Shown here piece after piece: positions 1 through 64,000 of a DNA stretch of 64,000 bases (within the stretch, counting starts at the first letter, position 1; each line of letters opens with the position of its first letter). The DNA comes from Flavobacterium suaedae (lineage in GTDB: Bacteria > Bacteroidota > Bacteroidia > Flavobacteriales > Flavobacteriaceae): assembly GCF_014642915.1 (NCBI RefSeq), contig NZ_BMJE01000001.1, positions 1 through 64,000 on the forward strand. The letters run 5' to 3'. The position numbers were made by a program, and so were the translations under genes. Under the pieces are notes generated by a model. That model searched no databases. It had not been told where the DNA came from and saw only the letters and a program-made list of their open reading frames with translations.

Positions 1-2
1 CC

Positions 3-2627
3 ACAGAAGACTTAGCAGGCTTATCAGCAGGAACATACGATGTAACCGTAACCGATGCCAACGGATGTACAGCAACCGAATCAGTAGAAGTAACTGAACC
101 AACAGCTATTGTAGTTGATGTTGTAGTTGACGAAAATGTAGTTTGTAACGGAGGTTCTACAGGGGCTGCTTCAGTAACAGCAACAGGAGGTACAGCACCA
201 TTTGAACTTACTGTTAATGGCACTACGTATAGTAACCTTCCTGATAATACGACTATACCTGTAGAAGGATTATCAGCGGGAACTTACCCTGTAAATGTAA
301 CAGATGGTAATGGATGTACAGCGACTGAATCAATAACTATAACAGAACCTGCAGCTATTGTAGTTGATGTTGTAGTTGATACAAATGTTAGTTGTTTCAA
401 TGGTAACGACGGTTCTGTAACTATTAACTTAACAAACGGTGTTGCACCATTTGAGTATACTATTAATGGTACAACTTGGAGCGGTGTTCCTGATGCGTCA
501 TTATTTGTTGACGGATTATCAGTAGGAACTTATCCAATAAATATTGTAGATGCTAACGGATGTACTGCAACTGGTTCGGTAGAAATTACAGAACCTGCAG
601 AGGTAATGCCTCCAACAGCAGATGCACAAGTATTCTGTAACGAAGGTACTGTAGGTGACTTAGTTGCTGAAGGTACTGATGTATTATGGTATGATGTTGA
701 AACAGGAGGTACTCCTCTAGATGCTTCAACAGATTTAGCTACTGCTACTTACTACGCTACTCAAACAGTAGACGGATGTGAAAGCCCAACAAGAACTGCA
801 GTTGACGTAACTGTAAATGTTACACCTGCACCTTCAGCTTCAGCTCAGGTATTCTGTAATGAAGCTATGGTTTCAGACCTTGTTTCTTCAGGAACAGATG
901 TACTATGGTATGATGTTGCAACAGGTGGAGAGGCATTAGCTTCAGACGCTATGCTTGCTACAGGTACTTACTATGTTTCTCAAACACTTAATGAGTGTGA
1001 AAGTGCTTCAAGAACAGCAGTTAGTGTAACAGTAAATGTTACTCCTGCACCTACAGCAGATGCTCAGGTATTCTGTAACTTTGGTACTGTAGGACAGTTA
1101 GAAGCTACAGGAGATAATATCCAGTGGTATGCTAGTGAAACAGCGGTTAACCCACTTGCATCAACAGCAAACCTTGCTACAGGTACTTACTATGTTACAC
1201 AAACAATGAATGACTGTGAAAGCCCGAGAGCAGCAGTTGAAGTAACAGTAAATGTTACTCCTGCACCGGCGGCTATCGCACAGGTATTCTGTAACGAAGC
1301 TGTAGTTTCTGACTTAGTTGCTACAGGTGAAGGTACTATACTTTGGTATACAGAGGTTACAGGTGGTACTGCACTTGAAGGAGATGTTGTTCTTTCAACA
1401 GGTACTTACTATGCATCTCAGGTAATTAATGAATGTGAAAGTGCAGCTAGAGTAGCGATTAACGTAACAGTTAACGTAACAGAAGCACCAACAGCAGAAG
1501 CTCAGGTATTCTGTTCAGGAGCTATGGTTTCTGACTTAGCTGCTACAGGAACTGCTTTACTTTGGTATGCAGACGAAACAGGTGGAGAAGCATTAGCTTC
1601 AGATGCTATGCTAGCTACAGGTACTTATTACGTATCGCAAACAATGAATGATTGTGAGAGCCCAAGAACAGCAGTTGACGTAACAGTTAATGTAACTGAA
1701 GCACCAACAGCAGAGGCACAAGAATTCTGTAATGAAGCTATGGTTTCTGACTTAATTGCTACAGGAGATAACATCCAGTGGTATGCAGATGAAACAGGTG
1801 GAGAAGCGTTAGTTTCAGATGCTATGCTTGCTACAGGTACTTACTACGTATCGCAAACAATGAACGATTGTGAAAGTCCAAGAACAGCAGTTGACGTAAC
1901 AGTAAATGTAGTTGCTGCTCCTGTTGCCGAAGACCAAACAATTTGTACTGCAGGTACTGTTGCAGATTTAGTTGCTACAGGTGATAACGTTTTATGGTAT
2001 GCTGATGAAACTACTGATGAGCCACTTGCTGGTGACACAGTATTATTAGATGGTACTACTTACTATGCATCTCAAACTGTAGGTACTTGTGAGAGTACTG
2101 AAAGAACAGCTGTTATGGTTACAATAACTATGACTCCTGCACCAACTGGTGATGATGCACAAATAGTGGGTGAAAATGCAACATTTGCAGATCTTGTTGT
2201 TGATGGTACTGATATAGTATGGTATGCTTCTGCAGAAGATGCTGCAAACCATGAAAATGCACTTGATGCTTCTACAATACTTGTAGATGGTGTAACGTAT
2301 TACGCTACTCAAACTGTAGATGGTTGTGAAAGTGTTGATTCACTTGCAGTAACTGTTACTGTATCACTTAGAGCAGATGTATTTGAAGCTAATAAGCTTA
2401 CTTACTATCCTGTTCCTGTAGTTGATGTTCTTAACGTAGAGAACAACAACATGATAACATCTGTTACATTAATTAACATGATGGGACAAGTGGTACTAAC
2501 GCAAGAAGTAAATGCTACAACAGCTAAAATAGATATGCGTTCGCTACAAGGTGCAACTTACATTATGCAAGTTGAAACTGAAACAGGAGTAATAACTGTT
2601 AAAGTAGTAAAGAACTCTGTTAACTAA
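3..2627 (+). CDS. SprB-repeat / Ig-like adhesin with T9SS type A sorting domain, 5' end outside window
   Basis: The frame is open from the left edge, so only the C-terminal part is present. The first 200 codons are SprB-type repeats of about 80 residues (xGLSxGTYxVxVTDxNGCTAT). They are followed by eight tandem Ig-like repeats of about 73-78 residues, each with the pattern QVFCNE...LWY...TGTYY..Q....CES...AVxVTVNVT. Two cysteines per repeat probably form a disulfide; the eighth repeat has lost the first one (IVGEN instead of VFCNE). The last 80 residues (from TYYPVPVVDVLNVEN to the C-terminus) match a T9SS type A sorting domain, so the protein should cross the outer membrane through the type IX system. 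By family this is a cell-surface adhesin of the SprB kind used in gliding. The Thr/Val/Ala-rich composition and near-identical repeats fit. The ligand is not deducible. A strong terminator follows 23 bp downstream. Confidence 0.9.
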   Translation, partial: TEDLAGLSAGTYDVTVTDANGCTATESVEVTEPTAIVVDVVVDENVVCNGGSTGAASVTATGGTAPFELTVNGTTYSNLPDNTTIPVEGLSAGTYPVNVTDGNGCTATESITITEPAAIVVDVVVDTNVSCFNGNDGSVTINLTNGVAPFEYTINGTTWSGVPDASLFVDGLSVGTYPINIVDANGCTATGSVEITEPAEVMPPTADAQVFCNEGTVGDLVAEGTDVLWYDVETGGTPLDASTDLATATYYATQTVDGCESPTRTAVDVTVNVTPAPSASAQVFCNEAMVSDLVSSGTDVLWYDVATGGEALASDAMLATGTYYVSQTLNECESASRTAVSVTVNVTPAPTADAQVFCNFGTVGQLEATGDNIQWYASETAVNPLASTANLATGTYYVTQTMNDCESPRAAVEVTVNVTPAPAAIAQVFCNEAVVSDLVATGEGTILWYTEVTGGTALEGDVVLSTGTYYASQVINECESAARVAINVTVNVTEAPTAEAQVFCSGAMVSDLAATGTALLWYADETGGEALASDAMLATGTYYVSQTMNDCESPRTAVDVTVNVTEAPTAEAQEFCNEAMVSDLIATGDNIQWYADETGGEALVSDAMLATGTYYVSQTMNDCESPRTAVDVTVNVVAAPVAEDQTICTAGTVADLVATGDNVLWYADETTDEPLAGDTVLLDGTTYYASQTVGTCESTERTAVMVTITMTPAPTGDDAQIVGENATFADLVVDGTDIVWYASAEDAANHENALDASTILVDGVTYYATQTVDGCESVDSLAVTVTVSLRADVFEANKLTYYPVPVVDVLNVENNNMITSVTLINMMGQVVLTQEVNATTAKIDMRSLQGATYIMQVETETGVITVKVVKNSVN

Positions 2628-2650
2628 TTAATACATTAGTTATATAAATT

Positions 2651-2680
2651 AAAGTCCACGCGAAAGCGTGGACTTTTTTT
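2651..2680 (+). terminator. Rho-independent terminator of the adhesin gene
   Basis: A perfect 11-bp stem (AAAGTCCACGC / GCGTGGACTTT) with a GAAA tetraloop is followed by a T run. It lies 23 bp after the adhesin stop codon. The flanking A run may let it also work for the convergent minus-strand gene. Confidence 0.92.
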
Positions 2681-2716
2681 ATTAATTATACTTAATAGTA
2701 TAGTATTAATATCTGT

Positions 2717-3181
2717 TTAGTTATTTTCTGTATTTAGATAATTATATGTTGTAGTAGCAAATACCGAAAAAATAATATGAGCTATAAATAATTGACTGTA
2801 ATATCCTGAACGGTTGTTGTATGGAGGGTTTTTATGCTGTAAAAAAGTTAGTTCCCAAGTAATAATACCTACAGCCCCGCTAACAGACCCAAAGGCAAGC
2901 ATAGATGATAATAAGTCTTTATCTAATAGTTTGTTTTTAATTGCTAAATGATAAGCTGACACAAAAAGTATACCTGCACCGGTATGTATTATCCATCCGT
3001 AAGGATTTACTTTTTTGTTTTTAATTTTCGGAAAATTTTCAGATTTATCAATAAGTCTGTTCAACAATTCTGCTTCTACATATATTTGTTTTTCTTTTTT
3101 TGATTTTAAGTAGCTGTAAAGCGACATAAAAACTGTTCCTGCTACTCCCGCTATTATTATTTTGTTTATAGTACTCTCCAT
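2717..3181 (-). CDS. Small multi-pass membrane protein of unknown function
   Basis: This 154-residue protein has about four hydrophobic segments: residues 8-24, near 68-82, 90-110 and 130-148. A Lys/Glu-rich cytoplasmic-looking stretch lies between the first two (SKKEKQ...KIKNKKVNP). It starts at an ATG with an A-rich leader. No catalytic motif is visible and I do not recognise the family with confidence; the layout resembles small conserved membrane proteins of unknown function in flavobacteria. It is transcribed towards the adhesin terminator and divergently from the downstream glycoside hydrolase, so it is probably monocistronic. Its base composition is that of the host chromosome, so it is probably not part of the mobile element. 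Confidence 0.7.
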   Translation of the reverse strand: MESTINKIIIAGVAGTVFMSLYSYLKSKKEKQIYVEAELLNRLIDKSENFPKIKNKKVNPYGWIIHTGAGILFVSAYHLAIKNKLLDKDLLSSMLAFGSVSGAVGIITWELTFLQHKNPPYNNRSGYYSQLFIAHIIFSVFATTTYNYLNTENN

Positions 3182-3421
3182 AATCCACTGTATTTAAGTA
3201 ATGTTTTAATACTTACTTATTAAAGTTATAGATTAACAAAAAGTATTTAGGTTAACAGTTTGCCAAAAAATATTGGCTATATAACTTATTTCTTTTGTAC
3301 CTACAATGGTTAAACATACTATTAGTTTTTGATAATATATTATAAACCAAAAGATATGTTTTAGTGGTAAATTTATCGAATTGCAACTTTATCGATTTAG
3401 TATCTGAACAAAACGTAATTT

Positions 3422-6262
3422 ATGGTCACTATTTTTCATCGTTTTTTAATTTTAATAATATTACTGTTTATCCAAAATATTTATTCTCAAAGTACAGCTA
3501 AGAGTATAGCTGTACGGGAAAAAATAGCAATAGATCATAACTGGCGATTTGCTTTCGGGCATCTATATGATACTGACAAAGATTTTAATCATGCTACAGG
3601 GTACTTTTCTTATTTAGCTAAAGCAGGAAACGGAGACGGGGCGGCAGCACCTGATTTTGATGACAGAGCATGGCGATTACTTAATATACCGCATGACTGG
3701 GCTGTAGAACAACCTTTTGATGAAAACGGAAGTTTTAGCCATGGGTTTAAAGCAGCCGGTAAAGGTTATCCTGAAAAAAGTATTGGGTGGTACAGAAAGA
3801 AAATAGATATACCGGAGAGTGATTTAGGACGAATAATTACCTTACAGTTTGATGGTGTTTTCAGAAATTCTAAAGTTTGGTTTAACGGACACTTTTTAGG
3901 TACAGAAGAGAGTGGGTATAACAGTTTTGAATACGATGTTACCGATTATATAAACTATGGCGGCAAGAATACTATAGCTGTTCGTGTAGATGCCTCTATG
4001 GAGGAAGGGTGGTTTTATGAAGGAGCAGGAATATACAGGCATGTATGGCTCAAAAAAACAGAACCGCTGCATGTTGCGACTAATGGCACTTATGTAACTA
4101 CTGATATAGAAGATGATTTTGCAAATGTTACTGCCCAGGTAACTATTGAAAACAAAGGAAGTAAAAAAGGTGAGGTAGAAATAGTACAAACTATTTTTAA
4201 TCAAAAAGGCGAACAGGTTGCTAAAACAAGTCAAAAAGCACAAGCTCCTGATTTTTATGGCACAACTACAGTAAATTCTACTTTAAAAGTAAATAACCCT
4301 CAGTTATGGGATATAGATAGCCCTAATTTATATAAACTGGTAACAGAAATAAAGAGAAACAATAACCTAATAGACCAATACACTACAAAATTTGGTATTC
4401 GCAGTTTTTATTTTGATGCAGAGAAAGGCTTCTTTTTAAATGGAAAACATGTAAAATTAAAAGGGACAAACAACCATCAGGACCATGCGGGAGTAGGAGC
4501 AGCTATGCCTGATGAGCTTCAATATTTCCGAATTAGTAAGTTAAAAGAAATGGGCTCTAATGCTTACAGGTGTTCGCATAACCCACCAACCCCTGAGTTA
4601 TTGGAGGCATGTGATAGTTTAGGTATGCTTGTTATTGATGAAGCCCGATTAATGGGAATTAATAAAATGCATTTGGATAATCTAAGAAAGATGATAGAGC
4701 GCGATAGGAATCACCCAAGTATAATATGCTGGTCTGTAGGAAATGAAGAGTGGAAAATAGAAGGCGGTATAGTAGGGGAGCGTATTACACTTACCCTGCA
4801 GGATTATGTTAAGACTATTGATTCTACCAGACCTGTGTCTGTTGGTATAAGTAGCGGTTTTAAAAGCGGAATATCATCTGTAGTAGAAGTTATGGGGTAT
4901 AATTACCTTGGTAATGGTGATATTGATGCGCACCGTAATGAGTATAAAGAGCAACCGGGGATGGGCTCGGAAGAAGGCTCTACGTTTGCAACAAGAGGTG
5001 TATATTTTACTGATGATGAAAAACATTATAAAAGTGCTTACGATGTTAAACCACGACCCAGCTTTTACAGTATAGAAGAAGGTTGGAATTTTTATGCTGA
5101 CAGAGAATATTTGGCGGGAATGTTTATCTGGACAGGATTTGACTATCGCGGAGAGCCTACACCTTACGGTTGGCCTTCGGTAACATCGTATTTCGGGATG
5201 ATGGATGTATGCGGATTTCCTAAAGACAATGTATATTATTTAAAGTCGTGGTGGGGGACTGAGCCTGTAGTCCACGTGTTCCCACATTGGAACTGGGAAG
5301 GTAAAGAAGGAGAAGAAATACCGGTATGGGTATATTCTAACTGTGAAGAGCTAGAATTGTTTTTAAATAATAAAAGCCTTGGTAAAAAGAAAATGAAACA
5401 AAACAGCCATTTAGAATGGCAGGTTACGTATAAAAAAGGAGAAATAAAGGCTGTTGGTTATAATAATGGTAAAAAGGTGCTGACGGATGTACAGAAAACA
5501 ACAGGTAATCCTGAAAAAATAGCCTTAATAGCACATAAAAAGCAATTAACCGGGAGTGATGATATTGCTGTTATAACAGTTGAAACTCTTGATAAAAAAG
5601 ACTTACATGTGCCTACAGCTAATAATGAAATCACTTTTAGTGTAAACGGTGGCGGAAAAATAATAGGTGTAGGGAACGGTAATCCAACCTCTTTAGAAAA
5701 GGATAAGTTTTTAGATGATATAACAACAATTGCATTTACTCAATTACAGGAACAGGCACTTGCAAGTGAGGTGCTTCCTGAAACATTATCTGAATATAAT
5801 GAAAGCGATTGGAAAGAAGCTTTTAAGGATAGAGATTATAAAAACCTTGCTCCAAGCTATATTTATAAAACAACTTTTAAATTAGATGAACTATCTAAAA
5901 AAGATAAGATTACTTTTTTCTATGAAAAAATAGGTGAGGAAACAGCAGTTTTTGTAAATGGGCATTTAATAGCTCCGTCACAAGAAGATTCACAAAAATA
6001 TGTGCTTAATAATGGGGTTTTAAAGCAAGGTATTAATACACTACACATTATAGCTACACCAATACATAAAGTAAATGATTGGGCTGTTATTAATAGTAGC
6101 CCTGGTATAATACAAGTAATAACACCTTCAGAATCATGGAAGCGTAAACTGTTTAACGGTTATGCTCAAGTAATTGTGCAGACTGATGGCAGTGATAATG
6201 AAATTACAGTAACAGCTACAGCAAAAGATTTAAAATCAGACACTATAGTTATAAAGAAATAA
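3422..6262 (+). CDS. Glycoside hydrolase family 2 (beta-galactosidase-like), exported
   Basis: A 946-residue protein with a signal peptide (about residues 1-22, ending near NIYSQS). It has the GH2 order: sugar-binding jelly roll, Ig-like domain, TIM barrel, then C-terminal beta domains including a DUF4982-like segment. The acid/base glutamate lies in WSVGNEE near residue 440. A candidate nucleophile lies in GSEEGST near 515. The segments SHNPPTPELLEACDSLGMLV and FIWTGFDYRGEPTPYGWPS are typical of Bacteroidota GH2 beta-galactosidases. The enzyme should hydrolyse terminal beta-galactosides, or a related beta-glycoside, in the periplasm or at the surface. There is no SusC/SusD pair or regulator next to it, so the polysaccharide target cannot be inferred. 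The upstream 240 bp are non-coding. The gene ends 34 bp before the convergent BCCT gene. Confidence 0.9.
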   Translation: MVTIFHRFLILIILLFIQNIYSQSTAKSIAVREKIAIDHNWRFAFGHLYDTDKDFNHATGYFSYLAKAGNGDGAAAPDFDDRAWRLLNIPHDWAVEQPFDENGSFSHGFKAAGKGYPEKSIGWYRKKIDIPESDLGRIITLQFDGVFRNSKVWFNGHFLGTEESGYNSFEYDVTDYINYGGKNTIAVRVDASMEEGWFYEGAGIYRHVWLKKTEPLHVATNGTYVTTDIEDDFANVTAQVTIENKGSKKGEVEIVQTIFNQKGEQVAKTSQKAQAPDFYGTTTVNSTLKVNNPQLWDIDSPNLYKLVTEIKRNNNLIDQYTTKFGIRSFYFDAEKGFFLNGKHVKLKGTNNHQDHAGVGAAMPDELQYFRISKLKEMGSNAYRCSHNPPTPELLEACDSLGMLVIDEARLMGINKMHLDNLRKMIERDRNHPSIICWSVGNEEWKIEGGIVGERITLTLQDYVKTIDSTRPVSVGISSGFKSGISSVVEVMGYNYLGNGDIDAHRNEYKEQPGMGSEEGSTFATRGVYFTDDEKHYKSAYDVKPRPSFYSIEEGWNFYADREYLAGMFIWTGFDYRGEPTPYGWPSVTSYFGMMDVCGFPKDNVYYLKSWWGTEPVVHVFPHWNWEGKEGEEIPVWVYSNCEELELFLNNKSLGKKKMKQNSHLEWQVTYKKGEIKAVGYNNGKKVLTDVQKTTGNPEKIALIAHKKQLTGSDDIAVITVETLDKKDLHVPTANNEITFSVNGGGKIIGVGNGNPTSLEKDKFLDDITTIAFTQLQEQALASEVLPETLSEYNESDWKEAFKDRDYKNLAPSYIYKTTFKLDELSKKDKITFFYEKIGEETAVFVNGHLIAPSQEDSQKYVLNNGVLKQGINTLHIIATPIHKVNDWAVINSSPGIIQVITPSESWKRKLFNGYAQVIVQTDGSDNEITVTATAKDLKSDTIVIKK

Positions 6263-6296
6263 TCTATTTTTTTTGTGATTATTCAGGTTAATAACC

Positions 6297-8312
6297 TTAT
6301 TTCATTTTTCGGTTTACATTACTGCTGATAAACATTTCGTTTTTCTCTTCAATAATAATTTCTATAAACCTTTCGTAGTGTTTAAGCACATCAGATATTA
6401 GTTCATTTTTTGTAAACAAGTGTACATCATACCCTTCACGTGCATCACCAAAATACGCACGTGGGTAAAATGTTTTATTTTCATCAATATCCGGTAAGTT
6501 ATCTTCATTAACAATATATTCCGAAACATCTCTTGATTTGTTTTCAATACCGTACTTAAAGTTGTTTACTATATCATAATGAATTTCAATTTCTACCCTT
6601 TTAGGGTTTTCATATTCATTAATTTTAGTTTCTATTTCATTGTTAGTAAACTCTTCTTGTAGCTCTCTAAATGCAGGCTTTGCTTTTGTTTCTATAAAAT
6701 CATCAATTGTTTTTTTATCATTGAAAGAAATTATTTGTTTAAGACGTTCTTTCCAAAACTCTCCCGACCATGAAACAGTTGAAACAGAAAAATCACGTTC
6801 GTAATAATTTCGGTCAATAGCCAGTGCTTTAACTAAACTTACCATAAACAATAGTATAATTATTGAGAAAGGTAGGGCTGTTATTAACGTCATACTCTGC
6901 AGGGCTTTAAGTCCACCCGCATTAAGCAATAAAAGTGATAATATAGCAAGTAATGCACCCCATGTTATAGTTTGCCATTTCGGTGATATTTTTGCATTTT
7001 TTGTAGCAATACTGTTCATAACAAATATACCGGAGTCAGCAGAGGTTACAAAAAATATGATTATAATAGCTATAACCAAAAAGCTTACTACAGCAGGGAA
7101 CGGTAAATATTCTAAAAATCGGAACATTAAAGCATCTGGGTTATCTGCCAGTTTGCTAAGTGCACCACCCGCCTTATTTACATCAAACCATATAGCACTG
7201 TTACCAAAAACAGACATCCATATAAAATTGAATAGGGTAGGGATAATAAGTACTGCCGATATAAACTCTCTTATAGTTCGCCCTTTAGAGATTTTAGCAA
7301 TAAATAAACCTACATAAGGCGACCATGAAATCCACCATGCCCAGTAAAGAATAGTCCAGTTATAAAACCAAGGGAGTGTTTCTTCATCATACACATGGGT
7401 ACTAAAAGTAAGGTTGAAAAAGTTGTTTATATAGCCTCCTATTCCTTCGGTAAAGCTTCCCAGTAAGTACACTGTAGGACCAAGTAAAAGCACAAAAAGC
7501 AGTAAAATAATTACACTGATTATATTGATACTACTTAATAGTTTCACGCCTTTATTAACCCCTGCAACAGCAGAGATAATGGATATGGATACCAGTATAG
7601 CTACTATTATTATTTGGTTTGTAAAGTTGTTACCGGGAAGAATGTTTAATGTTTCTAGTCCTGAACTTATTTGTACTACTCCAAAACCAAGAGTTGTAGT
7701 GATACCGAAAAAGGTACTGCACAAAGCAAAAACATCTATCGCATTACCCAAGCGGCCATTAATTTTATTTTTTAGCAGCGGATAAAAACAACTTCTTAAC
7801 GATAACGGTAATCTGTACCTATAAGCGAAGTAGGAGAGTGAAAGTCCTACAATTCCGTAAATAGCCCAGGCGTGTACACCCCAATGGAAGAAGGTATAAA
7901 GCTGTGCATTCTTTGCACGGTTAACATAGTGGCTGCCCGAAAATATTTCATTAGAATAATGTTGCATAGGTTCTGCCACACTAAAATACATCAAGCCAAT
8001 CCCCATTCCGGCAGCAAATAACATTGAAATCCATGAGAAAAACGAATACTCAGGTTTACTATCGTTTTTTCCCAGTTTAATATTGCCATATTTACTAAAC
8101 ATCAAGTACACCAGGAATATTACAAATATGGTAACAGCCCAAACATATACCCAGTTAAGGTTTACAAATATGAATGTTTTTATGTAATTAAGTGCACTTT
8201 CCGTAAGTGTAGGAAAAACAGCAGAGAGTAAGCAAATGAGAATTATAAATAGTAAACTGGGTACAGTTACTCCTTTATTAAAGGTTGTTCTCAACTTAAA
8301 GAATTTATTCAT
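6297..8312 (-). CDS. BCCT-family betaine/carnitine/choline transporter
   Basis: This 671-residue protein has twelve predicted membrane helices and the BCCT signatures GMGIGLMYFSVAEP and WISWSPYVGLFIAKIS. The tryptophan- and glycine-rich substrate-binding helix is present (WAWWISWSPY). After the last helix there is a hydrophilic tail of about 160 residues, as in BetT-type transporters, where the C-terminal domain senses osmotic stress. The likely role is secondary uptake of glycine betaine or choline, driven by Na+ or H+. The substrate is not settled by sequence. No betaine synthesis genes are adjacent. The start ATG at 8312 is followed by a basic, amphipathic N-terminus, then the first helix (PSLLFIILICLLSAVFP). 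Confidence 0.93.
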   Translation of the reverse strand: MNKFFKLRTTFNKGVTVPSLLFIILICLLSAVFPTLTESALNYIKTFIFVNLNWVYVWAVTIFVIFLVYLMFSKYGNIKLGKNDSKPEYSFFSWISMLFAAGMGIGLMYFSVAEPMQHYSNEIFSGSHYVNRAKNAQLYTFFHWGVHAWAIYGIVGLSLSYFAYRYRLPLSLRSCFYPLLKNKINGRLGNAIDVFALCSTFFGITTTLGFGVVQISSGLETLNILPGNNFTNQIIIVAILVSISIISAVAGVNKGVKLLSSINIISVIILLLFVLLLGPTVYLLGSFTEGIGGYINNFFNLTFSTHVYDEETLPWFYNWTILYWAWWISWSPYVGLFIAKISKGRTIREFISAVLIIPTLFNFIWMSVFGNSAIWFDVNKAGGALSKLADNPDALMFRFLEYLPFPAVVSFLVIAIIIIFFVTSADSGIFVMNSIATKNAKISPKWQTITWGALLAILSLLLLNAGGLKALQSMTLITALPFSIIILLFMVSLVKALAIDRNYYERDFSVSTVSWSGEFWKERLKQIISFNDKKTIDDFIETKAKPAFRELQEEFTNNEIETKINEYENPKRVEIEIHYDIVNNFKYGIENKSRDVSEYIVNEDNLPDIDENKTFYPRAYFGDAREGYDVHLFTKNELISDVLKHYERFIEIIIEEKNEMFISSNVNRKMK

Positions 8313-8444
8313 AAAATAATACTTTGGTATGTAGTAAGCTTGTTTTGCTTATACTCTTTTTTATGTCTTAATAATGATTTGAATTCTGTACAGGGAATAC
8401 ATAATTATATTAAGAAAAGGTAGTGCAATTGGTTATTATTTATG

Positions 8445-8452
8445 CAAAGATA
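8445..8452 (-). promoter_or_regulatory. Possible -7 promoter element for the BCCT gene
   Basis: Read on the minus strand the sequence is TATCTTTG, a match to the Bacteroidota -7 consensus TAnnTTTG. It lies about 130 bp upstream of the transporter start. A -33 TTTG at the usual spacing is not obvious, so this is only a candidate. Confidence 0.3.
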
Positions 8453-8472
8453 TTAATATTCTAGTTTACCTC

Positions 8473-8506
8473 CCGATACAGAAATTATAAAGCCTTTATA
8501 TTGCTG
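8473..8506. repeat. Direct repeat copy 1 (34 bp) in the junction zone
   Basis: It matches the segment at 9200-9233 in 31 of 34 positions, same orientation. Read on the minus strand both encode QQYK followed by a hydrophobic stretch and ISVS. The pair is therefore either two relics of the same gene end or a duplication at an insertion boundary. Confidence 0.75.
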
Positions 8507-8600
8507 TTTTCCAATGTTTTGTTAACTCTTCTTTCGATAATGCCAGAATGGGAAACTTTTCGGGGTAGAAACATAATGAGCTGATGACGTACTTAAAGTG
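8496..8600 (-). pseudogene. C-terminal gene fragment (34 codons)
   Basis: An open stretch of 34 codons ends in TAA and has no start codon; an in-frame TAG closes it upstream. Its translation (ending LSKEELTKHWKTAI) has a natural amino-acid composition, unlike the other frames here. I do not recognise the family. It looks like the surviving tail of a disrupted gene at the edge of the mobile element. It partly overlaps another fragment on the opposite strand. Confidence 0.35.
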
Positions 8601-8723
8601 CTAAGACAGAAATACAAAAAGATGATAGACAGGGAAGGTTTTGACCTTGCTTGTTCTGGTGAAGGATTATTTCGTGCACATCCCAATATTTTTATCTCAG
8701 CAATATTTACAGCGCTTATTTAG
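8580..8723 (+). pseudogene. Gene fragment (47 codons), family not recognised
   Basis: An open stretch of 47 codons has a protein-like composition (KMIDREGFDLACSGEGLF, then a hydrophobic end) but is closed by an upstream TGA and a downstream TAG. The only ATG would give 33 residues. It is either a very small membrane-tailed peptide or, more likely, a fragment left by rearrangement. The following 220 bp to 8947 hold nothing I can identify; they are very AT-rich. Confidence 0.3.
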
Positions 8724-8947
8724 CTTTTTGGATTCTACTATTTTTTAAATGTAAAAAGTCATAAAAATTAAATTATCATCAGAGTACCAGCTATTACTAC
8801 TCTGCTCATCTCTTTCACTAACTATTATTTATATTAAAAAACGATATTACTATTTAACTTTACTTTATCAGCAATTAACATATCTATACAACTAACACTT
8901 AAATAGTATAATTAACTTTATAGTAATTAATTATAAAACTTTTTGTT

Positions 8948-9121
8948 ATGGAAACTGATAAAGAAAAAAATGGTCTCAATATTACAAGAGAGGAAAGAAT
9001 TAACGAAGGAAGTGGACATTTTGATTCAGAAAAAGATCCTTCCGGCACAGATCCTAACCGATATGAAAATATTTCCTCGGAAAAGAATAAGGATAATGCA
9101 GATAAAAAAAAGGATAAATAA
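8948..9121 (+). CDS. Small hydrophilic 57-residue protein
   Basis: The ATG at 8948 opens a 57-codon frame ending in TAA at 9121. The product begins METDKEKNGLNITREERINE and ends in a Lys/Asp-rich tail (ADKKKDK). It is highly charged, without cysteines or hydrophobic segments, and is likely disordered. A longer 81-codon frame from 8943 overlaps it, but that frame gives an unnatural Ile/Lys-rich translation, so I prefer this one. Short charged proteins of this kind, with GSGHFDSEKDPSGTDPNRY-like cores, occur in flavobacteria without known function. It is flanked by gene debris on both sides. Its AT-rich composition suggests it belongs to the host side of the junction. Confidence 0.5.
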   Translation: METDKEKNGLNITREERINEGSGHFDSEKDPSGTDPNRYENISSEKNKDNADKKKDK

Positions 9122-9161
9122 ATATTTAATTCTGAAAGGTAATATTGGAAGAGAAGAAAAA

Positions 9162-9317
9162 TTAAGTCAGTCTAATTTTAGGTTTTAAAACATTATTTTC
9201 CGATACAGAAATTAGCAAGTCTTTATATTGCTGAATTTCAGGGTTGTGAGGTACAATAGGGATACAGTTTTTATCCAAATATCGACAAACATCACAAACG
9301 AACCATTTGTTTGACTG
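9162..9317 (-). pseudogene. C-terminal gene fragment (51 codons) with CxxC
   Basis: An open stretch of 51 codons is closed upstream by an in-frame TGA and ends in TAA at 9162. The translation reads naturally: NKWFVCDVCRYLDKNC, then PHNPEIQQYKDLLISVS. No start codon is available, so this is the tail of a truncated gene. Its QQYKDLLISVS segment is encoded by the direct repeat shared with 8473-8506. Family unknown. The rest of the 9318-9510 gap has a 6-bp inverted repeat at 9328-9347 and a candidate promoter at 9459. Confidence 0.4.
9200..9233. repeat. Direct repeat copy 2 (34 bp) in the junction zone
   Basis: This is the second copy of the repeat at 8473-8506, with three mismatches. The two copies are 727 bp apart. 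The base composition rises shortly to the right of this copy, consistent with a position near the left end of the mobile element. Confidence 0.75.
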
Positions 9318-9458
9318 TCAAAGACATACCAGCGAAGGGCTGCTGGTTAGACCACAAATGTAAAATATTTTTTGAACGAAAAAGTGCAAATTTGCTAATT
9401 TTTGGAGGTGTTTAGAAACCGATAATATAGTGGAGGTACAATCAGTTTCTATTTCGGG

Positions 9459-9466
9459 TAATTTTG
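9459..9466 (+). promoter_or_regulatory. Candidate -7 promoter element of the metal-efflux operon
   Basis: TAATTTTG matches the Bacteroidota -7 consensus TAnnTTTG and lies 45 bp upstream of the first gene of the efflux operon. The -33 element is weak. Confidence 0.4.
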
Positions 9467-9510
9467 TTTAAGGATGATATATTGAAATTTATTTTCTATT
9501 TTTACAAACG

Positions 9511-9837
9511 ATGCAGAAAACAAGGCAAATATTTATCAAGTTTTTATCAGTTTATTTACTGGTGCTAATGATATTGCCTTGCAGTGATGCCCATGCTTCT
9601 CTTGGTAACACAAACTCAGTGCAATTGAGTCAACAGGCAGACGATGAACATCATGATATGGAAATTTGTACACCCTTTTGCGTTTGCAGCAGTTGTGTTG
9701 TAGGTGTAGTATTACAACCTGTGACGGAGTTCTGTATTTTCATTCCTGAAATACCTTCTGCTCTAATTTCAAACTTCTACCAATCGGTAAAGTCCGATTT
9801 TCATGGCTCCATCTGGCAGCCACCCCAATTAGTTTAA
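9511..9837 (+). CDS. DUF6660 family protein, exported, metal-efflux associated
   Basis: A 108-residue protein with a signal peptide (residues 1-30, ending near SDAHAS). A short acidic/histidine stretch (DDEHHDMEICTPFC) precedes a CxxFCxCSSC cluster near residues 49-57. This Cys/His content suggests periplasmic metal binding, though no structure is known. Proteins of this family are found directly upstream of CzcA-type pumps in Bacteroidota, as here, 82 bp before the CzcA start. It is probably the first gene of the operon. A role as a small metal sensor or chaperone is inference from position and cysteines. Confidence 0.75.
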   Translation: MQKTRQIFIKFLSVYLLVLMILPCSDAHASLGNTNSVQLSQQADDEHHDMEICTPFCVCSSCVVGVVLQPVTEFCIFIPEIPSALISNFYQSVKSDFHGSIWQPPQLV

Positions 9838-9919
9838 TGATTTTCCGGCGATGAGCCGGGTTATGCCGCATGTATATATGTGGTGGTATTTATTAAATCA
9901 TTATACTAATAAATTTTCA

Positions 9920-12900
9920 ATGTTAGATAAAATCATACGTTTTAGCATCAACAATAAGTTTATTGTTGCTTTATTGACTTTGGTATTGGTTGTAGTGGGC
10001 ACATACTCATTGTATAACCTTCCAATCGATGCCTTGCCTGATATTACAAATAATCAGGTACAAATTATTACCAGTTCTCCAACACTTGCAACCCAAGAGG
10101 TGGAACAACTTATTTCTTACCCTATTGAGCAATCCGTAAAGTCGATACCCAAGATAGTAGAACTTCGCTCCATAAGCCGCTTTGGGCTAAGCGTGGTAAC
10201 CATTGTTTTTAAGGAAGATGTCGATATTTACTGGGCGCGTGCACAAATCTCAGAGCGCATAAAAGAGGCGGAGAATATTATCCCGAAGAGCCTGGGTACT
10301 CCGGAAATGTCCCCGATAAGTACAGGTCTTGGTGAAATTTACCAGTATGTAGTTTTTCCTGAAAAAGGTTTTGAGGATAAGTATGATGCGACCCAATTGC
10401 GCACCATACAGGACTGGATCATAAAACCGCAATTAACCGGGACACCCGGCGTGGCAGAGGTAAATACCCTTGGCGGCCTGCTCAAGCAATATGAAATTGC
10501 CGTGCAGCCGGACCGCCTTAAAAGCATGAATACGACAGTTGCCGAAATTTTCGAAGCGCTTGAAGCCAATAACGAAAATACAGGAGGAGCTTATATTGAC
10601 AAGAAGCCTTATGCCTACTTTATCAGGGGTATAGGAATGGTTAGCAGTATTGATGACATCAATAAGATTGTTATTAAGAATGTTAATGGCATACCTATCC
10701 TTATAAGGGATGTGGCAAAGGTGCAGATTGGGAGCAGCATCCGTTACGGAGCGGTTACCAAAGATGGCAAGGGCGAGGAGGTAAGCGGATTTGTAATGAT
10801 GCTTAAAGGAGAGAACAGTGGACAGGTTGTACAACGCGTGAAGGATAAGATGGAACAGATTAAAGCTACCTTACCTGAGGGCGTTGCCATTGAGCCGTTT
10901 ATTGATAGAACCGTTATGGTTGATAATGCTATAGATACCGTTCAGACCAACTTAATAGAAGGTGCCCTGATTGTGGTATTTGTACTGGTGTTGTTGCTTG
11001 GTAACTGGCGTGCAGGACTGGTCGTGGCTTCAGTAATCCCACTTGCACTTTTGTTTGCTATTAGCATGATGAAATTATTTGGTGTCAGCGGTAACCTGAT
11101 GAGCCTCGGTGCTATCGATTTTGGTATTATTGTAGATGGTGCGGTCATAATTGTAGAAGCTATCATTCACAGGCTTGAAGTCAGGAAGAAACAAAAGCTT
11201 ACCGTCAACGAGATGGATGCGGAGGTTTACGGGGCTGCCTCAAGGATACGTAGCAGTGCGGCCTTTGGAGAAATCATCATACTGATAGTTTACCTGCCGA
11301 TATTGGCCCTTGTGGGTGTGGAAGGTAAAATGTTCGGGCCAATGGCACAAACCGTATCATTTGCTATCCTAGGGGCGTTTATACTTTCCCTGACATATGT
11401 GCCAATGATGAGTGCTTTGGTGCTTAAAAAGGAAACCGGACATAATCCAAATTTTAGCGATAGGATCATTTCTTCGGTATACAATATTTATCGTCCCCTG
11501 CTTGACAGGGCACTGAATGTAAAGGGAACGATACTTGGGTTTTCGGTGGCATTATTTACTGCTGCGCTTTTAGTTTTCAACTCGTTGGGAGGGGAATTTA
11601 TACCTACTCTGGACGAAGGTGATATTGCTACACACCTTATAATAGCGTCGGGAAGTTCGCTGTCTCAGGAAATTGAGGCCACTACCAAAGCTGAAAAAAT
11701 ACTTAAGGATAAATTTCCGGAAATTAAAATGATCGTCACCAAGATAGGCAGCGCCGAAATCCCGACGGACCCTATGCCCATTGAGGCAGGTGACATGATC
11801 ATCATACTCAAAGACAAGGATGAGTGGACCTCCGCAGAGACCAAAGAAGAGCTCATGGAAAAAATGGAGGAAGCCCTGGAGGAAATACCGGGGGCTACTA
11901 CGGAGTTCTCGCAACCGGTACAGATGCGTATGAATGAGCTAATGACAGGGGTAAGGAGCGATGTGGCCATCAAGATATTTGGGGAGGATATCGATATGCT
12001 GGTTAGCAAGGGAGACGAGGTTACCCAAATGATCAAAGATATACCCGGGGTCGCTGATGCAAAGGCAGAGCGGGTTGCAGGCCTCCCCCAGATAACGATA
12101 CGCTATAACAAGGACAGGCTTGCGCTCTACGGGCTGAATGTAGGTGACCTGAACAGGGTGATCCGCATGGGTTTTGCAGGCGAGAAAGCAGGTATTGTAT
12201 ATGAAGGCGAGAAACGTTTCGACCTGGTGGTAAGGCTGGAAGAAGAAAGCAGGCAGGATATCAGCAGCCTTAAATCGCTTTACGTTACACTGCCATCGGG
12301 CAGCCAAATCCCTTTGGAGCAGGTAGCCGATATCAAATACGAGGAAGGGCCGATGCAGATCAGCAGGGAAGACGGCAGGCGCAGGATAGTTATAGGGTTT
12401 AATGTCCGTGGGGCAGATGTGGAATCGGTTGTGAACAAAATACAGGATAAGCTCGGAGCAAGCCTTAAGCTGCCTGCAGGTTATTACATTACTTACGGAG
12501 GACAGTTTGAGAACCTTGTGGAGGCTAACAAGCGCCTAATGATTGCCGTGCCTGCGGCTCTTGCGCTGATTTTCGTATTGCTGTACTTTACGTTTAAATC
12601 TTTGAAGCAATCCATCCTGATCTTTACCGCAATACCCCTTTCGGCAATAGGCGGCGTGTTTGCGCTGTGGCTGAGAGGTATGCCGTTCAGTATTTCCGCT
12701 GGTGTCGGATTTATAGCCCTGTTCGGAGTGGCGGTATTAAATGGTATCGTACTGATCGCCTATTTTAACCAACTTAAATCAGAAGGCATGACTGATATTT
12801 TCAAACGCATCCATGAAGGCACGAAGGCGAGGCTCAGGCCTGTAATCCTTACCGCATCGGTGGCGTCCCTGGGCTTTTTGCCAATGGCGCTGAGTACGGG

Positions 12901-14260
12901 TGCGGGTGCCGAGGTGCAGAAACCCTTGGCAACGGTTGTAATCGGGGGGCTCATCACAGCTACGCTGCTAACCCTTGTAGTGCTGCCGATACTGTATTAC
13001 TATTTTGAGAAGGGATTTGGATACAAATCAAAAATCGGGGTTGCTTCCATTATAGCGCTGCTGTTCTCGATCTCGGGCAACGCCCAGACGATAAAGAGCC
13101 TGGATGTGAATTCCGCCATTACAACAGCAGTCCAGAATAATAAAGGTGTCCAGTCCTCCTTACTGGAGAGCCGTATGCAGTCACAGCTGAAGGGGACGGC
13201 TTTTGATTTGCCTAAGACTGAAGTTAGCGGGACCTTCGGTCAAGTGAACACCGCCGCCCAGGATAAATATATCAGTATTTCCCAGAATTTCAGCCCCTTC
13301 CAGTTTGGGGCGCGGAGGAAACTGTTGAATGAGACCGCCGCAGCATCGGAACTGCGCGTTGCGGTCACAAAGCAAGAGCTGTCCTACAGGGTACGGCAAT
13401 CATGGAACGCCATGCTTTATTATACAGAGCTCAATAAGATACTTCAGGAACAAAACGGCTATATGCAGAAATTTGTACGGGCAGCCGACCTGAAATTCCG
13501 GACAGGGGAGACGGGATCCCTTGAAAACACCATGGCAATTGCCAAACAGCAGGAACTGCAGCAGCAGATCAAGCAAAACGAGACCATGATAAAAGTGGAG
13601 CATTCCAGGATGCGGATCCTGCTGAACCTTGAAGGAGACTTCACCATTACCGATACAACCTTCATTCCGCTTGTGGGTATCGCCGTACGTGATTCGGCCC
13701 GTTTGAAGCAAAATGCCAATGTACAGCTCGCAGTACAGGAGCTGGAAGTAGCCAAAGCCGGCTCAAGGGTGGAGCGTTCTGCCCTGATGCCTGATTTTAC
13801 AGCAGGTTATTTTATCCAGTCCATGCGAGGTGTGCAGGATGTCAACGGTTCGCCGGTCAACTATGGCAGCTCCCTGCAATTTCAGGGATTTTCGGTAGGC
13901 ATCGGGATACCTATTTTCGCAGGGAGCGGGTCAGCCAGGATCAGGGCTGCCAAGACCAATGTTGAAGTACAGCAGATGAACGCAGATTACCTCCTGGCAC
14001 AATTACAGGGTGAATTTCAACAGCAGCTGGAACAGCTCAGCACTTTTGAATCGCTGATAAACTACTATAATGCCACAGCATTGCCCAACGCCGATACTAT
14101 CGTTAATAATTCGACGAAGGCATACATGAATGGTGATATATCCTATGTTGAATATATGCAGGGCCTGGAAACAGCCCTGAATATAAGGACGAACTATATC
14201 AATGCGGTGAACAAGCATAACCAGGCGGTGATCTACCTTCAATTTCTATTAAACCAATAA
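9920..14260 (+). CDS. czcA: CzcA/CusA-family heavy-metal RND efflux pump fused to a TolC-like domain
   Basis: I place the start at the ATG at 9920 (MLDKIIRFSINNK), giving about 1446 residues. An upstream alternative at 9851 adds 23 atypical residues. Residues 1-1035 form a heavy-metal RND transporter with two sets of membrane helices and large periplasmic loops. The HME-type signature in helix 4 is present (LGAIDFGIIVDGAVIIVE), with the proton-relay aspartates. A second signal-like hydrophobic stretch near 1055-1070 (VASIIALLFSISGNAQ) leads into a TolC-like domain of about 400 residues, rich in heptads. This fusion is common in Bacteroidota and joins the inner-membrane pump and outer-membrane channel in one polypeptide, perhaps cleaved after export. 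Substrates are probably Co2+, Zn2+, Cd2+ or Cu+, not separable by sequence. It is followed directly by the adaptor gene. Confidence 0.92.
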   Translation: MLDKIIRFSINNKFIVALLTLVLVVVGTYSLYNLPIDALPDITNNQVQIITSSPTLATQEVEQLISYPIEQSVKSIPKIVELRSISRFGLSVVTIVFKEDVDIYWARAQISERIKEAENIIPKSLGTPEMSPISTGLGEIYQYVVFPEKGFEDKYDATQLRTIQDWIIKPQLTGTPGVAEVNTLGGLLKQYEIAVQPDRLKSMNTTVAEIFEALEANNENTGGAYIDKKPYAYFIRGIGMVSSIDDINKIVIKNVNGIPILIRDVAKVQIGSSIRYGAVTKDGKGEEVSGFVMMLKGENSGQVVQRVKDKMEQIKATLPEGVAIEPFIDRTVMVDNAIDTVQTNLIEGALIVVFVLVLLLGNWRAGLVVASVIPLALLFAISMMKLFGVSGNLMSLGAIDFGIIVDGAVIIVEAIIHRLEVRKKQKLTVNEMDAEVYGAASRIRSSAAFGEIIILIVYLPILALVGVEGKMFGPMAQTVSFAILGAFILSLTYVPMMSALVLKKETGHNPNFSDRIISSVYNIYRPLLDRALNVKGTILGFSVALFTAALLVFNSLGGEFIPTLDEGDIATHLIIASGSSLSQEIEATTKAEKILKDKFPEIKMIVTKIGSAEIPTDPMPIEAGDMIIILKDKDEWTSAETKEELMEKMEEALEEIPGATTEFSQPVQMRMNELMTGVRSDVAIKIFGEDIDMLVSKGDEVTQMIKDIPGVADAKAERVAGLPQITIRYNKDRLALYGLNVGDLNRVIRMGFAGEKAGIVYEGEKRFDLVVRLEEESRQDISSLKSLYVTLPSGSQIPLEQVADIKYEEGPMQISREDGRRRIVIGFNVRGADVESVVNKIQDKLGASLKLPAGYYITYGGQFENLVEANKRLMIAVPAALALIFVLLYFTFKSLKQSILIFTAIPLSAIGGVFALWLRGMPFSISAGVGFIALFGVAVLNGIVLIAYFNQLKSEGMTDIFKRIHEGTKARLRPVILTASVASLGFLPMALSTGAGAEVQKPLATVVIGGLITATLLTLVVLPILYYYFEKGFGYKSKIGVASIIALLFSISGNAQTIKSLDVNSAITTAVQNNKGVQSSLLESRMQSQLKGTAFDLPKTEVSGTFGQVNTAAQDKYISISQNFSPFQFGARRKLLNETAAASELRVAVTKQELSYRVRQSWNAMLYYTELNKILQEQNGYMQKFVRAADLKFRTGETGSLENTMAIAKQQELQQQIKQNETMIKVEHSRMRILLNLEGDFTITDTTFIPLVGIAVRDSARLKQNANVQLAVQELEVAKAGSRVERSALMPDFTAGYFIQSMRGVQDVNGSPVNYGSSLQFQGFSVGIGIPIFAGSGSARIRAAKTNVEVQQMNADYLLAQLQGEFQQQLEQLSTFESLINYYNATALPNADTIVNNSTKAYMNGDISYVEYMQGLETALNIRTNYINAVNKHNQAVIYLQFLLNQ

Positions 14261-14270
14261 TGTGACTATA

Positions 14271-15608
14271 ATGAAAAATATAAAGCTTAAACATATACTG
14301 TATATAATTTTGGGGCTGGCAGCCGTGTTTGCCTTCGATTACTTCCTGCTGAGCAATACTATGGAAGGCGATGCCCACAACCATGAGCACGAACAGGAAG
14401 AAAAGAGGCAGGAAAGCGGTGAAAAGAAAACATCTGCCATTAAGGAAGTCGAGCTCAATGAGGCGCAGTTCACAGCTTCCTCAATCGAGCTCGGGACATT
14501 TTCATTGAAAAACCTCAGCGAAGTTGTCAATGCCAACGGCTATACAAAACTTCCCCCGCAAAACCAGGCGGACGTCTCAGTGCACATGACAGGTATCGTC
14601 AAGTCCATTAACGTCATAGAAGGGCAGTTCGTAAAGAAAGGGCAGGTGCTGGCGACCCTTGAGAGCCCTGAATTTGCGCAGCTACAAGAAGCTTACCTAA
14701 CTTCCAAAAGCAACCTGGAGTTCCTAAAACTTGAATACGATAGGCAGAAGATACTCAGTGAGGAAAACGTAAATTCCAAGAAAGTGTTCCAACGCACCAA
14801 ATCCGATTATGATATCGAGAAAGCGCGGCTGGCTTCCCTTGACAGGCAGCTGTCAGTGCTGAACCTCAGTAAGTCATCGGCCACATCGGTAATGTCACTT
14901 ACCGCACCTTTATCAGGCTACGTTACGCAAGTGAACGTCAAACTCGGCAGCAATGCGGAAGTTGGTAAGCCGCTGTTCACCATCGTGGATAATTCCAAGC
15001 TCCATGTAGACCTTCTTGTGTATGAGAAGGACCTCCAAAAGGTAAAAGAGGGGCAAAACATCAGGTTCGTGCTGACCAACCAGGACAATACCGAAATAAT
15101 AGGCAAGGTATTCAATGTGAGCAAGTCCTTTGAAAACGATACCAAGTCGGTTGCCGTACATGCGGAGATACTGAACCCGACAAAGTCACTTATATCGGGG
15201 ATGTATGTCAATGCGCTTATCGATGTGGGCACAAGCCAGGTAGAGGCACTGCCTGCCGATGCGGTTATAAGGGCTGACGGCAGGGAGTATATCTTTGTCC
15301 TGGAAGAAGGGCATGAGGAACCCCCTCATGATAAGCAGGAAGGCCACAGCCACGATGACGGGCATGGGCACGACCACGACGCCCAGGTGGGCCACACTCA
15401 TGATGACGGCCACGAGCATAAAGAACCGGAAGGCAAAACCTACCATTTCCAGCGTATTGAGGTCAAGACAGGAACAAGCCAGTTAGGTTATGTCCAGGTG
15501 ACAATCCTGAAGGATATTGAAAAAGATGCCAAAATCGTGCTCAAAGGCGCTTATTATATCCAAAGCCACCTGCTTAAGAGCGAAGGAGGCGGAGGCCACC
15601 AACACTAA
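14271..15608 (+). CDS. czcB: CzcB-type periplasmic adaptor of the RND metal pump
   Basis: The adaptor is about 445 residues. The ATG at 14271 is preferred over a GTG at 14262. It has an N-terminal membrane anchor (residues 8-26) and a His/Glu-rich stretch (DAHNHEHEQEEK). The lipoyl/barrel-sandwich and alpha-hairpin parts typical of membrane-fusion proteins follow (residues 80-250, e.g. VHMTGIVKSINVIEGQFVKKGQ). Near residues 355-385 there is a striking His/Asp-rich loop with many HDDGH units, a likely metal-binding site. The protein bridges the CzcA pump and its outer-membrane part and may hand metal over to it. The spacing of 10 bp to czcA and 17 bp to the ATPase gene supports one operon. The fold assignment is solid; the metal is not determined. 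Confidence 0.9.
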   Translation: MKNIKLKHILYIILGLAAVFAFDYFLLSNTMEGDAHNHEHEQEEKRQESGEKKTSAIKEVELNEAQFTASSIELGTFSLKNLSEVVNANGYTKLPPQNQADVSVHMTGIVKSINVIEGQFVKKGQVLATLESPEFAQLQEAYLTSKSNLEFLKLEYDRQKILSEENVNSKKVFQRTKSDYDIEKARLASLDRQLSVLNLSKSSATSVMSLTAPLSGYVTQVNVKLGSNAEVGKPLFTIVDNSKLHVDLLVYEKDLQKVKEGQNIRFVLTNQDNTEIIGKVFNVSKSFENDTKSVAVHAEILNPTKSLISGMYVNALIDVGTSQVEALPADAVIRADGREYIFVLEEGHEEPPHDKQEGHSHDDGHGHDHDAQVGHTHDDGHEHKEPEGKTYHFQRIEVKTGTSQLGYVQVTILKDIEKDAKIVLKGAYYIQSHLLKSEGGGGHQH

Positions 15609-15625
15609 TCACAAAATTATGCACT

Positions 15626-17542
15626 ATGAATAACGACAATGCTTCAATTACACAGGGCTCGACCGCAAAAATTGTGGAAGACAATGAGGGCTGTAAAGGG
15701 CACTGGCCGTTGCTTTTGGCAATAGCCATTCTTTTTGTAATGCTTACACTGGAATATGGTTTTGACTATATTCCGGTATTTCCTTATAATTTTATCATTT
15801 ATGCTATAGCTTATTTGTTATCAGGATATAATGTACTTTTTTTAGCCTGGAGTAAGGCAAAAAGATTTGCTTTCTTCAATGAGTTTTTTCTTATGAGCGT
15901 TGCCACCTTAGGTGCATTTGCTATCGGATCCTACAGTGAAGGGGTAGCTGTTATGGCTTTTTACTCCATAGGGGAGTGGTTCCAAGACAGTGCGGTAAAT
16001 AAAGCTAAACACAGTATCAAGGCACTGCTTGATGTTCGACCGGACGAAGTGACAGTAATCCGTAGCAATAAGACAGAAGTTATTCATCCTAAGGAGGTAA
16101 AGGTTGGTGAGGTTATACAGGTGAAGCCGGGGGAGAAAGTTGCCCTGGACGGTGAGCTGGTATCTGATAAAGCCTCGTTTAACACAGCAGCCCTGACCGG
16201 TGAGAGTAAGCCTGATACTAAGCAAAAAGGCGAGAGGATCTTTGCCGGAATGATAAATCTCAATACAGTGGCCGAAGTAAAGGTTACAGCTTTGTTTCAG
16301 GACAGCAAGCTCAGCCGGATACTGGAAATGGTGCAGGATGCTACCTCACGGAAATCACAGACACAGCTTTTCATAAGCCGTTTTGCTAAGGTGTATACGC
16401 CCATTGTTTTTGCATTAGCTTTGCTTGTTTGCCTGGTCCCTTACTTGTTTGTAGAGGACTATATTTTTGAGGTTTGGTTCTATCGCGCACTTGTCTTTCT
16501 TGTTATCAGCTGTCCGTGTGCCTTAGTGGTCTCTATCCCATTAGGCTATTTTGGAGGGATCGGCCTTGCTTCACGAAAAGGTATCTTGTTTAAGGGTTCT
16601 AATTTTCTAGATGTAATGACGGAGGTTGATGTTGTAGTAATGGATAAAACAGGGACATTGACCGAAGGCATTTTTAAAGTACAGGAAGTTGTAGCTCAGG
16701 GTGTGACGGAAAACGAACTGCTTAAATTGGCGGCTGTCTTGGAAAGCCAATCAACACATCCTATCGGACTGGCAGTAATGGAATACGTCGGTAAGGAAGC
16801 TTTGCACAACATCTCTATCTCAAATGTAGAGGAGATTTCCGGGCACGGGCTCAAAGGCATCGTCGCTGGGAAAGAAGTCCTTGCAGGCAACACAAAACTG
16901 ATGAAGAAATTTAATATTGATTACCCGCATAGTGTAGATGCAAAAGTATATACCATAGTTGTGGTAGCTATTGATAATCAATACAGCGGGTACATTACTA
17001 TAGCTGATCAAATAAAGGAGGATGCACCAGTAGTTATAACTGAACTGCATAACTTGGGTATACAGACAGTTATGCTCTCCGGAGATAAAGAGACTGTGGT
17101 TAAACAGGTTGCAAAGGAAATCGGGATTGACAATGCTTATGGCGACCTGCTTCCAGAAGGTAAGGTTGAAAAGGTTCAGGAATTAAAAGACCAGGGAAAA
17201 CGGATAGCTTTTGTGGGTGACGGGGTTAACGATGCACCTGTTGTGGCACTCGCTGATGCCGGTATTGCCATGGGAGGACTTGGTAGCGATGCCACAATAG
17301 AAACAGCTGATATCGTAATACAGAATGATCAGCCTTCCAAAATAGTCACCGCTATTCGTGCCGGAAAGCTAACAAAGAAAATCGTTTGGCAGAATATAAT
17401 TTTAGCGATGACTGTTAAAATTATTGTTTTAGGACTTGGTGCAGGAGGAGTTGCCAATTTGTGGGAGGCTGTTATTGCCGATGTAGGTGTTGCCCTGCTT
17501 GCCATACTGAATGCAGTACGAATACAGAAGTCTGACATTTAG
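15626..17542 (+). CDS. Heavy-metal P1B-type ATPase (Zn/Cd/Co exporter)
   Basis: A 638-residue P1B ATPase with the full motif set: TGES (actuator), SCPCALV (CPC metal site in helix 6), DKTGTLTE (phosphorylation aspartate near residue 341), STHPIG (nucleotide domain) and GDGVNDAPVVALADAGIAMG. No N-terminal HMA domain is seen; the N-terminus is short with one cysteine before the first helix. Its product should pump Zn2+, Cd2+ or Co2+ from the cytoplasm to the periplasm, where the CzcAB complex can remove it. The gene is somewhat more AT-rich than czcA/czcB, hinting at a separate origin. It is 17 bp after czcB and ends the operon. Confidence 0.93.
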   Translation: MNNDNASITQGSTAKIVEDNEGCKGHWPLLLAIAILFVMLTLEYGFDYIPVFPYNFIIYAIAYLLSGYNVLFLAWSKAKRFAFFNEFFLMSVATLGAFAIGSYSEGVAVMAFYSIGEWFQDSAVNKAKHSIKALLDVRPDEVTVIRSNKTEVIHPKEVKVGEVIQVKPGEKVALDGELVSDKASFNTAALTGESKPDTKQKGERIFAGMINLNTVAEVKVTALFQDSKLSRILEMVQDATSRKSQTQLFISRFAKVYTPIVFALALLVCLVPYLFVEDYIFEVWFYRALVFLVISCPCALVVSIPLGYFGGIGLASRKGILFKGSNFLDVMTEVDVVVMDKTGTLTEGIFKVQEVVAQGVTENELLKLAAVLESQSTHPIGLAVMEYVGKEALHNISISNVEEISGHGLKGIVAGKEVLAGNTKLMKKFNIDYPHSVDAKVYTIVVVAIDNQYSGYITIADQIKEDAPVVITELHNLGIQTVMLSGDKETVVKQVAKEIGIDNAYGDLLPEGKVEKVQELKDQGKRIAFVGDGVNDAPVVALADAGIAMGGLGSDATIETADIVIQNDQPSKIVTAIRAGKLTKKIVWQNIILAMTVKIIVLGLGAGGVANLWEAVIADVGVALLAILNAVRIQKSDI

Positions 17543-17590
17543 ACATTTCTTTTAAATATAAAGTTGAGAAATAAATACAGGCTAATATTT

Positions 17591-17857
17591 TCAATGTAAA
17601 ATCAATTGTAATGGATACTTTAAGTTATTGGTTAATTTGAGAAAGAAGATAGATCTTACAATGTTTTCTGTGACAGTCCACTTTTTAGTATGAAACCCAA
17701 AATGGCAGTCAGATACAAAAGTGGTATTGTCACAAAAATTATTCGATCTTCCATAGTTATTCTCAAAGGAAAAGACCGAAAAGCGAGTACCATGGCAAAC
17801 GGGGCATTCCACCTCATAAAATTTTTGTAAAAGACTGATTTTCTGCCAAAAAGGCAT
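17591..17857 (-). CDS. Possible small Cys-containing protein
   Basis: An 88-codon frame with an ATG start. The product has a CPVCHG motif near residue 19 and two further cysteines, plus His residues, which could make a zinc-knuckle-like fold. The composition is plausible but no family is recognised and there is no obvious ribosome-binding site. It lies convergent to the metal ATPase, in the otherwise empty 17543-18036 gap. It may be spurious; nothing else is seen in this gap. Confidence 0.3.
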   Translation of the reverse strand: MPFWQKISLLQKFYEVECPVCHGTRFSVFSFENNYGRSNNFCDNTTFVSDCHFGFHTKKWTVTENIVRSIFFLKLTNNLKYPLQLILH

Positions 17858-18036
17858 ATCTAAGTATTCAACCGCCAGTAATGACTGTTTTCGCTGTCAG
17901 TTGCTATTAAGTGTATTGAGACTATCTTTCCTGTGGTTTTGATGCATTGAAAGCACTTTTTTTACAACTCACTGAACGCTTTTTGTAACATGTTTCAATA
18001 AGGATACTTATATATTGCATGGCTTAATGACACAAA

Positions 18037-18354
18037 ATGAAAAAGCATCCCTTTACAGCTGACGGTATACAGGCATTTCACAGTGAAATGTCGATGTATG
18101 ATGAGGAACGCCTGGTAAACGAAGCTGTCGTTTTAGCAGAGGATTGCCTTGGCTACCTCAATCAGAAATTTGAGATTGATGTTTCAATGCTGGAAGCCAT
18201 GAGAATGTTGGATACACAGCAGATGTTCACTTTAGGATGGTGCCTTGCCATCGCGGTTATCAACAGGCAACCTATAACTTTTGCAGATAATATTTTCAGT
18301 ATTGCAAGTCCTGTAGTGTTGCATAACCCAATTTATACTTTTACTATCAAATGA
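18037..18354 (+). CDS. Hypothetical 105-residue protein
   Basis: A soluble, mildly acidic protein with predicted helices (residues 8-85), a natural composition and an ATG start. No signal peptide, membrane helix or known motif is visible. It is the only plus-strand gene between the efflux operon and the long minus-strand block, and is convergent with the 361-residue gene next to the NACHT gene. I do not recognise it and propose no function. Small cargo genes of this kind are common on such elements. Confidence 0.55.
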   Translation: MKKHPFTADGIQAFHSEMSMYDEERLVNEAVVLAEDCLGYLNQKFEIDVSMLEAMRMLDTQQMFTLGWCLAIAVINRQPITFADNIFSIASPVVLHNPIYTFTIK

Positions 18355-18457
18355 GTTTAGCTGACCTTCCCGGATTGTCAGATAGCTATTATAGTTTGTC
18401 GCTGAAATCATAAGATATAACTTTTTCAACCAAGTGCTTATCCAGCTGTTAATGCTC

Positions 18458-19543
18458 TTAATCAAGGTCACCTAATATGCTATCCGATGTAACTATTGTA
18501 GGGTCGTACCAGTCGGCCTTTGCAAGTGCCCAATCTATCCAAAGTTGTATCTCTTCGGAAATTCCACCCTTTATCATTGCCGTACGCTCTGCAGCAGCGA
18601 CAAAAGCCCGTATTTTTTCCGCCTTCGCAAAGTTATCAGCCTGTGAGAGGAGAGTATCCAGCTTTGCCTGCTCGGCCTTTCGCAACCTTTCCTTTTCCTG
18701 TCTTAGCTGCTCTTCTTTCTCACGCTCTATGGCAGCGATCCTTGCCGTCTCTCTCCACTGGGCTTCTTTTTGCGCATCAAGTTCGAGCCGCACTACGATT
18801 CTGGGCAGCATATCCTCAATTTTTGTTTTATTATCCCGCCATTCTTTATCAAAGGAGTACCTGCCTGATTTCAGGATGAGCTTGCCGTTGGGTATCAGTT
18901 CAGAGGTAGGCCATCGCGATTCGGTGTTGTAGACTCTGTTGGAAGCTTCCCGAAGCGAGAGCTTTATCTCAACGCCATCAATAAGGGCAAAAGTACCCCT
19001 TTCGTTGATGGCAACTCCATGCCCGCGGTATTCCAGTAATTTTATAAGGGTATCAAAGAAAAGCAGTGCCCTCGGTCTGTTGGCTTTCTCTGTGCCGATA
19101 CTGAGATGGGGCATGGCATTCCCAAAACGGAAGCGGTCGCTGTGCTTGTTTTGTTCCACCCAGTAGCGCTTGGTTTCCCTAATATGGGGATGTGCCTTGG
19201 CAAGGGTTTCGGGTACGATCAGCGGTGCATCAGGGTCAGCCTTCAGTTTCCGTACCAGAATTGTTTCAGGCGAGGCGTCAAGGTTAAAGGGGTTTTCATC
19301 TCCGCGAAGGGTGAGTTCAATGGCATCATTACCCGTACCAAAAGCCGGCAACTTCCCGGGCATCACCGGCTTGTTGAACTTCAGTTTCTGCCAGTAGCCG
19401 TTAGGCGGTATCGGGACTTGGTATTTTTTGCACATCTTACGAAGGCCGTTATCCGATATGGCATAGGTCTTTGCCAGCTTGCTCAGCGGAGTACTCCATA
19501 CCAGGTTATAAAATTCTTTTCGGGTTAAGGTTACCTTTTCCAT
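18458..19543 (-). CDS. HTH-like N-terminus, coiled-coil protein of unknown function; partner of the NACHT gene
   Basis: This 361-residue protein starts with a module (VWSTPLSKLAKTYAISDNGLRKMCKKY followed by VPIPPNGYWQKL) that reads like a helix-turn-helix. The module is shared by a widespread group of uncharacterised bacterial proteins. Residues 255-300 form a Glu/Lys/Arg-rich coiled coil (REKEEQLRQEKERLRKAEQ), followed by a compact acidic C-terminus. No catalytic motif is seen. It begins 11 bp after the stop of the 1431-residue NACHT gene on the same strand, so the two are probably co-transcribed. It may regulate or assist the NACHT protein, or recognise DNA through the HTH. The pairing is inference from spacing only. 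Confidence 0.7.
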   Translation of the reverse strand: MEKVTLTRKEFYNLVWSTPLSKLAKTYAISDNGLRKMCKKYQVPIPPNGYWQKLKFNKPVMPGKLPAFGTGNDAIELTLRGDENPFNLDASPETILVRKLKADPDAPLIVPETLAKAHPHIRETKRYWVEQNKHSDRFRFGNAMPHLSIGTEKANRPRALLFFDTLIKLLEYRGHGVAINERGTFALIDGVEIKLSLREASNRVYNTESRWPTSELIPNGKLILKSGRYSFDKEWRDNKTKIEDMLPRIVVRLELDAQKEAQWRETARIAAIEREKEEQLRQEKERLRKAEQAKLDTLLSQADNFAKAEKIRAFVAAAERTAMIKGGISEEIQLWIDWALAKADWYDPTIVTSDSILGDLD

Positions 19544-19554
19544 CCTTTATATTT

Positions 19555-22500
19555 TCAGGGGATAAACAGATGCCTGTTCCCATCCAGTAATCCGATTACT
19601 TCCCGAAGGCTATAGGCTTTCGATTTATGTTTATAATAAATTTCCATAATATCATTCTTTAGGCGGTGATAATAAAACAAGTCACCCCCGGTTGCATTTA
19701 TTTTTCGGAAATCCATTTTAGAGAGCCTTTCAATTACCACAGTACAGGTAGCAGCATCATAATTCTTACAAATATTTATCAGCGCTTCCGAGGCAATGCG
19801 GGTCGGTAGTGTAAACCTATCGTAAATTGCCTTGCTGTCGGGAGTTGTAAGGTACAGTTCCATCAGAGCTACAAGATCATCTATGCCCTCAACATTGCTG
19901 TAGCGTTGCCAATCATCGTTACGGAATTGTATGGTTACAATCTTTTTTTCCTTAAGTCGTGCAGTAATATAACCGAGCAGACTCTTGAATGCATTTGGGT
20001 CGTTGCAACCGACCATGTGCCTGATAATATCAATCTCATCATATACCTGATTATCTATCAGTTCCCGCTCATTCTGTAATAGGAATGTCCTTATTTTGTC
20101 ATTTTTTTCGCTCTTGCTCCAAATATCTATAATTGTATCATAGACCATGCGGCGTACCCTTGAATCTCCCTGGTAGTGCATAAGTTCGTCAAGTACATTG
20201 TCGTCATTTTCGTAAAGCCGCTTAATTAATTGTATGGCAGTTACTTCACTGCCGTAATCAAGATAACGGTAAATGATATCCAGAAAGTTTATATTTAGCG
20301 ACATAATGTCGATATCATGGTCCAGGCAATAGGAGAGGTGACCGTAAAAACAGGATGCCGGCAGCTGGGCATGGACAAGATTCCAGACAACACGCTGCCC
20401 AATCTCTTCATTGGTCAGACCGTCAGAGGTAAGGTTCTCAGATGGATTAGCCTGTCCCGAAAGTTGAATGTTTATGCCTTCCCACAGTTTAAAATACAGG
20501 AAATTCAACAGTGTCTCCTTATCCAGCGGAAACCTGAAATATTTCTGGAAATTGTGGATCAGTTCGTAGACCTTGAATTCTTCGGTATAACGCAGTTCTT
20601 TATCTTCAATTAATCTTGACTTGTAGAACTCTCTTAGATTATCCGCCGTATTGACACACCAATTTTCTATATATTTCACCTGCATCTGGGAAACCTCAAT
20701 CTTCTGGTTTTTCTCATCCTTTTTGGGAAGTGCCTGATAGATGTCAAACATGATGTCAGTTTCCATAGCGGCTAACCTTTTCGGGGCATCAGAAAGCTTC
20801 ATCCCCTTTTTGCGGCGTATCATTTGTCCGAGCAGGTGCTTGGCATTGCTACGCACGGCCTTAAAAAGGTCAAGGTCGTGGTAATACTTCCTATAAACAG
20901 TTTCCAGATCCTTATTTGTCATGGTATCCTTGCCGAGATACCCATACATATAGTTGATCTGTCCCAGCAATCCCTCCCGGTTAAAAAGCAGGTTGAAGTC
21001 TTCCTGTTTATCGGTACTGCGAACCATTGCCCATTGATCGGCCTCGCCGATGCTTAGCTTGTCTAAAAAGAGGTAGCTGCTGTGTTGCTCCACAAATTCC
21101 TCAAACCTTTTGCTTAAGGTGAAGCTGCGGTAGCTAAGTACATTCCGGTATTCTCTTATAAAATCATCATTCACACTGCCGCTGTGGTACTGTTCGGTAA
21201 TCATTATGAAGTCCTTTTCCTCCATGATTTCAACCAGAAAATGTTTGGTGCTGCTGTTGCCCTTTACAGCTTTAAGTACAGCTGTTGCCACAGGCCTTGC
21301 TATTGCACATGCCTTTACAAGATTCACAAGCAGGTCATCCTCATAATACCTAATATTATCATTGATAACAGCCTTGCTGATCATATCGGTTAAGGTGTCA
21401 TTGTATTCCGGCCTGTCTTTGAAGACGTTTTCCATATGCTCCAAAAAATCCTTCAATACACTTTCCTTAAGTGAATTCTCCTTATGCCTGGCCAATAGGA
21501 ACCGGTAAATACGAAGAAGCTTATCGGGATTGGTAATCCGGCAAAAATGCTCAAATAGTGTATCCTTAGTAGAGTTTATCGAGCGTGTCCTGGCAGTAAA
21601 TTTCCATTGCTTTAAACCAAGTGCTTTGTCGAGTATACCCAAAAAGTAATCCAGATGGTTCTCTACCGTAGCCTCAGGGACAGCCCTGAGGACAGCTCCC
21701 ACCACTTCTTTGTGATCATCCTCCCTAACTATTTCTATTAGTTCGCCAAAGAATTCCCGGTCGTCACTCAGCCCCAGGCTCTTACTGAGCATTATTATGT
21801 CCTCTTTAAGGTAAATGTAATCTTCATCCATGTAATCAGCCGAAAGAACCTGTTTCACCAGTGTCTTGACACTTTCATTATGGTGGTGCGCCGGTTCCAT
21901 TAGCGAAAGGATCTTGACCGCTGACATTCGGGCACGCCTGTGAATGCTCTCATCTGCAATTTTTTTGAGCAGGTAGGTGATATTGGCTTCGGTCTGGCTG
22001 AAACGTGCGATCTGCCCGGCATCATTTATCCATAGGGTTTCCTGTTCGCAGTGCCTCTCAAAATAGCGGACCAGCAATCGTTCCTTGATATCATCACTGA
22101 TCAGGTTGGCGTCGGCGTTAAAAAGCACTTCGTAATCATGTTCAGCCAGCCAGTCGGCAAGATCTGCATACACCTGCTGTGGCAGGTTCAGGTTCAGGGT
22201 AAAAGAAACAACGTTATACCATGAGGGATGTACTTTATTGATATCGGTGTCGATGCGGATCAGCTCAAGAATCTCTTCGAACGAAAGTTCCACCATAAGG
22301 GTTGCTACAAAATATTCTTGAATGTTTTTATTTTCGAAAGCCCACGTACCATCGGTGTTTTCTTCCAGGAAAGGGTTTTTTGCCAATGTTGTGGCCTCCA
22401 TTCCTGTAACTTTTTTAAGATCGGCGGCACTTAAGTTTGTTTTTTGAAGCGACTCAAAGGTGAAGGCAGCCCGTCTGGTATCCGAAATAATCCTGTCAAT

Positions 22501-23850
22501 GTCAAAGCCGGCATCATTACTGAATTTATTATCCTCATCGTGTTTTAACCGTGAATTCACGAATTCACGAATCAGTGTGGCCTTATCGGTACGAAGGCTT
22601 TTATGCTGGAGGTAATACTTTCCTATCAGTTCTAGATAGAAAGGATTCTCAAAGAGCTGTCGCTGCTGGCTGTAATCAAAATTTGGCTGGGTGCTCAGAT
22701 CCAATCCGAATTTTTCAAAAAGGAACGGCGCCGCCTGAGAAAAGGCAACCTCGTTCAGGTAGTATTCGTTGAAGGCAGCTACCTGTTTGATGTATTTCCT
22801 GTAGACATTGGTGCGGCAGCTGATAATGAACCTTATTTTGTATTTTTTGAGCTTGGTTTCGTGCTCATCGATATAAGCCCTGAGTTTGTTGGTAAAATCA
22901 GTAATGTTTTCCACCTCATCGACCCCGTCAAGAATGATAACAAGCCCTGCCGTACGCAGTGCCTGTTTGGGAAGCAACTCTTCAATGGAGCTTGCCCTGT
23001 TAAAAGTTTTAAGCTGGACAAAAAAGCAAACGTTGGATTTGCTGTTTCTGCTTTCCCATGAAGACACCGCAAAATTGCGCAGTTCGGTCGATTTACCGTA
23101 GCCCGCACCCCCCAGGAGGACAATACCCTTTTCAACTGTCGCCAATGCCCTTTCTAGGCTGATTCCCGAGGGATTATACATTTCCATAAGACTCCGCTCC
23201 TTTGAGGGGCGTAGGGTACGCGATATTGTTATCGGGTCTTTAAGTAGCTTTCCGATATAGACTTGCCGGTCGGTCTCCTGTATGGTAACCTGGCTGAGCA
23301 GGTTATCAGAAAAGAGAAAGCTCCTGAAATTAGCGATAAGTGTACGGCGTTGTTCCGCATTGAGTACTAACGCCTCTTTGCGGTAGATTTTTTTATATAA
23401 GTCAGAATAAAGGCTGATATAGTCCTGTATCCTCTGGTCCGGTGTCAGAAAGGCTACAGAGAACAGGTTGGTTACAAGGGCTTCAAAGAAGGGCTTGTTC
23501 CTTGTAGGTTCCATAATATTACTGAAAGGCTGAAAAGGGGATAGGAATAGTGCCAGGTCGATATCCCTGTGTGTGGAAGCGAGTTGAGGAAGCTTTGTCA
23601 TGGCCTCCGAGTAATTAAGCTTAGTTGTGTAGTCCTTGCACTCACAGTATATGGTAAAGGTAATGCCCTTTTGGTCAATAACCTGTATCAGGTCATCATA
23701 ACCATCCTGACTTCCTGAGTGCTGTATACGTAATGTTGCTACCGACAGCCCCATTTCCTTGCAAATTCGCTCAAGAAAGTCAATGGCAACTGTTTCTAAA
23801 TCTCCGCCTTTTTTCACATGTAAAAATTTACTACTAATATAAAGATTCAC
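19555..23850 (-). CDS. NACHT NTPase with N-terminal PD-(D/E)xK-like nuclease domain (bNACHT-type defence protein)
   Basis: The start is a GTG at 23850; no ATG is available in the first 30 codons. Length 1431 residues. Residues 15-140 resemble an Mrr/PD-(D/E)xK nuclease: GGDLETVAIDFLERIC helix, Asp49/Asp52, then Glu70-Cys-Lys72 in YCECKDY. A NACHT-type NTPase follows, with Walker A GGAGYGKS at 247-254 and Walker B LVIILDGVDE around 303-311. A sensor-like arginine segment follows (FIISCRTN). Residues 560-1431 are helical-repeat-like without recognisable catalytic motifs, as in the sensor regions of bacterial NLR proteins. By analogy with bNACHT and Avs proteins, phage sensing by the C-terminus would drive oligomerisation and DNA cutting by the N-terminus. 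A 361-residue partner gene follows by 11 bp. It lies downstream of the PRTRC operon, separated by 200 bp containing a long hairpin. Confidence 0.85.
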   Translation of the reverse strand: MNLYISSKFLHVKKGGDLETVAIDFLERICKEMGLSVATLRIQHSGSQDGYDDLIQVIDQKGITFTIYCECKDYTTKLNYSEAMTKLPQLASTHRDIDLALFLSPFQPFSNIMEPTRNKPFFEALVTNLFSVAFLTPDQRIQDYISLYSDLYKKIYRKEALVLNAEQRRTLIANFRSFLFSDNLLSQVTIQETDRQVYIGKLLKDPITISRTLRPSKERSLMEMYNPSGISLERALATVEKGIVLLGGAGYGKSTELRNFAVSSWESRNSKSNVCFFVQLKTFNRASSIEELLPKQALRTAGLVIILDGVDEVENITDFTNKLRAYIDEHETKLKKYKIRFIISCRTNVYRKYIKQVAAFNEYYLNEVAFSQAAPFLFEKFGLDLSTQPNFDYSQQRQLFENPFYLELIGKYYLQHKSLRTDKATLIREFVNSRLKHDEDNKFSNDAGFDIDRIISDTRRAAFTFESLQKTNLSAADLKKVTGMEATTLAKNPFLEENTDGTWAFENKNIQEYFVATLMVELSFEEILELIRIDTDINKVHPSWYNVVSFTLNLNLPQQVYADLADWLAEHDYEVLFNADANLISDDIKERLLVRYFERHCEQETLWINDAGQIARFSQTEANITYLLKKIADESIHRRARMSAVKILSLMEPAHHHNESVKTLVKQVLSADYMDEDYIYLKEDIIMLSKSLGLSDDREFFGELIEIVREDDHKEVVGAVLRAVPEATVENHLDYFLGILDKALGLKQWKFTARTRSINSTKDTLFEHFCRITNPDKLLRIYRFLLARHKENSLKESVLKDFLEHMENVFKDRPEYNDTLTDMISKAVINDNIRYYEDDLLVNLVKACAIARPVATAVLKAVKGNSSTKHFLVEIMEEKDFIMITEQYHSGSVNDDFIREYRNVLSYRSFTLSKRFEEFVEQHSSYLFLDKLSIGEADQWAMVRSTDKQEDFNLLFNREGLLGQINYMYGYLGKDTMTNKDLETVYRKYYHDLDLFKAVRSNAKHLLGQMIRRKKGMKLSDAPKRLAAMETDIMFDIYQALPKKDEKNQKIEVSQMQVKYIENWCVNTADNLREFYKSRLIEDKELRYTEEFKVYELIHNFQKYFRFPLDKETLLNFLYFKLWEGINIQLSGQANPSENLTSDGLTNEEIGQRVVWNLVHAQLPASCFYGHLSYCLDHDIDIMSLNINFLDIIYRYLDYGSEVTAIQLIKRLYENDDNVLDELMHYQGDSRVRRMVYDTIIDIWSKSEKNDKIRTFLLQNERELIDNQVYDEIDIIRHMVGCNDPNAFKSLLGYITARLKEKKIVTIQFRNDDWQRYSNVEGIDDLVALMELYLTTPDSKAIYDRFTLPTRIASEALINICKNYDAATCTVVIERLSKMDFRKINATGGDLFYYHRLKNDIMEIYYKHKSKAYSLREVIGLLDGNRHLFIP

Positions 23851-24004
23851 AGGGTCAGATTGGTGAAAGCGGATGAGATTTTATGAACAGTGAAAATCAT
23901 TCTGTAACGTCGGTGAGGAGATATCAGAGGGTAAACTGTTGAAAAGTGGGAGTGAATGACTTTTCCGTAAAGTAATGTATCGGTTATTAAGGTAACAGCA
24001 GTCC

Positions 24005-24043
24005 CGCGCCGCAGGAAACCCCGGGAAGGTTCCCTGTAGCGCG
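24005..24043 (-). terminator. Long hairpin between the PRTRC operon and the NACHT gene
   Basis: Two 16-nt arms (24005-24020 and 24028-24043) pair at 13 positions, with GU possible at others, around a 7-nt loop. It lies just after the PRTRC thiF stop on the minus strand. There is no T run after it, so it may be a weak terminator or an RNA-processing hairpin. The rest of the 23851-24050 gap holds nothing else recognisable. Confidence 0.45.
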
Positions 24044-24050
24044 ACACCGC

Positions 24051-24833
24051 CTAAAGCGGCAGTGGCATTGTCCTCAAATCCCCTAAATTAACAAACACAC
24101 CCCGCTGCTCGGTAAAGCCCTTTCTAAAAAGTTGCCACAACAGGCTGCAACCCATTTGTGCCAATACGGAGTTGATGAACAAATCCTGTTTTTCGAGGGC
24201 TTCGGCAAGTGAGCAGCTCGGCAGGTTTTCGGTATCGCCCTGTAAGAGCAACTCCGCAAATTCTTTTGTAACCTGTGGCAGGCTGCCCACAGGTATGAAC
24301 TTTTCCGATGCAGGCTGTTGGATACTGCCGATTGTGGAAAGGATAACCTGCCCTGTGTCCCTGCTGTTACCGAAGTCCATCCAGTAACGGGGCGTATCGG
24401 AACCGTATGCACTCAAATCCAAATCATTTAAAACGTCCGCAATCCCGAAACGGGCTGCTGCGGTGTCCACACAGGAAATATAAATCGCATTCCTGCCTGT
24501 TACGGTATTAGCGGTAAATGGTTTTTCTACGGCTCTCCACGCTGTGCCGAAAAAGCGGTTGGTACGGGTAATGAGGGCGGTGGCTTTGAATAAGCCCACT
24601 TCGCACTCCGCAAACAACTGCCTGCCACGGTTGGCATCCGTAATTACATCATCATCCCACAGGCTGACCTGAAAGCCTGCGTGTCCCAATTGTTGCAGGC
24701 TGTGGGACATCCGTGCCAAGCCTGTCAGCACCTGTGAGCCTGTACCGCCTGCGCCAATCAGGCAGACCTTTATGGGGTTGGTCGGGTTTAGCAGTTCGGG
24801 TGCGGTAAAGTGTGCTTTTGTTTTCGTTTCCAT
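24051..24833 (-). CDS. PRTRC system ThiF family protein (E1-like)
   Basis: A 260-residue protein of the ThiF/E1 superfamily. The nucleotide-binding loop GAGGTGS is at residues 27-33, the WDDD segment at 59-62, an arginine pair in ANRGRQ at 67-72 and Lys84. The CVDTAAAR segment near 121-128 matches the adenylating-enzyme core. It should activate the C-terminus of a ubiquitin-like partner with ATP. The likely partner in this operon is PRTRC protein C, which ends in glycine, and the acceptor is protein B. The start codon overlaps the stop of the protein B gene (24833), which indicates translational coupling. It is the last gene of the PRTRC operon. Confidence 0.9.
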   Translation of the reverse strand: METKTKAHFTAPELLNPTNPIKVCLIGAGGTGSQVLTGLARMSHSLQQLGHAGFQVSLWDDDVITDANRGRQLFAECEVGLFKATALITRTNRFFGTAWRAVEKPFTANTVTGRNAIYISCVDTAAARFGIADVLNDLDLSAYGSDTPRYWMDFGNSRDTGQVILSTIGSIQQPASEKFIPVGSLPQVTKEFAELLLQGDTENLPSCSLAEALEKQDLFINSVLAQMGCSLLWQLFRKGFTEQRGVFVNLGDLRTMPLPL

Positions 24834-25534
24834 TACAATAGGTTTTTAAGGGTTAGCGGTGTGGTTTTTAAGGTGTCGGTTGGAAATGGCTTTTCAGGGT
24901 CTGCCATAAGTTCTTTGTAGAGGTTAAACAGGTTAACACCTACGGGGTTGTGGTCATTGATGTGGTGGGAAAAATAACTCCCGAAAAAATAGCCTTGCCA
25001 TGCCGTAATGAATTCCTCTAAGGTCGCAGCGGATTTAATGGCGATGTTTACATTACCCATACACACATTGCCCTTTTGGTAGAGGTTAAAAAAGGGGGCA
25101 TGGTATAACGGGGTATCTATTTTTGGTTTGGCTTTACCGTTCAGGGCAAATAGTTGCAGTTCCTTTTTAGTGGCTTTCCAAACGAGGGCAGGCAGGGCAA
25201 CCGTGCCGTTATCCAATCCCAGGCTTTCGGCAAAGTAAAGTTGTTGCCTTTGGGGCTTGGTGTACCATAGCACGCTGCCGTTGTCGGACGGGTTAAGGTG
25301 CAACACAGTATCAGGCAGTACGCCCTCGGGGCGCAGGAATGCCTTGCCTGCCTGCTCTCGGGTATCAAGGGCTTTGGAAAGGCTTTGCGCTTCCCTCACG
25401 GTTAAAGGGTGTGGGTTTACAGGGCTTCCGCTTTCGTCCATGTCGTAATACTCAATATAGGGGGCGGTAAAACCGCTTGCAGTAAAAACTACAAGGGCGG
25501 CTTTAGGTTGGTATAGAGGGACGTTTGGTGTCAT
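24833..25534 (-). CDS. PRTRC system protein B (prokaryotic E2-like)
   Basis: A 233-residue protein matching PRTRC protein B in the layout and in the segments LHLNPSDNGSVLWYTKP and YQKGNVCMGN. Cys158, in that last segment, is the only cysteine in the whole protein. The family has been related to E2-like conjugating enzymes (Prok-E2_D group), so this residue is the natural candidate for a thioester-forming cysteine. The gene overlaps the protein F gene by 32 bp and the thiF gene by 1 bp. A role in transferring a ubiquitin-like modifier is inference from family and context; no target is known. Confidence 0.85.
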   Translation of the reverse strand: MTPNVPLYQPKAALVVFTASGFTAPYIEYYDMDESGSPVNPHPLTVREAQSLSKALDTREQAGKAFLRPEGVLPDTVLHLNPSDNGSVLWYTKPQRQQLYFAESLGLDNGTVALPALVWKATKKELQLFALNGKAKPKIDTPLYHAPFFNLYQKGNVCMGNVNIAIKSAATLEEFITAWQGYFFGSYFSHHINDHNPVGVNLFNLYKELMADPEKPFPTDTLKTTPLTLKNLL

Positions 25535-26690
25535 AATCGTAGTTGTTTAAGAGGTAGCACAATTCATTTAAAAGTGGGAACAGTCGGCATTCAAAATCGA
25601 GGGTATCGTTGTCCTGCGGTTGCCCGTCAAAGAAACGTTTCAGGACAGGCTCTTGTTTTGACACGCTTTCGTTAAAGTTGGCGTTAACCGACTGTTGTAC
25701 GTTTTCATACAGCCACCCGTCAGTACAGGCGACAAAGCCGATGTATTTTTCCATCGTGATGCATTCGTAATCATCATAATCATCGTTTTCAAAATCAGGC
25801 AGGCAGCTTGTATCGGCGTGTTTGTAGATGGAGGTTTCAGGGTAGTCCTGCCACAGGCTGTAAAACTTTTGGGCGATACTTTGGCATTGTCTGTCCAAAT
25901 CATCACAGGGCGTAAAGGCTTCGAGCCATTCCACGAAATGGTCAAAGTGTACCGTGTTCCAAATCCTGCGTAGCATGGTTTCCCCGTATTGCTGCGCAGC
26001 CCGTAACTGGCTTACATAATCGTAATAGTCTTTTTGTTTCCAATCATCGGGGTCATTTTGCACCCATTCGGAAACCATTTCATACTGCCAATACAAAAAA
26101 CTGTCCTCGGTGTAATACGGAATATGTACGGTATGGAACAGGTAGCTGAACACACAAAGCAAGAGCCGTGCGCCTTTACGGTGCTTTTTGTCTTTAATCA
26201 TATAATGCAGGGGCAGCACAGGAATGTAAAACAGCGTGTTACCTGTATAGCAGGTTTCTGTTGCTTCAACTATGAAACTGCCGTTATGCTCCAACAGTTC
26301 CAAACCGACATGTTGGGAATACTTCTCATTGAGCAGCCGCGCGGCTTCGTGCAGGGCAACCTCCCTGCCATAGGGATAGGCAAAACCTGTAGTGTCCACA
26401 GGGTTCACATTATAATGTTCACACAGCAGTTTAAAACTCCGGTAAAAGTCCTCTTTTTCGCTGCTGCCTGCGATTGCCTGCCCTGCATAATGTGGCAAAA
26501 AACGGGTTTTCAGAAAACCATAGGCAGCAGCCCCACAGGGGCTGACATTGGGTGGTCGGAAAGTACCTCGGCGGTGTCTTTCCTGCGCTGCAAGCCCGTC
26601 AGGAACTCGGCTGTGTTTTTGTGCAGCAGCTTTTGTCTTTTGTTTTGGGGCAGCCGTAACTGCCCCGCTATTATCTTTTGCATAGTCCAT
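25503..26690 (-). CDS. PRTRC system protein F
   Basis: A 395-residue protein placed exactly where PRTRC protein F is expected, between proteins C and B. The first 45 residues are Lys/Ala-rich and probably disordered (APKQKTKAAAQKHSR). The remainder is a helical, aromatic-rich domain with a conserved-looking core (VGLELLEHNGSFIVEATETCY, DDWKQKDYYDYVSQL). No catalytic motif is visible, and the family has no assigned activity. The assignment relies on gene order and length as much as on sequence. It starts 18 bp after the protein C stop and overlaps protein B by 32 bp. Confidence 0.75.
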   Translation of the reverse strand: MDYAKDNSGAVTAAPKQKTKAAAQKHSRVPDGLAAQERHRRGTFRPPNVSPCGAAAYGFLKTRFLPHYAGQAIAGSSEKEDFYRSFKLLCEHYNVNPVDTTGFAYPYGREVALHEAARLLNEKYSQHVGLELLEHNGSFIVEATETCYTGNTLFYIPVLPLHYMIKDKKHRKGARLLLCVFSYLFHTVHIPYYTEDSFLYWQYEMVSEWVQNDPDDWKQKDYYDYVSQLRAAQQYGETMLRRIWNTVHFDHFVEWLEAFTPCDDLDRQCQSIAQKFYSLWQDYPETSIYKHADTSCLPDFENDDYDDYECITMEKYIGFVACTDGWLYENVQQSVNANFNESVSKQEPVLKRFFDGQPQDNDTLDFECRLFPLLNELCYLLNNYDYDTKRPSIPT

Positions 26691-26707
26691 AACGTTAGGT
26701 CTTACAA

Positions 26708-26926
26708 TTATCCTTTTGTCCCCATAGTGGTTTCAAAACGGTACAGTACGGTATCGTTTGTAATTTCAGGGCCGACTGTCTTGGCGGTCGTTAGTGTCGG
26801 GTACGTGTTCGCATAGAAATGCATCACGGCTTCCACGCTCCATTTCGGGTCGGGGTCGGTCAGGGTAAATTCATTCCCCTTGTCTTTCATCAGGAACACC
26901 CTCGGCATCAATAAGGTCTGTAGCAT
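26708..26926 (-). CDS. PRTRC system protein C (ubiquitin-like)
   Basis: The ATG at 26926 (MLQTLLMPRVFLMK) is preferred; a longer form from 26950 is possible. The product is about 72 residues and matches PRTRC protein C: PRVF start, FTLTDPDPKWSVEAVMHFYANTYP core, then YRFETTMGTKG. This small beta-grasp family has been grouped with prokaryotic ubiquitin-like proteins. The C-terminal glycine fits activation by the ThiF protein of the same operon. The gene overlaps the 3' end of the protein E gene by 56 bp. This would be the modifier of a Ub-like pathway; that role is inference. Confidence 0.8.
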   Translation of the reverse strand: MLQTLLMPRVFLMKDKGNEFTLTDPDPKWSVEAVMHFYANTYPTLTTAKTVGPEITNDTVLYRFETTMGTKG

Positions 26927-27518
26927 CTTGTTCGGTTTTAGGTTCAACATTCGTTATATCAGTAGCAGGTTGTTCAGCACCAAACAGGTCGGGGCTGAAT
27001 TGAGCCGACAGGCTCGACCTGCGGTTGCGGATTTCCTCGGATTTTTCGGGGAACTCGGAAGTTTTTGGCACTTTTAGCCATGCTTCCCTGAATTTACCTG
27101 CTGCTTCGAGTTTATCCACTTCCGCCATAATGCCCTTGTATTTCATTTCTTTGATTTCCTCGGGTGTGGCGGGCTTGTCCGATTTATCGGCTTTATCCGT
27201 TTTTTCGGTTTTTTTCTTTTCCATCGCTGCATTTTTTTTGGCGGTTTCCTGCCCTTTAAGGTAGGCTTCCATATTCACGAGCAGTTTAGAGGTTTCGGCT
27301 ACAGGTGCGCTGACAGCATCAAAGAAGCCCTCACACAATTCCTTTGCGCTACCCCTTAAAATCAGGGGCGGTATATGGTTCTTTGCTGCATCCCCGCAGC
27401 CCTCATTTTGCAGCAGTACGGAGGTGGTCAGTTGCTCCCCGTCCTTTCTGACGGTAATGTTCAGGCAGCCCTCGAACGGGATGGCTGCGATATGGGCGAA
27501 AAAATTCGTTACTGGCAT
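26871..27518 (-). CDS. PRTRC system protein E
   Basis: A 215-residue protein with an N-terminal domain (residues 1-95: NFFAHIAAIPFEGCLNITVRK, ILRGSAKELCEGFFDAV) typical of PRTRC protein E. A highly charged linker follows (KKKTEKTDKADKSDKP) and then an acidic C-terminal region. The linker length and Lys/Glu richness suggest flexibility. The function is unknown. It begins 5 bp after the stop of a small 62-residue gene and overlaps the protein C gene, so it belongs to the same operon. Confidence 0.82.
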   Translation of the reverse strand: MPVTNFFAHIAAIPFEGCLNITVRKDGEQLTTSVLLQNEGCGDAAKNHIPPLILRGSAKELCEGFFDAVSAPVAETSKLLVNMEAYLKGQETAKKNAAMEKKKTEKTDKADKSDKPATPEEIKEMKYKGIMAEVDKLEAAGKFREAWLKVPKTSEFPEKSEEIRNRRSSLSAQFSPDLFGAEQPATDITNVEPKTEQDATDLIDAEGVPDERQGE

Positions 27519-27523
27519 GGCAT

Positions 27524-27712
27524 TTATCTTTTTGGTTTGCGTTTCGGTTCGGGGTTGCTCTCTATTACTCGCCTGATGAGGTTCAGTGCGGTTGCGGTGT
27601 CAAAGGCATCGGCTGCGGTCATTGCCACGTGGTCAAGCCTTTCCATAATCGGCAGTACTTTTTTTAGTGTGGTTACTGCCTTGCGTTCTGTGGTCTGTGC
27701 TAATATGCTCAT
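27524..27712 (-). CDS. Small 62-residue protein in the PRTRC operon
   Basis: The ATG at 27712 (MSILAQTTERKAVTTLKKVL) gives a 62-residue helical protein with a basic tail (NPEPKRKPKR). A longer frame from 27769 would read through the strong hairpin at 27728-27750, so the internal start is preferred. No known domain is visible. It sits between the DUF932 gene and protein E with tight spacing, and small genes of this kind are seen at this place in related elements. A DNA- or RNA-binding role would fit the basic tail but is not shown. Confidence 0.6.
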   Translation of the reverse strand: MSILAQTTERKAVTTLKKVLPIMERLDHVAMTAADAFDTATALNLIRRVIESNPEPKRKPKR

Positions 27713-27727
27713 AACATTGTATTTTAT

Positions 27728-27750
27728 GCTGCACCGCTTAGCGGTGCAGC
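27728..27750 (-). terminator. Perfect 10-bp hairpin between two operon genes
   Basis: GCTGCACCGC and GCGGTGCAGC pair perfectly around a 3-nt loop. It lies in the 47-bp gap between the DUF932 gene and the next gene. No T run follows, so it may attenuate transcription or mark an mRNA-processing site rather than end it. Confidence 0.55.
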
Positions 27751-27759
27751 GGTTAACTG

Positions 27760-28803
27760 TCAGTTGCATTGCAGGGCAACCGCCCCGTTTTTAGAGAAAT
27801 CTCCGCACAGGTCAAAGGCTTTTTGCCCCCGTGCCTGTGCCGTGCCGCCCAAGCAGATACTTTTCAGTTTATCCTCGCCCGTTTTAAAGCTGCGTACATT
27901 TTGGTAGTAGCCCGTAACGGCATTGTACGCGCCAAACAACGTGCCTTTGGTGGTTACAAGGCTTTGGGTGTCGTCTGCCATAGCGTATTCAAAGGCAGCA
28001 TCACAGGCGTTTTTGTACATTGTCGAAAGTTCTTCGGTAGCCCCTTTCTTTAAAAGGTTGTAGGTTTCTTTGTTGGGACATAGTGCCAACTGTATCAGTT
28101 GCTTCACCTGCTTATCTTCAATGCGCACATTAGCCCACTCATTAAAAATGCCCTCTAATTGTAGTGAAAGCATATCGGCAACGCCCATTACTTTGTGCGC
28201 CTGCTCCAAACGTTCCTTAGCCCCTGCGGTATGGCGTATGCGTACCACGTTGGTAGCGGTTTTCAGGGCTGCATTAAGGGTGTTTTGGCATACGATACGC
28301 ACGGGCGTAAAGGCTGCGGTAATACTTCCACTACCATCGTGGGAGGTGGTCAGGAAAATATACTTTTGCGTTACGTCATCGCCATTGCCCACACGGATAT
28401 AGCCGGGCAGCTTGGCGCTAATAAAAATGCGTTCCCCGTTGCCGAGTGCGCCTGCGGTCTCATACAATATGCCCTCGCCACCGCCTACAATGGCATCGAA
28501 AAAAGCGAACGCATCGGCATTTTGTACAATTTGGTAATCCTTGCCGACCACACCGAAAACGGCATTGGTATCGGTGCGCAGGGTCGCGTACTGGTTCGGT
28601 ACGGCAAAATCAAGCCCTGCTGCTTCGGTCTTAGCAAACAGGGGTGCTTTTACCACCTCGTAGTCCAAGCCTGCAAAGGCTATCGCTTCACGGCTTGTCG
28701 GGTAGTTTTCCACTATCTGCCCAAGCCCGTGCCATGCAGGTTGTTTTACACTCATAAAGGCATGTTGCCCTGTTGCTTCATTGAAATTTATATTATGTGC
28801 CAT
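27760..28803 (-). CDS. DUF932 domain protein (phage/plasmid-like)
   Basis: A 347-residue protein typical of the DUF932 / phage-plasmid-like family. The N-terminal part reads FMSVKQPAWHGLGQIVENYPTS. The central part has TLRTDTNAVFGVVGKDYQIVQN and FISAKLPGYIRVG, and the C-terminal part VCQNTLNAAL. The family is found on plasmids, phages and conjugative elements next to ssb and replication or recombination genes, but its activity is not established. It follows ssb by 28 bp and precedes the PRTRC genes, so it is probably part of the same maintenance operon. An AraC-like or DNA-repair role has been guessed for relatives; nothing here decides it. Confidence 0.85.
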   Translation of the reverse strand: MAHNINFNEATGQHAFMSVKQPAWHGLGQIVENYPTSREAIAFAGLDYEVVKAPLFAKTEAAGLDFAVPNQYATLRTDTNAVFGVVGKDYQIVQNADAFAFFDAIVGGGEGILYETAGALGNGERIFISAKLPGYIRVGNGDDVTQKYIFLTTSHDGSGSITAAFTPVRIVCQNTLNAALKTATNVVRIRHTAGAKERLEQAHKVMGVADMLSLQLEGIFNEWANVRIEDKQVKQLIQLALCPNKETYNLLKKGATEELSTMYKNACDAAFEYAMADDTQSLVTTKGTLFGAYNAVTGYYQNVRSFKTGEDKLKSICLGGTAQARGQKAFDLCGDFSKNGAVALQCN

Positions 28804-28831
28804 GATATTTCAATTTAAAGGTTAAACGGTT

Positions 28832-29251
28832 TTAAAACGGTAGGTCATCGTCAGGGGCTGTACCATTGGGTACTACTTCGGCTTCGTACACGGGTGCTTC
28901 GCCTGCTGCGGTCTGGTTTACAGGCTGCGCTTTATCTGTGGCAGCCCCGCCACCGTGCAGGGTAATTTTGGAGGTGTGGAAGTTCAGCCCCGCCTTAGCG
29001 TTGCCTTCGCTGTCCACCCAAGCCCGTGCACTTACACGCCCTGAAAGTTCTACAATAGTTCCTTTGGTGAGGTACTGCGCTATGCCTGTGCCTATCCAGT
29101 AGGAACAGTCAAAGAATTAGGTCTGTGTGATACGTTCCCCGCTTTTTGCCTTGTAGCTGTCACTGACCGCCACGGAAAAATTCACTACCTGCCTGTTGTC
29201 GGACAGCGTACGCACCTGGGCATCCGCTGTCAGTCGTCCTGTAATTTCCAT
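28832..29251 (-). pseudogene. ssb: Single-stranded DNA-binding protein gene interrupted by an in-frame TAA
   Basis: The ATG at 29251 opens MEITGRLTADAQVRTL, a clear SSB N-terminus, and the frame runs to a stop at 28832. It ends in the acidic tip DDDLPF that SSBs use to bind partners. Codon 45 (29119-29117) is TAA, between ITQT and FFDCSYW. With that codon sense, the protein would be 139 residues with an intact OB fold (SARAWVDSEGNAKAGLNFHTSKI). There is no frameshift, and both halves are well conserved, so the mutation is recent, a sequencing error, or read through. No good restart codon follows: the next in-frame candidate is a GTG deep in the fold. It heads the DUF932-PRTRC operon. Confidence 0.85.
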
Positions 29252-29581
29252 AATCGAAAGATTTTAAGTTTGACAAAATGTTCTGTTGCTTTCCCCAATC
29301 CCGCATAACATTTTCCAAAAGAAAAAACGGAAAAAAAGAAAGCCAGCCCAAAGCGGGCGGTAAGGGCGCGGCGTGCTATAAGTCCCGGAGGGTGGCCCGC
29401 GCGGCAGCAGGAGCCATTATGCGCACGGAGCAACCGCCGCCTGCTAGCTTAGCTGCCCTTTTTGGCCGTTTTCGCATTGGAAATGTCCTTTTCCGCCACC
29501 TATTATGTTTGAAGTACTTTCGGAATATGGGCAATAGTGTTAAAAATTATTTATTTTTATAATCCAATTAACAAACAACTT
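29252..29581. other. Intergenic region with a GC-rich core between ssb and the helicase gene
   Basis: 330 bp between divergent genes. Bases 29345-29470 are strikingly GC-rich compared with the neighbours and contain short inverted repeats such as GCCC-aaagc-GGGC at 29345-29360. Frames crossing it give arginine/alanine/cysteine-rich translations without a natural look. It may hold divergent promoters and a replication or recombination site; no specific site can be named. Confidence 0.4.
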
Positions 29582-31276
29582 ATGAAGCATACAGCGGAAC
29601 AATTGCAAATTTTTGATTTTGTAAAGAATGATGATGGACATGGTATTATAGATGCGGTTGCCGGAGCCGGTAAGACTACCACGATTATGGAGTGCGTCAA
29701 GTTTGTTCCCAACAGGAATGATATTCTATTTTGTGCGTTTAATAACAGTATTGCCAATGAAATTGCCTATAAATTCAGCCAAAAGGGGTTTCCTGAAGTA
29801 GTTGTAAAGACCATGCACTCGTTAGGACGAAGTATTCTTCATGAAAATAACGGAACAGGGCATCCGATAAATCTTCGGGAAGACAAATACCGTGAACTGC
29901 TTAAAAATGAAGAACTCCTGGAAAAGATCAGGCCTTTTTTTGAAAATATCGCTATCATTAATGACTATGATATTACACCCTTTGATGATAAGGCTAAGTT
30001 TGCTTTAAATAACTTATATTCTACAATCAGGAGTAAGTTGCTGGAGATAAATCAGAAGTATAGGGCTACCCTGACAAAAGATGACATTGAGAGCTTTAAA
30101 GAGATGGCTATTCATTACAACCTGTTCAATGATATTGATGTAAAGAAAAAAGATTTTCATAAAGAGGCTCTCAATTATTTTGAGGCACACCGTATCATCC
30201 TTAAGGAGGGAAATGATCTTTCTGAAAGGACAATGATTATCGATTTTACGGATATGCTGTACCTGCCGTACCACTGGAAATTAGAACCTTCAAAAAAATA
30301 CAGCTTCCTTTTTATCGACGAGTGTCAGGATTTGTCCAGGTCACAATTAGCTATTGCTATGAAATACGGAAAGCGGACAGGACGTATTCTGGCAGTTGGA
30401 GATCCCCGCCAATCTATTTACGGATTTACAGGAGCAGATATAGAGTCATTCTATAACATACAAAAAATCACAAAAGCCAAGGCACTTCCCCTGACAGAAT
30501 GTTTTCGCTGTCCGGCAGATATAGTAGCATTGGCGCAAAAAATAAGGAGCGACATCAAAGGGAATAAACCGGAGGCGGGCAAAATCCATAAAATTGCTTT
30601 CGGGGAAATTGTAAAACTGGCAAGGCCCGGTAATCTCATTATATCAAGATTTAGGGATCCGATTATCGTCCTTGTCTTTAATTTTATTGACGAGAATATA
30701 AAAGTACATATTCACGAAGATGAAGCAAGGGAAATCATCAATGAAATAAAGAGCATTTTTAAGCAGGAAGAACTTAATGCGATCATTGCCTATCAGCCAA
30801 AGCAATTCGAGTCCATTTCAGAGGCTGTCTTTAACCGATGGATGTGGATAATAAAAAAGAATGCGGCACCAATAATCGACAGTAAGGAGCGCAGCCTATA
30901 TATAGAAGAGCAAAAGGACATTCTGGAGCAAAAGCTTCGGTTCTTAAATAAAAAATATGAGCTTTGGAAGGAGGAGTGCAAGACACTGGTGGATATCTTA
31001 AAGAAGATTAAGGAATTCATATCCGCGCCAAGCAATTCCATAAAGCTATCAACTATCCACAGGGCTAAGGGGCTTGAAAACGAAAGGGTATTCATACTTG
31101 GATATGACCAGCTACCATTTAAGAGGCTATATCATAAAGATTGGGAAAAAATCCAGGAACTGAACCTCAAGTATGTTGCCATCACCAGGTCACTGGACGA
31201 ACTGTTTCTTATCGAAAGCAATAATTTGCAAACCCTAGAAGAGGAGGGAAGCCTATTCGATATCTTACCTATTTAG
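29582..31276 (+). CDS. UvrD-like superfamily 1 DNA helicase
   Basis: The ATG at 29582 (MKHTAEQLQIFDFVK) gives 564 residues. A Q-motif-like start precedes Walker A AVAGAGKTTT near residues 24-34. Walker B/motif II is FIDECQDLSR, motif III GDPRQSIYGFTGAD, motif IV-like ECFRCP, and motif V STIHRAKGLENERV, followed by YVAITRS. The set marks a 3'-5' SF1A helicase. It is shorter than UvrD/Rep and lacks a nuclease domain. It lies between the ssb/PRTRC operon and the CBASS locus, so it could serve element replication, DNA repair or defence. The promoter region is the divergent GC-rich spacer. A non-coding 95-bp gap separates it from the convergent capP-like gene. Confidence 0.88.
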   Translation: MKHTAEQLQIFDFVKNDDGHGIIDAVAGAGKTTTIMECVKFVPNRNDILFCAFNNSIANEIAYKFSQKGFPEVVVKTMHSLGRSILHENNGTGHPINLREDKYRELLKNEELLEKIRPFFENIAIINDYDITPFDDKAKFALNNLYSTIRSKLLEINQKYRATLTKDDIESFKEMAIHYNLFNDIDVKKKDFHKEALNYFEAHRIILKEGNDLSERTMIIDFTDMLYLPYHWKLEPSKKYSFLFIDECQDLSRSQLAIAMKYGKRTGRILAVGDPRQSIYGFTGADIESFYNIQKITKAKALPLTECFRCPADIVALAQKIRSDIKGNKPEAGKIHKIAFGEIVKLARPGNLIISRFRDPIIVLVFNFIDENIKVHIHEDEAREIINEIKSIFKQEELNAIIAYQPKQFESISEAVFNRWMWIIKKNAAPIIDSKERSLYIEEQKDILEQKLRFLNKKYELWKEECKTLVDILKKIKEFISAPSNSIKLSTIHRAKGLENERVFILGYDQLPFKRLYHKDWEKIQELNLKYVAITRSLDELFLIESNNLQTLEEEGSLFDILPI

Positions 31277-31371
31277 TCCTAATGCTATTAAGTAACCTAT
31301 AGCGATTATTTAAAATTTAAATATATCTCATTTCATTTGGTGTATATTCAGACATTTTGAAATTGAAATAA

Positions 31372-31947
31372 TTATTTTAATCTTCGAGATAAGCCTGTTA
31401 TATTAAGTCTGAACCTTACCATTTCTTCGCTTGCATTGTATTCTTCAGAAATAGCAGTGATGGAAAGCTTCTTTTTTATAGACCATAGAAGACATGGTTT
31501 AGAAAGTTGTAGGGTTGCACCAAGATAAATGGCTTCATCTTCTTGTTCTTTGTTAAAGTCTCTCATGCCTAACGGTATCGGGAAAGGATAATTGACCGAT
31601 TCAATTTTGTGATTGCAGACAATATGAGCTATTTCATGCATTATATTGCTTTGTTGTCGTGGTGGATTATGAAAATCATTATGTATTATGATTTGGTTTC
31701 CTTCCTTTGTGACCATAGTAAGAGCACTCCACCCTGATGCATCAGATTCGCTTCCCGCAAGTTTTTCATGCTCGTCATTAGAAGTTAAAAATTCTGAGGC
31801 ATTATATATCGGTACTTTAAGATATTCAGCCAATTTGAATGCACATAGAGGATTGCAAGGATGAATTCCCATTTGTTCCCTAAATTGGTTGGCGAGGCGT
31901 TCGGCGTTAGCTTTGAACCCCCTTTTAAGCGTTGTCTTTGTAGCCAA
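31372..31947 (-). CDS. capP: ImmA/IrrE-family metallopeptidase, CapP-like CBASS regulator
   Basis: A 191-residue COG2856-type metallopeptidase with HEIAH at residues 104-108 and a downstream glutamate in QEDEAIYLGA near 138 as the likely third zinc ligand. It lies 12 bp after an XRE repressor gene and diverges from a CBASS operon. This is the arrangement described for CapH-CapP, where the peptidase cleaves the repressor when DNA damage exposes single-stranded DNA and so switches CBASS on. ImmA/ImmR pairs of mobile elements are related and are the alternative reading. The identification as CapP rests on context plus family; substrate cleavage is not visible from sequence. Confidence 0.8.
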   Translation of the reverse strand: MATKTTLKRGFKANAERLANQFREQMGIHPCNPLCAFKLAEYLKVPIYNASEFLTSNDEHEKLAGSESDASGWSALTMVTKEGNQIIIHNDFHNPPRQQSNIMHEIAHIVCNHKIESVNYPFPIPLGMRDFNKEQEDEAIYLGATLQLSKPCLLWSIKKKLSITAISEEYNASEEMVRFRLNITGLSRRLK

Positions 31948-31959
31948 TGTAAGGTGGTT

Positions 31960-32295
31960 TTATTTAGTTTCATATGCCATATTAATCATCTTGATGAGCA
32001 TATTTACAGTGTCAGGTGAGAGTTCTTTGTCAGCTCTTAAATGGGCAACTACCTGATCCTTATTGCTGGTTGGAGAATCTTTTCTCTCTCCAATTATGAA
32101 AGTATCTGTTGTTACTTCCAGCCAACGGCATATACTTATAAAAGTGTCAACGTCAGGAATTTTTCCCTGCTCAATTCTGGATAAGGTTGCTGCACTAACG
32201 TTTCCAATTTCTTCCGCAACTGCCCTCAATCCTTTTCCGGCTCTCTTACTTTTCAACATTCCAGCTAGAAGTGCTGTATTTAGTGTTGATTGCAT
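31960..32295 (-). CDS. capH: XRE-family repressor, CapH-like CBASS regulator
   Basis: A 111-residue protein with an N-terminal XRE helix-turn-helix (residues 12-65: GLRAVAEEIGNVSAATLSRI). The C-terminal tail of about 35 residues (LRADKELSPDTVNMLIKMIN) is predicted helical and suits dimerisation and cleavage. The gene is divergent from the CBASS operon, with a 10-bp inverted repeat in the spacer. It is followed by the peptidase gene, matching the CapH-CapP arrangement. Its likely job is to hold CBASS expression low and to be destroyed on DNA damage. Confidence 0.8.
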   Translation of the reverse strand: MQSTLNTALLAGMLKSKRAGKGLRAVAEEIGNVSAATLSRIEQGKIPDVDTFISICRWLEVTTDTFIIGERKDSPTSNKDQVVAHLRADKELSPDTVNMLIKMINMAYETK

Positions 32296-32354
32296 GTTAA
32301 TAAGTTTTATGTGTTTTACACTGTATCATATATGCAACGTATTTAAAATATAGA

Positions 32355-32362
32355 TAAATTTG
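32355..32362 (+). promoter_or_regulatory. Candidate -7 element of the CBASS promoter
   Basis: TAAATTTG matches TAnnTTTG. Transcription would start within the first arm of the inverted repeat at 32363-32372, so a repressor bound there would block it. Confidence 0.5.
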
Positions 32363-32400
32363 TGTTGCAGCATAGTTGTGTTTGTCTAACTGCTGCAACA
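32363..32400. promoter_or_regulatory. Inverted-repeat operator upstream of CBASS
   Basis: TGTTGCAGCA (32363-32372) and TGCTGCAACA (32391-32400) form a perfect 10-bp inverted repeat with an 18-bp spacer. It directly follows the candidate -7 element and lies between the divergent repressor and CBASS genes. It is a likely binding site for two repressor dimers, or one extended site. Confidence 0.6.
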
Positions 32401-32430
32401 AAAATATAAATAATTTTAATTTTTAGAACT

Positions 32431-32655
32431 ATGAGCAAAAAAAATCAACATGTAGTTCCCCGAGGAGATAACTGGGCGGTACAGGGAGCTGGAAATCAAA
32501 AAGCTACGCGTATTGTTTCCACACAAAAAGAGGCGATTAAGATAGCGAGAGAAATTGCCATAAATCAATCCTCAGAATTGTTTATCCATAGGCAAAATGG
32601 GCAATTCAGAGAGCGGAATAGTTATGGAAATGATGATTACCCTCCTAAAGGTTAA
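32431..32655 (+). CDS. DUF2188 domain protein, first gene of the CBASS operon
   Basis: A 74-residue DUF2188 protein: NQHVVPRGDNWAVQGAGNQKATRIVSTQKEAI is typical (a short beta meander followed by a helix, with a second strand pair ending LFIHRQNGQFRERNSYG). The function of the family is unknown; members are small and often travel with stress or phage-related genes. It is 2 bp ahead of the effector gene and has the operon promoter just upstream, so it is co-expressed with CBASS. It may be an accessory protein of the system or a passenger. Confidence 0.75.
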   Translation: MSKKNQHVVPRGDNWAVQGAGNQKATRIVSTQKEAIKIAREIAINQSSELFIHRQNGQFRERNSYGNDDYPPKG

Positions 32656-32657
32656 GT

Positions 32658-33464
32658 ATGAGTGCAAAAGGTAAAGTTAGTTTTACACTTGGAGGTTTAG
32701 GGCTGGTATCCTGCTTTTTCCTTGATGAGGGAGAGCTCAAGGATACCATCCTAAAGATTTCTTTAGGATTAGTTATTGCTGTAGTGCTGGAAGTAATAAT
32801 ATTTCTGTACGAGCACAGAAAGAAATGGAGTTTAATCAAAACAAAATTTTGGAAACCAAATGCTTCAGTGCGGATTACGGTAGCCTATCTTTTTAGAATT
32901 GAAACGAATGGCAAATATGTACTTATTAAAAGACATAAGAATGATTTTATCGGCTATCAGCCTGTAGGGGGAGCTTATAAATATTTTAAAGAAGAGAACC
33001 GAGCAAGGTTCGATGAACTTGGAATACTACCCTGTAATCAAATTGTAAGAGATGAGGATACTGAAAATGATATGCGACTGATAATGAATAAAAGAAAGAA
33101 ACTTGTTGATTTTTTAAAGTGGTTTGATAGTAGAAAAGATAGGGAAATAGACCCTTTTCGGGAGTTTTGTGAGGAGCTTATTCAGCCGGGCATCTTACCG
33201 ATGAAATTATTCCCTCATATTAAGTATTCTTACGTAGGAAAGCATCAGGAGGGCATATTACGTACCGATGATTACCCTGTTGATCAATTTAGGCATGCAG
33301 ACATATTTGAGCTTAGAATTGAATCAGAAGCACAAAAGCAAGCGATTCTTGATTTAGCTAAACATGAAGAAATAATTTTTGCTACCGCTGAAGAAATTAA
33401 AAAAGGTACAGCAAGTAATGGAATTAGAATATTACCTCATACATTTAAAATATTACCAAAATGA
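32658..33464 (+). CDS. CBASS effector: two membrane helices plus SMODS-associated NUDIX domain
   Basis: A 268-residue protein with two hydrophobic segments (about 8-22 and 31-50), then a basic juxtamembrane stretch (YEHRKKW). A NUDIX-like domain from residue 75 follows (VRITVAYLFRIETNGKYVLIKRHKNDFIGYQPVGGAYKYF, in which the classical GX5EX7REUXEEXGU box is degenerate; FREFCEELIQ keeps part of it). This is the SMODS-associated NUDIX (Sa_NUDIX) type found with CD-NTases. By analogy with the 2TM-NUDIX effectors of CBASS (Cap16-like), the cyclic nucleotide bound by the NUDIX-like domain would trigger membrane disruption. The gene overlaps the CD-NTase gene by 4 bp (ATGA). Confidence 0.85.
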   Translation: MSAKGKVSFTLGGLGLVSCFFLDEGELKDTILKISLGLVIAVVLEVIIFLYEHRKKWSLIKTKFWKPNASVRITVAYLFRIETNGKYVLIKRHKNDFIGYQPVGGAYKYFKEENRARFDELGILPCNQIVRDEDTENDMRLIMNKRKKLVDFLKWFDSRKDREIDPFREFCEELIQPGILPMKLFPHIKYSYVGKHQEGILRTDDYPVDQFRHADIFELRIESEAQKQAILDLAKHEEIIFATAEEIKKGTASNGIRILPHTFKILPK

Positions 33465-34591
33465 AAATTTTTGAAGATAAGTATGTTCAGATGGATGATC
33501 TTCTGGATAGAATGGCAGAGTCACTGCAACTGGATGAAACCCGATATAATTTAATGATACAGCATTATGAAGCGATCAAAAAATGGATTGAATCTGATAC
33601 AGTCTTTTTTAAACCTTTTGAATATGAACTCTATCCTCATGGGTCTGTCCGAATACGTACAACGGTTAAACCTATAGGTAAAGATGAATTTGATTTGGAC
33701 TTAGCTTTGCATATTAAAACGAGTTGGGCCAATCATACGCCGGAGAAAATATACCAAGAACTTAAACGAAGGCTAGGTGAACACGCTGCATATAAGCAAA
33801 GGATGGAGCTTAAAAATAGATGTATCCGCCTCAATTACTCCGGAGATTTTCATATGGATATTCTTCCAGGCGTTCAGGAAAATAGTTTTGATCCTGATAA
33901 ACTAAGAGTGCCGGACAGGTCTCGGAATTATTGGGTAAGTAGTAATCCAAGAGGTTACGCGAAATGGTTTATGAACAGAGCAGAATTAGTGAAGACAAGT
34001 TTATTGCAAAAAGCTCGTAGGGCGGAGAACCTTCCCGAAAATGATTATGATGCGAAAAAGCCTTTACAGCGTGCAGTTCAATTGATTAAAAGATATCGTG
34101 ACTTGTACTTTGAAAATAAACCTGAATTCAAAACCTCGAGTATCATTTTGACAACGATAGCAGGAGAATTTTACATGGGCGAGGAGAGTATTTTTTTGGC
34201 CATAGAAAGTATCATAAACAGAATAAGGGTTAAAACGCATGAACTACCAACACGGATAAAAGTATTGAATCCGGTGAACCCCGAGGAAGATTTTACAGAC
34301 AAATGGGATGAAGATCCTCGCTATTATAAGGCTTTTAGAGAATTTAGTGAACATCTTTACAATGAATGGCAGGAGCTTAAGAGAGAGAATGGCTTAATAA
34401 GTGAGGCAAAGATACTGAAAGCTTTATTCGGAGATGAACTATATATGAGAGCACAACTTTCTCAGTCACAGGTTATAAGTACTGCCCGAAGAGAGCAGCA
34501 GTTAGGTATAAACAGAAATTCTGGCACACTGGCAGCCGTGGTAGGTTCAGCCAGTACAGGAGTCAGATCAAACACCTTCTTTGGGAACTGA
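33461..34591 (+). CDS. CD-NTase (SMODS cyclic-oligonucleotide synthase) of CBASS
   Basis: A 376-residue DNA-polymerase-beta-fold nucleotidyltransferase. The GS motif is at 61-62 (PHGSVR), the metal-binding aspartates at 78 and 80 (DEFDLDLA) and the third aspartate at 133 (FHMDILPG). These are the key residues of cGAS/DncV-like enzymes, so it should be active and make a cyclic di- or trinucleotide on phage infection. The C-terminus is Gly-rich and ends SNTFFGN. In type II systems the C-terminal residue is joined to targets by the E2-like partner, and a glycine stands second to last here. The product nucleotide and clade cannot be fixed by eye. Start overlaps the effector stop; stop overlaps the E2 start. 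Confidence 0.9.
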   Translation: MKIFEDKYVQMDDLLDRMAESLQLDETRYNLMIQHYEAIKKWIESDTVFFKPFEYELYPHGSVRIRTTVKPIGKDEFDLDLALHIKTSWANHTPEKIYQELKRRLGEHAAYKQRMELKNRCIRLNYSGDFHMDILPGVQENSFDPDKLRVPDRSRNYWVSSNPRGYAKWFMNRAELVKTSLLQKARRAENLPENDYDAKKPLQRAVQLIKRYRDLYFENKPEFKTSSIILTTIAGEFYMGEESIFLAIESIINRIRVKTHELPTRIKVLNPVNPEEDFTDKWDEDPRYYKAFREFSEHLYNEWQELKRENGLISEAKILKALFGDELYMRAQLSQSQVISTARREQQLGINRNSGTLAAVVGSASTGVRSNTFFGN

Positions 34592-35013
34592 TGCTTCGCT
34601 ATCTCATACAAAACAGAAACTTAAATGATCAGGCTGCTTCCGTTATGGTCAAGTTTAAGGAGTGGAAAGTAAGCTTCGGGGGTTACTACATTAAGGCTGT
34701 TGGAGAAATAAAGCCAACACCAAGAAGCGAAACATATACTGTGGAAGTTAAATTTTTTACAGATGAAAAAAAGCAGCCTTTGATCAGAGTACTATCTCCA
34801 AAGCTGGTAAGGAACCATAAAAATGAAGCCATACCGCACATGTATGGCCAGAAATATCTTTGTCTTTTCATGCCTGCCTTTAGAGAATTTAAGAGCACCG
34901 ATTTAATTACTGATACTATAATTCCCTGGACTTCTTTGTGGCTCTATTATTATGAAATTTGGCATATAACAGACCGTTGGGAAGGAGGAGGTATACATAT
35001 CGAAAACATATAA
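34591..35013 (+). CDS. CBASS E2-like protein (type II-short)
   Basis: A 140-residue bacterial E2-like protein. The pattern IPHMYGQKYLCLFMP contains the candidate catalytic Cys91, and IIPWTSLWLYYYEIWHITDRW with a terminal EGGG is the hallmark C-terminal part. No E1 or JAB domain is fused or adjacent, so the operon is of the type II-short form, in which E2 alone conjugates the CD-NTase C-terminus and primes it. The ATG overlaps the CD-NTase stop by one base (TGATG), which indicates coupled translation. Confidence 0.87.
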   Translation: MLRYLIQNRNLNDQAASVMVKFKEWKVSFGGYYIKAVGEIKPTPRSETYTVEVKFFTDEKKQPLIRVLSPKLVRNHKNEAIPHMYGQKYLCLFMPAFREFKSTDLITDTIIPWTSLWLYYYEIWHITDRWEGGGIHIENI

Positions 35014-35048
35014 TTTTTTAAAATTATTTATTGAAAAATAAGAATGAA

Positions 35049-35360
35049 ATGCTAACAACAAATCAACTTTACGAATTAGTAACTGACCAGTTAACTATTG
35101 AAGCTATTCATCCTTTGCACAGGTCTATATTGGAAGAATGTTGCGAGCATGTATTAGCGAACACAAACTTGGATACTCAGTCAATTGTGATTGGCGTTCA
35201 GGTAGCTTTCTTGGCGTGTGAGAGAACGCTCAGGACAACTTTAAAAGCTTCTCTAGATAGTTTTAATGCAGACGAAATAACATTAAATTATCGTGGTAAG
35301 ACTTTCATAATCAAAAAGGACTCACCATTTTTAAAAAAATACTTAACGGCTTTAAATTAA
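35049..35360 (+). CDS. Hypothetical 103-residue protein after CBASS
   Basis: The ATG at 35049 is preferred over an upstream TTG at 35031. The soluble product is mostly helical up to residue 75, then has a short beta segment (EITLNYRGKTFIIKKDS). It has three cysteines and no known motif. It begins 35 bp after the E2 stop without a clear terminator or promoter, so it may be co-transcribed. I do not recognise it. It could be an extra CBASS-associated gene or an unrelated cargo gene. Confidence 0.55.
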   Translation: MLTTNQLYELVTDQLTIEAIHPLHRSILEECCEHVLANTNLDTQSIVIGVQVAFLACERTLRTTLKASLDSFNADEITLNYRGKTFIIKKDSPFLKKYLTALN

Positions 35361-35446
35361 ACGATTACCGGTTTAAAGTGCAAAATTGACTGCTTAAGAA
35401 ATATTACTAAAATATTAGCTTTGAGATTTTAATGCAGATTTTTCCA

Positions 35447-36844
35447 TTAGCAATGTATGGCAAGTAAACTCTTAATTCTTTCAATGAATGAAATCTCAGC
35501 TTGTTTTAGACTATTAAAATTTTGAAGGGCATTTACATGAATTCCGTCAATAATAAATGATGGTGGGAGTTCTTCATTTCCGTACAGATGTTTAGAATGA
35601 GAGATATGAGTATTTACTTCTTTGGTGAAAGGATATAGTAAGCCGGCTAATACGAGATTGGTATTATAAAAGCCAGCGTAAGAATGGATTTGGTGCAGGT
35701 CGTTTCTATCAACGTCTGCATTCACCATTTCCATTTTTTTAAATTTTACATCAAAAACCGCGATTTTATTATTTACCTTATGCTTAAGTACAATATCGGG
35801 AAACATGGAACGTCTGTAAAACTGCTTGTGATAAAGTGCCAAATTTTCTTGTCCAGTTACATTCCAGTTTTCTAATCCCCTAGATAATAATTTTTCCAGA
35901 TAGATTTCAAATAATTCAGCAATATCAAATAAATAACCATGTGTAGATAATTGATTATCTTGTTTATTTTGAGTCAGCCCATCATTCTGCAGAATAATCT
36001 CCGCATATCTTAATACGTTGCGAAACCCTGCGTACATTGGATTGTTAAATGAAGGATTGTTTTTTGCTTTCTCTATGATTCGATGACTAGGATAGTATCC
36101 GGAAAATTCCTGCTGTAAAAGCTGGATAATACCAAGCAACCTTTTTTGATCTTCAGAAGACATAAAATTCTCAATCTTTTTGATTGCAACGTGCAGTACG
36201 TCAACAATTTCCTGTACATATTTACGCTCATTAAAGACAGACGTTATTTTTCCCTGGAAGGGTATATCCCTTTTTATATATTCAGCTATATTGATGTTAC
36301 CTCTAAGCTTACTGCTTCGTTGGATATCTCTTTTATATTCTTGTGGGATACCTAATATCGCTGCTTTCTCAAGTGATTGTACGAATAAATATTTGATAAT
36401 GTGGAGGTAAGGATTTTCAATATTTTGTTTTTGGGCTTTCTCGGGGTTGCAGTCAATAAAAATATCTAATACAAAATTTAGCATCCTGTGAAGTAATATA
36501 TCACCGTACCGGCTTGAAATATTTATCTTACACCCTTTATGGAAAATTACACCCGCATATAAACCTGTTTGGATATAATATTCTTTGGTGCTTTTTTTTT
36601 CCTTACTATACATTTTAAGGATTAGACGATTATTATCGGCGGTAAAATGCCTGCCCTGTTTGAGGCTTACTATCTTAACTTTTTTAAGGTCAGGATTTCC
36701 TGTATTTAATTCGTTAACTGAAGAAAAAATTTCCTTTAGGCATTTTAACTGATCTGTACAGGCATGAAATGCATCAGTTAGGGCTGACTCCTTTATAGGA
36801 GACTCCTCATGAAAATTATGATTGACAGGAACCGTGATTTGCAT
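35447..36844 (-). CDS. mcrC: McrC-like subunit of McrBC restriction system
   Basis: A 465-residue McrC-family protein. The N-terminal half carries the McrB-contacting part (KVKIVSLKQGRHFTA). The C-terminal half has a PD-(D/E)xK nuclease core with the motif PDIVLKH near residue 365 followed by IAVFDVKFKK (the D..DxK pattern). It is the nuclease subunit of a type IV, modification-dependent system that cuts methylated DNA after translocation by McrB. It starts one base after the McrB stop. It is convergent with the CBASS-side genes across an 86-bp gap. Confidence 0.9.
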   Translation of the reverse strand: MQITVPVNHNFHEESPIKESALTDAFHACTDQLKCLKEIFSSVNELNTGNPDLKKVKIVSLKQGRHFTADNNRLILKMYSKEKKSTKEYYIQTGLYAGVIFHKGCKINISSRYGDILLHRMLNFVLDIFIDCNPEKAQKQNIENPYLHIIKYLFVQSLEKAAILGIPQEYKRDIQRSSKLRGNINIAEYIKRDIPFQGKITSVFNERKYVQEIVDVLHVAIKKIENFMSSEDQKRLLGIIQLLQQEFSGYYPSHRIIEKAKNNPSFNNPMYAGFRNVLRYAEIILQNDGLTQNKQDNQLSTHGYLFDIAELFEIYLEKLLSRGLENWNVTGQENLALYHKQFYRRSMFPDIVLKHKVNNKIAVFDVKFKKMEMVNADVDRNDLHQIHSYAGFYNTNLVLAGLLYPFTKEVNTHISHSKHLYGNEELPPSFIIDGIHVNALQNFNSLKQAEISFIERIKSLLAIHC

Positions 36845-36845
36845 G

Positions 36846-38939
36846 TTAAGCTCTAAATAGATTTAAGGCATATTGTAATTTTTCGTCGATTTCGTTTTCC
36901 GGATAAACAGACCTGAGGTATTCCCTTAGTGTTGGTCTTAAGTATAAATTAAATAGGACGTCTTTATTACCAGGAGTAATATTTTTTTTCTTTGCAATAT
37001 CTCCTATTTTCATGAAAAAGGCGTGACCAAATTCAAAAGACCTTCCGAGACCTAAGTCACTGCTAATATAATTGTTAAGGTTTCTGCATGATAGTATGTA
37101 GTCAGCGATATTTTCGAAGTTGTCCTTTCCGTTGAATAGCGTTTCTTCGTCCAAAACGTCGTAGTCGCAATCTTTTCGGAGCCATTTGAATCTCCTGCGC
37201 AATGCCAGATCAAAAGTGTCGATACTTTTATCTACGTCATTCATCATTCCGATAAAATACAAATTGCTTGGAATACCAAATTTCGAAATACCATTATCAA
37301 TTTCATATGCCAGATGACCAAAATTATTTATGTCTTCTGCTATAAGGCTATCTACTAATGAAGAGTATTGAGTACGGATTAAGTTCTTATTACTTCCGGT
37401 TTCATGCCTGTATCCTTTCTCCATCAACGATAATGTTTCTCCAAAAACTGCGGAGAGATTAGCACGATTTATTTCATCGACGATGAAATAGTATTCCTTA
37501 TCAGGATTTAGTTTGGCTTTAATGCAGAAATTTTTAAATATTCCGTTAACTAACTCAAATCTAATTGTTCCGTCTTTTGTAACTCCTTTTGGTTTAACAC
37601 CTTCAATAAAATCCTCATAGGTGAATGAAGGATGAAACTGCAGTAATTCATATCTTGTCGTATCTCCGAGGCAAACAAATTCAATATCATTTAAAACGGA
37701 GTAGGTTTTCCCGGTACCCGGCGGTCCATACAAAATAACGTTTGGACTATTACTGTCAGCTATGGCTTGAGCCTTTGTATACTTCCAAATAAAACGAGAG
37801 AGTAGCACAAGTTCAAGTGTATCTGTAGGGTCAATGTCTAAAATAGATAGTAAGACTTTGCAAAGTTCGTGGCTTCTTGAAAAAGTTGTCTCTGTTGTAC
37901 CATCAATGAAATCTTCATATAATTTACCAATAACATCACCCGAGTAGATAAATAAGAAATCTGAGAGGTTGTCTAATACCGCCATCTTCATCAGGATTTG
38001 TTTGGCGCTATATGAAGACGAATCAACGAGTTCAGCCTTTTTAATTGGATCTTTTTCAAGTACAATTTTGTTTAGAATTTCCTTAATATTTTTATTAAAG
38101 AATTGTTCCGCATCAATTTTTGATGCATTTGCCGACTGTTTCTTTACGTAGTAAGTACCATCTGCATTAAGTTTTACTCCAAAATTTTCAGCATTTCCTG
38201 GTTTAGAAGATCCAAGCACACTACTGGTAGTCCGCTCAAGAAAATTACAAAGATATCCACCTGGCAAGGTAGCACTAGTGTTTTTTAGTACATTAGTGTA
38301 TTCATCGAGGCTTAGTGTGCCATTCGTAACCTTTTGCTTATATAATTCCCAGTCACCCAAAGTCTTATTAATTCCATCTTGATATAGGGTTCTCTGTTCA
38401 GGAGTAATACCAGCTTTGAAATTATCCCAAAGAGCTTTTATCTGATCTTTACGTGTTGTAGAGAGTTTAATGTTGTTCATAAGATTACGATATTGTATGG
38501 CCCTGTGCCATTTTACTATAAAATGATTTGTTGCATTGTCATTGTTGCAAAATGTAAGAGTGCCAGGAGCCTGTATGTGATTGCTATTATATTTATTTAA
38601 AATATTGTCAAGAAGGATTTTATCCTCCGATTCAAATAACCCAAGTATTTCGATTTCTCTCCTTAAATCAAACCAGTCAAATTTTGGGTTGATATTGTTG
38701 TCGATATAAGATTTGCCAACGACACGGACTAATGCAACAGGATTTGTTCCATCCCGTACCATGACGATATCTCCTATTGCCACACTATCTTTAAAATGAC
38801 GAGGGTCATCTACTGGGTTACCATGTTTGTTGTTCCATGAGCTACCCATACCAATAATTTTCTTTTTTCTAAGTATTTCTATAATGGTTTGCTCACTTAG
38901 TCTTTCATCGGGATGCATTTGTAGGTGCCAATAATTCAT
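36846..38939 (-). CDS. mcrB: McrB-like AAA+ GTPase with PUA/EVE-like N-terminal domain
   Basis: A 697-residue protein. Residues 1-110 resemble an EVE/PUA-like modified-base reader (NYWHLQMHPDE, IIGMGSSWN, AIGDIVMVRDGTNPVALVRVV). The central region is helical. The C-terminal AAA+ motor has Walker A YGPPGTGKTYS, Walker B-like YFIVDEINRANLSAVFGETLSLM and an MNDVDKSIDTFDLALRRRF sensor part. McrB hexamers hydrolyse GTP and translocate DNA, with McrC cutting. The EVE-like reader suggests recognition of modified cytosine rather than the classical McrB N-terminal domain. The gene is the first of the mcrBC pair. Confidence 0.92.
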   Translation of the reverse strand: MNYWHLQMHPDERLSEQTIIEILRKKKIIGMGSSWNNKHGNPVDDPRHFKDSVAIGDIVMVRDGTNPVALVRVVGKSYIDNNINPKFDWFDLRREIEILGLFESEDKILLDNILNKYNSNHIQAPGTLTFCNNDNATNHFIVKWHRAIQYRNLMNNIKLSTTRKDQIKALWDNFKAGITPEQRTLYQDGINKTLGDWELYKQKVTNGTLSLDEYTNVLKNTSATLPGGYLCNFLERTTSSVLGSSKPGNAENFGVKLNADGTYYVKKQSANASKIDAEQFFNKNIKEILNKIVLEKDPIKKAELVDSSSYSAKQILMKMAVLDNLSDFLFIYSGDVIGKLYEDFIDGTTETTFSRSHELCKVLLSILDIDPTDTLELVLLSRFIWKYTKAQAIADSNSPNVILYGPPGTGKTYSVLNDIEFVCLGDTTRYELLQFHPSFTYEDFIEGVKPKGVTKDGTIRFELVNGIFKNFCIKAKLNPDKEYYFIVDEINRANLSAVFGETLSLMEKGYRHETGSNKNLIRTQYSSLVDSLIAEDINNFGHLAYEIDNGISKFGIPSNLYFIGMMNDVDKSIDTFDLALRRRFKWLRKDCDYDVLDEETLFNGKDNFENIADYILSCRNLNNYISSDLGLGRSFEFGHAFFMKIGDIAKKKNITPGNKDVLFNLYLRPTLREYLRSVYPENEIDEKLQYALNLFRA

Positions 38940-39012
38940 ACGGGTTTGTTGAATCTAGGATTTGCACGAAAATACATCAATTATTTAAGCTTGAGGAATT
39001 TTTTTATAGATG

Positions 39013-39633
39013 TCATAGAGATTTAACTAGTCTAAAAGTCAAATTAATCCTTGGCAGCATTTCTTTAGCCGATTTCGGTATATGGTGTTCCCAATACGTA
39101 TTGGTAGTTCCTGACATCAAAAGCAATGTACCGTGATGCAGGGGTATCTCAACCTGTGGAATGGATTTATCGGTCTTATGCCGGAACCTGAAGGGCCTTG
39201 TCTGCCCGAAGGTCACTGAAGCAATATTGGGATTACTCCCGATGCGGTGCTCCTTATCCGAATGCCAGGCCACACTGTCACTGCCGTTACGATACAGGTT
39301 CAATAATACCGCATTAAAGGACAGCCCGGTTTCCTTCTCCACCTTTTTTCGAAGTAGAAGAAGCTCCGGAGTCCAGGGCAGAGAACCCTCACCGGCCTCT
39401 TCGGGTTCGCCATACCAGGCAATCATGCGTGGAGCGGTAACGATCTTATCATACATGGGCATCTGATATTCCCGCCATGGTGTGTTATGGAGTAATTTTT
39501 CATAAAAAACATCCGCTTCCGCTTTCGGAACAAAACCGTCATACTGCATCAGCTCCATATCCGGCAGGTCGTAATAGCGTTTTGGTGAATTCCCTGTGGT
39601 AAACAATTCCGTATCGTCAAAAAGTGTCATCAT
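39013..39633 (-). CDS. alkB: AlkB-like 2-oxoglutarate/Fe(II) DNA repair dioxygenase
   Basis: The ATG at 39633 has a good AAAGGA site upstream; a longer form from 39678 is unlikely. About 206 residues of the AlkB superfamily. Iron ligands are visible as H-x-D in WHSDKEHRIG and a distal His (YWEHHIPKSAK); the arginine of LPRINLTFR binds 2-oxoglutarate. It should remove alkyl groups from 1-methyladenine and 3-methylcytosine in DNA. It is the last gene of an SOS cassette with dinB, dnaE and an exonuclease, which fits a damage-response role. Confidence 0.9.
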   Translation of the reverse strand: MMTLFDDTELFTTGNSPKRYYDLPDMELMQYDGFVPKAEADVFYEKLLHNTPWREYQMPMYDKIVTAPRMIAWYGEPEEAGEGSLPWTPELLLLRKKVEKETGLSFNAVLLNLYRNGSDSVAWHSDKEHRIGSNPNIASVTFGQTRPFRFRHKTDKSIPQVEIPLHHGTLLLMSGTTNTYWEHHIPKSAKEMLPRINLTFRLVKSL

Positions 39634-39681
39634 AATTTTTATCCTTTCTACTGTCGTATTTTCTTCTTTTCCTCCCACACT

Positions 39682-41064
39682 TTATTCTTCGGCAGGCACT
39701 TCAGCCCGCAATACTCTACCGGGATGTTTCTCTGCGTAACCCGTAATGAGCTGCATGATATAGCGGTTGCTGTGATGAGGCGTTACATAGTCTTTTATTT
39801 GTAAAGCTTCGGTAATCCCCACATCCGACGGCATATAACCCATACCGTAGAAATGCCCGTTTTCCACCCAGATGCAGCTGCGTTCTTCAACAGATCGCCC
39901 CTTATCCACAATTCCGAAACTTGACCTGTTACTGGTAATATGTTCCATAGCCTTCTCCACCTTAGCATTGTGCTGTTTTATATCGGGCAGATTGGATGTA
40001 TTGCTTTTAATAATGAAGTCCCCTGCATCCTGAACCCCGTAATGACAGAACCGATGGTCGATACTGAATTCCCCAGCCAGGGAAAGCAATAGGTTCACCC
40101 CCTCGTGCAGGGAAAAGAAATGTTCCACACAAGCCTGGCCTTTGGCCAGCTTCCCGATGCCAAGGTATTGATACCCGCTTCGCGCCTGGTAGTGGTACAG
40201 CCCGAACTTCGGCTCGAACTTCTTTAGTGCCCTGTTGTGCAGGGGCCAGAGCTTTCTGATCTCACAGCATTCCAATAGCAGTGCCATAAACTCGGTCCCG
40301 CAGACCTCATGGGAGATGGAGTGGATATCACGCATAAAGTTCTGGCGCTGGGGTGTGATCTTATGCCCTGAGAAATGCTGTGCCACCCGTTTCTTGATGT
40401 TTTTGGCCTTCCCGACATAGACCACTTTCCCCACCTGGTTATAGAAATAGTACACCCCTGGCTTTTCGGGCAACTGCTCGAATTCGGACTGGGGCAGGTG
40501 GGGAGGGAGGTTCTGGTCGTGGGAGTTGCGTTTGATCATCTTTGCTATTTCCCCGGCCTCATCCCATAACAGTAATCGGGAGAGCAGGATGGCTGTGGCA
40601 TCGGCATCCCCTCCGGCACGGTGGGCGCGTGTAAGGGGGATATCCAGTGTGCGGCACAGGTTGCCCAGGCTGTAGGAAGGCAATCCCGGCCGTACCTTAC
40701 GGGCAGCCCTCACGGTGCACAGCTTGCGGGTGGTCCATTTCAGCCCGGCATGCTCCAATTCATGCTTTACAAAGGAATGATCGAAATTCACATTATGTGC
40801 CACAAATATCCGGCCTTCCAGCAGCTCCAGTACCTTTTCGGCTATGTCATCAAAGATGGGCGCTCCGGCTACCATCTCGTTATTGATCCCGGTCAGGGCA
40901 AAAATGGGCAGGGGTATTTCCTTTTGCGGATTCACCAGGGTTTCCCATCGGTCAATCACCTTTATCCCGTCATGGATAATGATGCAGATTTCCGTAATGC
41001 GGCTCCTCGAGGCATTACCTCCCGTGGTCTCGATATCTACTATAGCGTACTCGTTCTTTCTCAT
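39682..41064 (-). CDS. Exonuclease (DnaQ-type DEDDh) fused to GIY-YIG nuclease domain
   Basis: A 460-residue protein. Residues 1-165 are a DEDDh 3'-5' exonuclease: VDIETTGG, VAHNVNFDH and HRAGGDADA. Residues 195-280 are a GIY-YIG domain (PGVYYFYN...VVYVGKAKNIKKRV) like the N-terminus of UvrC/Cho, followed by a C-terminal region found in such hybrids. It might proofread for the adjacent DnaE or cut damaged DNA near lesions. The start is 5 bp after the dnaE stop, within the damage-inducible operon. The family is common in Bacteroidota as a stand-alone protein; the SOS linkage is seen here from context. Confidence 0.9.
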   Translation of the reverse strand: MRKNEYAIVDIETTGGNASRSRITEICIIIHDGIKVIDRWETLVNPQKEIPLPIFALTGINNEMVAGAPIFDDIAEKVLELLEGRIFVAHNVNFDHSFVKHELEHAGLKWTTRKLCTVRAARKVRPGLPSYSLGNLCRTLDIPLTRAHRAGGDADATAILLSRLLLWDEAGEIAKMIKRNSHDQNLPPHLPQSEFEQLPEKPGVYYFYNQVGKVVYVGKAKNIKKRVAQHFSGHKITPQRQNFMRDIHSISHEVCGTEFMALLLECCEIRKLWPLHNRALKKFEPKFGLYHYQARSGYQYLGIGKLAKGQACVEHFFSLHEGVNLLLSLAGEFSIDHRFCHYGVQDAGDFIIKSNTSNLPDIKQHNAKVEKAMEHITSNRSSFGIVDKGRSVEERSCIWVENGHFYGMGYMPSDVGITEALQIKDYVTPHHSNRYIMQLITGYAEKHPGRVLRAEVPAEE

Positions 41065-41069
41065 TCTGC

Positions 41070-44000
41070 TTATCCTGTCTTTTTCTGGGTTGTTACTGTA
41101 TTCATCTTATGCCTTGGCAGGCCGATTTCCTGCTCCTGCGGGTAAGGCGTACGATGGGTCATCGAAACATCTTCCCGCAATCGCTGCGCCGTACGGGTAC
41201 TTTCCTCTTCGGTTTCCCTGTAACGCGGATCGGCAATGAAAGGCAGCTTCTCCATTTTGGATATGGTGATGGTAGGGAAGTGGTAGTCCACCTCCACGGT
41301 ACCTAAGAGCAGGTAACAGCCACCGCCCTTAAAGGGGTACTGCTTCAGGCTGCCTGTAAAATGGGCGGTATCAAAGAATTCCCCGTTGGCATCGATCCAT
41401 GTCCCGAAATACATGGCTCCCATCTTGGTGGGTACATGCTTACGCGAGACCAGATAGGCCAGCATCTTCACCTGTCTTTTATGGTACTGCACCAAATCCC
41501 GTGCCATGACGTCCCCACGGTAGCCGGTTTTCAAAAGGTTGAATGGGGTAACAGATACAGGGAAGCCCAGCAATTCAATCTCGTCAAAGGCATCCTCAAA
41601 AGGGGAGCGTTTCAGTTCGGGGAGCCTGTACTGCTGCACCGGCTCAGGAAGCAATTGCGGCTGGCGCTGCACCGGCTTAAAATGCATCATGATACGCCGG
41701 GCGGTAACCAAAAGTTCGTTCTTATTCTTCCCCGTGCAGCGGAAGGCTCCGATATAGATCAGCAGCTGCAGGCCTTCAATCCCTATAGGCACCCGGTTAA
41801 TGAAATCCTCTAACGAACTATAGTCTCCATTTTCAATACGTTCGGATACAATACAACGGGCAATCTCCCACTGAAGCCCCTGCAGGTGCATAAAGCCCAG
41901 ATAAATATCTTTTCCGTACAGGGTCGTCTCTACTTCGCTTTTGTTGATGCAGGGGGTATGGATAACCGCCCCGGACATCCTCGCCTCATGTACATACACC
42001 TCGGTGCGGTAGAAACCGCCCTGGTTGTTGATGACCGCCACCATAAACTCGATGGGGTAGTGTACCTTCAGGTACAGGCTCTGATAGCTTTCCACGGCAT
42101 AGGAGGCCGAATGCGCCTTACAGAAGGAATACCCGGCAAAGGACTCGATCTGGCGGTAAATCTCTGCACTCAGCTCCTCGGGATGGCCTTTGGCGGCACA
42201 GGAAGCAAAAAAATTGTCCTTTACGCGTTGCAGCGCCGCTTTCGAACGCCCCTTACCGCTCATAGCACGGCGCAGGATGTCCCCGTCGGCTGCAGCCAGC
42301 CCCCCGTAGTGCAGGGCGATCTTGATTACATCCTCCTGGTAGACCATAATGCCGTAGGTTTCACCTAACTGCTCTTCAAATACCGGATGGAAGTACTCGA
42401 ACTTATCGGGATGGTTGTGTCGGAAAATATATTCCTTCATCATTCCGCTTTGGGCCACACCCGGGCGTATGATGGAAGAGGCTGCCACCAGTGTCTTATA
42501 ATTATCACACTTTAGTCGGCGGAGCAGCCCCCGCATGGCAGGGCTTTCAATATAAAAGCAGCCGATGGTCTTTCCCTGTCCCAAATACGTATTACAGATC
42601 GTTTCATCCTTGGAAAGGGAGGTATCGCGTATATCCACGGTAATCCCGCGGTTCTTTTTAATGAGCCGTACCGATTCGTCAATATGCCCAATGCCCCGCT
42701 GGGAGAGGATATCGAACTTGTCAAAACCGATCTCCTCAGCCACATGCATGTCGAACTGCACTATAGGAAAGCCCTTGGGTGGCAGCTCCAGTGCCGTAAA
42801 ATCGGTAATGGGGTCTTCCGATATCAGTATCCCGCAGGAATGCATCGAGCGCTGGTTGGGGTATTTCTCCAACAGCATTCCGTAACGGTGTACCAGCTTT
42901 ACCACCTCATTGGTATCGTGCCGGTCCATCGAAGTACCCGACAGGGCATCCAGTTCTTCTTTCGGGAGTCCGAATACCTTACCCACCTCCCGGAATATAG
43001 ATTTGTACTTGAACTCTACATTAGTACCGCAGAAAGCCACATGATCCGCCCCGTAACGTCGGAAGATATATTCCAGTATCACATCGCGCTCCTTCCAGGA
43101 CCAGTCGATGTCAAAATCCGGCGGACTTTTACGGTTGAGGTTCAAAAACCGCTCAAAATACAGGTCCAGCTCGAGCGGGCAGATATCGGTAATGCCCAGG
43201 CAGTAGGCAATGATACTGTTGGCTCCGCTGCCGCGCCCGATATGCAGAAAGCCCATGGAGTTGCTGTAGCGGACAATATCCCAGGTAATCAGGAAATAGC
43301 CGCTGAAGCCCAACTCATCAATAACCTTCAGCTCTTTTTCCACGCGCAGGCGGGCAGCCTCATTATTACTCCCATATCTTCGTACCAATCCCTGCCCGGC
43401 CAAACTGGTGAGTAGTTTCCGGTCGGTTTCCCGCGCCCCGGTGTAGTGTTTTTTGTTGCGGGGTACCCCAAATTCATACTGAAAATCACATTGCCGGATC
43501 AGGGCAAAGGTATTCTCCAATAATTGGGGATATTGACTAAAGCGCACCATAATCTCTTCCGGTGACAGCATCCGCTCCTCCGGCCCGCAATAATCCGAAG
43601 GCTTGAGTTTGCTGCCCAGGGTATTTAGGTCAATGGCCCGCAGGATACGATGCAGGTTGTACTCAGTTTTGTCGCGGAAGGTAACCGGCTGCCATACGAC
43701 CATACGGTCAAGCCTACCTTTCCAACGCGATTGTATCAGTAATGATAACTCTTCACTGCGGACTCCGATGTACTCGAACTCCCGCAGCGTATCCGGCGCC
43801 TTATCCATCGGATAAACAACCACTACCTCCTTAAAATCAGGAGCCAGAGCAGGCACGGGAGTACCCTGCAGATTATGATCGGTACGGTGGCGGTTGATCT
43901 CCGCTATACCCGCACGGTTTTTAGCCAGTGCGATATACAATAGCTGATTCCCTTCACGGAATTCCATTCCTACAAGGGGTTTGATACCTGCATCCCTGCA

Positions 44001-44150
44001 AAGCCTGTAAAACTCATAGATGCCTGTTACCGTGTTGACATCGGTCAACGCCATAGTCGTTACCCCCAGGCTTTTGCCCAGGGCGACCAGTTCGGTTACC
44101 GGGATGGTACCGTAGCGCAGAGAGTGAAAGGAATGACAGTTTAGGTACAT
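41070..44150 (-). CDS. dnaE: DNA polymerase III alpha subunit, DnaE-type (mutasome/error-prone class)
   Basis: A 1026-residue C-family polymerase. The PHP domain starts at residue 1 (NCHSFHSLRYG...ALTDVNTVTGIYEF) and keeps most metal ligands. The palm carries PPDFDIDWSW, with the two catalytic aspartates in DxD, then GRGSGANSIIAYCLGI earlier and the fingers region SGKGRSKAALQRV. It lacks the long C-terminal tail of the replicative DnaE (about 1150-1400 residues in Bacteroidota). The position, right after a Y-family polymerase under a LexA-like regulator, suggests a DnaE2/ImuC-like role in damage-induced mutagenesis. An ImuB/ImuA pair is absent; the dinB gene may serve instead. The gene is 19 bp after dinB. 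Confidence 0.92.
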   Translation of the reverse strand: MYLNCHSFHSLRYGTIPVTELVALGKSLGVTTMALTDVNTVTGIYEFYRLCRDAGIKPLVGMEFREGNQLLYIALAKNRAGIAEINRHRTDHNLQGTPVPALAPDFKEVVVVYPMDKAPDTLREFEYIGVRSEELSLLIQSRWKGRLDRMVVWQPVTFRDKTEYNLHRILRAIDLNTLGSKLKPSDYCGPEERMLSPEEIMVRFSQYPQLLENTFALIRQCDFQYEFGVPRNKKHYTGARETDRKLLTSLAGQGLVRRYGSNNEAARLRVEKELKVIDELGFSGYFLITWDIVRYSNSMGFLHIGRGSGANSIIAYCLGITDICPLELDLYFERFLNLNRKSPPDFDIDWSWKERDVILEYIFRRYGADHVAFCGTNVEFKYKSIFREVGKVFGLPKEELDALSGTSMDRHDTNEVVKLVHRYGMLLEKYPNQRSMHSCGILISEDPITDFTALELPPKGFPIVQFDMHVAEEIGFDKFDILSQRGIGHIDESVRLIKKNRGITVDIRDTSLSKDETICNTYLGQGKTIGCFYIESPAMRGLLRRLKCDNYKTLVAASSIIRPGVAQSGMMKEYIFRHNHPDKFEYFHPVFEEQLGETYGIMVYQEDVIKIALHYGGLAAADGDILRRAMSGKGRSKAALQRVKDNFFASCAAKGHPEELSAEIYRQIESFAGYSFCKAHSASYAVESYQSLYLKVHYPIEFMVAVINNQGGFYRTEVYVHEARMSGAVIHTPCINKSEVETTLYGKDIYLGFMHLQGLQWEIARCIVSERIENGDYSSLEDFINRVPIGIEGLQLLIYIGAFRCTGKNKNELLVTARRIMMHFKPVQRQPQLLPEPVQQYRLPELKRSPFEDAFDEIELLGFPVSVTPFNLLKTGYRGDVMARDLVQYHKRQVKMLAYLVSRKHVPTKMGAMYFGTWIDANGEFFDTAHFTGSLKQYPFKGGGCYLLLGTVEVDYHFPTITISKMEKLPFIADPRYRETEEESTRTAQRLREDVSMTHRTPYPQEQEIGLPRHKMNTVTTQKKTG

Positions 44151-44169
44151 ACGAATACTAAGAAATCAA

Positions 44170-45327
44170 TTAATTCATTCTTGGTTTAACAAATGCCCCG
44201 CTACAGCGCATCACGGCGTTGGCGCCAAAGCGGTTCTTGATCTTATCCATTGCCTGGTAGAGTGACATCATCTCCTGGGTATCCTCAAAGAGGTTGATCT
44301 GGTAGGAGCCCCGTACCAGCCTGCCGAAACGTACCCCCACAAGGCGCAGGCTCATGCGGCGTTGGTAAAGCTTCTCAAAAGCCTCCAGTACGACCCGGGT
44401 CAAGGTATGGTCGGCCGAGGTATAGGCTAGGGTCACCTGACGGGTTTCGGTATCAAAATTGGAATAACGGATCTTTACCGTCACATTGGAGGTTAGCCAG
44501 CCCTCACTGCGCAGCTGGTAGGCCAGTTTTTCCACCATACCCGATAGTACCGCGCGCAGGAATACCATATCGGTGGTATCCTGATGAAAGGTGTCTTCGG
44601 TGGAAAGGGATTTACGCTCGCGATAGGGTTCGACCGGGGTATTGTCAATACCGTTGGCCTTTTTCCAGAGTTCCAGCCCGTTGAGCCCGATCATTTCCTG
44701 CAGCACCTTTGCCGGCATTTCGGCCAGAGTACCGATACTACGGATACCGATACGGGAGAGCAGGGTAAAGGTGGCATTGCCCACCATGGGAATCTTTCGT
44801 ATGGATAAAGGGTTCAGGAACGGCTGAACCATCGCCTGAGGTATTTCCAGGTTGCCTTTGGGCTTGCCTTCCCCGGTACCGATCTTGGAAACGGTCTTGT
44901 TGACCGACAGGGCAAAACTGATGGGCAGCCCAGTCTCACGGGTGACCAGTGAGGAGAGTTCATGGGTCCATTTGTAGGAACCGTGAAAACGGTCCATACC
45001 GGTAATGTCTAAGTAAAACTCATCGATGGAGGCTTTTTCCATCACGGGCGCCTTTTCCTCGATGATCTGGGAAACAGTATGCGAATATCGTGAGAAAAGT
45101 TCCATATCCCCCTTGACAATACGTGCCTCGGGACAGAGGCGGAGTGCCATCTTTATCGGCATGGCTGAGTGAACGCCAAAGCGGCGGGCCTCATAGGAAC
45201 AGGAAGCCACCACACCACGGTCACCACCGCCCACAATGAGAGGAATTCCTTCTAAATCACTGTTCTGCAGCCTTACACAGGAGACAAAAAAAGTATCGAG
45301 ATCCATATGTACAATCGATCGCATCAT
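44170..45327 (-). CDS. dinB: Y-family DNA polymerase (DinB/Pol IV-like)
   Basis: A 385-residue translesion polymerase. Catalytic residues are visible: HMDLDTFF (Asp9 and Asp11) and ASIDEFYLD (Asp102, Glu103). The little-finger domain follows residue 235. The steric-gate aromatic stands in DTFFVS. The gene is first in the minus-strand operon with dnaE, the exonuclease/GIY-YIG gene and alkB. It is divergent from the S24 regulator, with a 15-bp palindrome in between. It is likely induced by DNA damage and bypasses lesions with low fidelity. A clear beta-clamp-binding peptide at the C-terminus is not evident. Confidence 0.92.
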   Translation of the reverse strand: MMRSIVHMDLDTFFVSCVRLQNSDLEGIPLIVGGGDRGVVASCSYEARRFGVHSAMPIKMALRLCPEARIVKGDMELFSRYSHTVSQIIEEKAPVMEKASIDEFYLDITGMDRFHGSYKWTHELSSLVTRETGLPISFALSVNKTVSKIGTGEGKPKGNLEIPQAMVQPFLNPLSIRKIPMVGNATFTLLSRIGIRSIGTLAEMPAKVLQEMIGLNGLELWKKANGIDNTPVEPYRERKSLSTEDTFHQDTTDMVFLRAVLSGMVEKLAYQLRSEGWLTSNVTVKIRYSNFDTETRQVTLAYTSADHTLTRVVLEAFEKLYQRRMSLRLVGVRFGRLVRGSYQINLFEDTQEMMSLYQAMDKIKNRFGANAVMRCSGAFVKPRMN

Positions 45328-45338
45328 AACTATTCATA

Positions 45339-45353
45339 TTTGTACTGAACAAA
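45339..45353. promoter_or_regulatory. Palindromic operator for the S24 regulator
   Basis: TTTGTACTGAACAAA is an inverted repeat with 5-bp arms (TTTGT / ACAAA). It sits in the dinB-S24 spacer and overlaps the candidate dinB -7 element, where a LexA-like repressor would block transcription. Only one clear copy is seen. Confidence 0.5.
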
Positions 45354-45357
45354 ATTA
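45350..45357 (-). promoter_or_regulatory. Candidate -7 element of the dinB operon
   Basis: Read on the minus strand the sequence is TAATTTTG, a full match to TAnnTTTG. It overlaps the palindrome at 45339-45353 and lies about 23 bp upstream of the dinB start. Confidence 0.45.
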
Positions 45358-45380
45358 GGACAGATATTCCCAAAATGTTT

Positions 45381-45388
45381 TATATTTG
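45381..45388 (+). promoter_or_regulatory. Candidate -7 element of the S24 regulator gene
   Basis: TATATTTG matches TAnnTTTG and lies 27 bp upstream of the start of the regulator gene. The divergent arrangement allows both operons to respond to the same repressor. Confidence 0.45.
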
Positions 45389-45414
45389 TTGCGATAAATA
45401 ATCCCAAAAACACT

Positions 45415-46182
45415 ATGTCTTTATTTTCCGACAACATCAGGCACCTCAGGACGAAAAAAGAGGTTTCCCAGGCGATCGTGGCAGAAAACCTTGCCATAAC
45501 GCGTGACAGGCTTGCCAAATACGAGGAAGGCAAGTCCCAGCCGCCCTTTGAGATACTGATCAAAATCTCACATTATTACCATGTGAGTATTGACCTGCTT
45601 TTGACGGCCGATATTCGAAAAATAGATATGGACGGGCTGATGCAGTTGGAGGACAATCGTATCCTTTTACCCATTACTGTAGACAGGGAAGGGGAGAACA
45701 CTATTGAGGTCATTCCCCATAAGGCCAGGGCCGGTTACCTGAACGGTTACAGCGACCCCGAGTTTATCGAAGGCCTGCAGCAGGTCTCCCTGCCGTTCCT
45801 GACCAACGGTAAGTTCAGGGCCTTTCCCGTATCGGGGGATTCTATGCCACCCCACAGGGACGGGTCTTTTATCGTAGGAAGGTATGTGGAAAACCTGGGA
45901 GAGGTACGGGACGGCAAGACCTATATCCTGCTGACCAAGGAGGACGGTATCGTCTACAAGCGGCTGAACAAAAACGGCAGGAACAGCCTAATGCTGGTAT
46001 CGGACAACAGTTTTTATGCACCCTATGCCATCAAAGCCTCCGATGTATTGGAGATCTGGGAATATGCCTGCAGCATTGCCACCAAGGAGGCAGAACCCGA
46101 GAATCTCGACCCGCAGAGTATCCGTGAGCTGCTTTACGGCATCCGTGAAGAAGTAAAAGCCCTGAAGCATTACAGGCAATAA
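45415..46182 (+). CDS. XRE-S24 LexA-like SOS regulator
   Basis: A 255-residue protein with an N-terminal XRE helix-turn-helix (residues 5-62: KEVSQAIVAENLAITRDRLAKYEEG). The C-terminal S24 peptidase domain has Ser143 in SGDSM and Lys182 in VYKRL. An Ala106-Gly107 pair (KARAGY) lies at the usual place for self-cleavage before the peptidase domain. It is a LexA/CI-type repressor that would cleave itself on RecA activation and release the divergent dinB-dnaE-exonuclease-alkB operon. The HTH is of the CI (XRE) type, not the LexA winged type, so it is a functional analogue. Confidence 0.9.
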   Translation: MSLFSDNIRHLRTKKEVSQAIVAENLAITRDRLAKYEEGKSQPPFEILIKISHYYHVSIDLLLTADIRKIDMDGLMQLEDNRILLPITVDREGENTIEVIPHKARAGYLNGYSDPEFIEGLQQVSLPFLTNGKFRAFPVSGDSMPPHRDGSFIVGRYVENLGEVRDGKTYILLTKEDGIVYKRLNKNGRNSLMLVSDNSFYAPYAIKASDVLEIWEYACSIATKEAEPENLDPQSIRELLYGIREEVKALKHYRQ

Positions 46183-46211
46183 TCAAACTGTTATCCAAAT
46201 TAGCATACCCC

Positions 46212-46469
46212 ATGAACACGACCATCTGCCTGAGGATAAGGAAAGAACTTGACCCTGCCACCGAAAAGATAATCATCCGGCTGAAGGGTAGCCTGATTGC
46301 CCGCAACTTTACCGATATCATCTATTTTGATGATGATGATGATGAGCAGGAGTATTATATACATCATTTTACCGTGGAGACCGCACGTAAAAAAGAAGCA
46401 GCCGACTATATAGCCGGCTGTATTCAGGAAGGGAATCTTTCTGATATTGTCATGTTGGTAGAAAATTAA
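46212..46469 (+). CDS. Hypothetical acidic 85-residue protein
   Basis: A small acidic protein with an Asp run (DDDDDEQE) between a strand/helix N-terminal part (TTICLRIRKELDPATEKIIIRLKG) and a helical C-terminal part (ARKKEAADYIAGCIQEG). It starts 29 bp after the S24 regulator on the same strand and is probably co-transcribed, so it may be part of the damage response. No family is recognised; anti-regulator or partner roles are possible but not supported. Confidence 0.6.
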   Translation: MNTTICLRIRKELDPATEKIIIRLKGSLIARNFTDIIYFDDDDDEQEYYIHHFTVETARKKEAADYIAGCIQEGNLSDIVMLVEN

Positions 46470-46505
46470 AGTACACTCTAAAGAATAAATCGACTAATCC
46501 TATTT

Positions 46506-47165
46506 TCAGTCCAAATCACCGACCGCCTGCTCCAGGTCTTCCTTGATGAGTTCCCAGTAATAACCTTTCAGGCTTACCGGGTCAAAATCATCATCGGCCA
46601 AGGAAAAATCTGTAAAATTAGCTACAATACGTTCCCTCTCGTGTGTGTAGGGATAACGTTTTTCATGGAGCGCTATCATTTGGGAAACCGGATACGAACT
46701 TAAAAGCTCGTGCAGGTCCCAGAAGTCCTTTTTCCTGCCGCCGCGCTGTACAATGTCCATTTTCATGGCAATGATTTCTTCGGGTGTGGCCATACGTAAA
46801 TCCTCTATCTCAAGGGGTGGTGTGATAAAGGGATCGGTATAGTACAGGTCCAGCTTCACAGCATTCTCTTTATCCCTACCGATAAGATAGGATTTTCCCA
46901 TACCGATGGCCGTACCGAAGCCTTTGTCCAGATAGGGAAAGGTGGCTTCCAAAAAAGATTCTATCGCCCGAAAATCAACCGAACCGTAGTCCGCATCGGT
47001 GAAAAGGTCGATGTCCACCGATATGCGGTGCCCCAGTTGCAGGCTGAGCGCGGTACCGCCCACCAGGCGGAACTCCTTTAGTGCATCGGACTGCATCAGC
47101 AGGAGCAGTGCCTCACGCAATGATTCGCTTACTGTATTCCAGTGTATCATACGGCCTTGTTCCAT
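46506..47165 (-). CDS. AbiEii/AbiGii-family nucleotidyltransferase toxin
   Basis: A 219-residue AbiEii-type toxin: GGTALSLQLGHRISVDIDLFT carries the GG/GTA loop and the SxDxD metal site of polymerase-beta-fold nucleotidyltransferases; MATPEEIIAMKMDIVQRGGRKKDFWDLHEL is the typical second half. Enzymes of this family transfer nucleotides to RNA (tRNA in known cases) and block growth. It overlaps the upstream HTH gene by 19 bp, the normal toxin-antitoxin coupling. The pair may act in abortive infection or in maintaining the element. Confidence 0.88.
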   Translation of the reverse strand: MEQGRMIHWNTVSESLREALLLLMQSDALKEFRLVGGTALSLQLGHRISVDIDLFTDADYGSVDFRAIESFLEATFPYLDKGFGTAIGMGKSYLIGRDKENAVKLDLYYTDPFITPPLEIEDLRMATPEEIIAMKMDIVQRGGRKKDFWDLHELLSSYPVSQMIALHEKRYPYTHERERIVANFTDFSLADDDFDPVSLKGYYWELIKEDLEQAVGDLD

Positions 47166-47644
47166 TGAACTGCGCCGGCAGCGTTATTGTTATCCCTGAG
47201 TACCTGCCTTGTTTTCTCCGCTCCGTAAAAGCGCAGGATTTCTTTTTTCTCGGTAAAGTTTCCCCTTTCGAATACGCGCAGGATTACCGCACGCGCCTGT
47301 CTTGTCCAGTCGATAGTCTCACTGTCGGTATCCCAAAAAAGGCTTTTACGAAGCAGTTGCATATTAGGCCTGTTTTCCTGTAGCAGTTTTCTTTTTTCTT
47401 TTTCAATCTCATAGTACGTCTGCAACAGTGCCAGGGTACCTTCCTCTATATTTAGTTCATGGTCAATCCTGAGTGCGGCAGGCAGCGGCAGGCTTCTTTT
47501 GCCCTTGATGATCTGGTTAAACGATTGTCGGGCCAGCCCTACCGATAAGGCAAACGGACGTTGGGCGAGGTTTCTATTTCTGAGTTCCCGCTCCAGTATA
47601 ATGCCCGGATGGATGCCCCGGTATTTTTCAAATCGCTTTTCCAT
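47147..47644 (-). CDS. HTH-DUF6922 antitoxin of the AbiEii toxin
   Basis: The start is placed at the ATG at 47644 (MEKRFEKYRGIHPG), giving 165 residues. A longer form from 47710 would put the 8-bp palindrome inside the gene. Residues 8-70 are a HigA/XRE-like helix-turn-helix (LARQSFNQIIKGKRSLPLPAALRID). The C-terminal half (LFWDTDSETIDWTRQARAVILRVFERG) matches the DUF6922 type. This differs from the classical AbiEi antitoxin with its winged helix. It should neutralise or repress its toxin partner. A perfect palindrome overlaps its promoter, which fits autoregulation. Confidence 0.78.
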   Translation of the reverse strand: MEKRFEKYRGIHPGIILERELRNRNLAQRPFALSVGLARQSFNQIIKGKRSLPLPAALRIDHELNIEEGTLALLQTYYEIEKEKRKLLQENRPNMQLLRKSLFWDTDSETIDWTRQARAVILRVFERGNFTEKKEILRFYGAEKTRQVLRDNNNAAGAVQWNKAV

Positions 47645-47652
47645 ATCACAAA

Positions 47653-47672
47653 TGTAAGCATTTTTGCTTACA
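47653..47672. promoter_or_regulatory. Palindromic operator of the toxin-antitoxin pair
   Basis: TGTAAGCA and TGCTTACA are perfect 8-bp arms around a 4-nt T spacer. The sequence TACATTTG (matching TAnnTTTG on the minus strand) overlaps the right half, and the antitoxin start codon follows within 10 bp. A repressor here would block its own promoter. Confidence 0.6.
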
Positions 47673-47749
47673 AATACAATTTGTTTCGATGTTAAGCTTT
47701 TTACGTTCATTGCTATAAAAAAAATAGATTAATAATACACATACATAAA

Positions 47750-49732
47750 TTATTTACGGATCACCAGGTAGTACAGGGCAGGGTCGGCCAATAGGCGTTC
47801 CATTTCCGACTGGATGATGTCCTGCACATCCTGTTTTACCTGCATATAGTTCCGCTGTACCATCAGCGGGTCGATCTTGCGTACCGGTTTGATTTCCTCA
47901 TAACCCGCTTCCTCTTTTTTGATCGCTTCATGGTCGTTGAGTATCTCACAATGAAAAGCCTTGAGTTCAATCTTATTCAGGGGATTATCGGCTACAATCC
48001 CCACAAACTCCCCGGAGCTCAGCGCGGCAATCTTCGAAGGTGGTATGGCGGCTTCCAGCTGTTTGGATCGGCTGATGGAGGTATCGTTGCTGTTGATGGA
48101 CAGGCTCTCGCGGTCCTGCATGATCTTGCCAAAACGCTCGGAGAGCTGCTTGGCGGTATCCCCGGTGACCTGCCCGGAGATGATGTTTCCTGTGATGTTC
48201 ATGATTACATCCGCCTGCTCGCGCCCGTAGTCCTTACGGAGTTGGCTGAAATCCTGTATGCCGAGGCAGGTCGCCACCTTGTTGCTCCGCGCGGTGGCAA
48301 TCAGGCTGTCCATATTATTGAGGTAGATGGTGGGGAACTCATCGAATACCAAACTGCTTTTGAGTTTGCCCTTTTTATTGACCTGTTTTACCAGACGTGT
48401 TACGTACAGGGAAAGTACTGCCCCATAAATCTGTATTTTCTGCGGGTTGTTGCCCATACAGACAATCTTAGGGTCGTCGGGATTGTTGATGTCCAACAGA
48501 AAATCATTGCCAGAAAGTACATAATACAGCTGTGGCGAAGACAACCTTGCCAGGGCAATCTTAGCCGATGCAATCTGCCCCTCCAGCTGCTCCATAACAT
48601 CATTTAAGTAGGCGTTCACAAAGGGATTGATCAGCACCTCAATTTCCTTTTCGGTACGCAGCAGGGTAAAAAGGCTGTCGTAGTCCACCTGCATCAGTTC
48701 GATGACATGGGGCAGGGTACAGAACTGCCCGTCTTTATATTTACGCAGATACCAGATAACAGCGGTAAGAAAATTAATGGGTGACTCCACAAAAAAATCA
48801 CCCTGCTTTTTGATCCATTCCCGGTTCAAGCCCATCAGGATGGTACGCGCCGATTCCGCCGCATCGGTAATATCGGTCATGGAGGAGGGTTCCAGTGGAT
48901 TACAGCGATGGGAGCGGCTCAGGTCATCGAAATTGATCACATAGAAATTGGCAGGAACCGTGTATTTGTTCCTGTTCCTGAGCCAGGCATTATAGGCGAT
49001 GCGCGAGAGGTCGTCGAATTTGAAATCATACACGAACATGGTGAAACCCTTGGCAATGTGCTGGGTAATGACATGGCGGATGACAAAATAGGATTTGCCC
49101 GAGCCAGGTGTCCCGAGTACCATCAGTGCCCGGAAGGGGTTGATGATGTTGATCCAGCTTTCGCGTACCTTGTCCTTGAGGCGGTAGCGGGAGGGAAGGT
49201 TAACCGAATATTCGTTCTCCAGCAGCCGCTCTTCCTGGGGGAAGGTCTCGTTCAGGGCGTTGAAGATGTCCCTGCCATCCAGCCTGCGGGTGATAATGCG
49301 CGAGAGCCGCATGCCCCCCGATAACACCAGCAGAAAACCAAGGGTACAGACCACCATATACAGCAAAGACTTAGCAACGATTCCCAAACTCAAAACCATC
49401 ACTATCACAGCACCAAAATAAACTCCCAATCCGATACCGATACGCCAGAGCGCCTCCTTTGCTTTCAGCTTCTCGTCCTTTCGGCCTTTCGCCCCCAGAA
49501 GGGATATGCATAAAAAGCCCAGGGCAATCAGTTTGGGTTTGTGAAACCATCCGTACAATCCTGTAGCACGGATATTGCCCAGTATCCGGTCGGTGAATTC
49601 ACTATGCAGCCCGAAGTGGCTGAAAAAGCCATAACACTCGTAATAGAAATGCAAAAAAAGCAGTACCAGGCTGATCAGCCGGGTCATGTCCAAAATCTTG
49701 CGCAATGCCTGTTCATTCTCTCCTGTATTCAT
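47750..49732 (-). CDS. mobC: TraG/VirD4-type coupling protein (MobC of Bacteroidota elements)
   Basis: A 660-residue type IV coupling protein with about four membrane segments in the first 155 residues (LISLVLLFLHFYYECY onwards). A RecA/HerA-like ATPase follows, with Walker A TPGSGKSY near residue 210 and Walker B SSLVFDEFPTIYL. The TraG/TraD C-terminal segment is also present (LGIQDFSQLRKDYG, ITGNIISGQVTG). It should bring the MobA/MobB-bound DNA to the mating pore. The order mobA-mobB-mobC, with only 14 bp to mobB, is typical of Bacteroidota conjugative and mobilizable elements. The pore genes (tra) are not in this window. Confidence 0.92.
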   Translation of the reverse strand: MNTGENEQALRKILDMTRLISLVLLFLHFYYECYGFFSHFGLHSEFTDRILGNIRATGLYGWFHKPKLIALGFLCISLLGAKGRKDEKLKAKEALWRIGIGLGVYFGAVIVMVLSLGIVAKSLLYMVVCTLGFLLVLSGGMRLSRIITRRLDGRDIFNALNETFPQEERLLENEYSVNLPSRYRLKDKVRESWINIINPFRALMVLGTPGSGKSYFVIRHVITQHIAKGFTMFVYDFKFDDLSRIAYNAWLRNRNKYTVPANFYVINFDDLSRSHRCNPLEPSSMTDITDAAESARTILMGLNREWIKKQGDFFVESPINFLTAVIWYLRKYKDGQFCTLPHVIELMQVDYDSLFTLLRTEKEIEVLINPFVNAYLNDVMEQLEGQIASAKIALARLSSPQLYYVLSGNDFLLDINNPDDPKIVCMGNNPQKIQIYGAVLSLYVTRLVKQVNKKGKLKSSLVFDEFPTIYLNNMDSLIATARSNKVATCLGIQDFSQLRKDYGREQADVIMNITGNIISGQVTGDTAKQLSERFGKIMQDRESLSINSNDTSISRSKQLEAAIPPSKIAALSSGEFVGIVADNPLNKIELKAFHCEILNDHEAIKKEEAGYEEIKPVRKIDPLMVQRNYMQVKQDVQDIIQSEMERLLADPALYYLVIRK

Positions 49733-49746
49733 AGCGTCAGTTTTTA

Positions 49747-51027
49747 CTATAAAGGCCCGCGCCTTTTTCGTTTTTTCCTTTTTCGGGTATAATGTTTCGA
49801 CACGTATTCCGGTGCACGTTCCACATCCACCAGCTTGTCCAAAAGCCCGGAAATCTCACGGATAATCCCTGAGGCAGAACCGTCCGGGTCACGGAGGGAG
49901 AGATCGTCTGCAATTTTATTCAACCTTTGGTCCTTTAATCCCGTCGACGAGAGCCCGGTTTCATCCGAAGTACCACTTAATGGAAAACGTTCCTGCATAC
50001 CCTTGGCACTGTAGGGTTTTCCCAGGCTGCTGCCATTGCAGACCGTACCCGTCTTATGTTCCACATAGGTTAGCCCGTAGATAAAACCCTCACTGTTCCG
50101 TCTAGTGACAAGAGTAATGCCCTCTCGGGCCAATGCCTGCTCCACATCCGCGAGACCGGCACCTTTTTTTGTGGCCTCCAAGCGGTCAATGACGTTCTTA
50201 ATGTGGAGTGTCTGTCCTTTGCCCGTTATCTTGTTCCGGGCAAATTTGCCTTCCAGTCGCTGCAGTGTAGGCCTACTATAAAACAGGCTTGCCTTAACGG
50301 GTACCCCGACGGGTTGGCCCGTATCGTCCAGGATGCGGTACTGAAGCCCTTTGTGCTGCTCCATTCGCGAGCCCTCACTGCCACGCTCCGCCCGCACGTT
50401 ATAGATGCCCAGTACGGCATTCAACTCGTGCAGGCTGGTATATTTGTAGCGGTCCAGTACCGCCTCCAGTACGTTCTGGATGGCTGCGCGTGTTTCCGTT
50501 TTGCCATAACTAACAGGGCGGAGTATTTTCTCAGGGAGCGTTTTTTTGTTTTTACGGTCCTCTGCGCGAACCAGCCCAAAATGCTCTTCCAGTTTTTTGC
50601 GTGCCGGTTCGGACTTCCGAATTCCCAAATGATGCAGGTCTATCCTGCTGCCATCTGCCCGGATGTTTGTGGTGACCAGGTGCAGGTGCGGATGCCCCGC
50701 ATCGTGGTGGCGGTACATCAGGTAGGGCTGCTCCCCAAAGCCCAGTTCCTTCATATAGGCATGTGCAATTTGTGCCATCTTTTTATCGCTCAATCCCTTT
50801 TCCGAGGTATCAAAATTCAGGGAGATGTGCAGGCTGTTCCGTTTGGTATTGGTGTTGAGTTCCATGCGCCTTGTAAAATAATTCAACCGCGCGGTAAAGG
50901 ATAAATCAGCCGCTTCCCCTGGAAAGTTGTTGCCGCCAAGACAGACCGCCTTTTGCCGCTCTACCTTATTCTCATTATAGTTCAGGATACGGTTAATGGA
51001 ACTGCTGACCTTAATCACCGCAACCAT
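49747..51027 (-). CDS. mobB: Relaxase (MobB)
   Basis: A 426-residue relaxase of the MOBP/Bacteroidota type. The His triad HPHLHLVTTN follows the RHHDAG segment, and the N-terminal MVAVIKVSSSINRILNYNENK with a following NLHISLNFD-like strand is typical of this group. A basic C-terminus (KHYTRKRKKRKRRGPL) could bind DNA. It nicks oriT and stays bound to the 5' end during transfer. Its start lies inside the ancestral end of mobA (ATG overlapping the codons before the original TGA), so translation was coupled to mobA before the amber mutation. Confidence 0.9.
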   Translation of the reverse strand: MVAVIKVSSSINRILNYNENKVERQKAVCLGGNNFPGEAADLSFTARLNYFTRRMELNTNTKRNSLHISLNFDTSEKGLSDKKMAQIAHAYMKELGFGEQPYLMYRHHDAGHPHLHLVTTNIRADGSRIDLHHLGIRKSEPARKKLEEHFGLVRAEDRKNKKTLPEKILRPVSYGKTETRAAIQNVLEAVLDRYKYTSLHELNAVLGIYNVRAERGSEGSRMEQHKGLQYRILDDTGQPVGVPVKASLFYSRPTLQRLEGKFARNKITGKGQTLHIKNVIDRLEATKKGAGLADVEQALAREGITLVTRRNSEGFIYGLTYVEHKTGTVCNGSSLGKPYSAKGMQERFPLSGTSDETGLSSTGLKDQRLNKIADDLSLRDPDGSASGIIREISGLLDKLVDVERAPEYVSKHYTRKRKKRKRRGPL

Positions 51028-51080
51028 CGTTCGGCCATGGTATTGAGCAGCGCCTTTACCTCGGCAATCTTAGACAGTAG

Positions 51081-51416
51081 CTATTGCGATTCGGAAGCGT
51101 ATCGTGCCGTCCAGCCCACCACTTCACCTTCCCGCAGGGTATGCAGCCGTTTTACCGTCTGGTTAAGATTGTTACCAATGCTGTTAAGTTCACGGTTTAA
51201 AACAACGATCTGTTCTACTATTTCATCCTGAGAAATATTACGAAAGGTTGCCACTATTGGATGGTCAAAAATTATCGAACGTATATATATGCTGAGATTG
51301 CGGCAGGTTGAGTTCATCTTCCTTTTCACAATTATATTATACTCATCAGGAGATAATCTAATATGTATCCATTTTACGCGGTTGTTGCTATCTTTTTTGT
51401 GTATGGTCCTCTTCAT
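51081..51416 (-). CDS. mobA: Relaxosome protein MobA, truncated by an in-frame TAG
   Basis: The ATG at 51416 is preferred over a TTG at 51434. The product is 111 residues: a ribbon-helix-helix-like N-terminal part (VKWIHIRLSPDEYNIIV) and the helical tail IGNNLNQTVKRLH typical of MobA/MobC relaxosome proteins. A TAG at 51081-51083 ends the frame, but the same frame continues for 21 more conserved-looking codons (LLSKIAEVKALLNTMAERWLR) to a TGA at 51015-51017, which overlaps the mobB start in the usual way. The amber codon is therefore a mutation of an intact gene, probably CAG to TAG. It may reduce relaxosome assembly and mobB coupling. Confidence 0.82.
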   Translation of the reverse strand: MKRTIHKKDSNNRVKWIHIRLSPDEYNIIVKRKMNSTCRNLSIYIRSIIFDHPIVATFRNISQDEIVEQIVVLNRELNSIGNNLNQTVKRLHTLREGEVVGWTARYASESQ

Positions 51417-51535
51417 AATCTTGACTGTAATCAAATCGAAATTAAAAAGTAATTAATTTGAAAGCAATCAAGCGTAAAATTTACCTAGCAAGAATACCTG
51501 ACATTTATCAGTTTGAATTTAAATAGATTTGGGTT

Positions 51536-51931
51536 TTAATCTTTATTGAAAGGAAAAAAAACAGCTTCTTTATAGCCTATCTGATCTTCTATAAATTTTA
51601 GCCCTTCCTTTGACAGTTGGCCGACTTTAGTGAAGGGTTGCCAATCATTCTTTTTATGATATAGATATGCAGAGATGAAGCTTGCTTTAAATTGTACCTG
51701 CCATTCAAATCCATCATTATTAAATTTTTCAAAATGGCTTTCCTCCAATGCAATATTTCCAAATTTGGCTGAGCTTGTTAACATTGCGCCCAAAAATTGC
51801 ATTTTTGATTGAGGGTCCGGTGAGAGATATATCATAAAATGAGCAGGTATGCCGCGAACATTACGATTATTTTTTCCATGGAGGATATCCCCTGCATTGG
51901 CTTGGTTGTTAGGATCAGTCATAATTGCCAT
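51536..51931 (-). CDS. Hypothetical 131-residue protein with the methyltransferase cluster
   Basis: A soluble 131-residue protein with an N-terminal polar stretch and a compact domain (FMIYLSPDPQSKMQFLGAML, FQVQFKASFISAYLYHKK-like). No known motif is visible. It starts 51 bp after the 1084-residue methylase gene on the same strand and has the AT-rich composition of that cluster, so it probably belongs to the same transcription unit. It may be an accessory or inhibitor subunit. I do not recognise the family. Confidence 0.6.
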   Translation of the reverse strand: MAIMTDPNNQANAGDILHGKNNRNVRGIPAHFMIYLSPDPQSKMQFLGAMLTSSAKFGNIALEESHFEKFNNDGFEWQVQFKASFISAYLYHKKNDWQPFTKVGQLSKEGLKFIEDQIGYKEAVFFPFNKD

Positions 51932-51981
51932 TATATTATTATTCTACTCATAGTCGTACTGAAATTATCATTAAATATAGA

Positions 51982-54900
51982 TTACAGGCCATAAACTGAT
52001 CTACATGCTTCCTCATAAGCTTCATAAGAACTTAAACCAGTCACAAAACCTATGAGGATTCGTCTACGCTTGTTTAGTGAGCCATTATTAGGATTAAGAG
52101 CGTTCAGCATTGATGGATGCTCACCTTTTAATTCATTATATTCTGAGATCAATGCTTTAGTTCTGGTCACCACTTCAAGATGCGCGGAACTACTTTCATC
52201 ATATGGGGGAGTGACCCCAAAAGGCAGTTTATGCACATGACGTTTTCCGAATGCACCTTTTGGTTGAAAATCTTCAATGATTATATTTATTGCGTCACTA
52301 TTTAATAACCCTGTTAAATATATCGCTTCGTCTTCTGAAGCAACTTGTGCCCAATATATTGTCTGATCGATTATTAATTTTGTAATATCGACATTATTGA
52401 CATCTAAATAGGCCGAACATACTTTCCCTCCGCCAGCACCAGTCATAACTATGTATCCAGAAGGCGTAATCAATTGCTGACGCAATTTACCCAAAGTATT
52501 GATTAAATTGTAGATAGTATTAACTGATACACTTTTGGGATCAATTGTTTGAGAAATACTCTCAAATGAACTCTGGGTAACCGCACCAAATAATGCCACT
52601 TCTGCATCTGAAATTCCTTGCCAAGTATTGCTGTCGCTTTTCTTCAAAGGCAAAAATGCTTTTTGAAATTCAGCAACGTTGAACGGTGTTAATAAATTGG
52701 AAGTAATAACATCAAAAAATAATTTTTTAGGAAGCATTCTCCCTGTTAAATGAAAATCGCTAAATTTTTTTGCATCTTTAACCGTGAATCCAATGGGACT
52801 GGTAGTTGGATCTATTGATTGCATGTGAAAAAGTTGTGGATTTGAAGATTCACCCACTTCGTAAAAAAACAAATTCCTTGGCATAATATCAGCACCTTGC
52901 CTAAAGTTCGCGGGGTTGAAGAAGCCATTATTAGCACCAGTCATATTCTGTTCGCTCCAAGCGGTTCTATTCCCTTGTTTATTTTTATAGAATAGAATGT
53001 CTGTAGGAGGATAATTTTCCCGAATAGCCTTACCAGGAATAGTTTCATGGCTTACCTCAGCAATAGCTTTCCTGCCAAACAGAACTGCAGCATTATTCTT
53101 GAATACTTGTTCTTGTATTTTCCATATTTCTTCAACTGAAAATTGCACTGCTTTCGAGGATGTTCTAAACTCGGCAGTTCGGAACCTATTGTGATGATGT
53201 CCGTTTAGTATAGTCTCAGGAACGATACAGCCAATTTGAGCATTTGGCAGCAGATATTGATTCACTGCATAAAGAAGGAAAATAGTTGCTAATTCTATAT
53301 GAAGGTGTGAAGAGCCAAAAGGTTTAATACCAAAATCTTCGGCCATTTTTTTAAGAATAACCTGATATGGATTGTTTGCGACCTTACTCAGGGCCAGCCA
53401 AGGCGGATTAGAAACTAAACCATTGAATTGTCCTGCGACTAATCCTGGACGAAAACTATTTCTTAAAATGTATGCCCAAATCCCGTTACGCCCATCTCTA
53501 TTGAGTTCATCAACTGTGGTTATAAACTCTAAGAAGAAAGTTAGAACCTGATCTAATTCAACGTCTTTTAGTTTCACAGTTGAAGATTCCTGAATTGACT
53601 CAATATGCTTTTGCAGCGTATCCGGATCAATCGTCAGAGCACTTTGCTGCTTGTTGGAAACGATAAGACGATAACCAGTATCAATTAAAGTGTCAAAATA
53701 AAAATGATATTCAGGAGTGACAAGGAATGATGGTAAATTGATTGAATATTCTGCTATTTTGAGGGAATAATATCCGTTTTCATTTTCTTCAGCATTATTT
53801 GAAATAGGTGTAATTGCAAATAATGAATCTGCATGGTAAATGGGAATTGATATTTGATGCGTTCCAAGAGGTTGTATCCAATCTTTTGCTTTTAAAACCC
53901 AGTTTATCTTTGATAGCATAACAGCTAAAGGATCAATATCGAAACCTGTGATCGATTCTGTTAGAAGATGTATCCGTTGTTCAATTGAAATATCCGGATT
54001 ATTCCGACTAATTCGTTCCTTGGCAATCTCTATGGCTTCGACAATCATAGAACCGGAACCACAGCACATATCAATTAACCGTAAAGGCTGATCAGGGCTT
54101 ATACTTTCAATGACTTGTGCTACTAATTTATGAGATAACCATCCTGGTGTCCACTCTTGCCCTAATAATAATCTTTGAGATCTATTGGCAAGTTGAGCCA
54201 TAAGTTCGCCAAACAGATCTTCACTGGGGATTGGGTTGAAGTTATAAGCCACCAAATCCTGCTGAATAGCTTTAGCTATAGGCAGAATAGCATTGACATG
54301 TTCAGTTGAATTCAACCAACCAAAATAATCATATTCCACAAAATTAAGTAGCCCTTTATTCTCAAAGAACTTACCATTTATAATTGAGGCTATTTCATTG
54401 TCATCGGAGCTGAGTGCTCTTTGTTCCAAATAATTTGCACATATCAATTTACCAAGCGTGAGAATGTAGTATTCATCAACATAGGTTTTTAAGTCAAAGT
54501 CATCAGCTTTTCCATCTTCACGTAAGTAACTTACAAAATTGCACCATAGCTCAGTGATAAGCGAAGCATATTTTTGGTTGACCGAAAATGCTTCGTTAAC
54601 AATCCCGAGAAGGGAAATCAGATGAGGTTCACAAAACTTACTTTTAAATCCTAAATCATTAGCTATAGAGCTTGCCGAAACTGGTCTTGCTCCAATCCGG
54701 CCAAGGTATTTTTGGAGAAATCGGGCCAAATCACTTGCATCTTTTTCTGATGCAGTACTGCAATCAAGGAATTCAATTTGAGTAAGGATTATATTATCTC
54801 TTGAGCAAGTTTCCTCTGTAAGTTTTTCAACATCTATCTGAAAGGCGTACCATCGAATAGTATCGGATAGAATGCCAATTATCAAGGCAGGATCATGGCC

Positions 54901-55236
54901 TTGGTTTACCAGGCTTGAGACATAATCTTTTACCTGATTTAATCCTGTATTATATTTTGACGATACTTTTAAATTACTCTCATATTCAATAGCGGTTAAA
55001 TCAACAAGATTGTCGACGAAACCCGTTCTTCCTTTTGATTCTTTTACAATCTTAACGGCAGCTTCACTTCCTTGTATATGCCTTACAACCCAATTTGGAA
55101 CTTCTGGAAATACCTGACGCAAGTGAGATGTAAAACTATCCCGAATTATTTGCTCATTTTTTCCCTGTTCAATTAAAATGATGTTGTCAATCAGAATACG
55201 TTGTGCTGCTTCGATGTTTACAAGAAGTTCATTCAT
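51982..55236 (-). CDS. Large N6-adenine DNA methyltransferase with nuclease-like N-terminus
   Basis: A 1084-residue protein. The SAM-binding motif I is DMCCGSGSM near residue 390 and the catalytic motif IV NPPW near 610, in the order of N6-adenine (gamma-class) enzymes. The 380-residue N-terminal region contains TGFVDNLVDL, Asp75, then Glu84-Tyr-Glu86 and Lys90 (IEYESNLK). This resembles a PD-(D/E)xK/ExE-type nuclease core as in type IIG enzymes. The C-terminal part (TNLLTPFNVAEFQKAFLP and beyond) resembles a target-recognition domain. It overlaps the previous methyltransferase gene by 4 bp (ATGA). A combined restriction-modification protein is one reading; the nuclease call is inference from a short pattern. 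Confidence 0.75.
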   Translation of the reverse strand: MNELLVNIEAAQRILIDNIILIEQGKNEQIIRDSFTSHLRQVFPEVPNWVVRHIQGSEAAVKIVKESKGRTGFVDNLVDLTAIEYESNLKVSSKYNTGLNQVKDYVSSLVNQGHDPALIIGILSDTIRWYAFQIDVEKLTEETCSRDNIILTQIEFLDCSTASEKDASDLARFLQKYLGRIGARPVSASSIANDLGFKSKFCEPHLISLLGIVNEAFSVNQKYASLITELWCNFVSYLREDGKADDFDLKTYVDEYYILTLGKLICANYLEQRALSSDDNEIASIINGKFFENKGLLNFVEYDYFGWLNSTEHVNAILPIAKAIQQDLVAYNFNPIPSEDLFGELMAQLANRSQRLLLGQEWTPGWLSHKLVAQVIESISPDQPLRLIDMCCGSGSMIVEAIEIAKERISRNNPDISIEQRIHLLTESITGFDIDPLAVMLSKINWVLKAKDWIQPLGTHQISIPIYHADSLFAITPISNNAEENENGYYSLKIAEYSINLPSFLVTPEYHFYFDTLIDTGYRLIVSNKQQSALTIDPDTLQKHIESIQESSTVKLKDVELDQVLTFFLEFITTVDELNRDGRNGIWAYILRNSFRPGLVAGQFNGLVSNPPWLALSKVANNPYQVILKKMAEDFGIKPFGSSHLHIELATIFLLYAVNQYLLPNAQIGCIVPETILNGHHHNRFRTAEFRTSSKAVQFSVEEIWKIQEQVFKNNAAVLFGRKAIAEVSHETIPGKAIRENYPPTDILFYKNKQGNRTAWSEQNMTGANNGFFNPANFRQGADIMPRNLFFYEVGESSNPQLFHMQSIDPTTSPIGFTVKDAKKFSDFHLTGRMLPKKLFFDVITSNLLTPFNVAEFQKAFLPLKKSDSNTWQGISDAEVALFGAVTQSSFESISQTIDPKSVSVNTIYNLINTLGKLRQQLITPSGYIVMTGAGGGKVCSAYLDVNNVDITKLIIDQTIYWAQVASEDEAIYLTGLLNSDAINIIIEDFQPKGAFGKRHVHKLPFGVTPPYDESSSAHLEVVTRTKALISEYNELKGEHPSMLNALNPNNGSLNKRRRILIGFVTGLSSYEAYEEACRSVYGL

Positions 55237-57272
55237 TTGACTTTTCGTTTTTTTAGGAGTTTAGCTTTGATTTCCAAAAGTTCATTTAGCTTATCGCCAG
55301 GATTGGATATGAAACCAAAGCCGGAAATAATAACTTTGTCAATTTCCTGAATTATATGTAGGTCATATATGGATGATTTTGACAACTTCATTCCTAGATT
55401 GGTAAGCGCTTTAATTGAAAAGGAATCTAACTCAGGAAAAAGGAGTTGATTCAATTGCGAAGCTTCAAGCTTTAAAGCTCCTCCGCCCATTACAGTACCA
55501 TATTCTTCCATTGCAGTTGTTGCCCAGGTACTATTTAATAATGCTAATAATGCATACGGGTTATAATTTGATTCTTCTTTTAACCAAATAGAAGAAAAAT
55601 TAGCATCAACAATATAAATACTGTTTGTATTAAGAAACGTTTTGGTTGTTCCTCCATTTATCCTTGGTAAAAATAGATCTGGGGAATGCCGTTTTGAAAA
55701 TTCAGGTAGCATGTACCAAAACTTAGGTTGTAAATAAGGCTTTCTTTCATTCCATGGCCTGATATTGGTCTTTACTGCAGAAAGGTTTGGTAGCAAGATA
55801 TCATCCTTTTTTTTTCCATTTTTTAATGTTGATGCGCGGCGTATATAATTTGCTAATGGCTCTGGAATCGGCTGATATACTCCTTGAAATTTCTCGTTAT
55901 AGCTTACTGCACATTCAATATCCTCAGGTAAAGCGAACCCCTGGAGAGATAACACCCGACCACTTTTCGGTAGGCTATTCGTTGAAAATTGGTTTGGCAA
56001 CTCCGTTTGATTTCTTATGACAAGTTTGAAATATTTGTTTTCGATCTCGAAAGGCGAAATATTAAAATTCTTACCAGGATATATTTTTAATCTTTTTTTG
56101 TCAAGATTCTCATAATCGATATAAAAGAATGTATTCGCTCCCGTTCTGAGGCCCTGTCCAACGCTTACCCCTAAATCTTTGAGACGTACAAAAGTAGTTG
56201 TTTTATTTTCACTCCAATCGGATAGCATAGATGAAGGCTTCAAAATTCTAATACTGTATGCCGTATCGAGAATAGCAGCAGAAAATAATGATTTATACCA
56301 TTTTTTTTCTTCAATTATGGACTGTAATTCAAATGCAAATTCCTGTATCGATATCTCATTCGTAACAAAGTAACTTTTGTGCGATTTACCCTTAGCAATA
56401 GCGCTCATAAAGTCCTTTTCAGGGGATGAGCTGTCTGGAAATGCATTGCCTACCAAGCTATTATTATTTCGAGCAGTTACATAAAGTTGAGTATAGATGA
56501 AGTTTTCCCTGCCCCAGGAAATAAAACTATCTTTCTGTTCTATTCTTTTAGCTATAAGCAGTATTGTTTTTACTTGTGCGTCCTGAAACCATGCCGCGTT
56601 AGCGTCTTCGATAATATATTCAATCCTGAACCATCTTAGCAACAAATGTTTAACGATTTGGGCATAATCCCTATTTAGCCAAGTTTCCGGTACTACTATG
56701 GCTATTCTTCCTCCTGTTTTTACCAATAATGTACATAATATCCATGATGGAACAGCTAGATCTGATAGGCCAGACATGCCTAAAATAGTATTTGTCACTA
56801 TTTGTTTTTCCGCTTCGCCTATCGTCTCAAAATGGGACAGTGATGCAAGCAGATTTGTCCGGATCTCCTTCATATCAAGGGCAGGAGAAAAGCTATTCTT
56901 AAATTTATTGACTGTTTGGTGACGTACATATGGCGGGTTTGTTATTACCAAATCGTAACCTCCTGGAAGAAGCTTACTTATTACATCAATATCAAAAGCA
57001 TTTCCCTGTATTAAAGTAGCGGAATCTGATACGATTATTCGGTCTTTCAATTGTGAAAAAATAACAGGATCTATTTCAATTCCGCTTATGGCTAATTCAC
57101 CGTTGGTTAAATCAAAGCTTGTAAGCATATCTCCAATACCGCACATTGGATCAATTATATTTTTTACTCCCTCAGAAGTTGAAAGAGTTATTAGTAACCT
57201 AGCGATGAGGCTTCCAGAAAAAAACTGGCCTAATTCTTTTTTTCGAGATATGTCATCTATTGCTAATTCCAA
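55233..57272 (-). CDS. Eco57I-like N6-adenine DNA methyltransferase
   Basis: The start is a TTG at 57272; no ATG is available near the N-terminus. The 679-residue product has KKELGQFFSGSLIA at 11-24, motif I DPMCGIGDM at 41-49 and motif IV NPPYVRH at 112-118, which define a type II/IIG-like N6-adenine methyltransferase. A long C-terminal region could be a target-recognition domain. No nuclease motif is seen. It starts 11 bp after the stop of the third methyltransferase gene and overlaps the 1084-residue gene by 4 bp. Together they could form a multi-subunit modification complex. Confidence 0.85.
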   Translation of the reverse strand: MELAIDDISRKKELGQFFSGSLIARLLITLSTSEGVKNIIDPMCGIGDMLTSFDLTNGELAISGIEIDPVIFSQLKDRIIVSDSATLIQGNAFDIDVISKLLPGGYDLVITNPPYVRHQTVNKFKNSFSPALDMKEIRTNLLASLSHFETIGEAEKQIVTNTILGMSGLSDLAVPSWILCTLLVKTGGRIAIVVPETWLNRDYAQIVKHLLLRWFRIEYIIEDANAAWFQDAQVKTILLIAKRIEQKDSFISWGRENFIYTQLYVTARNNNSLVGNAFPDSSSPEKDFMSAIAKGKSHKSYFVTNEISIQEFAFELQSIIEEKKWYKSLFSAAILDTAYSIRILKPSSMLSDWSENKTTTFVRLKDLGVSVGQGLRTGANTFFYIDYENLDKKRLKIYPGKNFNISPFEIENKYFKLVIRNQTELPNQFSTNSLPKSGRVLSLQGFALPEDIECAVSYNEKFQGVYQPIPEPLANYIRRASTLKNGKKKDDILLPNLSAVKTNIRPWNERKPYLQPKFWYMLPEFSKRHSPDLFLPRINGGTTKTFLNTNSIYIVDANFSSIWLKEESNYNPYALLALLNSTWATTAMEEYGTVMGGGALKLEASQLNQLLFPELDSFSIKALTNLGMKLSKSSIYDLHIIQEIDKVIISGFGFISNPGDKLNELLEIKAKLLKKRKVK

Positions 57273-57283
57273 GTCAGTTAGTG

Positions 57284-59119
57284 TTATTGAGAAATTTGGT
57301 AAATGTGTAATTTTTCTTTAATTATTTCATAAAATTGCCCCGCATCTAATTCAACGGTCTCACCTTGTAAAATACATTCGTTAATATATCTTGAATATAG
57401 CCTTTCCGGTTTCTGCTCATCCAAATTGTCTGAATGTACAAACGCATTTTCGAGTATATTTCCTATCAAATCTGGGTTGTACTTTATTCTTTTTGTCTTA
57501 AAATCATCGTTGACTTTTTTTAATAATAGCAAAGGATCTCCTTGGACCTTAATTTCAGAATTTATCTGTTTAAAACTACTTTGTATCTTATCCAATACAC
57601 TTGATGCCAAAACATGTAATCCTGCTTGCTTATATGATTCTATCAAAGCTTCCCAAATTTGCGCTTTAGCGGAATGGAATACTAAACTTATCGAACCCTC
57701 TGGTGTCAAGGTTCTGCTAACTTCAGAAAAGACACCTGCCATCAAAGTTTTGTAGTCGTCAATACCTTTATTTTGTGCTGTATTTACGATTGCCTCAGAT
57801 TCGTTGTCGGTAATACTTCCTAGCCATGCTTCGTTTACCTGATTAATTTCGGAATATGGTATGTAATCTCCAAAGGGTGGATCGGTAAAAACATAATCGA
57901 CGGACTTATCCGGAATTTCTAAAGATGTGCTGCTTGTATTATATACAGTAACATTACTTGTACTGTCTTTGACCAATTCAAATGCTTGTTTGAATGTCAT
58001 TATTTTACGTTTAACACCTTCAAATATATTTTTTTCCACAGGGAGATTACTGATATATAATACGCCGGATTGAGAACCTGTTATTACAAAATCACTTATA
58101 TTTTTCTTCACGACAACCCTGGTCATTAGTGTTGAATGTGTTGAGTTATAGCTAAGCAGCAGTAATTTAAGTGCACTTTGGTAATCATCCGGATATTCAG
58201 CAACTTTGTTCCATAATCTTGAAAACACGACAGCATTCCTGGAAGTATATAGGTGGTGCAAATGTGAAATGCCATAGTGATAGCCTTTCCTGTATAAGAC
58301 TCCCCAATTAATCTTATAATCGGGAAAACTGTCCATTTGGATTTTAGCAGTTTTATTATAGTAGTCTTCTATGTCAACTGAATTAGCAAGGCGGCTCCAT
58401 GTTCGCTTACCTGTTCGTCCATATATTTTTACAGGAATTCTCTTTTTAGAAATATGTTCTTTTCCAGTAATATGGTCGAGACTGGTTTGAGTCGCACGAC
58501 TAATCTGAGAGGCTTCGTTACTATAATCGCATTTTGGGCACCTAAATGAAGATGAAATTTGAAGAGGGTCATGTGAGACAGCCCCATCCCAAAAAGTGCT
58601 TTCGTTGTTACAATTTGGGCAAATTAGAACTTCTGACCAAATTGTATACCTTATATTTCCTTCATTTCCCTCATTATCAATTATCGAGTATATATTTTTC
58701 AATTCGTCCTCGACAGTGCTTAATAAATCGTTAGCATATTTTTCAAATTGCGTAGGATTTGGAGGATTACACATTACCGTCGATATGAATGATCCTAATG
58801 TGCTTAATTCATACAATATTGCATTTCTATTTCCCCAAACAGGCTGTAACCCTAATTCCTTAGCAGCTTTGATCATGTAGGGGGTCGGCCTGTCGCATAA
58901 CTTTGCTCCTAAACCGGTAGTTCCGCTTCCGCTAAAAGGATCTAAAACTGTGTTACCTACCTTTGTATGGCATGCAATAAAAATCCCAATAGCTTCAGGC
59001 GATATTTTTGTTGGATAGGAGAAAGCATTATACAAAGCACCGCTCCTGTTAGAAGCTAACGGTGTTTTATAAAGTTTCATTAAATCCGAAATAATACTCT
59101 GTAACTTATTGTCACTCAT
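57284..59119 (-). CDS. DNA methyltransferase with zinc ribbon and DPPF motif
   Basis: A 611-residue DNA methyltransferase. Motif I DPFSGSGTTG is at about residues 60-69 and motif IV DPPFGDYIPYSEIN near 411. Between them a zinc ribbon is seen (CPNC...CPKC near 168-200), as in DUF1156-like methylases. The beta-class order is retained. The ATG overlaps the HTH gene by 8 bp. It is the first methyltransferase of the operon. The combination of three different methyltransferases with one HTH controller and no stand-alone endonuclease is unusual. Confidence 0.85.
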   Translation of the reverse strand: MSDNKLQSIISDLMKLYKTPLASNRSGALYNAFSYPTKISPEAIGIFIACHTKVGNTVLDPFSGSGTTGLGAKLCDRPTPYMIKAAKELGLQPVWGNRNAILYELSTLGSFISTVMCNPPNPTQFEKYANDLLSTVEDELKNIYSIIDNEGNEGNIRYTIWSEVLICPNCNNESTFWDGAVSHDPLQISSSFRCPKCDYSNEASQISRATQTSLDHITGKEHISKKRIPVKIYGRTGKRTWSRLANSVDIEDYYNKTAKIQMDSFPDYKINWGVLYRKGYHYGISHLHHLYTSRNAVVFSRLWNKVAEYPDDYQSALKLLLLSYNSTHSTLMTRVVVKKNISDFVITGSQSGVLYISNLPVEKNIFEGVKRKIMTFKQAFELVKDSTSNVTVYNTSSTSLEIPDKSVDYVFTDPPFGDYIPYSEINQVNEAWLGSITDNESEAIVNTAQNKGIDDYKTLMAGVFSEVSRTLTPEGSISLVFHSAKAQIWEALIESYKQAGLHVLASSVLDKIQSSFKQINSEIKVQGDPLLLLKKVNDDFKTKRIKYNPDLIGNILENAFVHSDNLDEQKPERLYSRYINECILQGETVELDAGQFYEIIKEKLHIYQISQ

Positions 59120-59414
59120 TACGTTTGTTTGTGCTTAAATTGTCTTCTGTTACCTTGAGCGCATAGGATGCAATTTCTTCATCCTTAACCAAATCATAGA
59201 CCTGATCTGCCAGCCATAATGTAAGTAAAATTTCTTTCTCTTCATTATAGAGTTGGGCCAAAATCAAAACCTGCTCTTTTTTTGCTCTTCTTTCCCCTCT
59301 CTCGATCTTACTGAGCATAGGGGTGTCTATCTCCAATAATACAGCAACCTGCCTTTGTAACAAGTTGTTAGACTCTCGTAGATACTTGATTTTATTGCCA
59401 AATTGATTTTTCAA
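59112..59414 (-). CDS. XRE-family controller of the methyltransferase operon
   Basis: A 100-residue XRE protein. The start is a TTG at 59414, as an in-frame TAG lies just upstream and no ATG is available. The helix-turn-helix is at residues 5-62 (LLQRQVAVLLEIDTPMLSKIERGERRAKKEQ). Its size and position fit the C-protein type of regulator that delays restriction while modification is built up. It is the first gene of the four-to-five-gene operon and overlaps the next gene by 8 bp. An inverted repeat TGAC-tt-GTCA at 59426-59435 lies just upstream. Confidence 0.85.
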   Translation of the reverse strand: MKNQFGNKIKYLRESNNLLQRQVAVLLEIDTPMLSKIERGERRAKKEQVLILAQLYNEEKEILLTLWLADQVYDLVKDEEIASYALKVTEDNLSTNKRNE

Positions 59415-60071
59415 TTTTCTATATTTGACTTGTCATATTTTGGCAATTATACGTCTTTTTTTTGAGTTAGAATCCGTAAAAAATCAATATATTACAATGT
59501 GGATTAAGATTTTTTCTTATATAAATTACAGACATGCCCAAAAAATATCAGCTTATAATTTTGGGGCATTTTGCTTATACGCTCACCGCCCCGAGTTCCG
59601 AGGCCAGGGCGGCAAGACCCCGGTTGTGTGATACAACCGTTCATCTTGCCGATTGCACCAGAGACGGCAATCTCCCTTAGAAATGTCCATCTTTTAAAAA
59701 CGGTTTCCATTATAGTCAGGACAGCATATCAGAAAAACAGGAACTGTGGGAAAAAGAATTGTCCGCTGTCCCTGTCACCTCAAAACCTGTTTGCGAAAGT
59801 GAATCCATGGAGTGTGCGCAATGGATTTTTTTTCGCCCGTTACTCCCTTAAGGGGCACTGTACTGAGGACCGGTCCGAAGGGTTGTGCACCCGCTGTAAA
59901 CCATTTGATACGGAACCTAAACCTATACGTCTCAATACGGTTGGCGGGATAGGACAAAACAAAAGTATAGGCAAGGGAGAAGGTATCCAATAATGGGGAA
60001 ATTTTGACTATGATAATTCAAAGCCCCTTTCCTAAATTTGTTTTTTAGATGTCTAATTAAAACCAGAACGT
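59415..60071. other. Non-coding region, candidate oriT
   Basis: 657 bp with no convincing gene. From 59570 the composition changes from AT-rich to the level of the mob genes. Notable elements: CGGTTGT-gtgat-ACAACCG at 59621-59639 (perfect 7-bp arms), CCGCCC/GGGCGG arms around 59587-59612, and an AT-rich part at 59470-59560. Open frames here contain stops or read unnaturally. The region is on the far side of the methyltransferase operon from mobA, and its properties fit an oriT displaced by insertion of that operon. No nick site can be identified by eye. Confidence 0.4.
59621..59639. repeat. Inverted repeat in the candidate oriT
   Basis: CGGTTGT and ACAACCG flank a 5-bp loop. Inverted repeats of this size next to a nick site are typical of oriT regions. 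The assignment is tentative. Confidence 0.4.
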
Positions 60072-60359
60072 ATGCTGACAACAAATGAAGTGGGGCAGGT
60101 ATTTGATACCATCTTAAGCAGCCCCGGGATGAATGATGCGGTACGAATCGACATGCGCATTTCAAGAAAAAATGTATTACTACTGACCCACGTGATCGAA
60201 CAGGGGCTTACCGAAAAAGGGGAGGGCAAGGGCGGCCTGTTTGCTTCCGCACCGGAAGAGTCCCGCCAGGAACTCAGGGACATTTCCCATGACTTTCTGG
60301 AGAAGGCCGGACTGACGGAACTCAGCGAAAAACTGAAGAGCCTTGCCGGTACCAAGTAA
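60072..60359 (+). CDS. Hypothetical 95-residue protein common on such elements
   Basis: A small soluble protein with a helix-rich N-terminus (TTNEVGQVFDTILSSPGMNDAVRID), a Gly/Lys linker (TEKGEGKGGLF) and a C-terminal helix (LSEKLKSLAG). A clear terminator follows 8 bp after the stop. No function is assigned. Proteins of this look are frequent near the mobilization region of Bacteroidota elements. It is probably monocistronic. Confidence 0.65.
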   Translation: MLTTNEVGQVFDTILSSPGMNDAVRIDMRISRKNVLLLTHVIEQGLTEKGEGKGGLFASAPEESRQELRDISHDFLEKAGLTELSEKLKSLAGTK

Positions 60360-60366
60360 ACCTATC

Positions 60367-60395
60367 AGGGCTGCCTCATTAGGGTAGCCCTTTTT
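60367..60395 (+). terminator. Rho-independent terminator
   Basis: AGGGCT (60367-60372) and AGCCCT (60386-60391) form a stem with extra CC/GG pairs, followed by five Ts and further Ts. It ends the unit containing the 95-residue gene. Confidence 0.8.
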
Positions 60396-60502
60396 ATTTT
60401 AAACAAGCCTGCTTTTTAAAATTTCCGGAACGCTTTGAGCAATCTCTTTTTTATTCTATGAAAGTAATTTAGCCAGTATACAAAGCTAAATTATTACAGC
60501 AA

Positions 60503-62020
60503 ATGAAAATCCAATGTTCCATTCGGTCTGCCTTCATAGAAATAGTCTGTTACCTTTATGTCATTCTGTTTGTTTACGCGGCAGTAAGCAAGATCATTGA
60601 TTTTCAAAATTTTCAGGCTCAGATTGGTCAGTCACCACTCTTGAGTATCTATGCGGGAATTATCTCCTACGGGGTTTTACTGTTTGAAATTATCCTTGCC
60701 GTCCTTTTATGTTTTCAACGGTTCAGGCTGGGAGGCCTCTATGGGGCATTTACATTAATGATATTATTTACTGTATACATTTTTATCATTCTAAATTACA
60801 GTTCGGACATTCCCTGTTCCTGTGGTGGAATCCTTGAAAAAATGGGATGGAAGGAACATTTCATATTTAATTGTTGTTTTGTCCTCCTGGCTCTGCTGGC
60901 GATACTATTTTATCCCGGATCCCGGTCGGATTCGGTAGCGAAATTATCCAATCCAGGCAAAAAACTAGTCGTCATGTTAAGCATCTCTGTATTGAGTATA
61001 GCAGCACTTACAGTCATGTATGGAAGTTCAGAGCGCAGGATGCACCAAGATAATCCATTCATACGAAAGTATGTTACAGGATATGCAGAGCGGTCAGGTG
61101 AGATGAAACTGCATACTGCTTCCCTCTACTTCGCCGGAACTGATAATACTAAGCTGTACCTTGGCGACAGCCGTGCGCCACTGTACATATTCGAGGTTGA
61201 CACCATGCTCAAGAGCAGGAAGCACCATGTTATTCAGCTTGAGAATGACAAGTTGCCATTTACCCGCATACAGGTGCAGGTTAAAGGAAAAAACTTTTAC
61301 GTGTACGATGGAACGGTACCTGTTATTTTTAAGGGAAGTATATCGGACTGGAAGGCTAAAATCGTAATGCAGCCCAACGATATTTATTTCACTAACGCTT
61401 TAGCAACAAGTGAAAATGAAATCATTTTCAAACAGTATCAATCTGGCAATCAAAGGACTGTAATTGGAAGCATAGATCTTAATGAGAGGAATGCGGTTCG
61501 CTACAGAGATGACATCCTGCAGAAACAGATTGATGGTTTGTTTGATGTTGATGGCACTATGCTCTATAATAAAAGCTCCGAAAGTTTTATATACCTGTAT
61601 TACTATCGGAACCAGTTTACGGTCACCAATCATAAGCTGCGATTATCCCATCGTTGGAATACGATCGATACTAACAGGATTGCCGGTATAAAGACTTCAT
61701 ATGACCGTATTTCAGGTAAGCGACAGCTCTCATCACCCGGACATGTAATCAATAAAATTGCAGCTACCTATGACAATTTGCTACTTGTCAATTCAACTGC
61801 CAGGGGAAGGTTTGAAGCCGATCGGATGTGGGAAATTGCGAGCATTATAGATGTCTACGATTTTGCCGAGGGGGAATACCTTTTTAGTTTTTATATCTAT
61901 AACGGACAGGAGGCCAAACTTAGGGATATGATGCCCTTCAATTCCAATTTATTTGTGCTTGTGGGGCATGAGCTGCAACGTTACAAAATAAATACAACAT
62001 TTAATAATATCAGGAAGTAA
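60503..62020 (+). CDS. MauE/DoxX-like redox membrane protein with large extracytoplasmic domain
   Basis: A 505-residue protein. Residues 1-160 contain four or five membrane helices of the MauE/DoxX type (VICYLYVILFVYAAVSKIID-like start). The segment DIPCSCGGILEKMGW holds a CxC pair at 105/107, and two further cysteines lie at 124-125. Another helix (VMLSISVLSIAALTV) leads into a C-terminal domain of about 330 residues, beta-rich with propeller-like repeats (KLYLGDSRAPLYIFEVD). MauE relatives take part in disulfide formation or electron transfer. The next gene encodes a small exported Cys-rich protein, so the pair may act in its oxidative folding. That link is inference. Confidence 0.75.
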   Translation: MKIQCSIRSAFIEIVCYLYVILFVYAAVSKIIDFQNFQAQIGQSPLLSIYAGIISYGVLLFEIILAVLLCFQRFRLGGLYGAFTLMILFTVYIFIILNYSSDIPCSCGGILEKMGWKEHFIFNCCFVLLALLAILFYPGSRSDSVAKLSNPGKKLVVMLSISVLSIAALTVMYGSSERRMHQDNPFIRKYVTGYAERSGEMKLHTASLYFAGTDNTKLYLGDSRAPLYIFEVDTMLKSRKHHVIQLENDKLPFTRIQVQVKGKNFYVYDGTVPVIFKGSISDWKAKIVMQPNDIYFTNALATSENEIIFKQYQSGNQRTVIGSIDLNERNAVRYRDDILQKQIDGLFDVDGTMLYNKSSESFIYLYYYRNQFTVTNHKLRLSHRWNTIDTNRIAGIKTSYDRISGKRQLSSPGHVINKIAATYDNLLLVNSTARGRFEADRMWEIASIIDVYDFAEGEYLFSFYIYNGQEAKLRDMMPFNSNLFVLVGHELQRYKINTTFNNIRK

Positions 62021-62075
62021 GATCGAAAACCTGTAAAAAAGAGTAGATCAAATCTTTAATTTAATTTCTTATATT

Positions 62076-62351
62076 ATGAAAGCAATTGCAAAATTGATTT
62101 TACCTGTAGCGGCGTTTATGCTGGCAAGTGCAGGTGCTGTGGGTACAAAGGCTGTTGAAGACAGTAAAGAAGGTACCCTGAACATTACCGGATATGTCCA
62201 CCAGACTTCTAATCCGTGTTTTGAGGTTTCGGTAAACTGCCAGACCATGAACAATGGTCAAATCTGCAAGGCACTGACGCCTGAACAGAATGTTTACAGA
62301 CTGACCGGTACCAATCAGTGTGCAGAGCTGCTGTGGAAGGTAATTCCATAG
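62076..62351 (+). CDS. DUF6520 family small exported Cys-rich protein
   Basis: A 91-residue protein with a signal peptide (residues 1-25: MKAIAKLILPVAAFMLASAG then VGTKAVED). The mature part has four cysteines (48, 55, 64, 82), probably two disulfides. This matches DUF6520 proteins of Bacteroidota, which occur next to MauE/DoxX genes. The function is unknown; a secreted peptide or a substrate of the membrane redox protein would fit. It is followed by a terminator and lies 55 bp after the MauE-like gene. Confidence 0.8.
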   Translation: MKAIAKLILPVAAFMLASAGAVGTKAVEDSKEGTLNITGYVHQTSNPCFEVSVNCQTMNNGQICKALTPEQNVYRLTGTNQCAELLWKVIP

Positions 62352-62375
62352 TATACCGTGAAAGTGACGGAAGCA

Positions 62376-62412
62376 ATGATGCAGTTCTTTAGAAGAGCTG
62401 CATCATTTTTTA
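62376..62412 (+). terminator. Rho-independent terminator
   Basis: AATGATGCAG (62376-62385) and CTGCATCATT (62399-62408) form a perfect 10-bp stem, followed by Ts. It ends the DUF6520 transcript and lies at the 3' end of the convergent peptidase gene. Confidence 0.85.
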
Positions 62413-64000
62413 CTTTACACCTTTCGTTATCCAGTCGTGGGAATACTCCTTTTTTAAAAAGTAATCAAACCACTCTCCAACCCTTATCGTAAGGTCTTCC
62501 TGGGCAGCCGAATCGAAAAGAACATGGCCCTCTTTAGGATAGAGGAGCAGTGCCGTTGTTTTATTCAGCCTTCTCAGGGCCAAATACATTTCTATACTTT
62601 GCTCGTGCCTGACATTGCCATCCATTTTACCCGCAAATAAAAGTAAGGGAGTCTTAACCTTATCGGCAAATAAAATCGGAGAATTATCCAGATATATATC
62701 GGGGTTATCGTAGAGCATGCTGCCAAGCCTGTATTGCTGGATTTCATATCGCCACATATCCGCTGTGTTGGAGTCCGTATGAACTGAAAAATAAGCACTA
62801 ACAACATCGGAAACAGCCGAGCCGCTGACTGCCGCTGCAAATATATCGGAATGGGAAACAATGAAATTAGTTTCATAACCCCCAAAAGAATGCCCGAAGA
62901 GGCCAATCGCGGACGTATCTATGTCAGCCCAGGACCGTGCCGCACGTACTGCAGCTTCTACGCATTCAACTGCTGATTTGCCGGTGTTTCCTTTTGCATA
63001 CATTATATCCGGTTTCAGCACTAAGTATCCATTGGCGGTAAGGTGTGCAATATTAAATCCGTAATTATTTCGTAGTGCGGGATTTACATAAGAGTTGATG
63101 TCCCTGGATACAATATCATAGATGTACACAATCATGGGATACTTTTTCTTCTCATCATAATCTGCAGGATAATACAATGCTGTATTTAATGTTTTTTCAT
63201 TCTGAGTTTTATATTGGATAAGTACGGATTTTCCCCAGCTGTAGTGAAAATGATGCGGGTTCGATTGATATACCATCACATGCCGGCCTGTACTTTCGCC
63301 ATAGATCAGTTGGGGCGGTAAGTCAAACCTCTGATTGATAAAAATGTATGAACTGTCATCCCCGGCGGTAATCAAACGACTTGCTGAAAAACCGTCGGTA
63401 AACGTTTCTGTTGTTGTCTTATGAAGTACGGAGTAACCCCAAACGCCCGTGTTTATATCGAAGGTCCGCAGCCATACTGGCTTTGCAGGGTCTATGGTTT
63501 CCAGTGAGGCACCTGAATAGTTGTAGGGAACCTGCCATTGATTTTCGGGAACTATCCTGTACTGTACATTATTCTCCCTTCCTTTTGTAAGCCTCCTGAA
63601 AGCTTTGCCATCTGATGACAGCGCCCAGATGTCATAGTAATCATATACCAGCAGTTCCCTGTCTTTTGTATATCCTCCCAAGCCATAGACTTCCAGTTGA
63701 TTCGCAGGGTCCATGCTGCCGGTGTCAAATACGGTAGCGATTCCTGAGGTCAGATTGAAATGTTTTTTCATGGATACGGAATACGACCACCAGTCAGACC
63801 CTCTGTAGTAGTAAATGAAATTTCCATCGGGTGATGTCCTGAGCTGTGATATAGCCGTCGGCTGCTTTCGCAGCAGGAGTTCTGTTTTTCCGGTAGACAG
63901 TTCGGTAAGGTAAAGATCCATGTCCTTTACGCCTTTATACTGAGGATCGTAGTTTATGCTGCTTCCCGTGAGGGCATAATTCTGACTGCCCGCAAGCATT
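62410..64000 (-). CDS. Prolyl oligopeptidase family (S9) serine peptidase, N-terminus outside window
   Basis: The frame is open to the right edge, so the N-terminal part of the protein is missing. At least 529 residues are present. The visible N-terminal half is a beta-propeller-like region (repeats such as DMDLYLTELSTGKTELLL and GNFIYYYRGSDWW). The C-terminal half is an alpha/beta-hydrolase with nucleophile Ser in GHSFGGYE (DNA near 62890), Asp in GKMDGNVRHE and His in EGHVLF, the S9 triad. It should cleave short peptides, probably in the periplasm. The gene is convergent with the MauE-DUF6520 unit, so functional linkage is not implied by orientation. Confidence 0.88.
   Translation of the reverse strand, partial: MLAGSQNYALTGSSINYDPQYKGVKDMDLYLTELSTGKTELLLRKQPTAISQLRTSPDGNFIYYYRGSDWWSYSVSMKKHFNLTSGIATVFDTGSMDPANQLEVYGLGGYTKDRELLVYDYYDIWALSSDGKAFRRLTKGRENNVQYRIVPENQWQVPYNYSGASLETIDPAKPVWLRTFDINTGVWGYSVLHKTTTETFTDGFSASRLITAGDDSSYIFINQRFDLPPQLIYGESTGRHVMVYQSNPHHFHYSWGKSVLIQYKTQNEKTLNTALYYPADYDEKKKYPMIVYIYDIVSRDINSYVNPALRNNYGFNIAHLTANGYLVLKPDIMYAKGNTGKSAVECVEAAVRAARSWADIDTSAIGLFGHSFGGYETNFIVSHSDIFAAAVSGSAVSDVVSAYFSVHTDSNTADMWRYEIQQYRLGSMLYDNPDIYLDNSPILFADKVKTPLLLFAGKMDGNVRHEQSIEMYLALRRLNKTTALLLYPKEGHVLFDSAAQEDLTIRVGEWFDYFLKKEYSHDWITKGVK

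Follow-up and report, generated by a model that had tools for sequence, protein, structure and literature searches.

The 1431-residue NACHT protein encoded in the 64,000-nucleotide stretch of Flavobacterium suaedae DNA analyzed here (positions 1 to 64,000 of contig NZ_BMJE01000001.1; hereafter the window) is, with a probability that we put at roughly three in four, a self-contained, NLR-related (bNACHT/STAND) anti-phage DNase effector that rides as cargo on a PRTRC element and does not require the neighboring HTH gene as a partner. Bacterial NACHT and STAND proteins (bNACHT, Avs) work in phage defence. For the window protein, we envisage that the long C-terminal region would detect a sign of infection, that the NACHT ATPase would then assemble into an oligomer, that this oligomer would switch on the N-terminal PD-(D/E)xK DNase, and that the DNase would destroy DNA, aborting the infection. 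The features on which this proposal draws are collected in Table 1.

Table 1. Features of the NACHT locus and its surroundings, in window coordinates.
Feature	Position	Strand	Basis or remark
1431-aa protein: PD-(D/E)xK domain, NACHT domain, long C-terminal region	19555..23850	-	GTG start; possible start also at 23817
PD-(D/E)xK-like nuclease domain, about residues 12-150	23401..23817	-	fold model and nuclease neighbors
Asp52, candidate catalytic Asp	23695..23697	-	invariant 12/12
Glu70-Cys71-Lys72, ExK motif	23635..23643	-	invariant 12/12
Walker A, GGAGYGKS, residues 247-254	23089..23112	-	sequence
Walker B, VIILDGVDE, residues 304-312	22915..22941	-	sequence
361-aa HTH protein; its family follows defence genes of many kinds, and its pairing with NACHT is not conserved	18458..19543	-	ATG
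N-terminal HTH segment, about residues 6-53	19385..19528	-	resembles C-terminal end of phage HNH endonuclease family
PRTRC ThiF-family gene; variable cargo slot on its downstream side	24051..24833	-	TIGR03736 E 2e-72
NACHT gene with about 140 bp of upstream DNA; missing from the ThiF-HTH interval of L133	19544..23987		L133 homology
Convergent 105-aa gene	18037..18354	+	relatives in L133 and L186

Both reading frames are as the sequence-only reading had placed them, on the same strand, with the HTH gene following the NACHT gene after 11 bp. The true start of the NACHT gene may be the GTG at codon 12, since in the alignment 10 of 11 homologues begin with M(S/A/V)KKG (L045 differs, and in L035, L038 and L040 the Met was picked within an ORF extending a few codons farther upstream); residue numbers would then be 11 lower. 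The Walker A motif and the Walker B motif ending in DGVDE were also correctly recognized: G247, G250, G252 and K253 are kept in all 12 rows of the family alignment, D308, G309, D311 and E312 in all 11 rows that reach that far, and Pfam NACHT scores above its cut-off (32.3 bits against 26.7, E 1e-7). About 800 residues beyond the NACHT domain align in homologues, and the protein has a tripartite layout of effector, NACHT domain and C-terminal part, the last a putative sensor. The helical C-terminus that had been proposed holds for the modeled portion, as the model of the N-terminal 640 residues is wholly helical from about 506 onward, while residues 641-1431 are known from sequence alone. NLRP3, NOD2 and NLRC4 align with residues 187-639 of this model (Z 17-18); across the top twelve rows, 374-408 residues superpose with an rmsd of 6.8-8.5 Å.

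What, then, is the N-terminal domain? Conservation, predicted topology and structural neighbors together support a PD-(D/E)xK nuclease-like fold. Within the 12-row family alignment, E19, Q43, Q48, D52, E70, C71 and K72 are invariant, so the Glu-Cys-Lys motif stands where it had been claimed. The acidic pair that had been placed before it fares unevenly: position 49 is D in 8 of 12 rows, N in two and Y in two, and because D52 is invariant and D49 varies, D52 rather than D49 is the candidate catalytic aspartate. An AlphaFold2 model of the isolated domain (12 sequences, mean pLDDT 75.4) gives the alpha-beta-beta-beta-alpha-beta core order of PD-(D/E)xK nucleases, as the nuclease-like assignment had anticipated, with predicted elements H6-21, E25-30, E43-47, E53-60, H69-82 and E88-92. 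Foldseek of this model returned two matches at E<=0.001, EcoT38I and MspJI. The VIA list is headed by the N-terminus of Avs4 (Z 7.7, 3.9 Å, 129 residues), followed by AF1548, N.BspD6I, MspJI and FokI, at modest scores (Z 7-8, under 8), a range in which a match can signal no more than a common arrangement. A profile of the domain found no nuclease among PDB sequences, and PDDEXK_15 matches one of the 12 family members (E 0.0087), the window member matching no PDDEXK family. The modest fold matches by Foldseek and VIA would also suit a protein that is not a DNase, whose N-terminal domain either binds as an inactive PD-(D/E)xK-like module or targets RNA; Pfam does hold a family, NA-iREase1 (PF22722), whose name we take to mean NACHT-associated inactive REase. 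We consider this alternative improbable, however, as the residues expected of the active site are invariant in all 12 rows of the family alignment.

Proteins that join a PD-(D/E)xK domain to NACHT are an already described kind. According to PMC12169576, bNACHT25 and bNACHT32 of clade 6 carry an N-terminal PD-(D/E)XK DNase, a NACHT domain and a C-terminal sensing region, and need a conserved nuclease Asp; judged by that description, the window protein has the same one-protein architecture. They also have an NCH1 C-terminal domain (PMC12169576), whereas the window protein matches no C-terminal family in Pfam and no NCH family at E<=1, in a library that may not hold NCH1. Similarity extends to Avs4 (PDB entries 8dgf and 8dgc are listed for Avs4/Avs3), which Foldseek matches to the nuclease domain at E 0.028 and to the 640-residue model at E 2.7e-10. 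Avs4 and Avs3 are STAND NTPases with PD-(D/E)xK effectors, but among the 5027 PADLOC-DB models searched at E<=0.1 there was no match for the window protein, or for the HTH protein. Likewise, no NCBIfam family matched the NACHT protein at E<=0.1, no relative of it was found in viral contigs, and phmmer of the NACHT and HTH proteins against PDB sequences returned nothing useful. One homologous locus, L082, aligns with the query profile through the NACHT domain and C-terminus (positions 160-1409) and has, where the nuclease would stand, a weak DUF4062 match (19.3 bits, under the cut-off of 24.7). Swarozyc is a DUF4062 TIR-like NADase according to PMC13174449; the window protein has a nuclease-like domain in that place instead. 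Together, these sequence comparisons suggest one NACHT-sensor body with varied N-terminal effectors, nuclease-like here and weakly DUF4062-like in L082.

The NACHT gene would be cargo between the PRTRC ThiF gene and the HTH gene of a mobile element. The G+C contents of the three genes are 0.432 (NACHT), 0.490 (HTH) and 0.516 (ThiF). The closest HTH relative found (58%), in L133, occupies the equivalent slot behind ThiF, with NACHT lacking, and homology to L133 stops near 23988 and picks up again at 19543. We infer that the NACHT gene was inserted here rather than lost from the L133 element, which is the only NACHT-less sister element with the HTH gene that was found. The convergent 105-residue gene has a relative in L133 (40%), on the far side of the HTH gene, and another in L186 (35%), where the HTH gene is absent. 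We also considered the HTH gene as a fixed part of the PRTRC block and rejected this, as 2 of the 22 loci compared have it behind ThiF. Those loci are the window, L133 and the 20 further places that scored best, ThiF matches occurring in 60 of 299 genomes. Ten slot proteins from eight of these loci were scanned and the remaining loci judged by eye. Labels such as efflux operon, excisionase-like gene, transposase-like ORF and mobilisation genes were given by inspection and are provisional.

The sequence-only reading had treated the NACHT and HTH genes as one undescribed operon system. Co-transcription in this genome is likely, given the 11-bp gap, and the HTH gene would have a history of its own. 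The joint system did not survive the survey of co-occurrence that had been proposed for it: the retrieved flanking DNA of 13 homologous NACHT loci contains no HTH gene, and NACHT protein matches occur in 4 of 56 HTH-bearing genomes, adjacent in none (0/56). With no conserved NACHT-HTH adjacency in the other genomes sampled, and with L133 lacking NACHT, the two-gene claim is unsupported. Nor is any neighbor common to all 15 related NACHT loci; a following gene of about 597 residues is common to L034 and L037, and L035, L038 and L041 have in common opposite-strand genes of the surrounding mobile element. A genuine two-gene defence system confined to this lineage, in which the HTH protein regulates or helps the nuclease, would still be allowed by the shared strand and short gap, and would accord with the frequent position of HTH relatives behind defence genes; against the survey and the NACHT-less nearest relative, we regard it as unlikely.

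Within the locus, the greater novelty lies with the HTH family. Scanning genome contigs with the HTH protein by itself gave no relative, and viral contigs gave four distant ones. Residues 7-52 match the C-terminal end of PHROG 15471, a family of phage HNH endonucleases (E 3.2e-5), and places annotated as HNH endonuclease or HNH nuclease in several phages match the first ~55 residues; unlike those proteins, the HTH protein has no Pfam HNH match at E<=1, and about 300 further residues lie beyond this segment. Our analysis covered 38 full-length loci, with L073 (degenerate), L080 (partial), viral L084-L087, plasmid L047-L056 and further partial or short matches set apart; L144, counted as short, falls among the full-length copies in the tree and is probably a truncated one.

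Could this family be a general companion of defence genes, a partner-swapping DNA-binding regulator or cargo-boundary factor for which NACHT is one partner among many? We hold this as a tentative possibility, well short of an even chance. A same-strand gene lies within 200 bp upstream of 20 full-length copies, and for 15 of these (14 if the near-identical L020 and L021 are counted once) the four upstream genes include known or candidate defence genes, of about a dozen types in all. This is a raw share, uncorrected for how common defence genes are in such mobile elements. The PADLOC scan of upstream genes excludes L132 and L133, covers L018, L121 and L123 in part (no match), and counts L021 through its 98% DNA identity to L020. 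Partners differ between close relatives (one clade of nine copies has Zac, DRT2, type I R-M and Iet neighbors). In 11 loci the homology between copies sets in 76-169 bp upstream of the HTH ORF, and for 10 of these that point lies within about 75 bp of the upstream ORF stop. The resemblance to phage HNH endonucleases also favors such a companion, for which we suggest a DNA-binding, cargo-boundary role. On the other side, 17 of 37 copies have no same-strand gene within 200 bp, and in a short subfamily (~260 residues), 13 of 15 loci have the gene after a different conserved operon. A non-exhaustive search of open-licence literature turned up no account of the family accompanying defence genes. 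Partners named for the companion are NACHT, Zac, DRT2, type I R-M, AbiE, Mokosh-like, Lamassu-like, TOTE, Fic, Iet and methyltransferase genes.

Part of the family seems to travel with a hairpin repeat of ~90 bp, also present between other cargo genes, like attachment sites that delimit cassettes. The fuller proposal, in which an undescribed, partner-swapping regulator or cargo-boundary factor moves in part with this repeat, is about as tentative, at marginally lower odds. RNAalifold gave the repeat no consensus pairing (alignment of 21 of 25 listed references), although covariation is seen in the stem derived from a single sequence (L226). Rfam gave no plausible family, its two sub-threshold miRNA matches lying outside the repeat. 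Candidate identities for the repeat are a MITE, a terminator and an attachment site.

Among bacterial relatives of animal NLR sensors, the NACHT gene represents an added family, one without a PADLOC-DB or NCBIfam match. Going by adjacency alone, one would have named a two-gene system that is seen nowhere else in the genomes examined. Should the HTH family prove to be a real shared companion, a single small protein would connect a dozen defence systems that are now studied separately, and the family would offer a handle for finding new ones.

Both open reading frames, their strand, their sizes and the 11-bp gap between them are as the sequence-only reading described, but do they form, as it proposed, one undescribed two-gene defence operon? 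Among 296 sampled genomes of the order, the HTH gene occurs in eight and the NACHT gene in six, and both are found only in the window's own genome. Scanning genome contigs with a two-row NACHT alignment gathered 13 NACHT loci (nine full-length relatives at 33–41% identity from Flavobacterium, Chryseobacterium, Mariniflexile and Flaviramulus, a single gene in two halves, and two that are less closely related), and in none of their flanks, some of them short, was the HTH gene found; in four of the 11 genomes concerned HTH is matched at another place, in two of them partially. From the other side, the NACHT query was matched in four of 56 genomes that carry HTH genes of the long or the short subfamily, three times at 24–27% identity over the NACHT and C-terminal part and once over the nuclease part only, and no match adjoined an HTH gene in any of the 56; the nearest pairs on one contig lie about 21 kb (genome G745) and 73 kb (G502) apart. 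The proposed two-gene system is not supported. Additionally, no neighbour is common to all of 15 related NACHT loci; a ~597-aa gene follows the NACHT gene in L034 and L037 (DUF4365 in L034; by eye in L037), and L035, L038 and L041 have opposite-strand genes of the host element in common. In one genome a homologous NACHT gene is split over two contig ends (L024 and L025), one of which bears a transposase-like ORF (by eye). The N-terminal part of this gene follows, after 11 bp, two genes that by eye resemble an OLD-type ATPase and a UvrD helicase.

In the window, the NACHT–HTH pair sits behind the ThiF gene of a PRTRC block, part of a mobile element. A locus in another genome, L133, has a related block (ThiF, 72%) followed by the HTH gene without NACHT; its HTH protein is 58% identical to that of the window and its closest relative in the tree (support 100/99), and a related convergent small gene (40%) lies beyond. 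DNA homology between the two loci stops near 23988 and restarts with the start codon of the HTH gene, at 19543, and base composition agrees with this break, that of HTH (0.490) being like those of ThiF (0.516) and PRTRC B (0.484), and that of NACHT being lower (0.432). What lies downstream of ThiF differs widely over the 22 loci compared, so that this side is a variable cargo slot of the element: two loci have HTH, and four others carry defence-like genes there: Septu-like (L182), Gabija-like (L184, L187) and LmuA/ThsA-like (L198). It is simpler to suppose that the NACHT gene was inserted in the window; with L133 the only NACHT-less sister locus with ThiF and HTH that was found, it may instead have been lost there. 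The table includes further defence-related loci of the window.

Features and their coordinates (positions in the window unless another locus or genome is named)
Feature	Position	Strand	Remarks
HTH gene	18458–19543	-	361 aa
NACHT gene	19555–23850	-	1431 aa
ThiF gene	24051–24833	-	PRTRC ThiF family
PRTRC block of mobile element	24051–28803		ThiF above cut-off; B and E slightly below theirs; DUF932
UvrD-type helicase	29537–31276		closest to GajB, PADLOC E 2.3e-35
CBASS locus	31372–35360		
capP-like and Xre-like genes	in CBASS locus	-	PADLOC E 2.7e-5 (capP-like); Xre-like by eye
Sa_NUDIX/2TM effector, SMODS cyclase, E2	in CBASS locus	+	PADLOC E 6.2e-150 (cyclase), 1.2e-38 (E2)
Long same-strand ORFs	51982–57272		adjoin the next feature
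Large protein	57284–59119		PglX/PglXI match, PADLOC E 2.1e-122
NA-iREase1 domain (PF22722)	G000 contig 1, 475161–475385 (L210)		above family cut-off; elsewhere in the window's genome
NACHT relative	L082, 6355–10593		weak sub-threshold DUF4062 match at N-terminus
~90-bp repeat, examples among others	L117, 13447–13537; L118, 6396–6489; L123, 4132–4285		

What kind of protein is the NACHT protein? The motif residues stand where the sequence-only reading placed them, numbering from the GTG at 23850, and across 12 family members E19, D52, E70, C71 and K72 are invariant; of the acidic pair Asp49/Asp52 that it had cited, D52 is therefore the candidate catalytic residue, D49 being an Asp in only eight of the 12. 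Because 10 of the 11 homologues begin with M(S/A/V)KKG in the alignment, translation may in fact begin at the GTG at 23817. The NACHT domain scores above its Pfam cut-off, and PADLOC and NCBIfam searches with both proteins gave no match at E ≤ 0.1. In an AlphaFold2 model of residues 1–640 built with eleven homologues (mean pLDDT 78.5), residues 187–639 align with NLRP3, NOD2 and NLRC4 at Z 17–18, and Avs4 and Avs3 are also among the Foldseek matches. As a single domain dominated the structural list of this longer model, residues 12–190 were modelled separately (pLDDT 75.4, pTM 0.76), giving the helix-strand-strand-strand-helix-strand order of PD-(D/E)xK enzymes. Foldseek returned two matches at E ≤ 0.001, the restriction enzymes EcoT38I and MspJI, and the VIA list is headed by the Avs4 N-terminus (Z 7.7, 3.9 Å, 129 residues), then AF1548, N.BspD6I, MspJI and FokI, with Cdn1, Cap4, Can2 and Lamassu LmuA lower down. 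The VIA Z values are no more than modest, and the same list has acetyl-CoA carboxylase rows, which we take as unrelated, at Z 4.7 to 5.5; the predicted PD-(D/E)xK fold is therefore claimed on topology, nuclease neighbours and invariant catalytic residues taken together, which jointly support the nuclease-like domain of the earlier proposal. Sequence searches alone do not arrive at this assignment.

The NACHT gene encodes a further example of an already known kind of protein. For bNACHT25/32, one report links a PD-(D/E)XK domain to DNA degradation upon infection and describes its conserved Asp as required (PMC12169576). By analogy, the C-terminus of the NACHT protein would be the sensor, the NACHT part would oligomerise and DNA degradation would be the outcome. 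Comparison of relatives suggests a modular effector: L082 shares the NACHT and C-terminal parts (profile positions 160–1409) but has its DUF4062 match where the window protein has the nuclease, an apparent effector swap; DUF4062 in Swarozyc is described as a TIR-like NADase (PMC13174449). In L083 an Mrr_cat match is barely above cut-off, and alignment to the query is confined to the NACHT region.

The HTH protein, which has only weak below-cut-off Pfam matches, keeps varied company. Its residues 7–52 look like the C-terminus of phage HNH endonucleases, and our best guess is therefore that it binds DNA. An upstream gene is present on the fetched stretch in 37 of 38 full-length loci; 26 are on the same strand, 20 of them within 200 bp, and 11 are divergent. 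By raw count, 15 of the 20 close same-strand loci have, within the four genes upstream, one from a known or candidate defence family. These genes are NACHT (window), HsdR (L019), ZacB (L016), MkoC (L020 and its near copy L021), PDC-M16A with TOTE domains (L046), AbiEii (L072, L127), PDC-S24/Fic (L074), LmuB-like (L117), Drt2 (L118), PDC-M30 (L120), type I methyltransferase (L122), IetS (L129) and type II methyltransferase (L135). Close relatives in the tree differ in partner; one clade of nine members, for instance, includes Zac, DRT2, type I R-M and Iet neighbours. The annotated Mesorhizobium plasmid locus L052 likewise reads AbiEi-AbiEii-HTH. Counting against a tie to defence are the 11 divergent upstream genes, other annotated plasmid copies, which adjoin replication, partition, integrase or metal-efflux genes, and the short subfamily (~260 aa), in which 13 of 15 copies lie behind the same conserved operon, one that does not look defensive.

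At 11 HTH loci, DNA homology between copies starts 76–169 bp ahead of the HTH ORF, within about 75 bp of the upstream ORF's stop in 10 of them, and in most pairs ends no further than about 100 bp from the HTH stop. This leader contains a core of about 90 bp, and searching 20 genomes with HTH genes, of which 12 had been picked as known holders of the leader or a copy of it, gave 25 matches in 13 genomes and none in the window's own. Most copies come after the 3' end of a same-strand ORF. L117 has a second copy directly after its HTH gene, and in L118 a second one precedes the DRT2 gene, so that the repeat bounds this gene. A stem shows covariation, though it was derived from one copy within the same repeat set: 84.2% of pair cells are kept, and its 33 double changes compare with 13.5 in shuffles and no more than 18 in slid controls; RNAalifold proposed no pairs for the repeat. 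The repeat resembles a cassette attachment site or MITE, and is a lead that belongs to the HTH relatives outside the window. The HTH family merits separate study.
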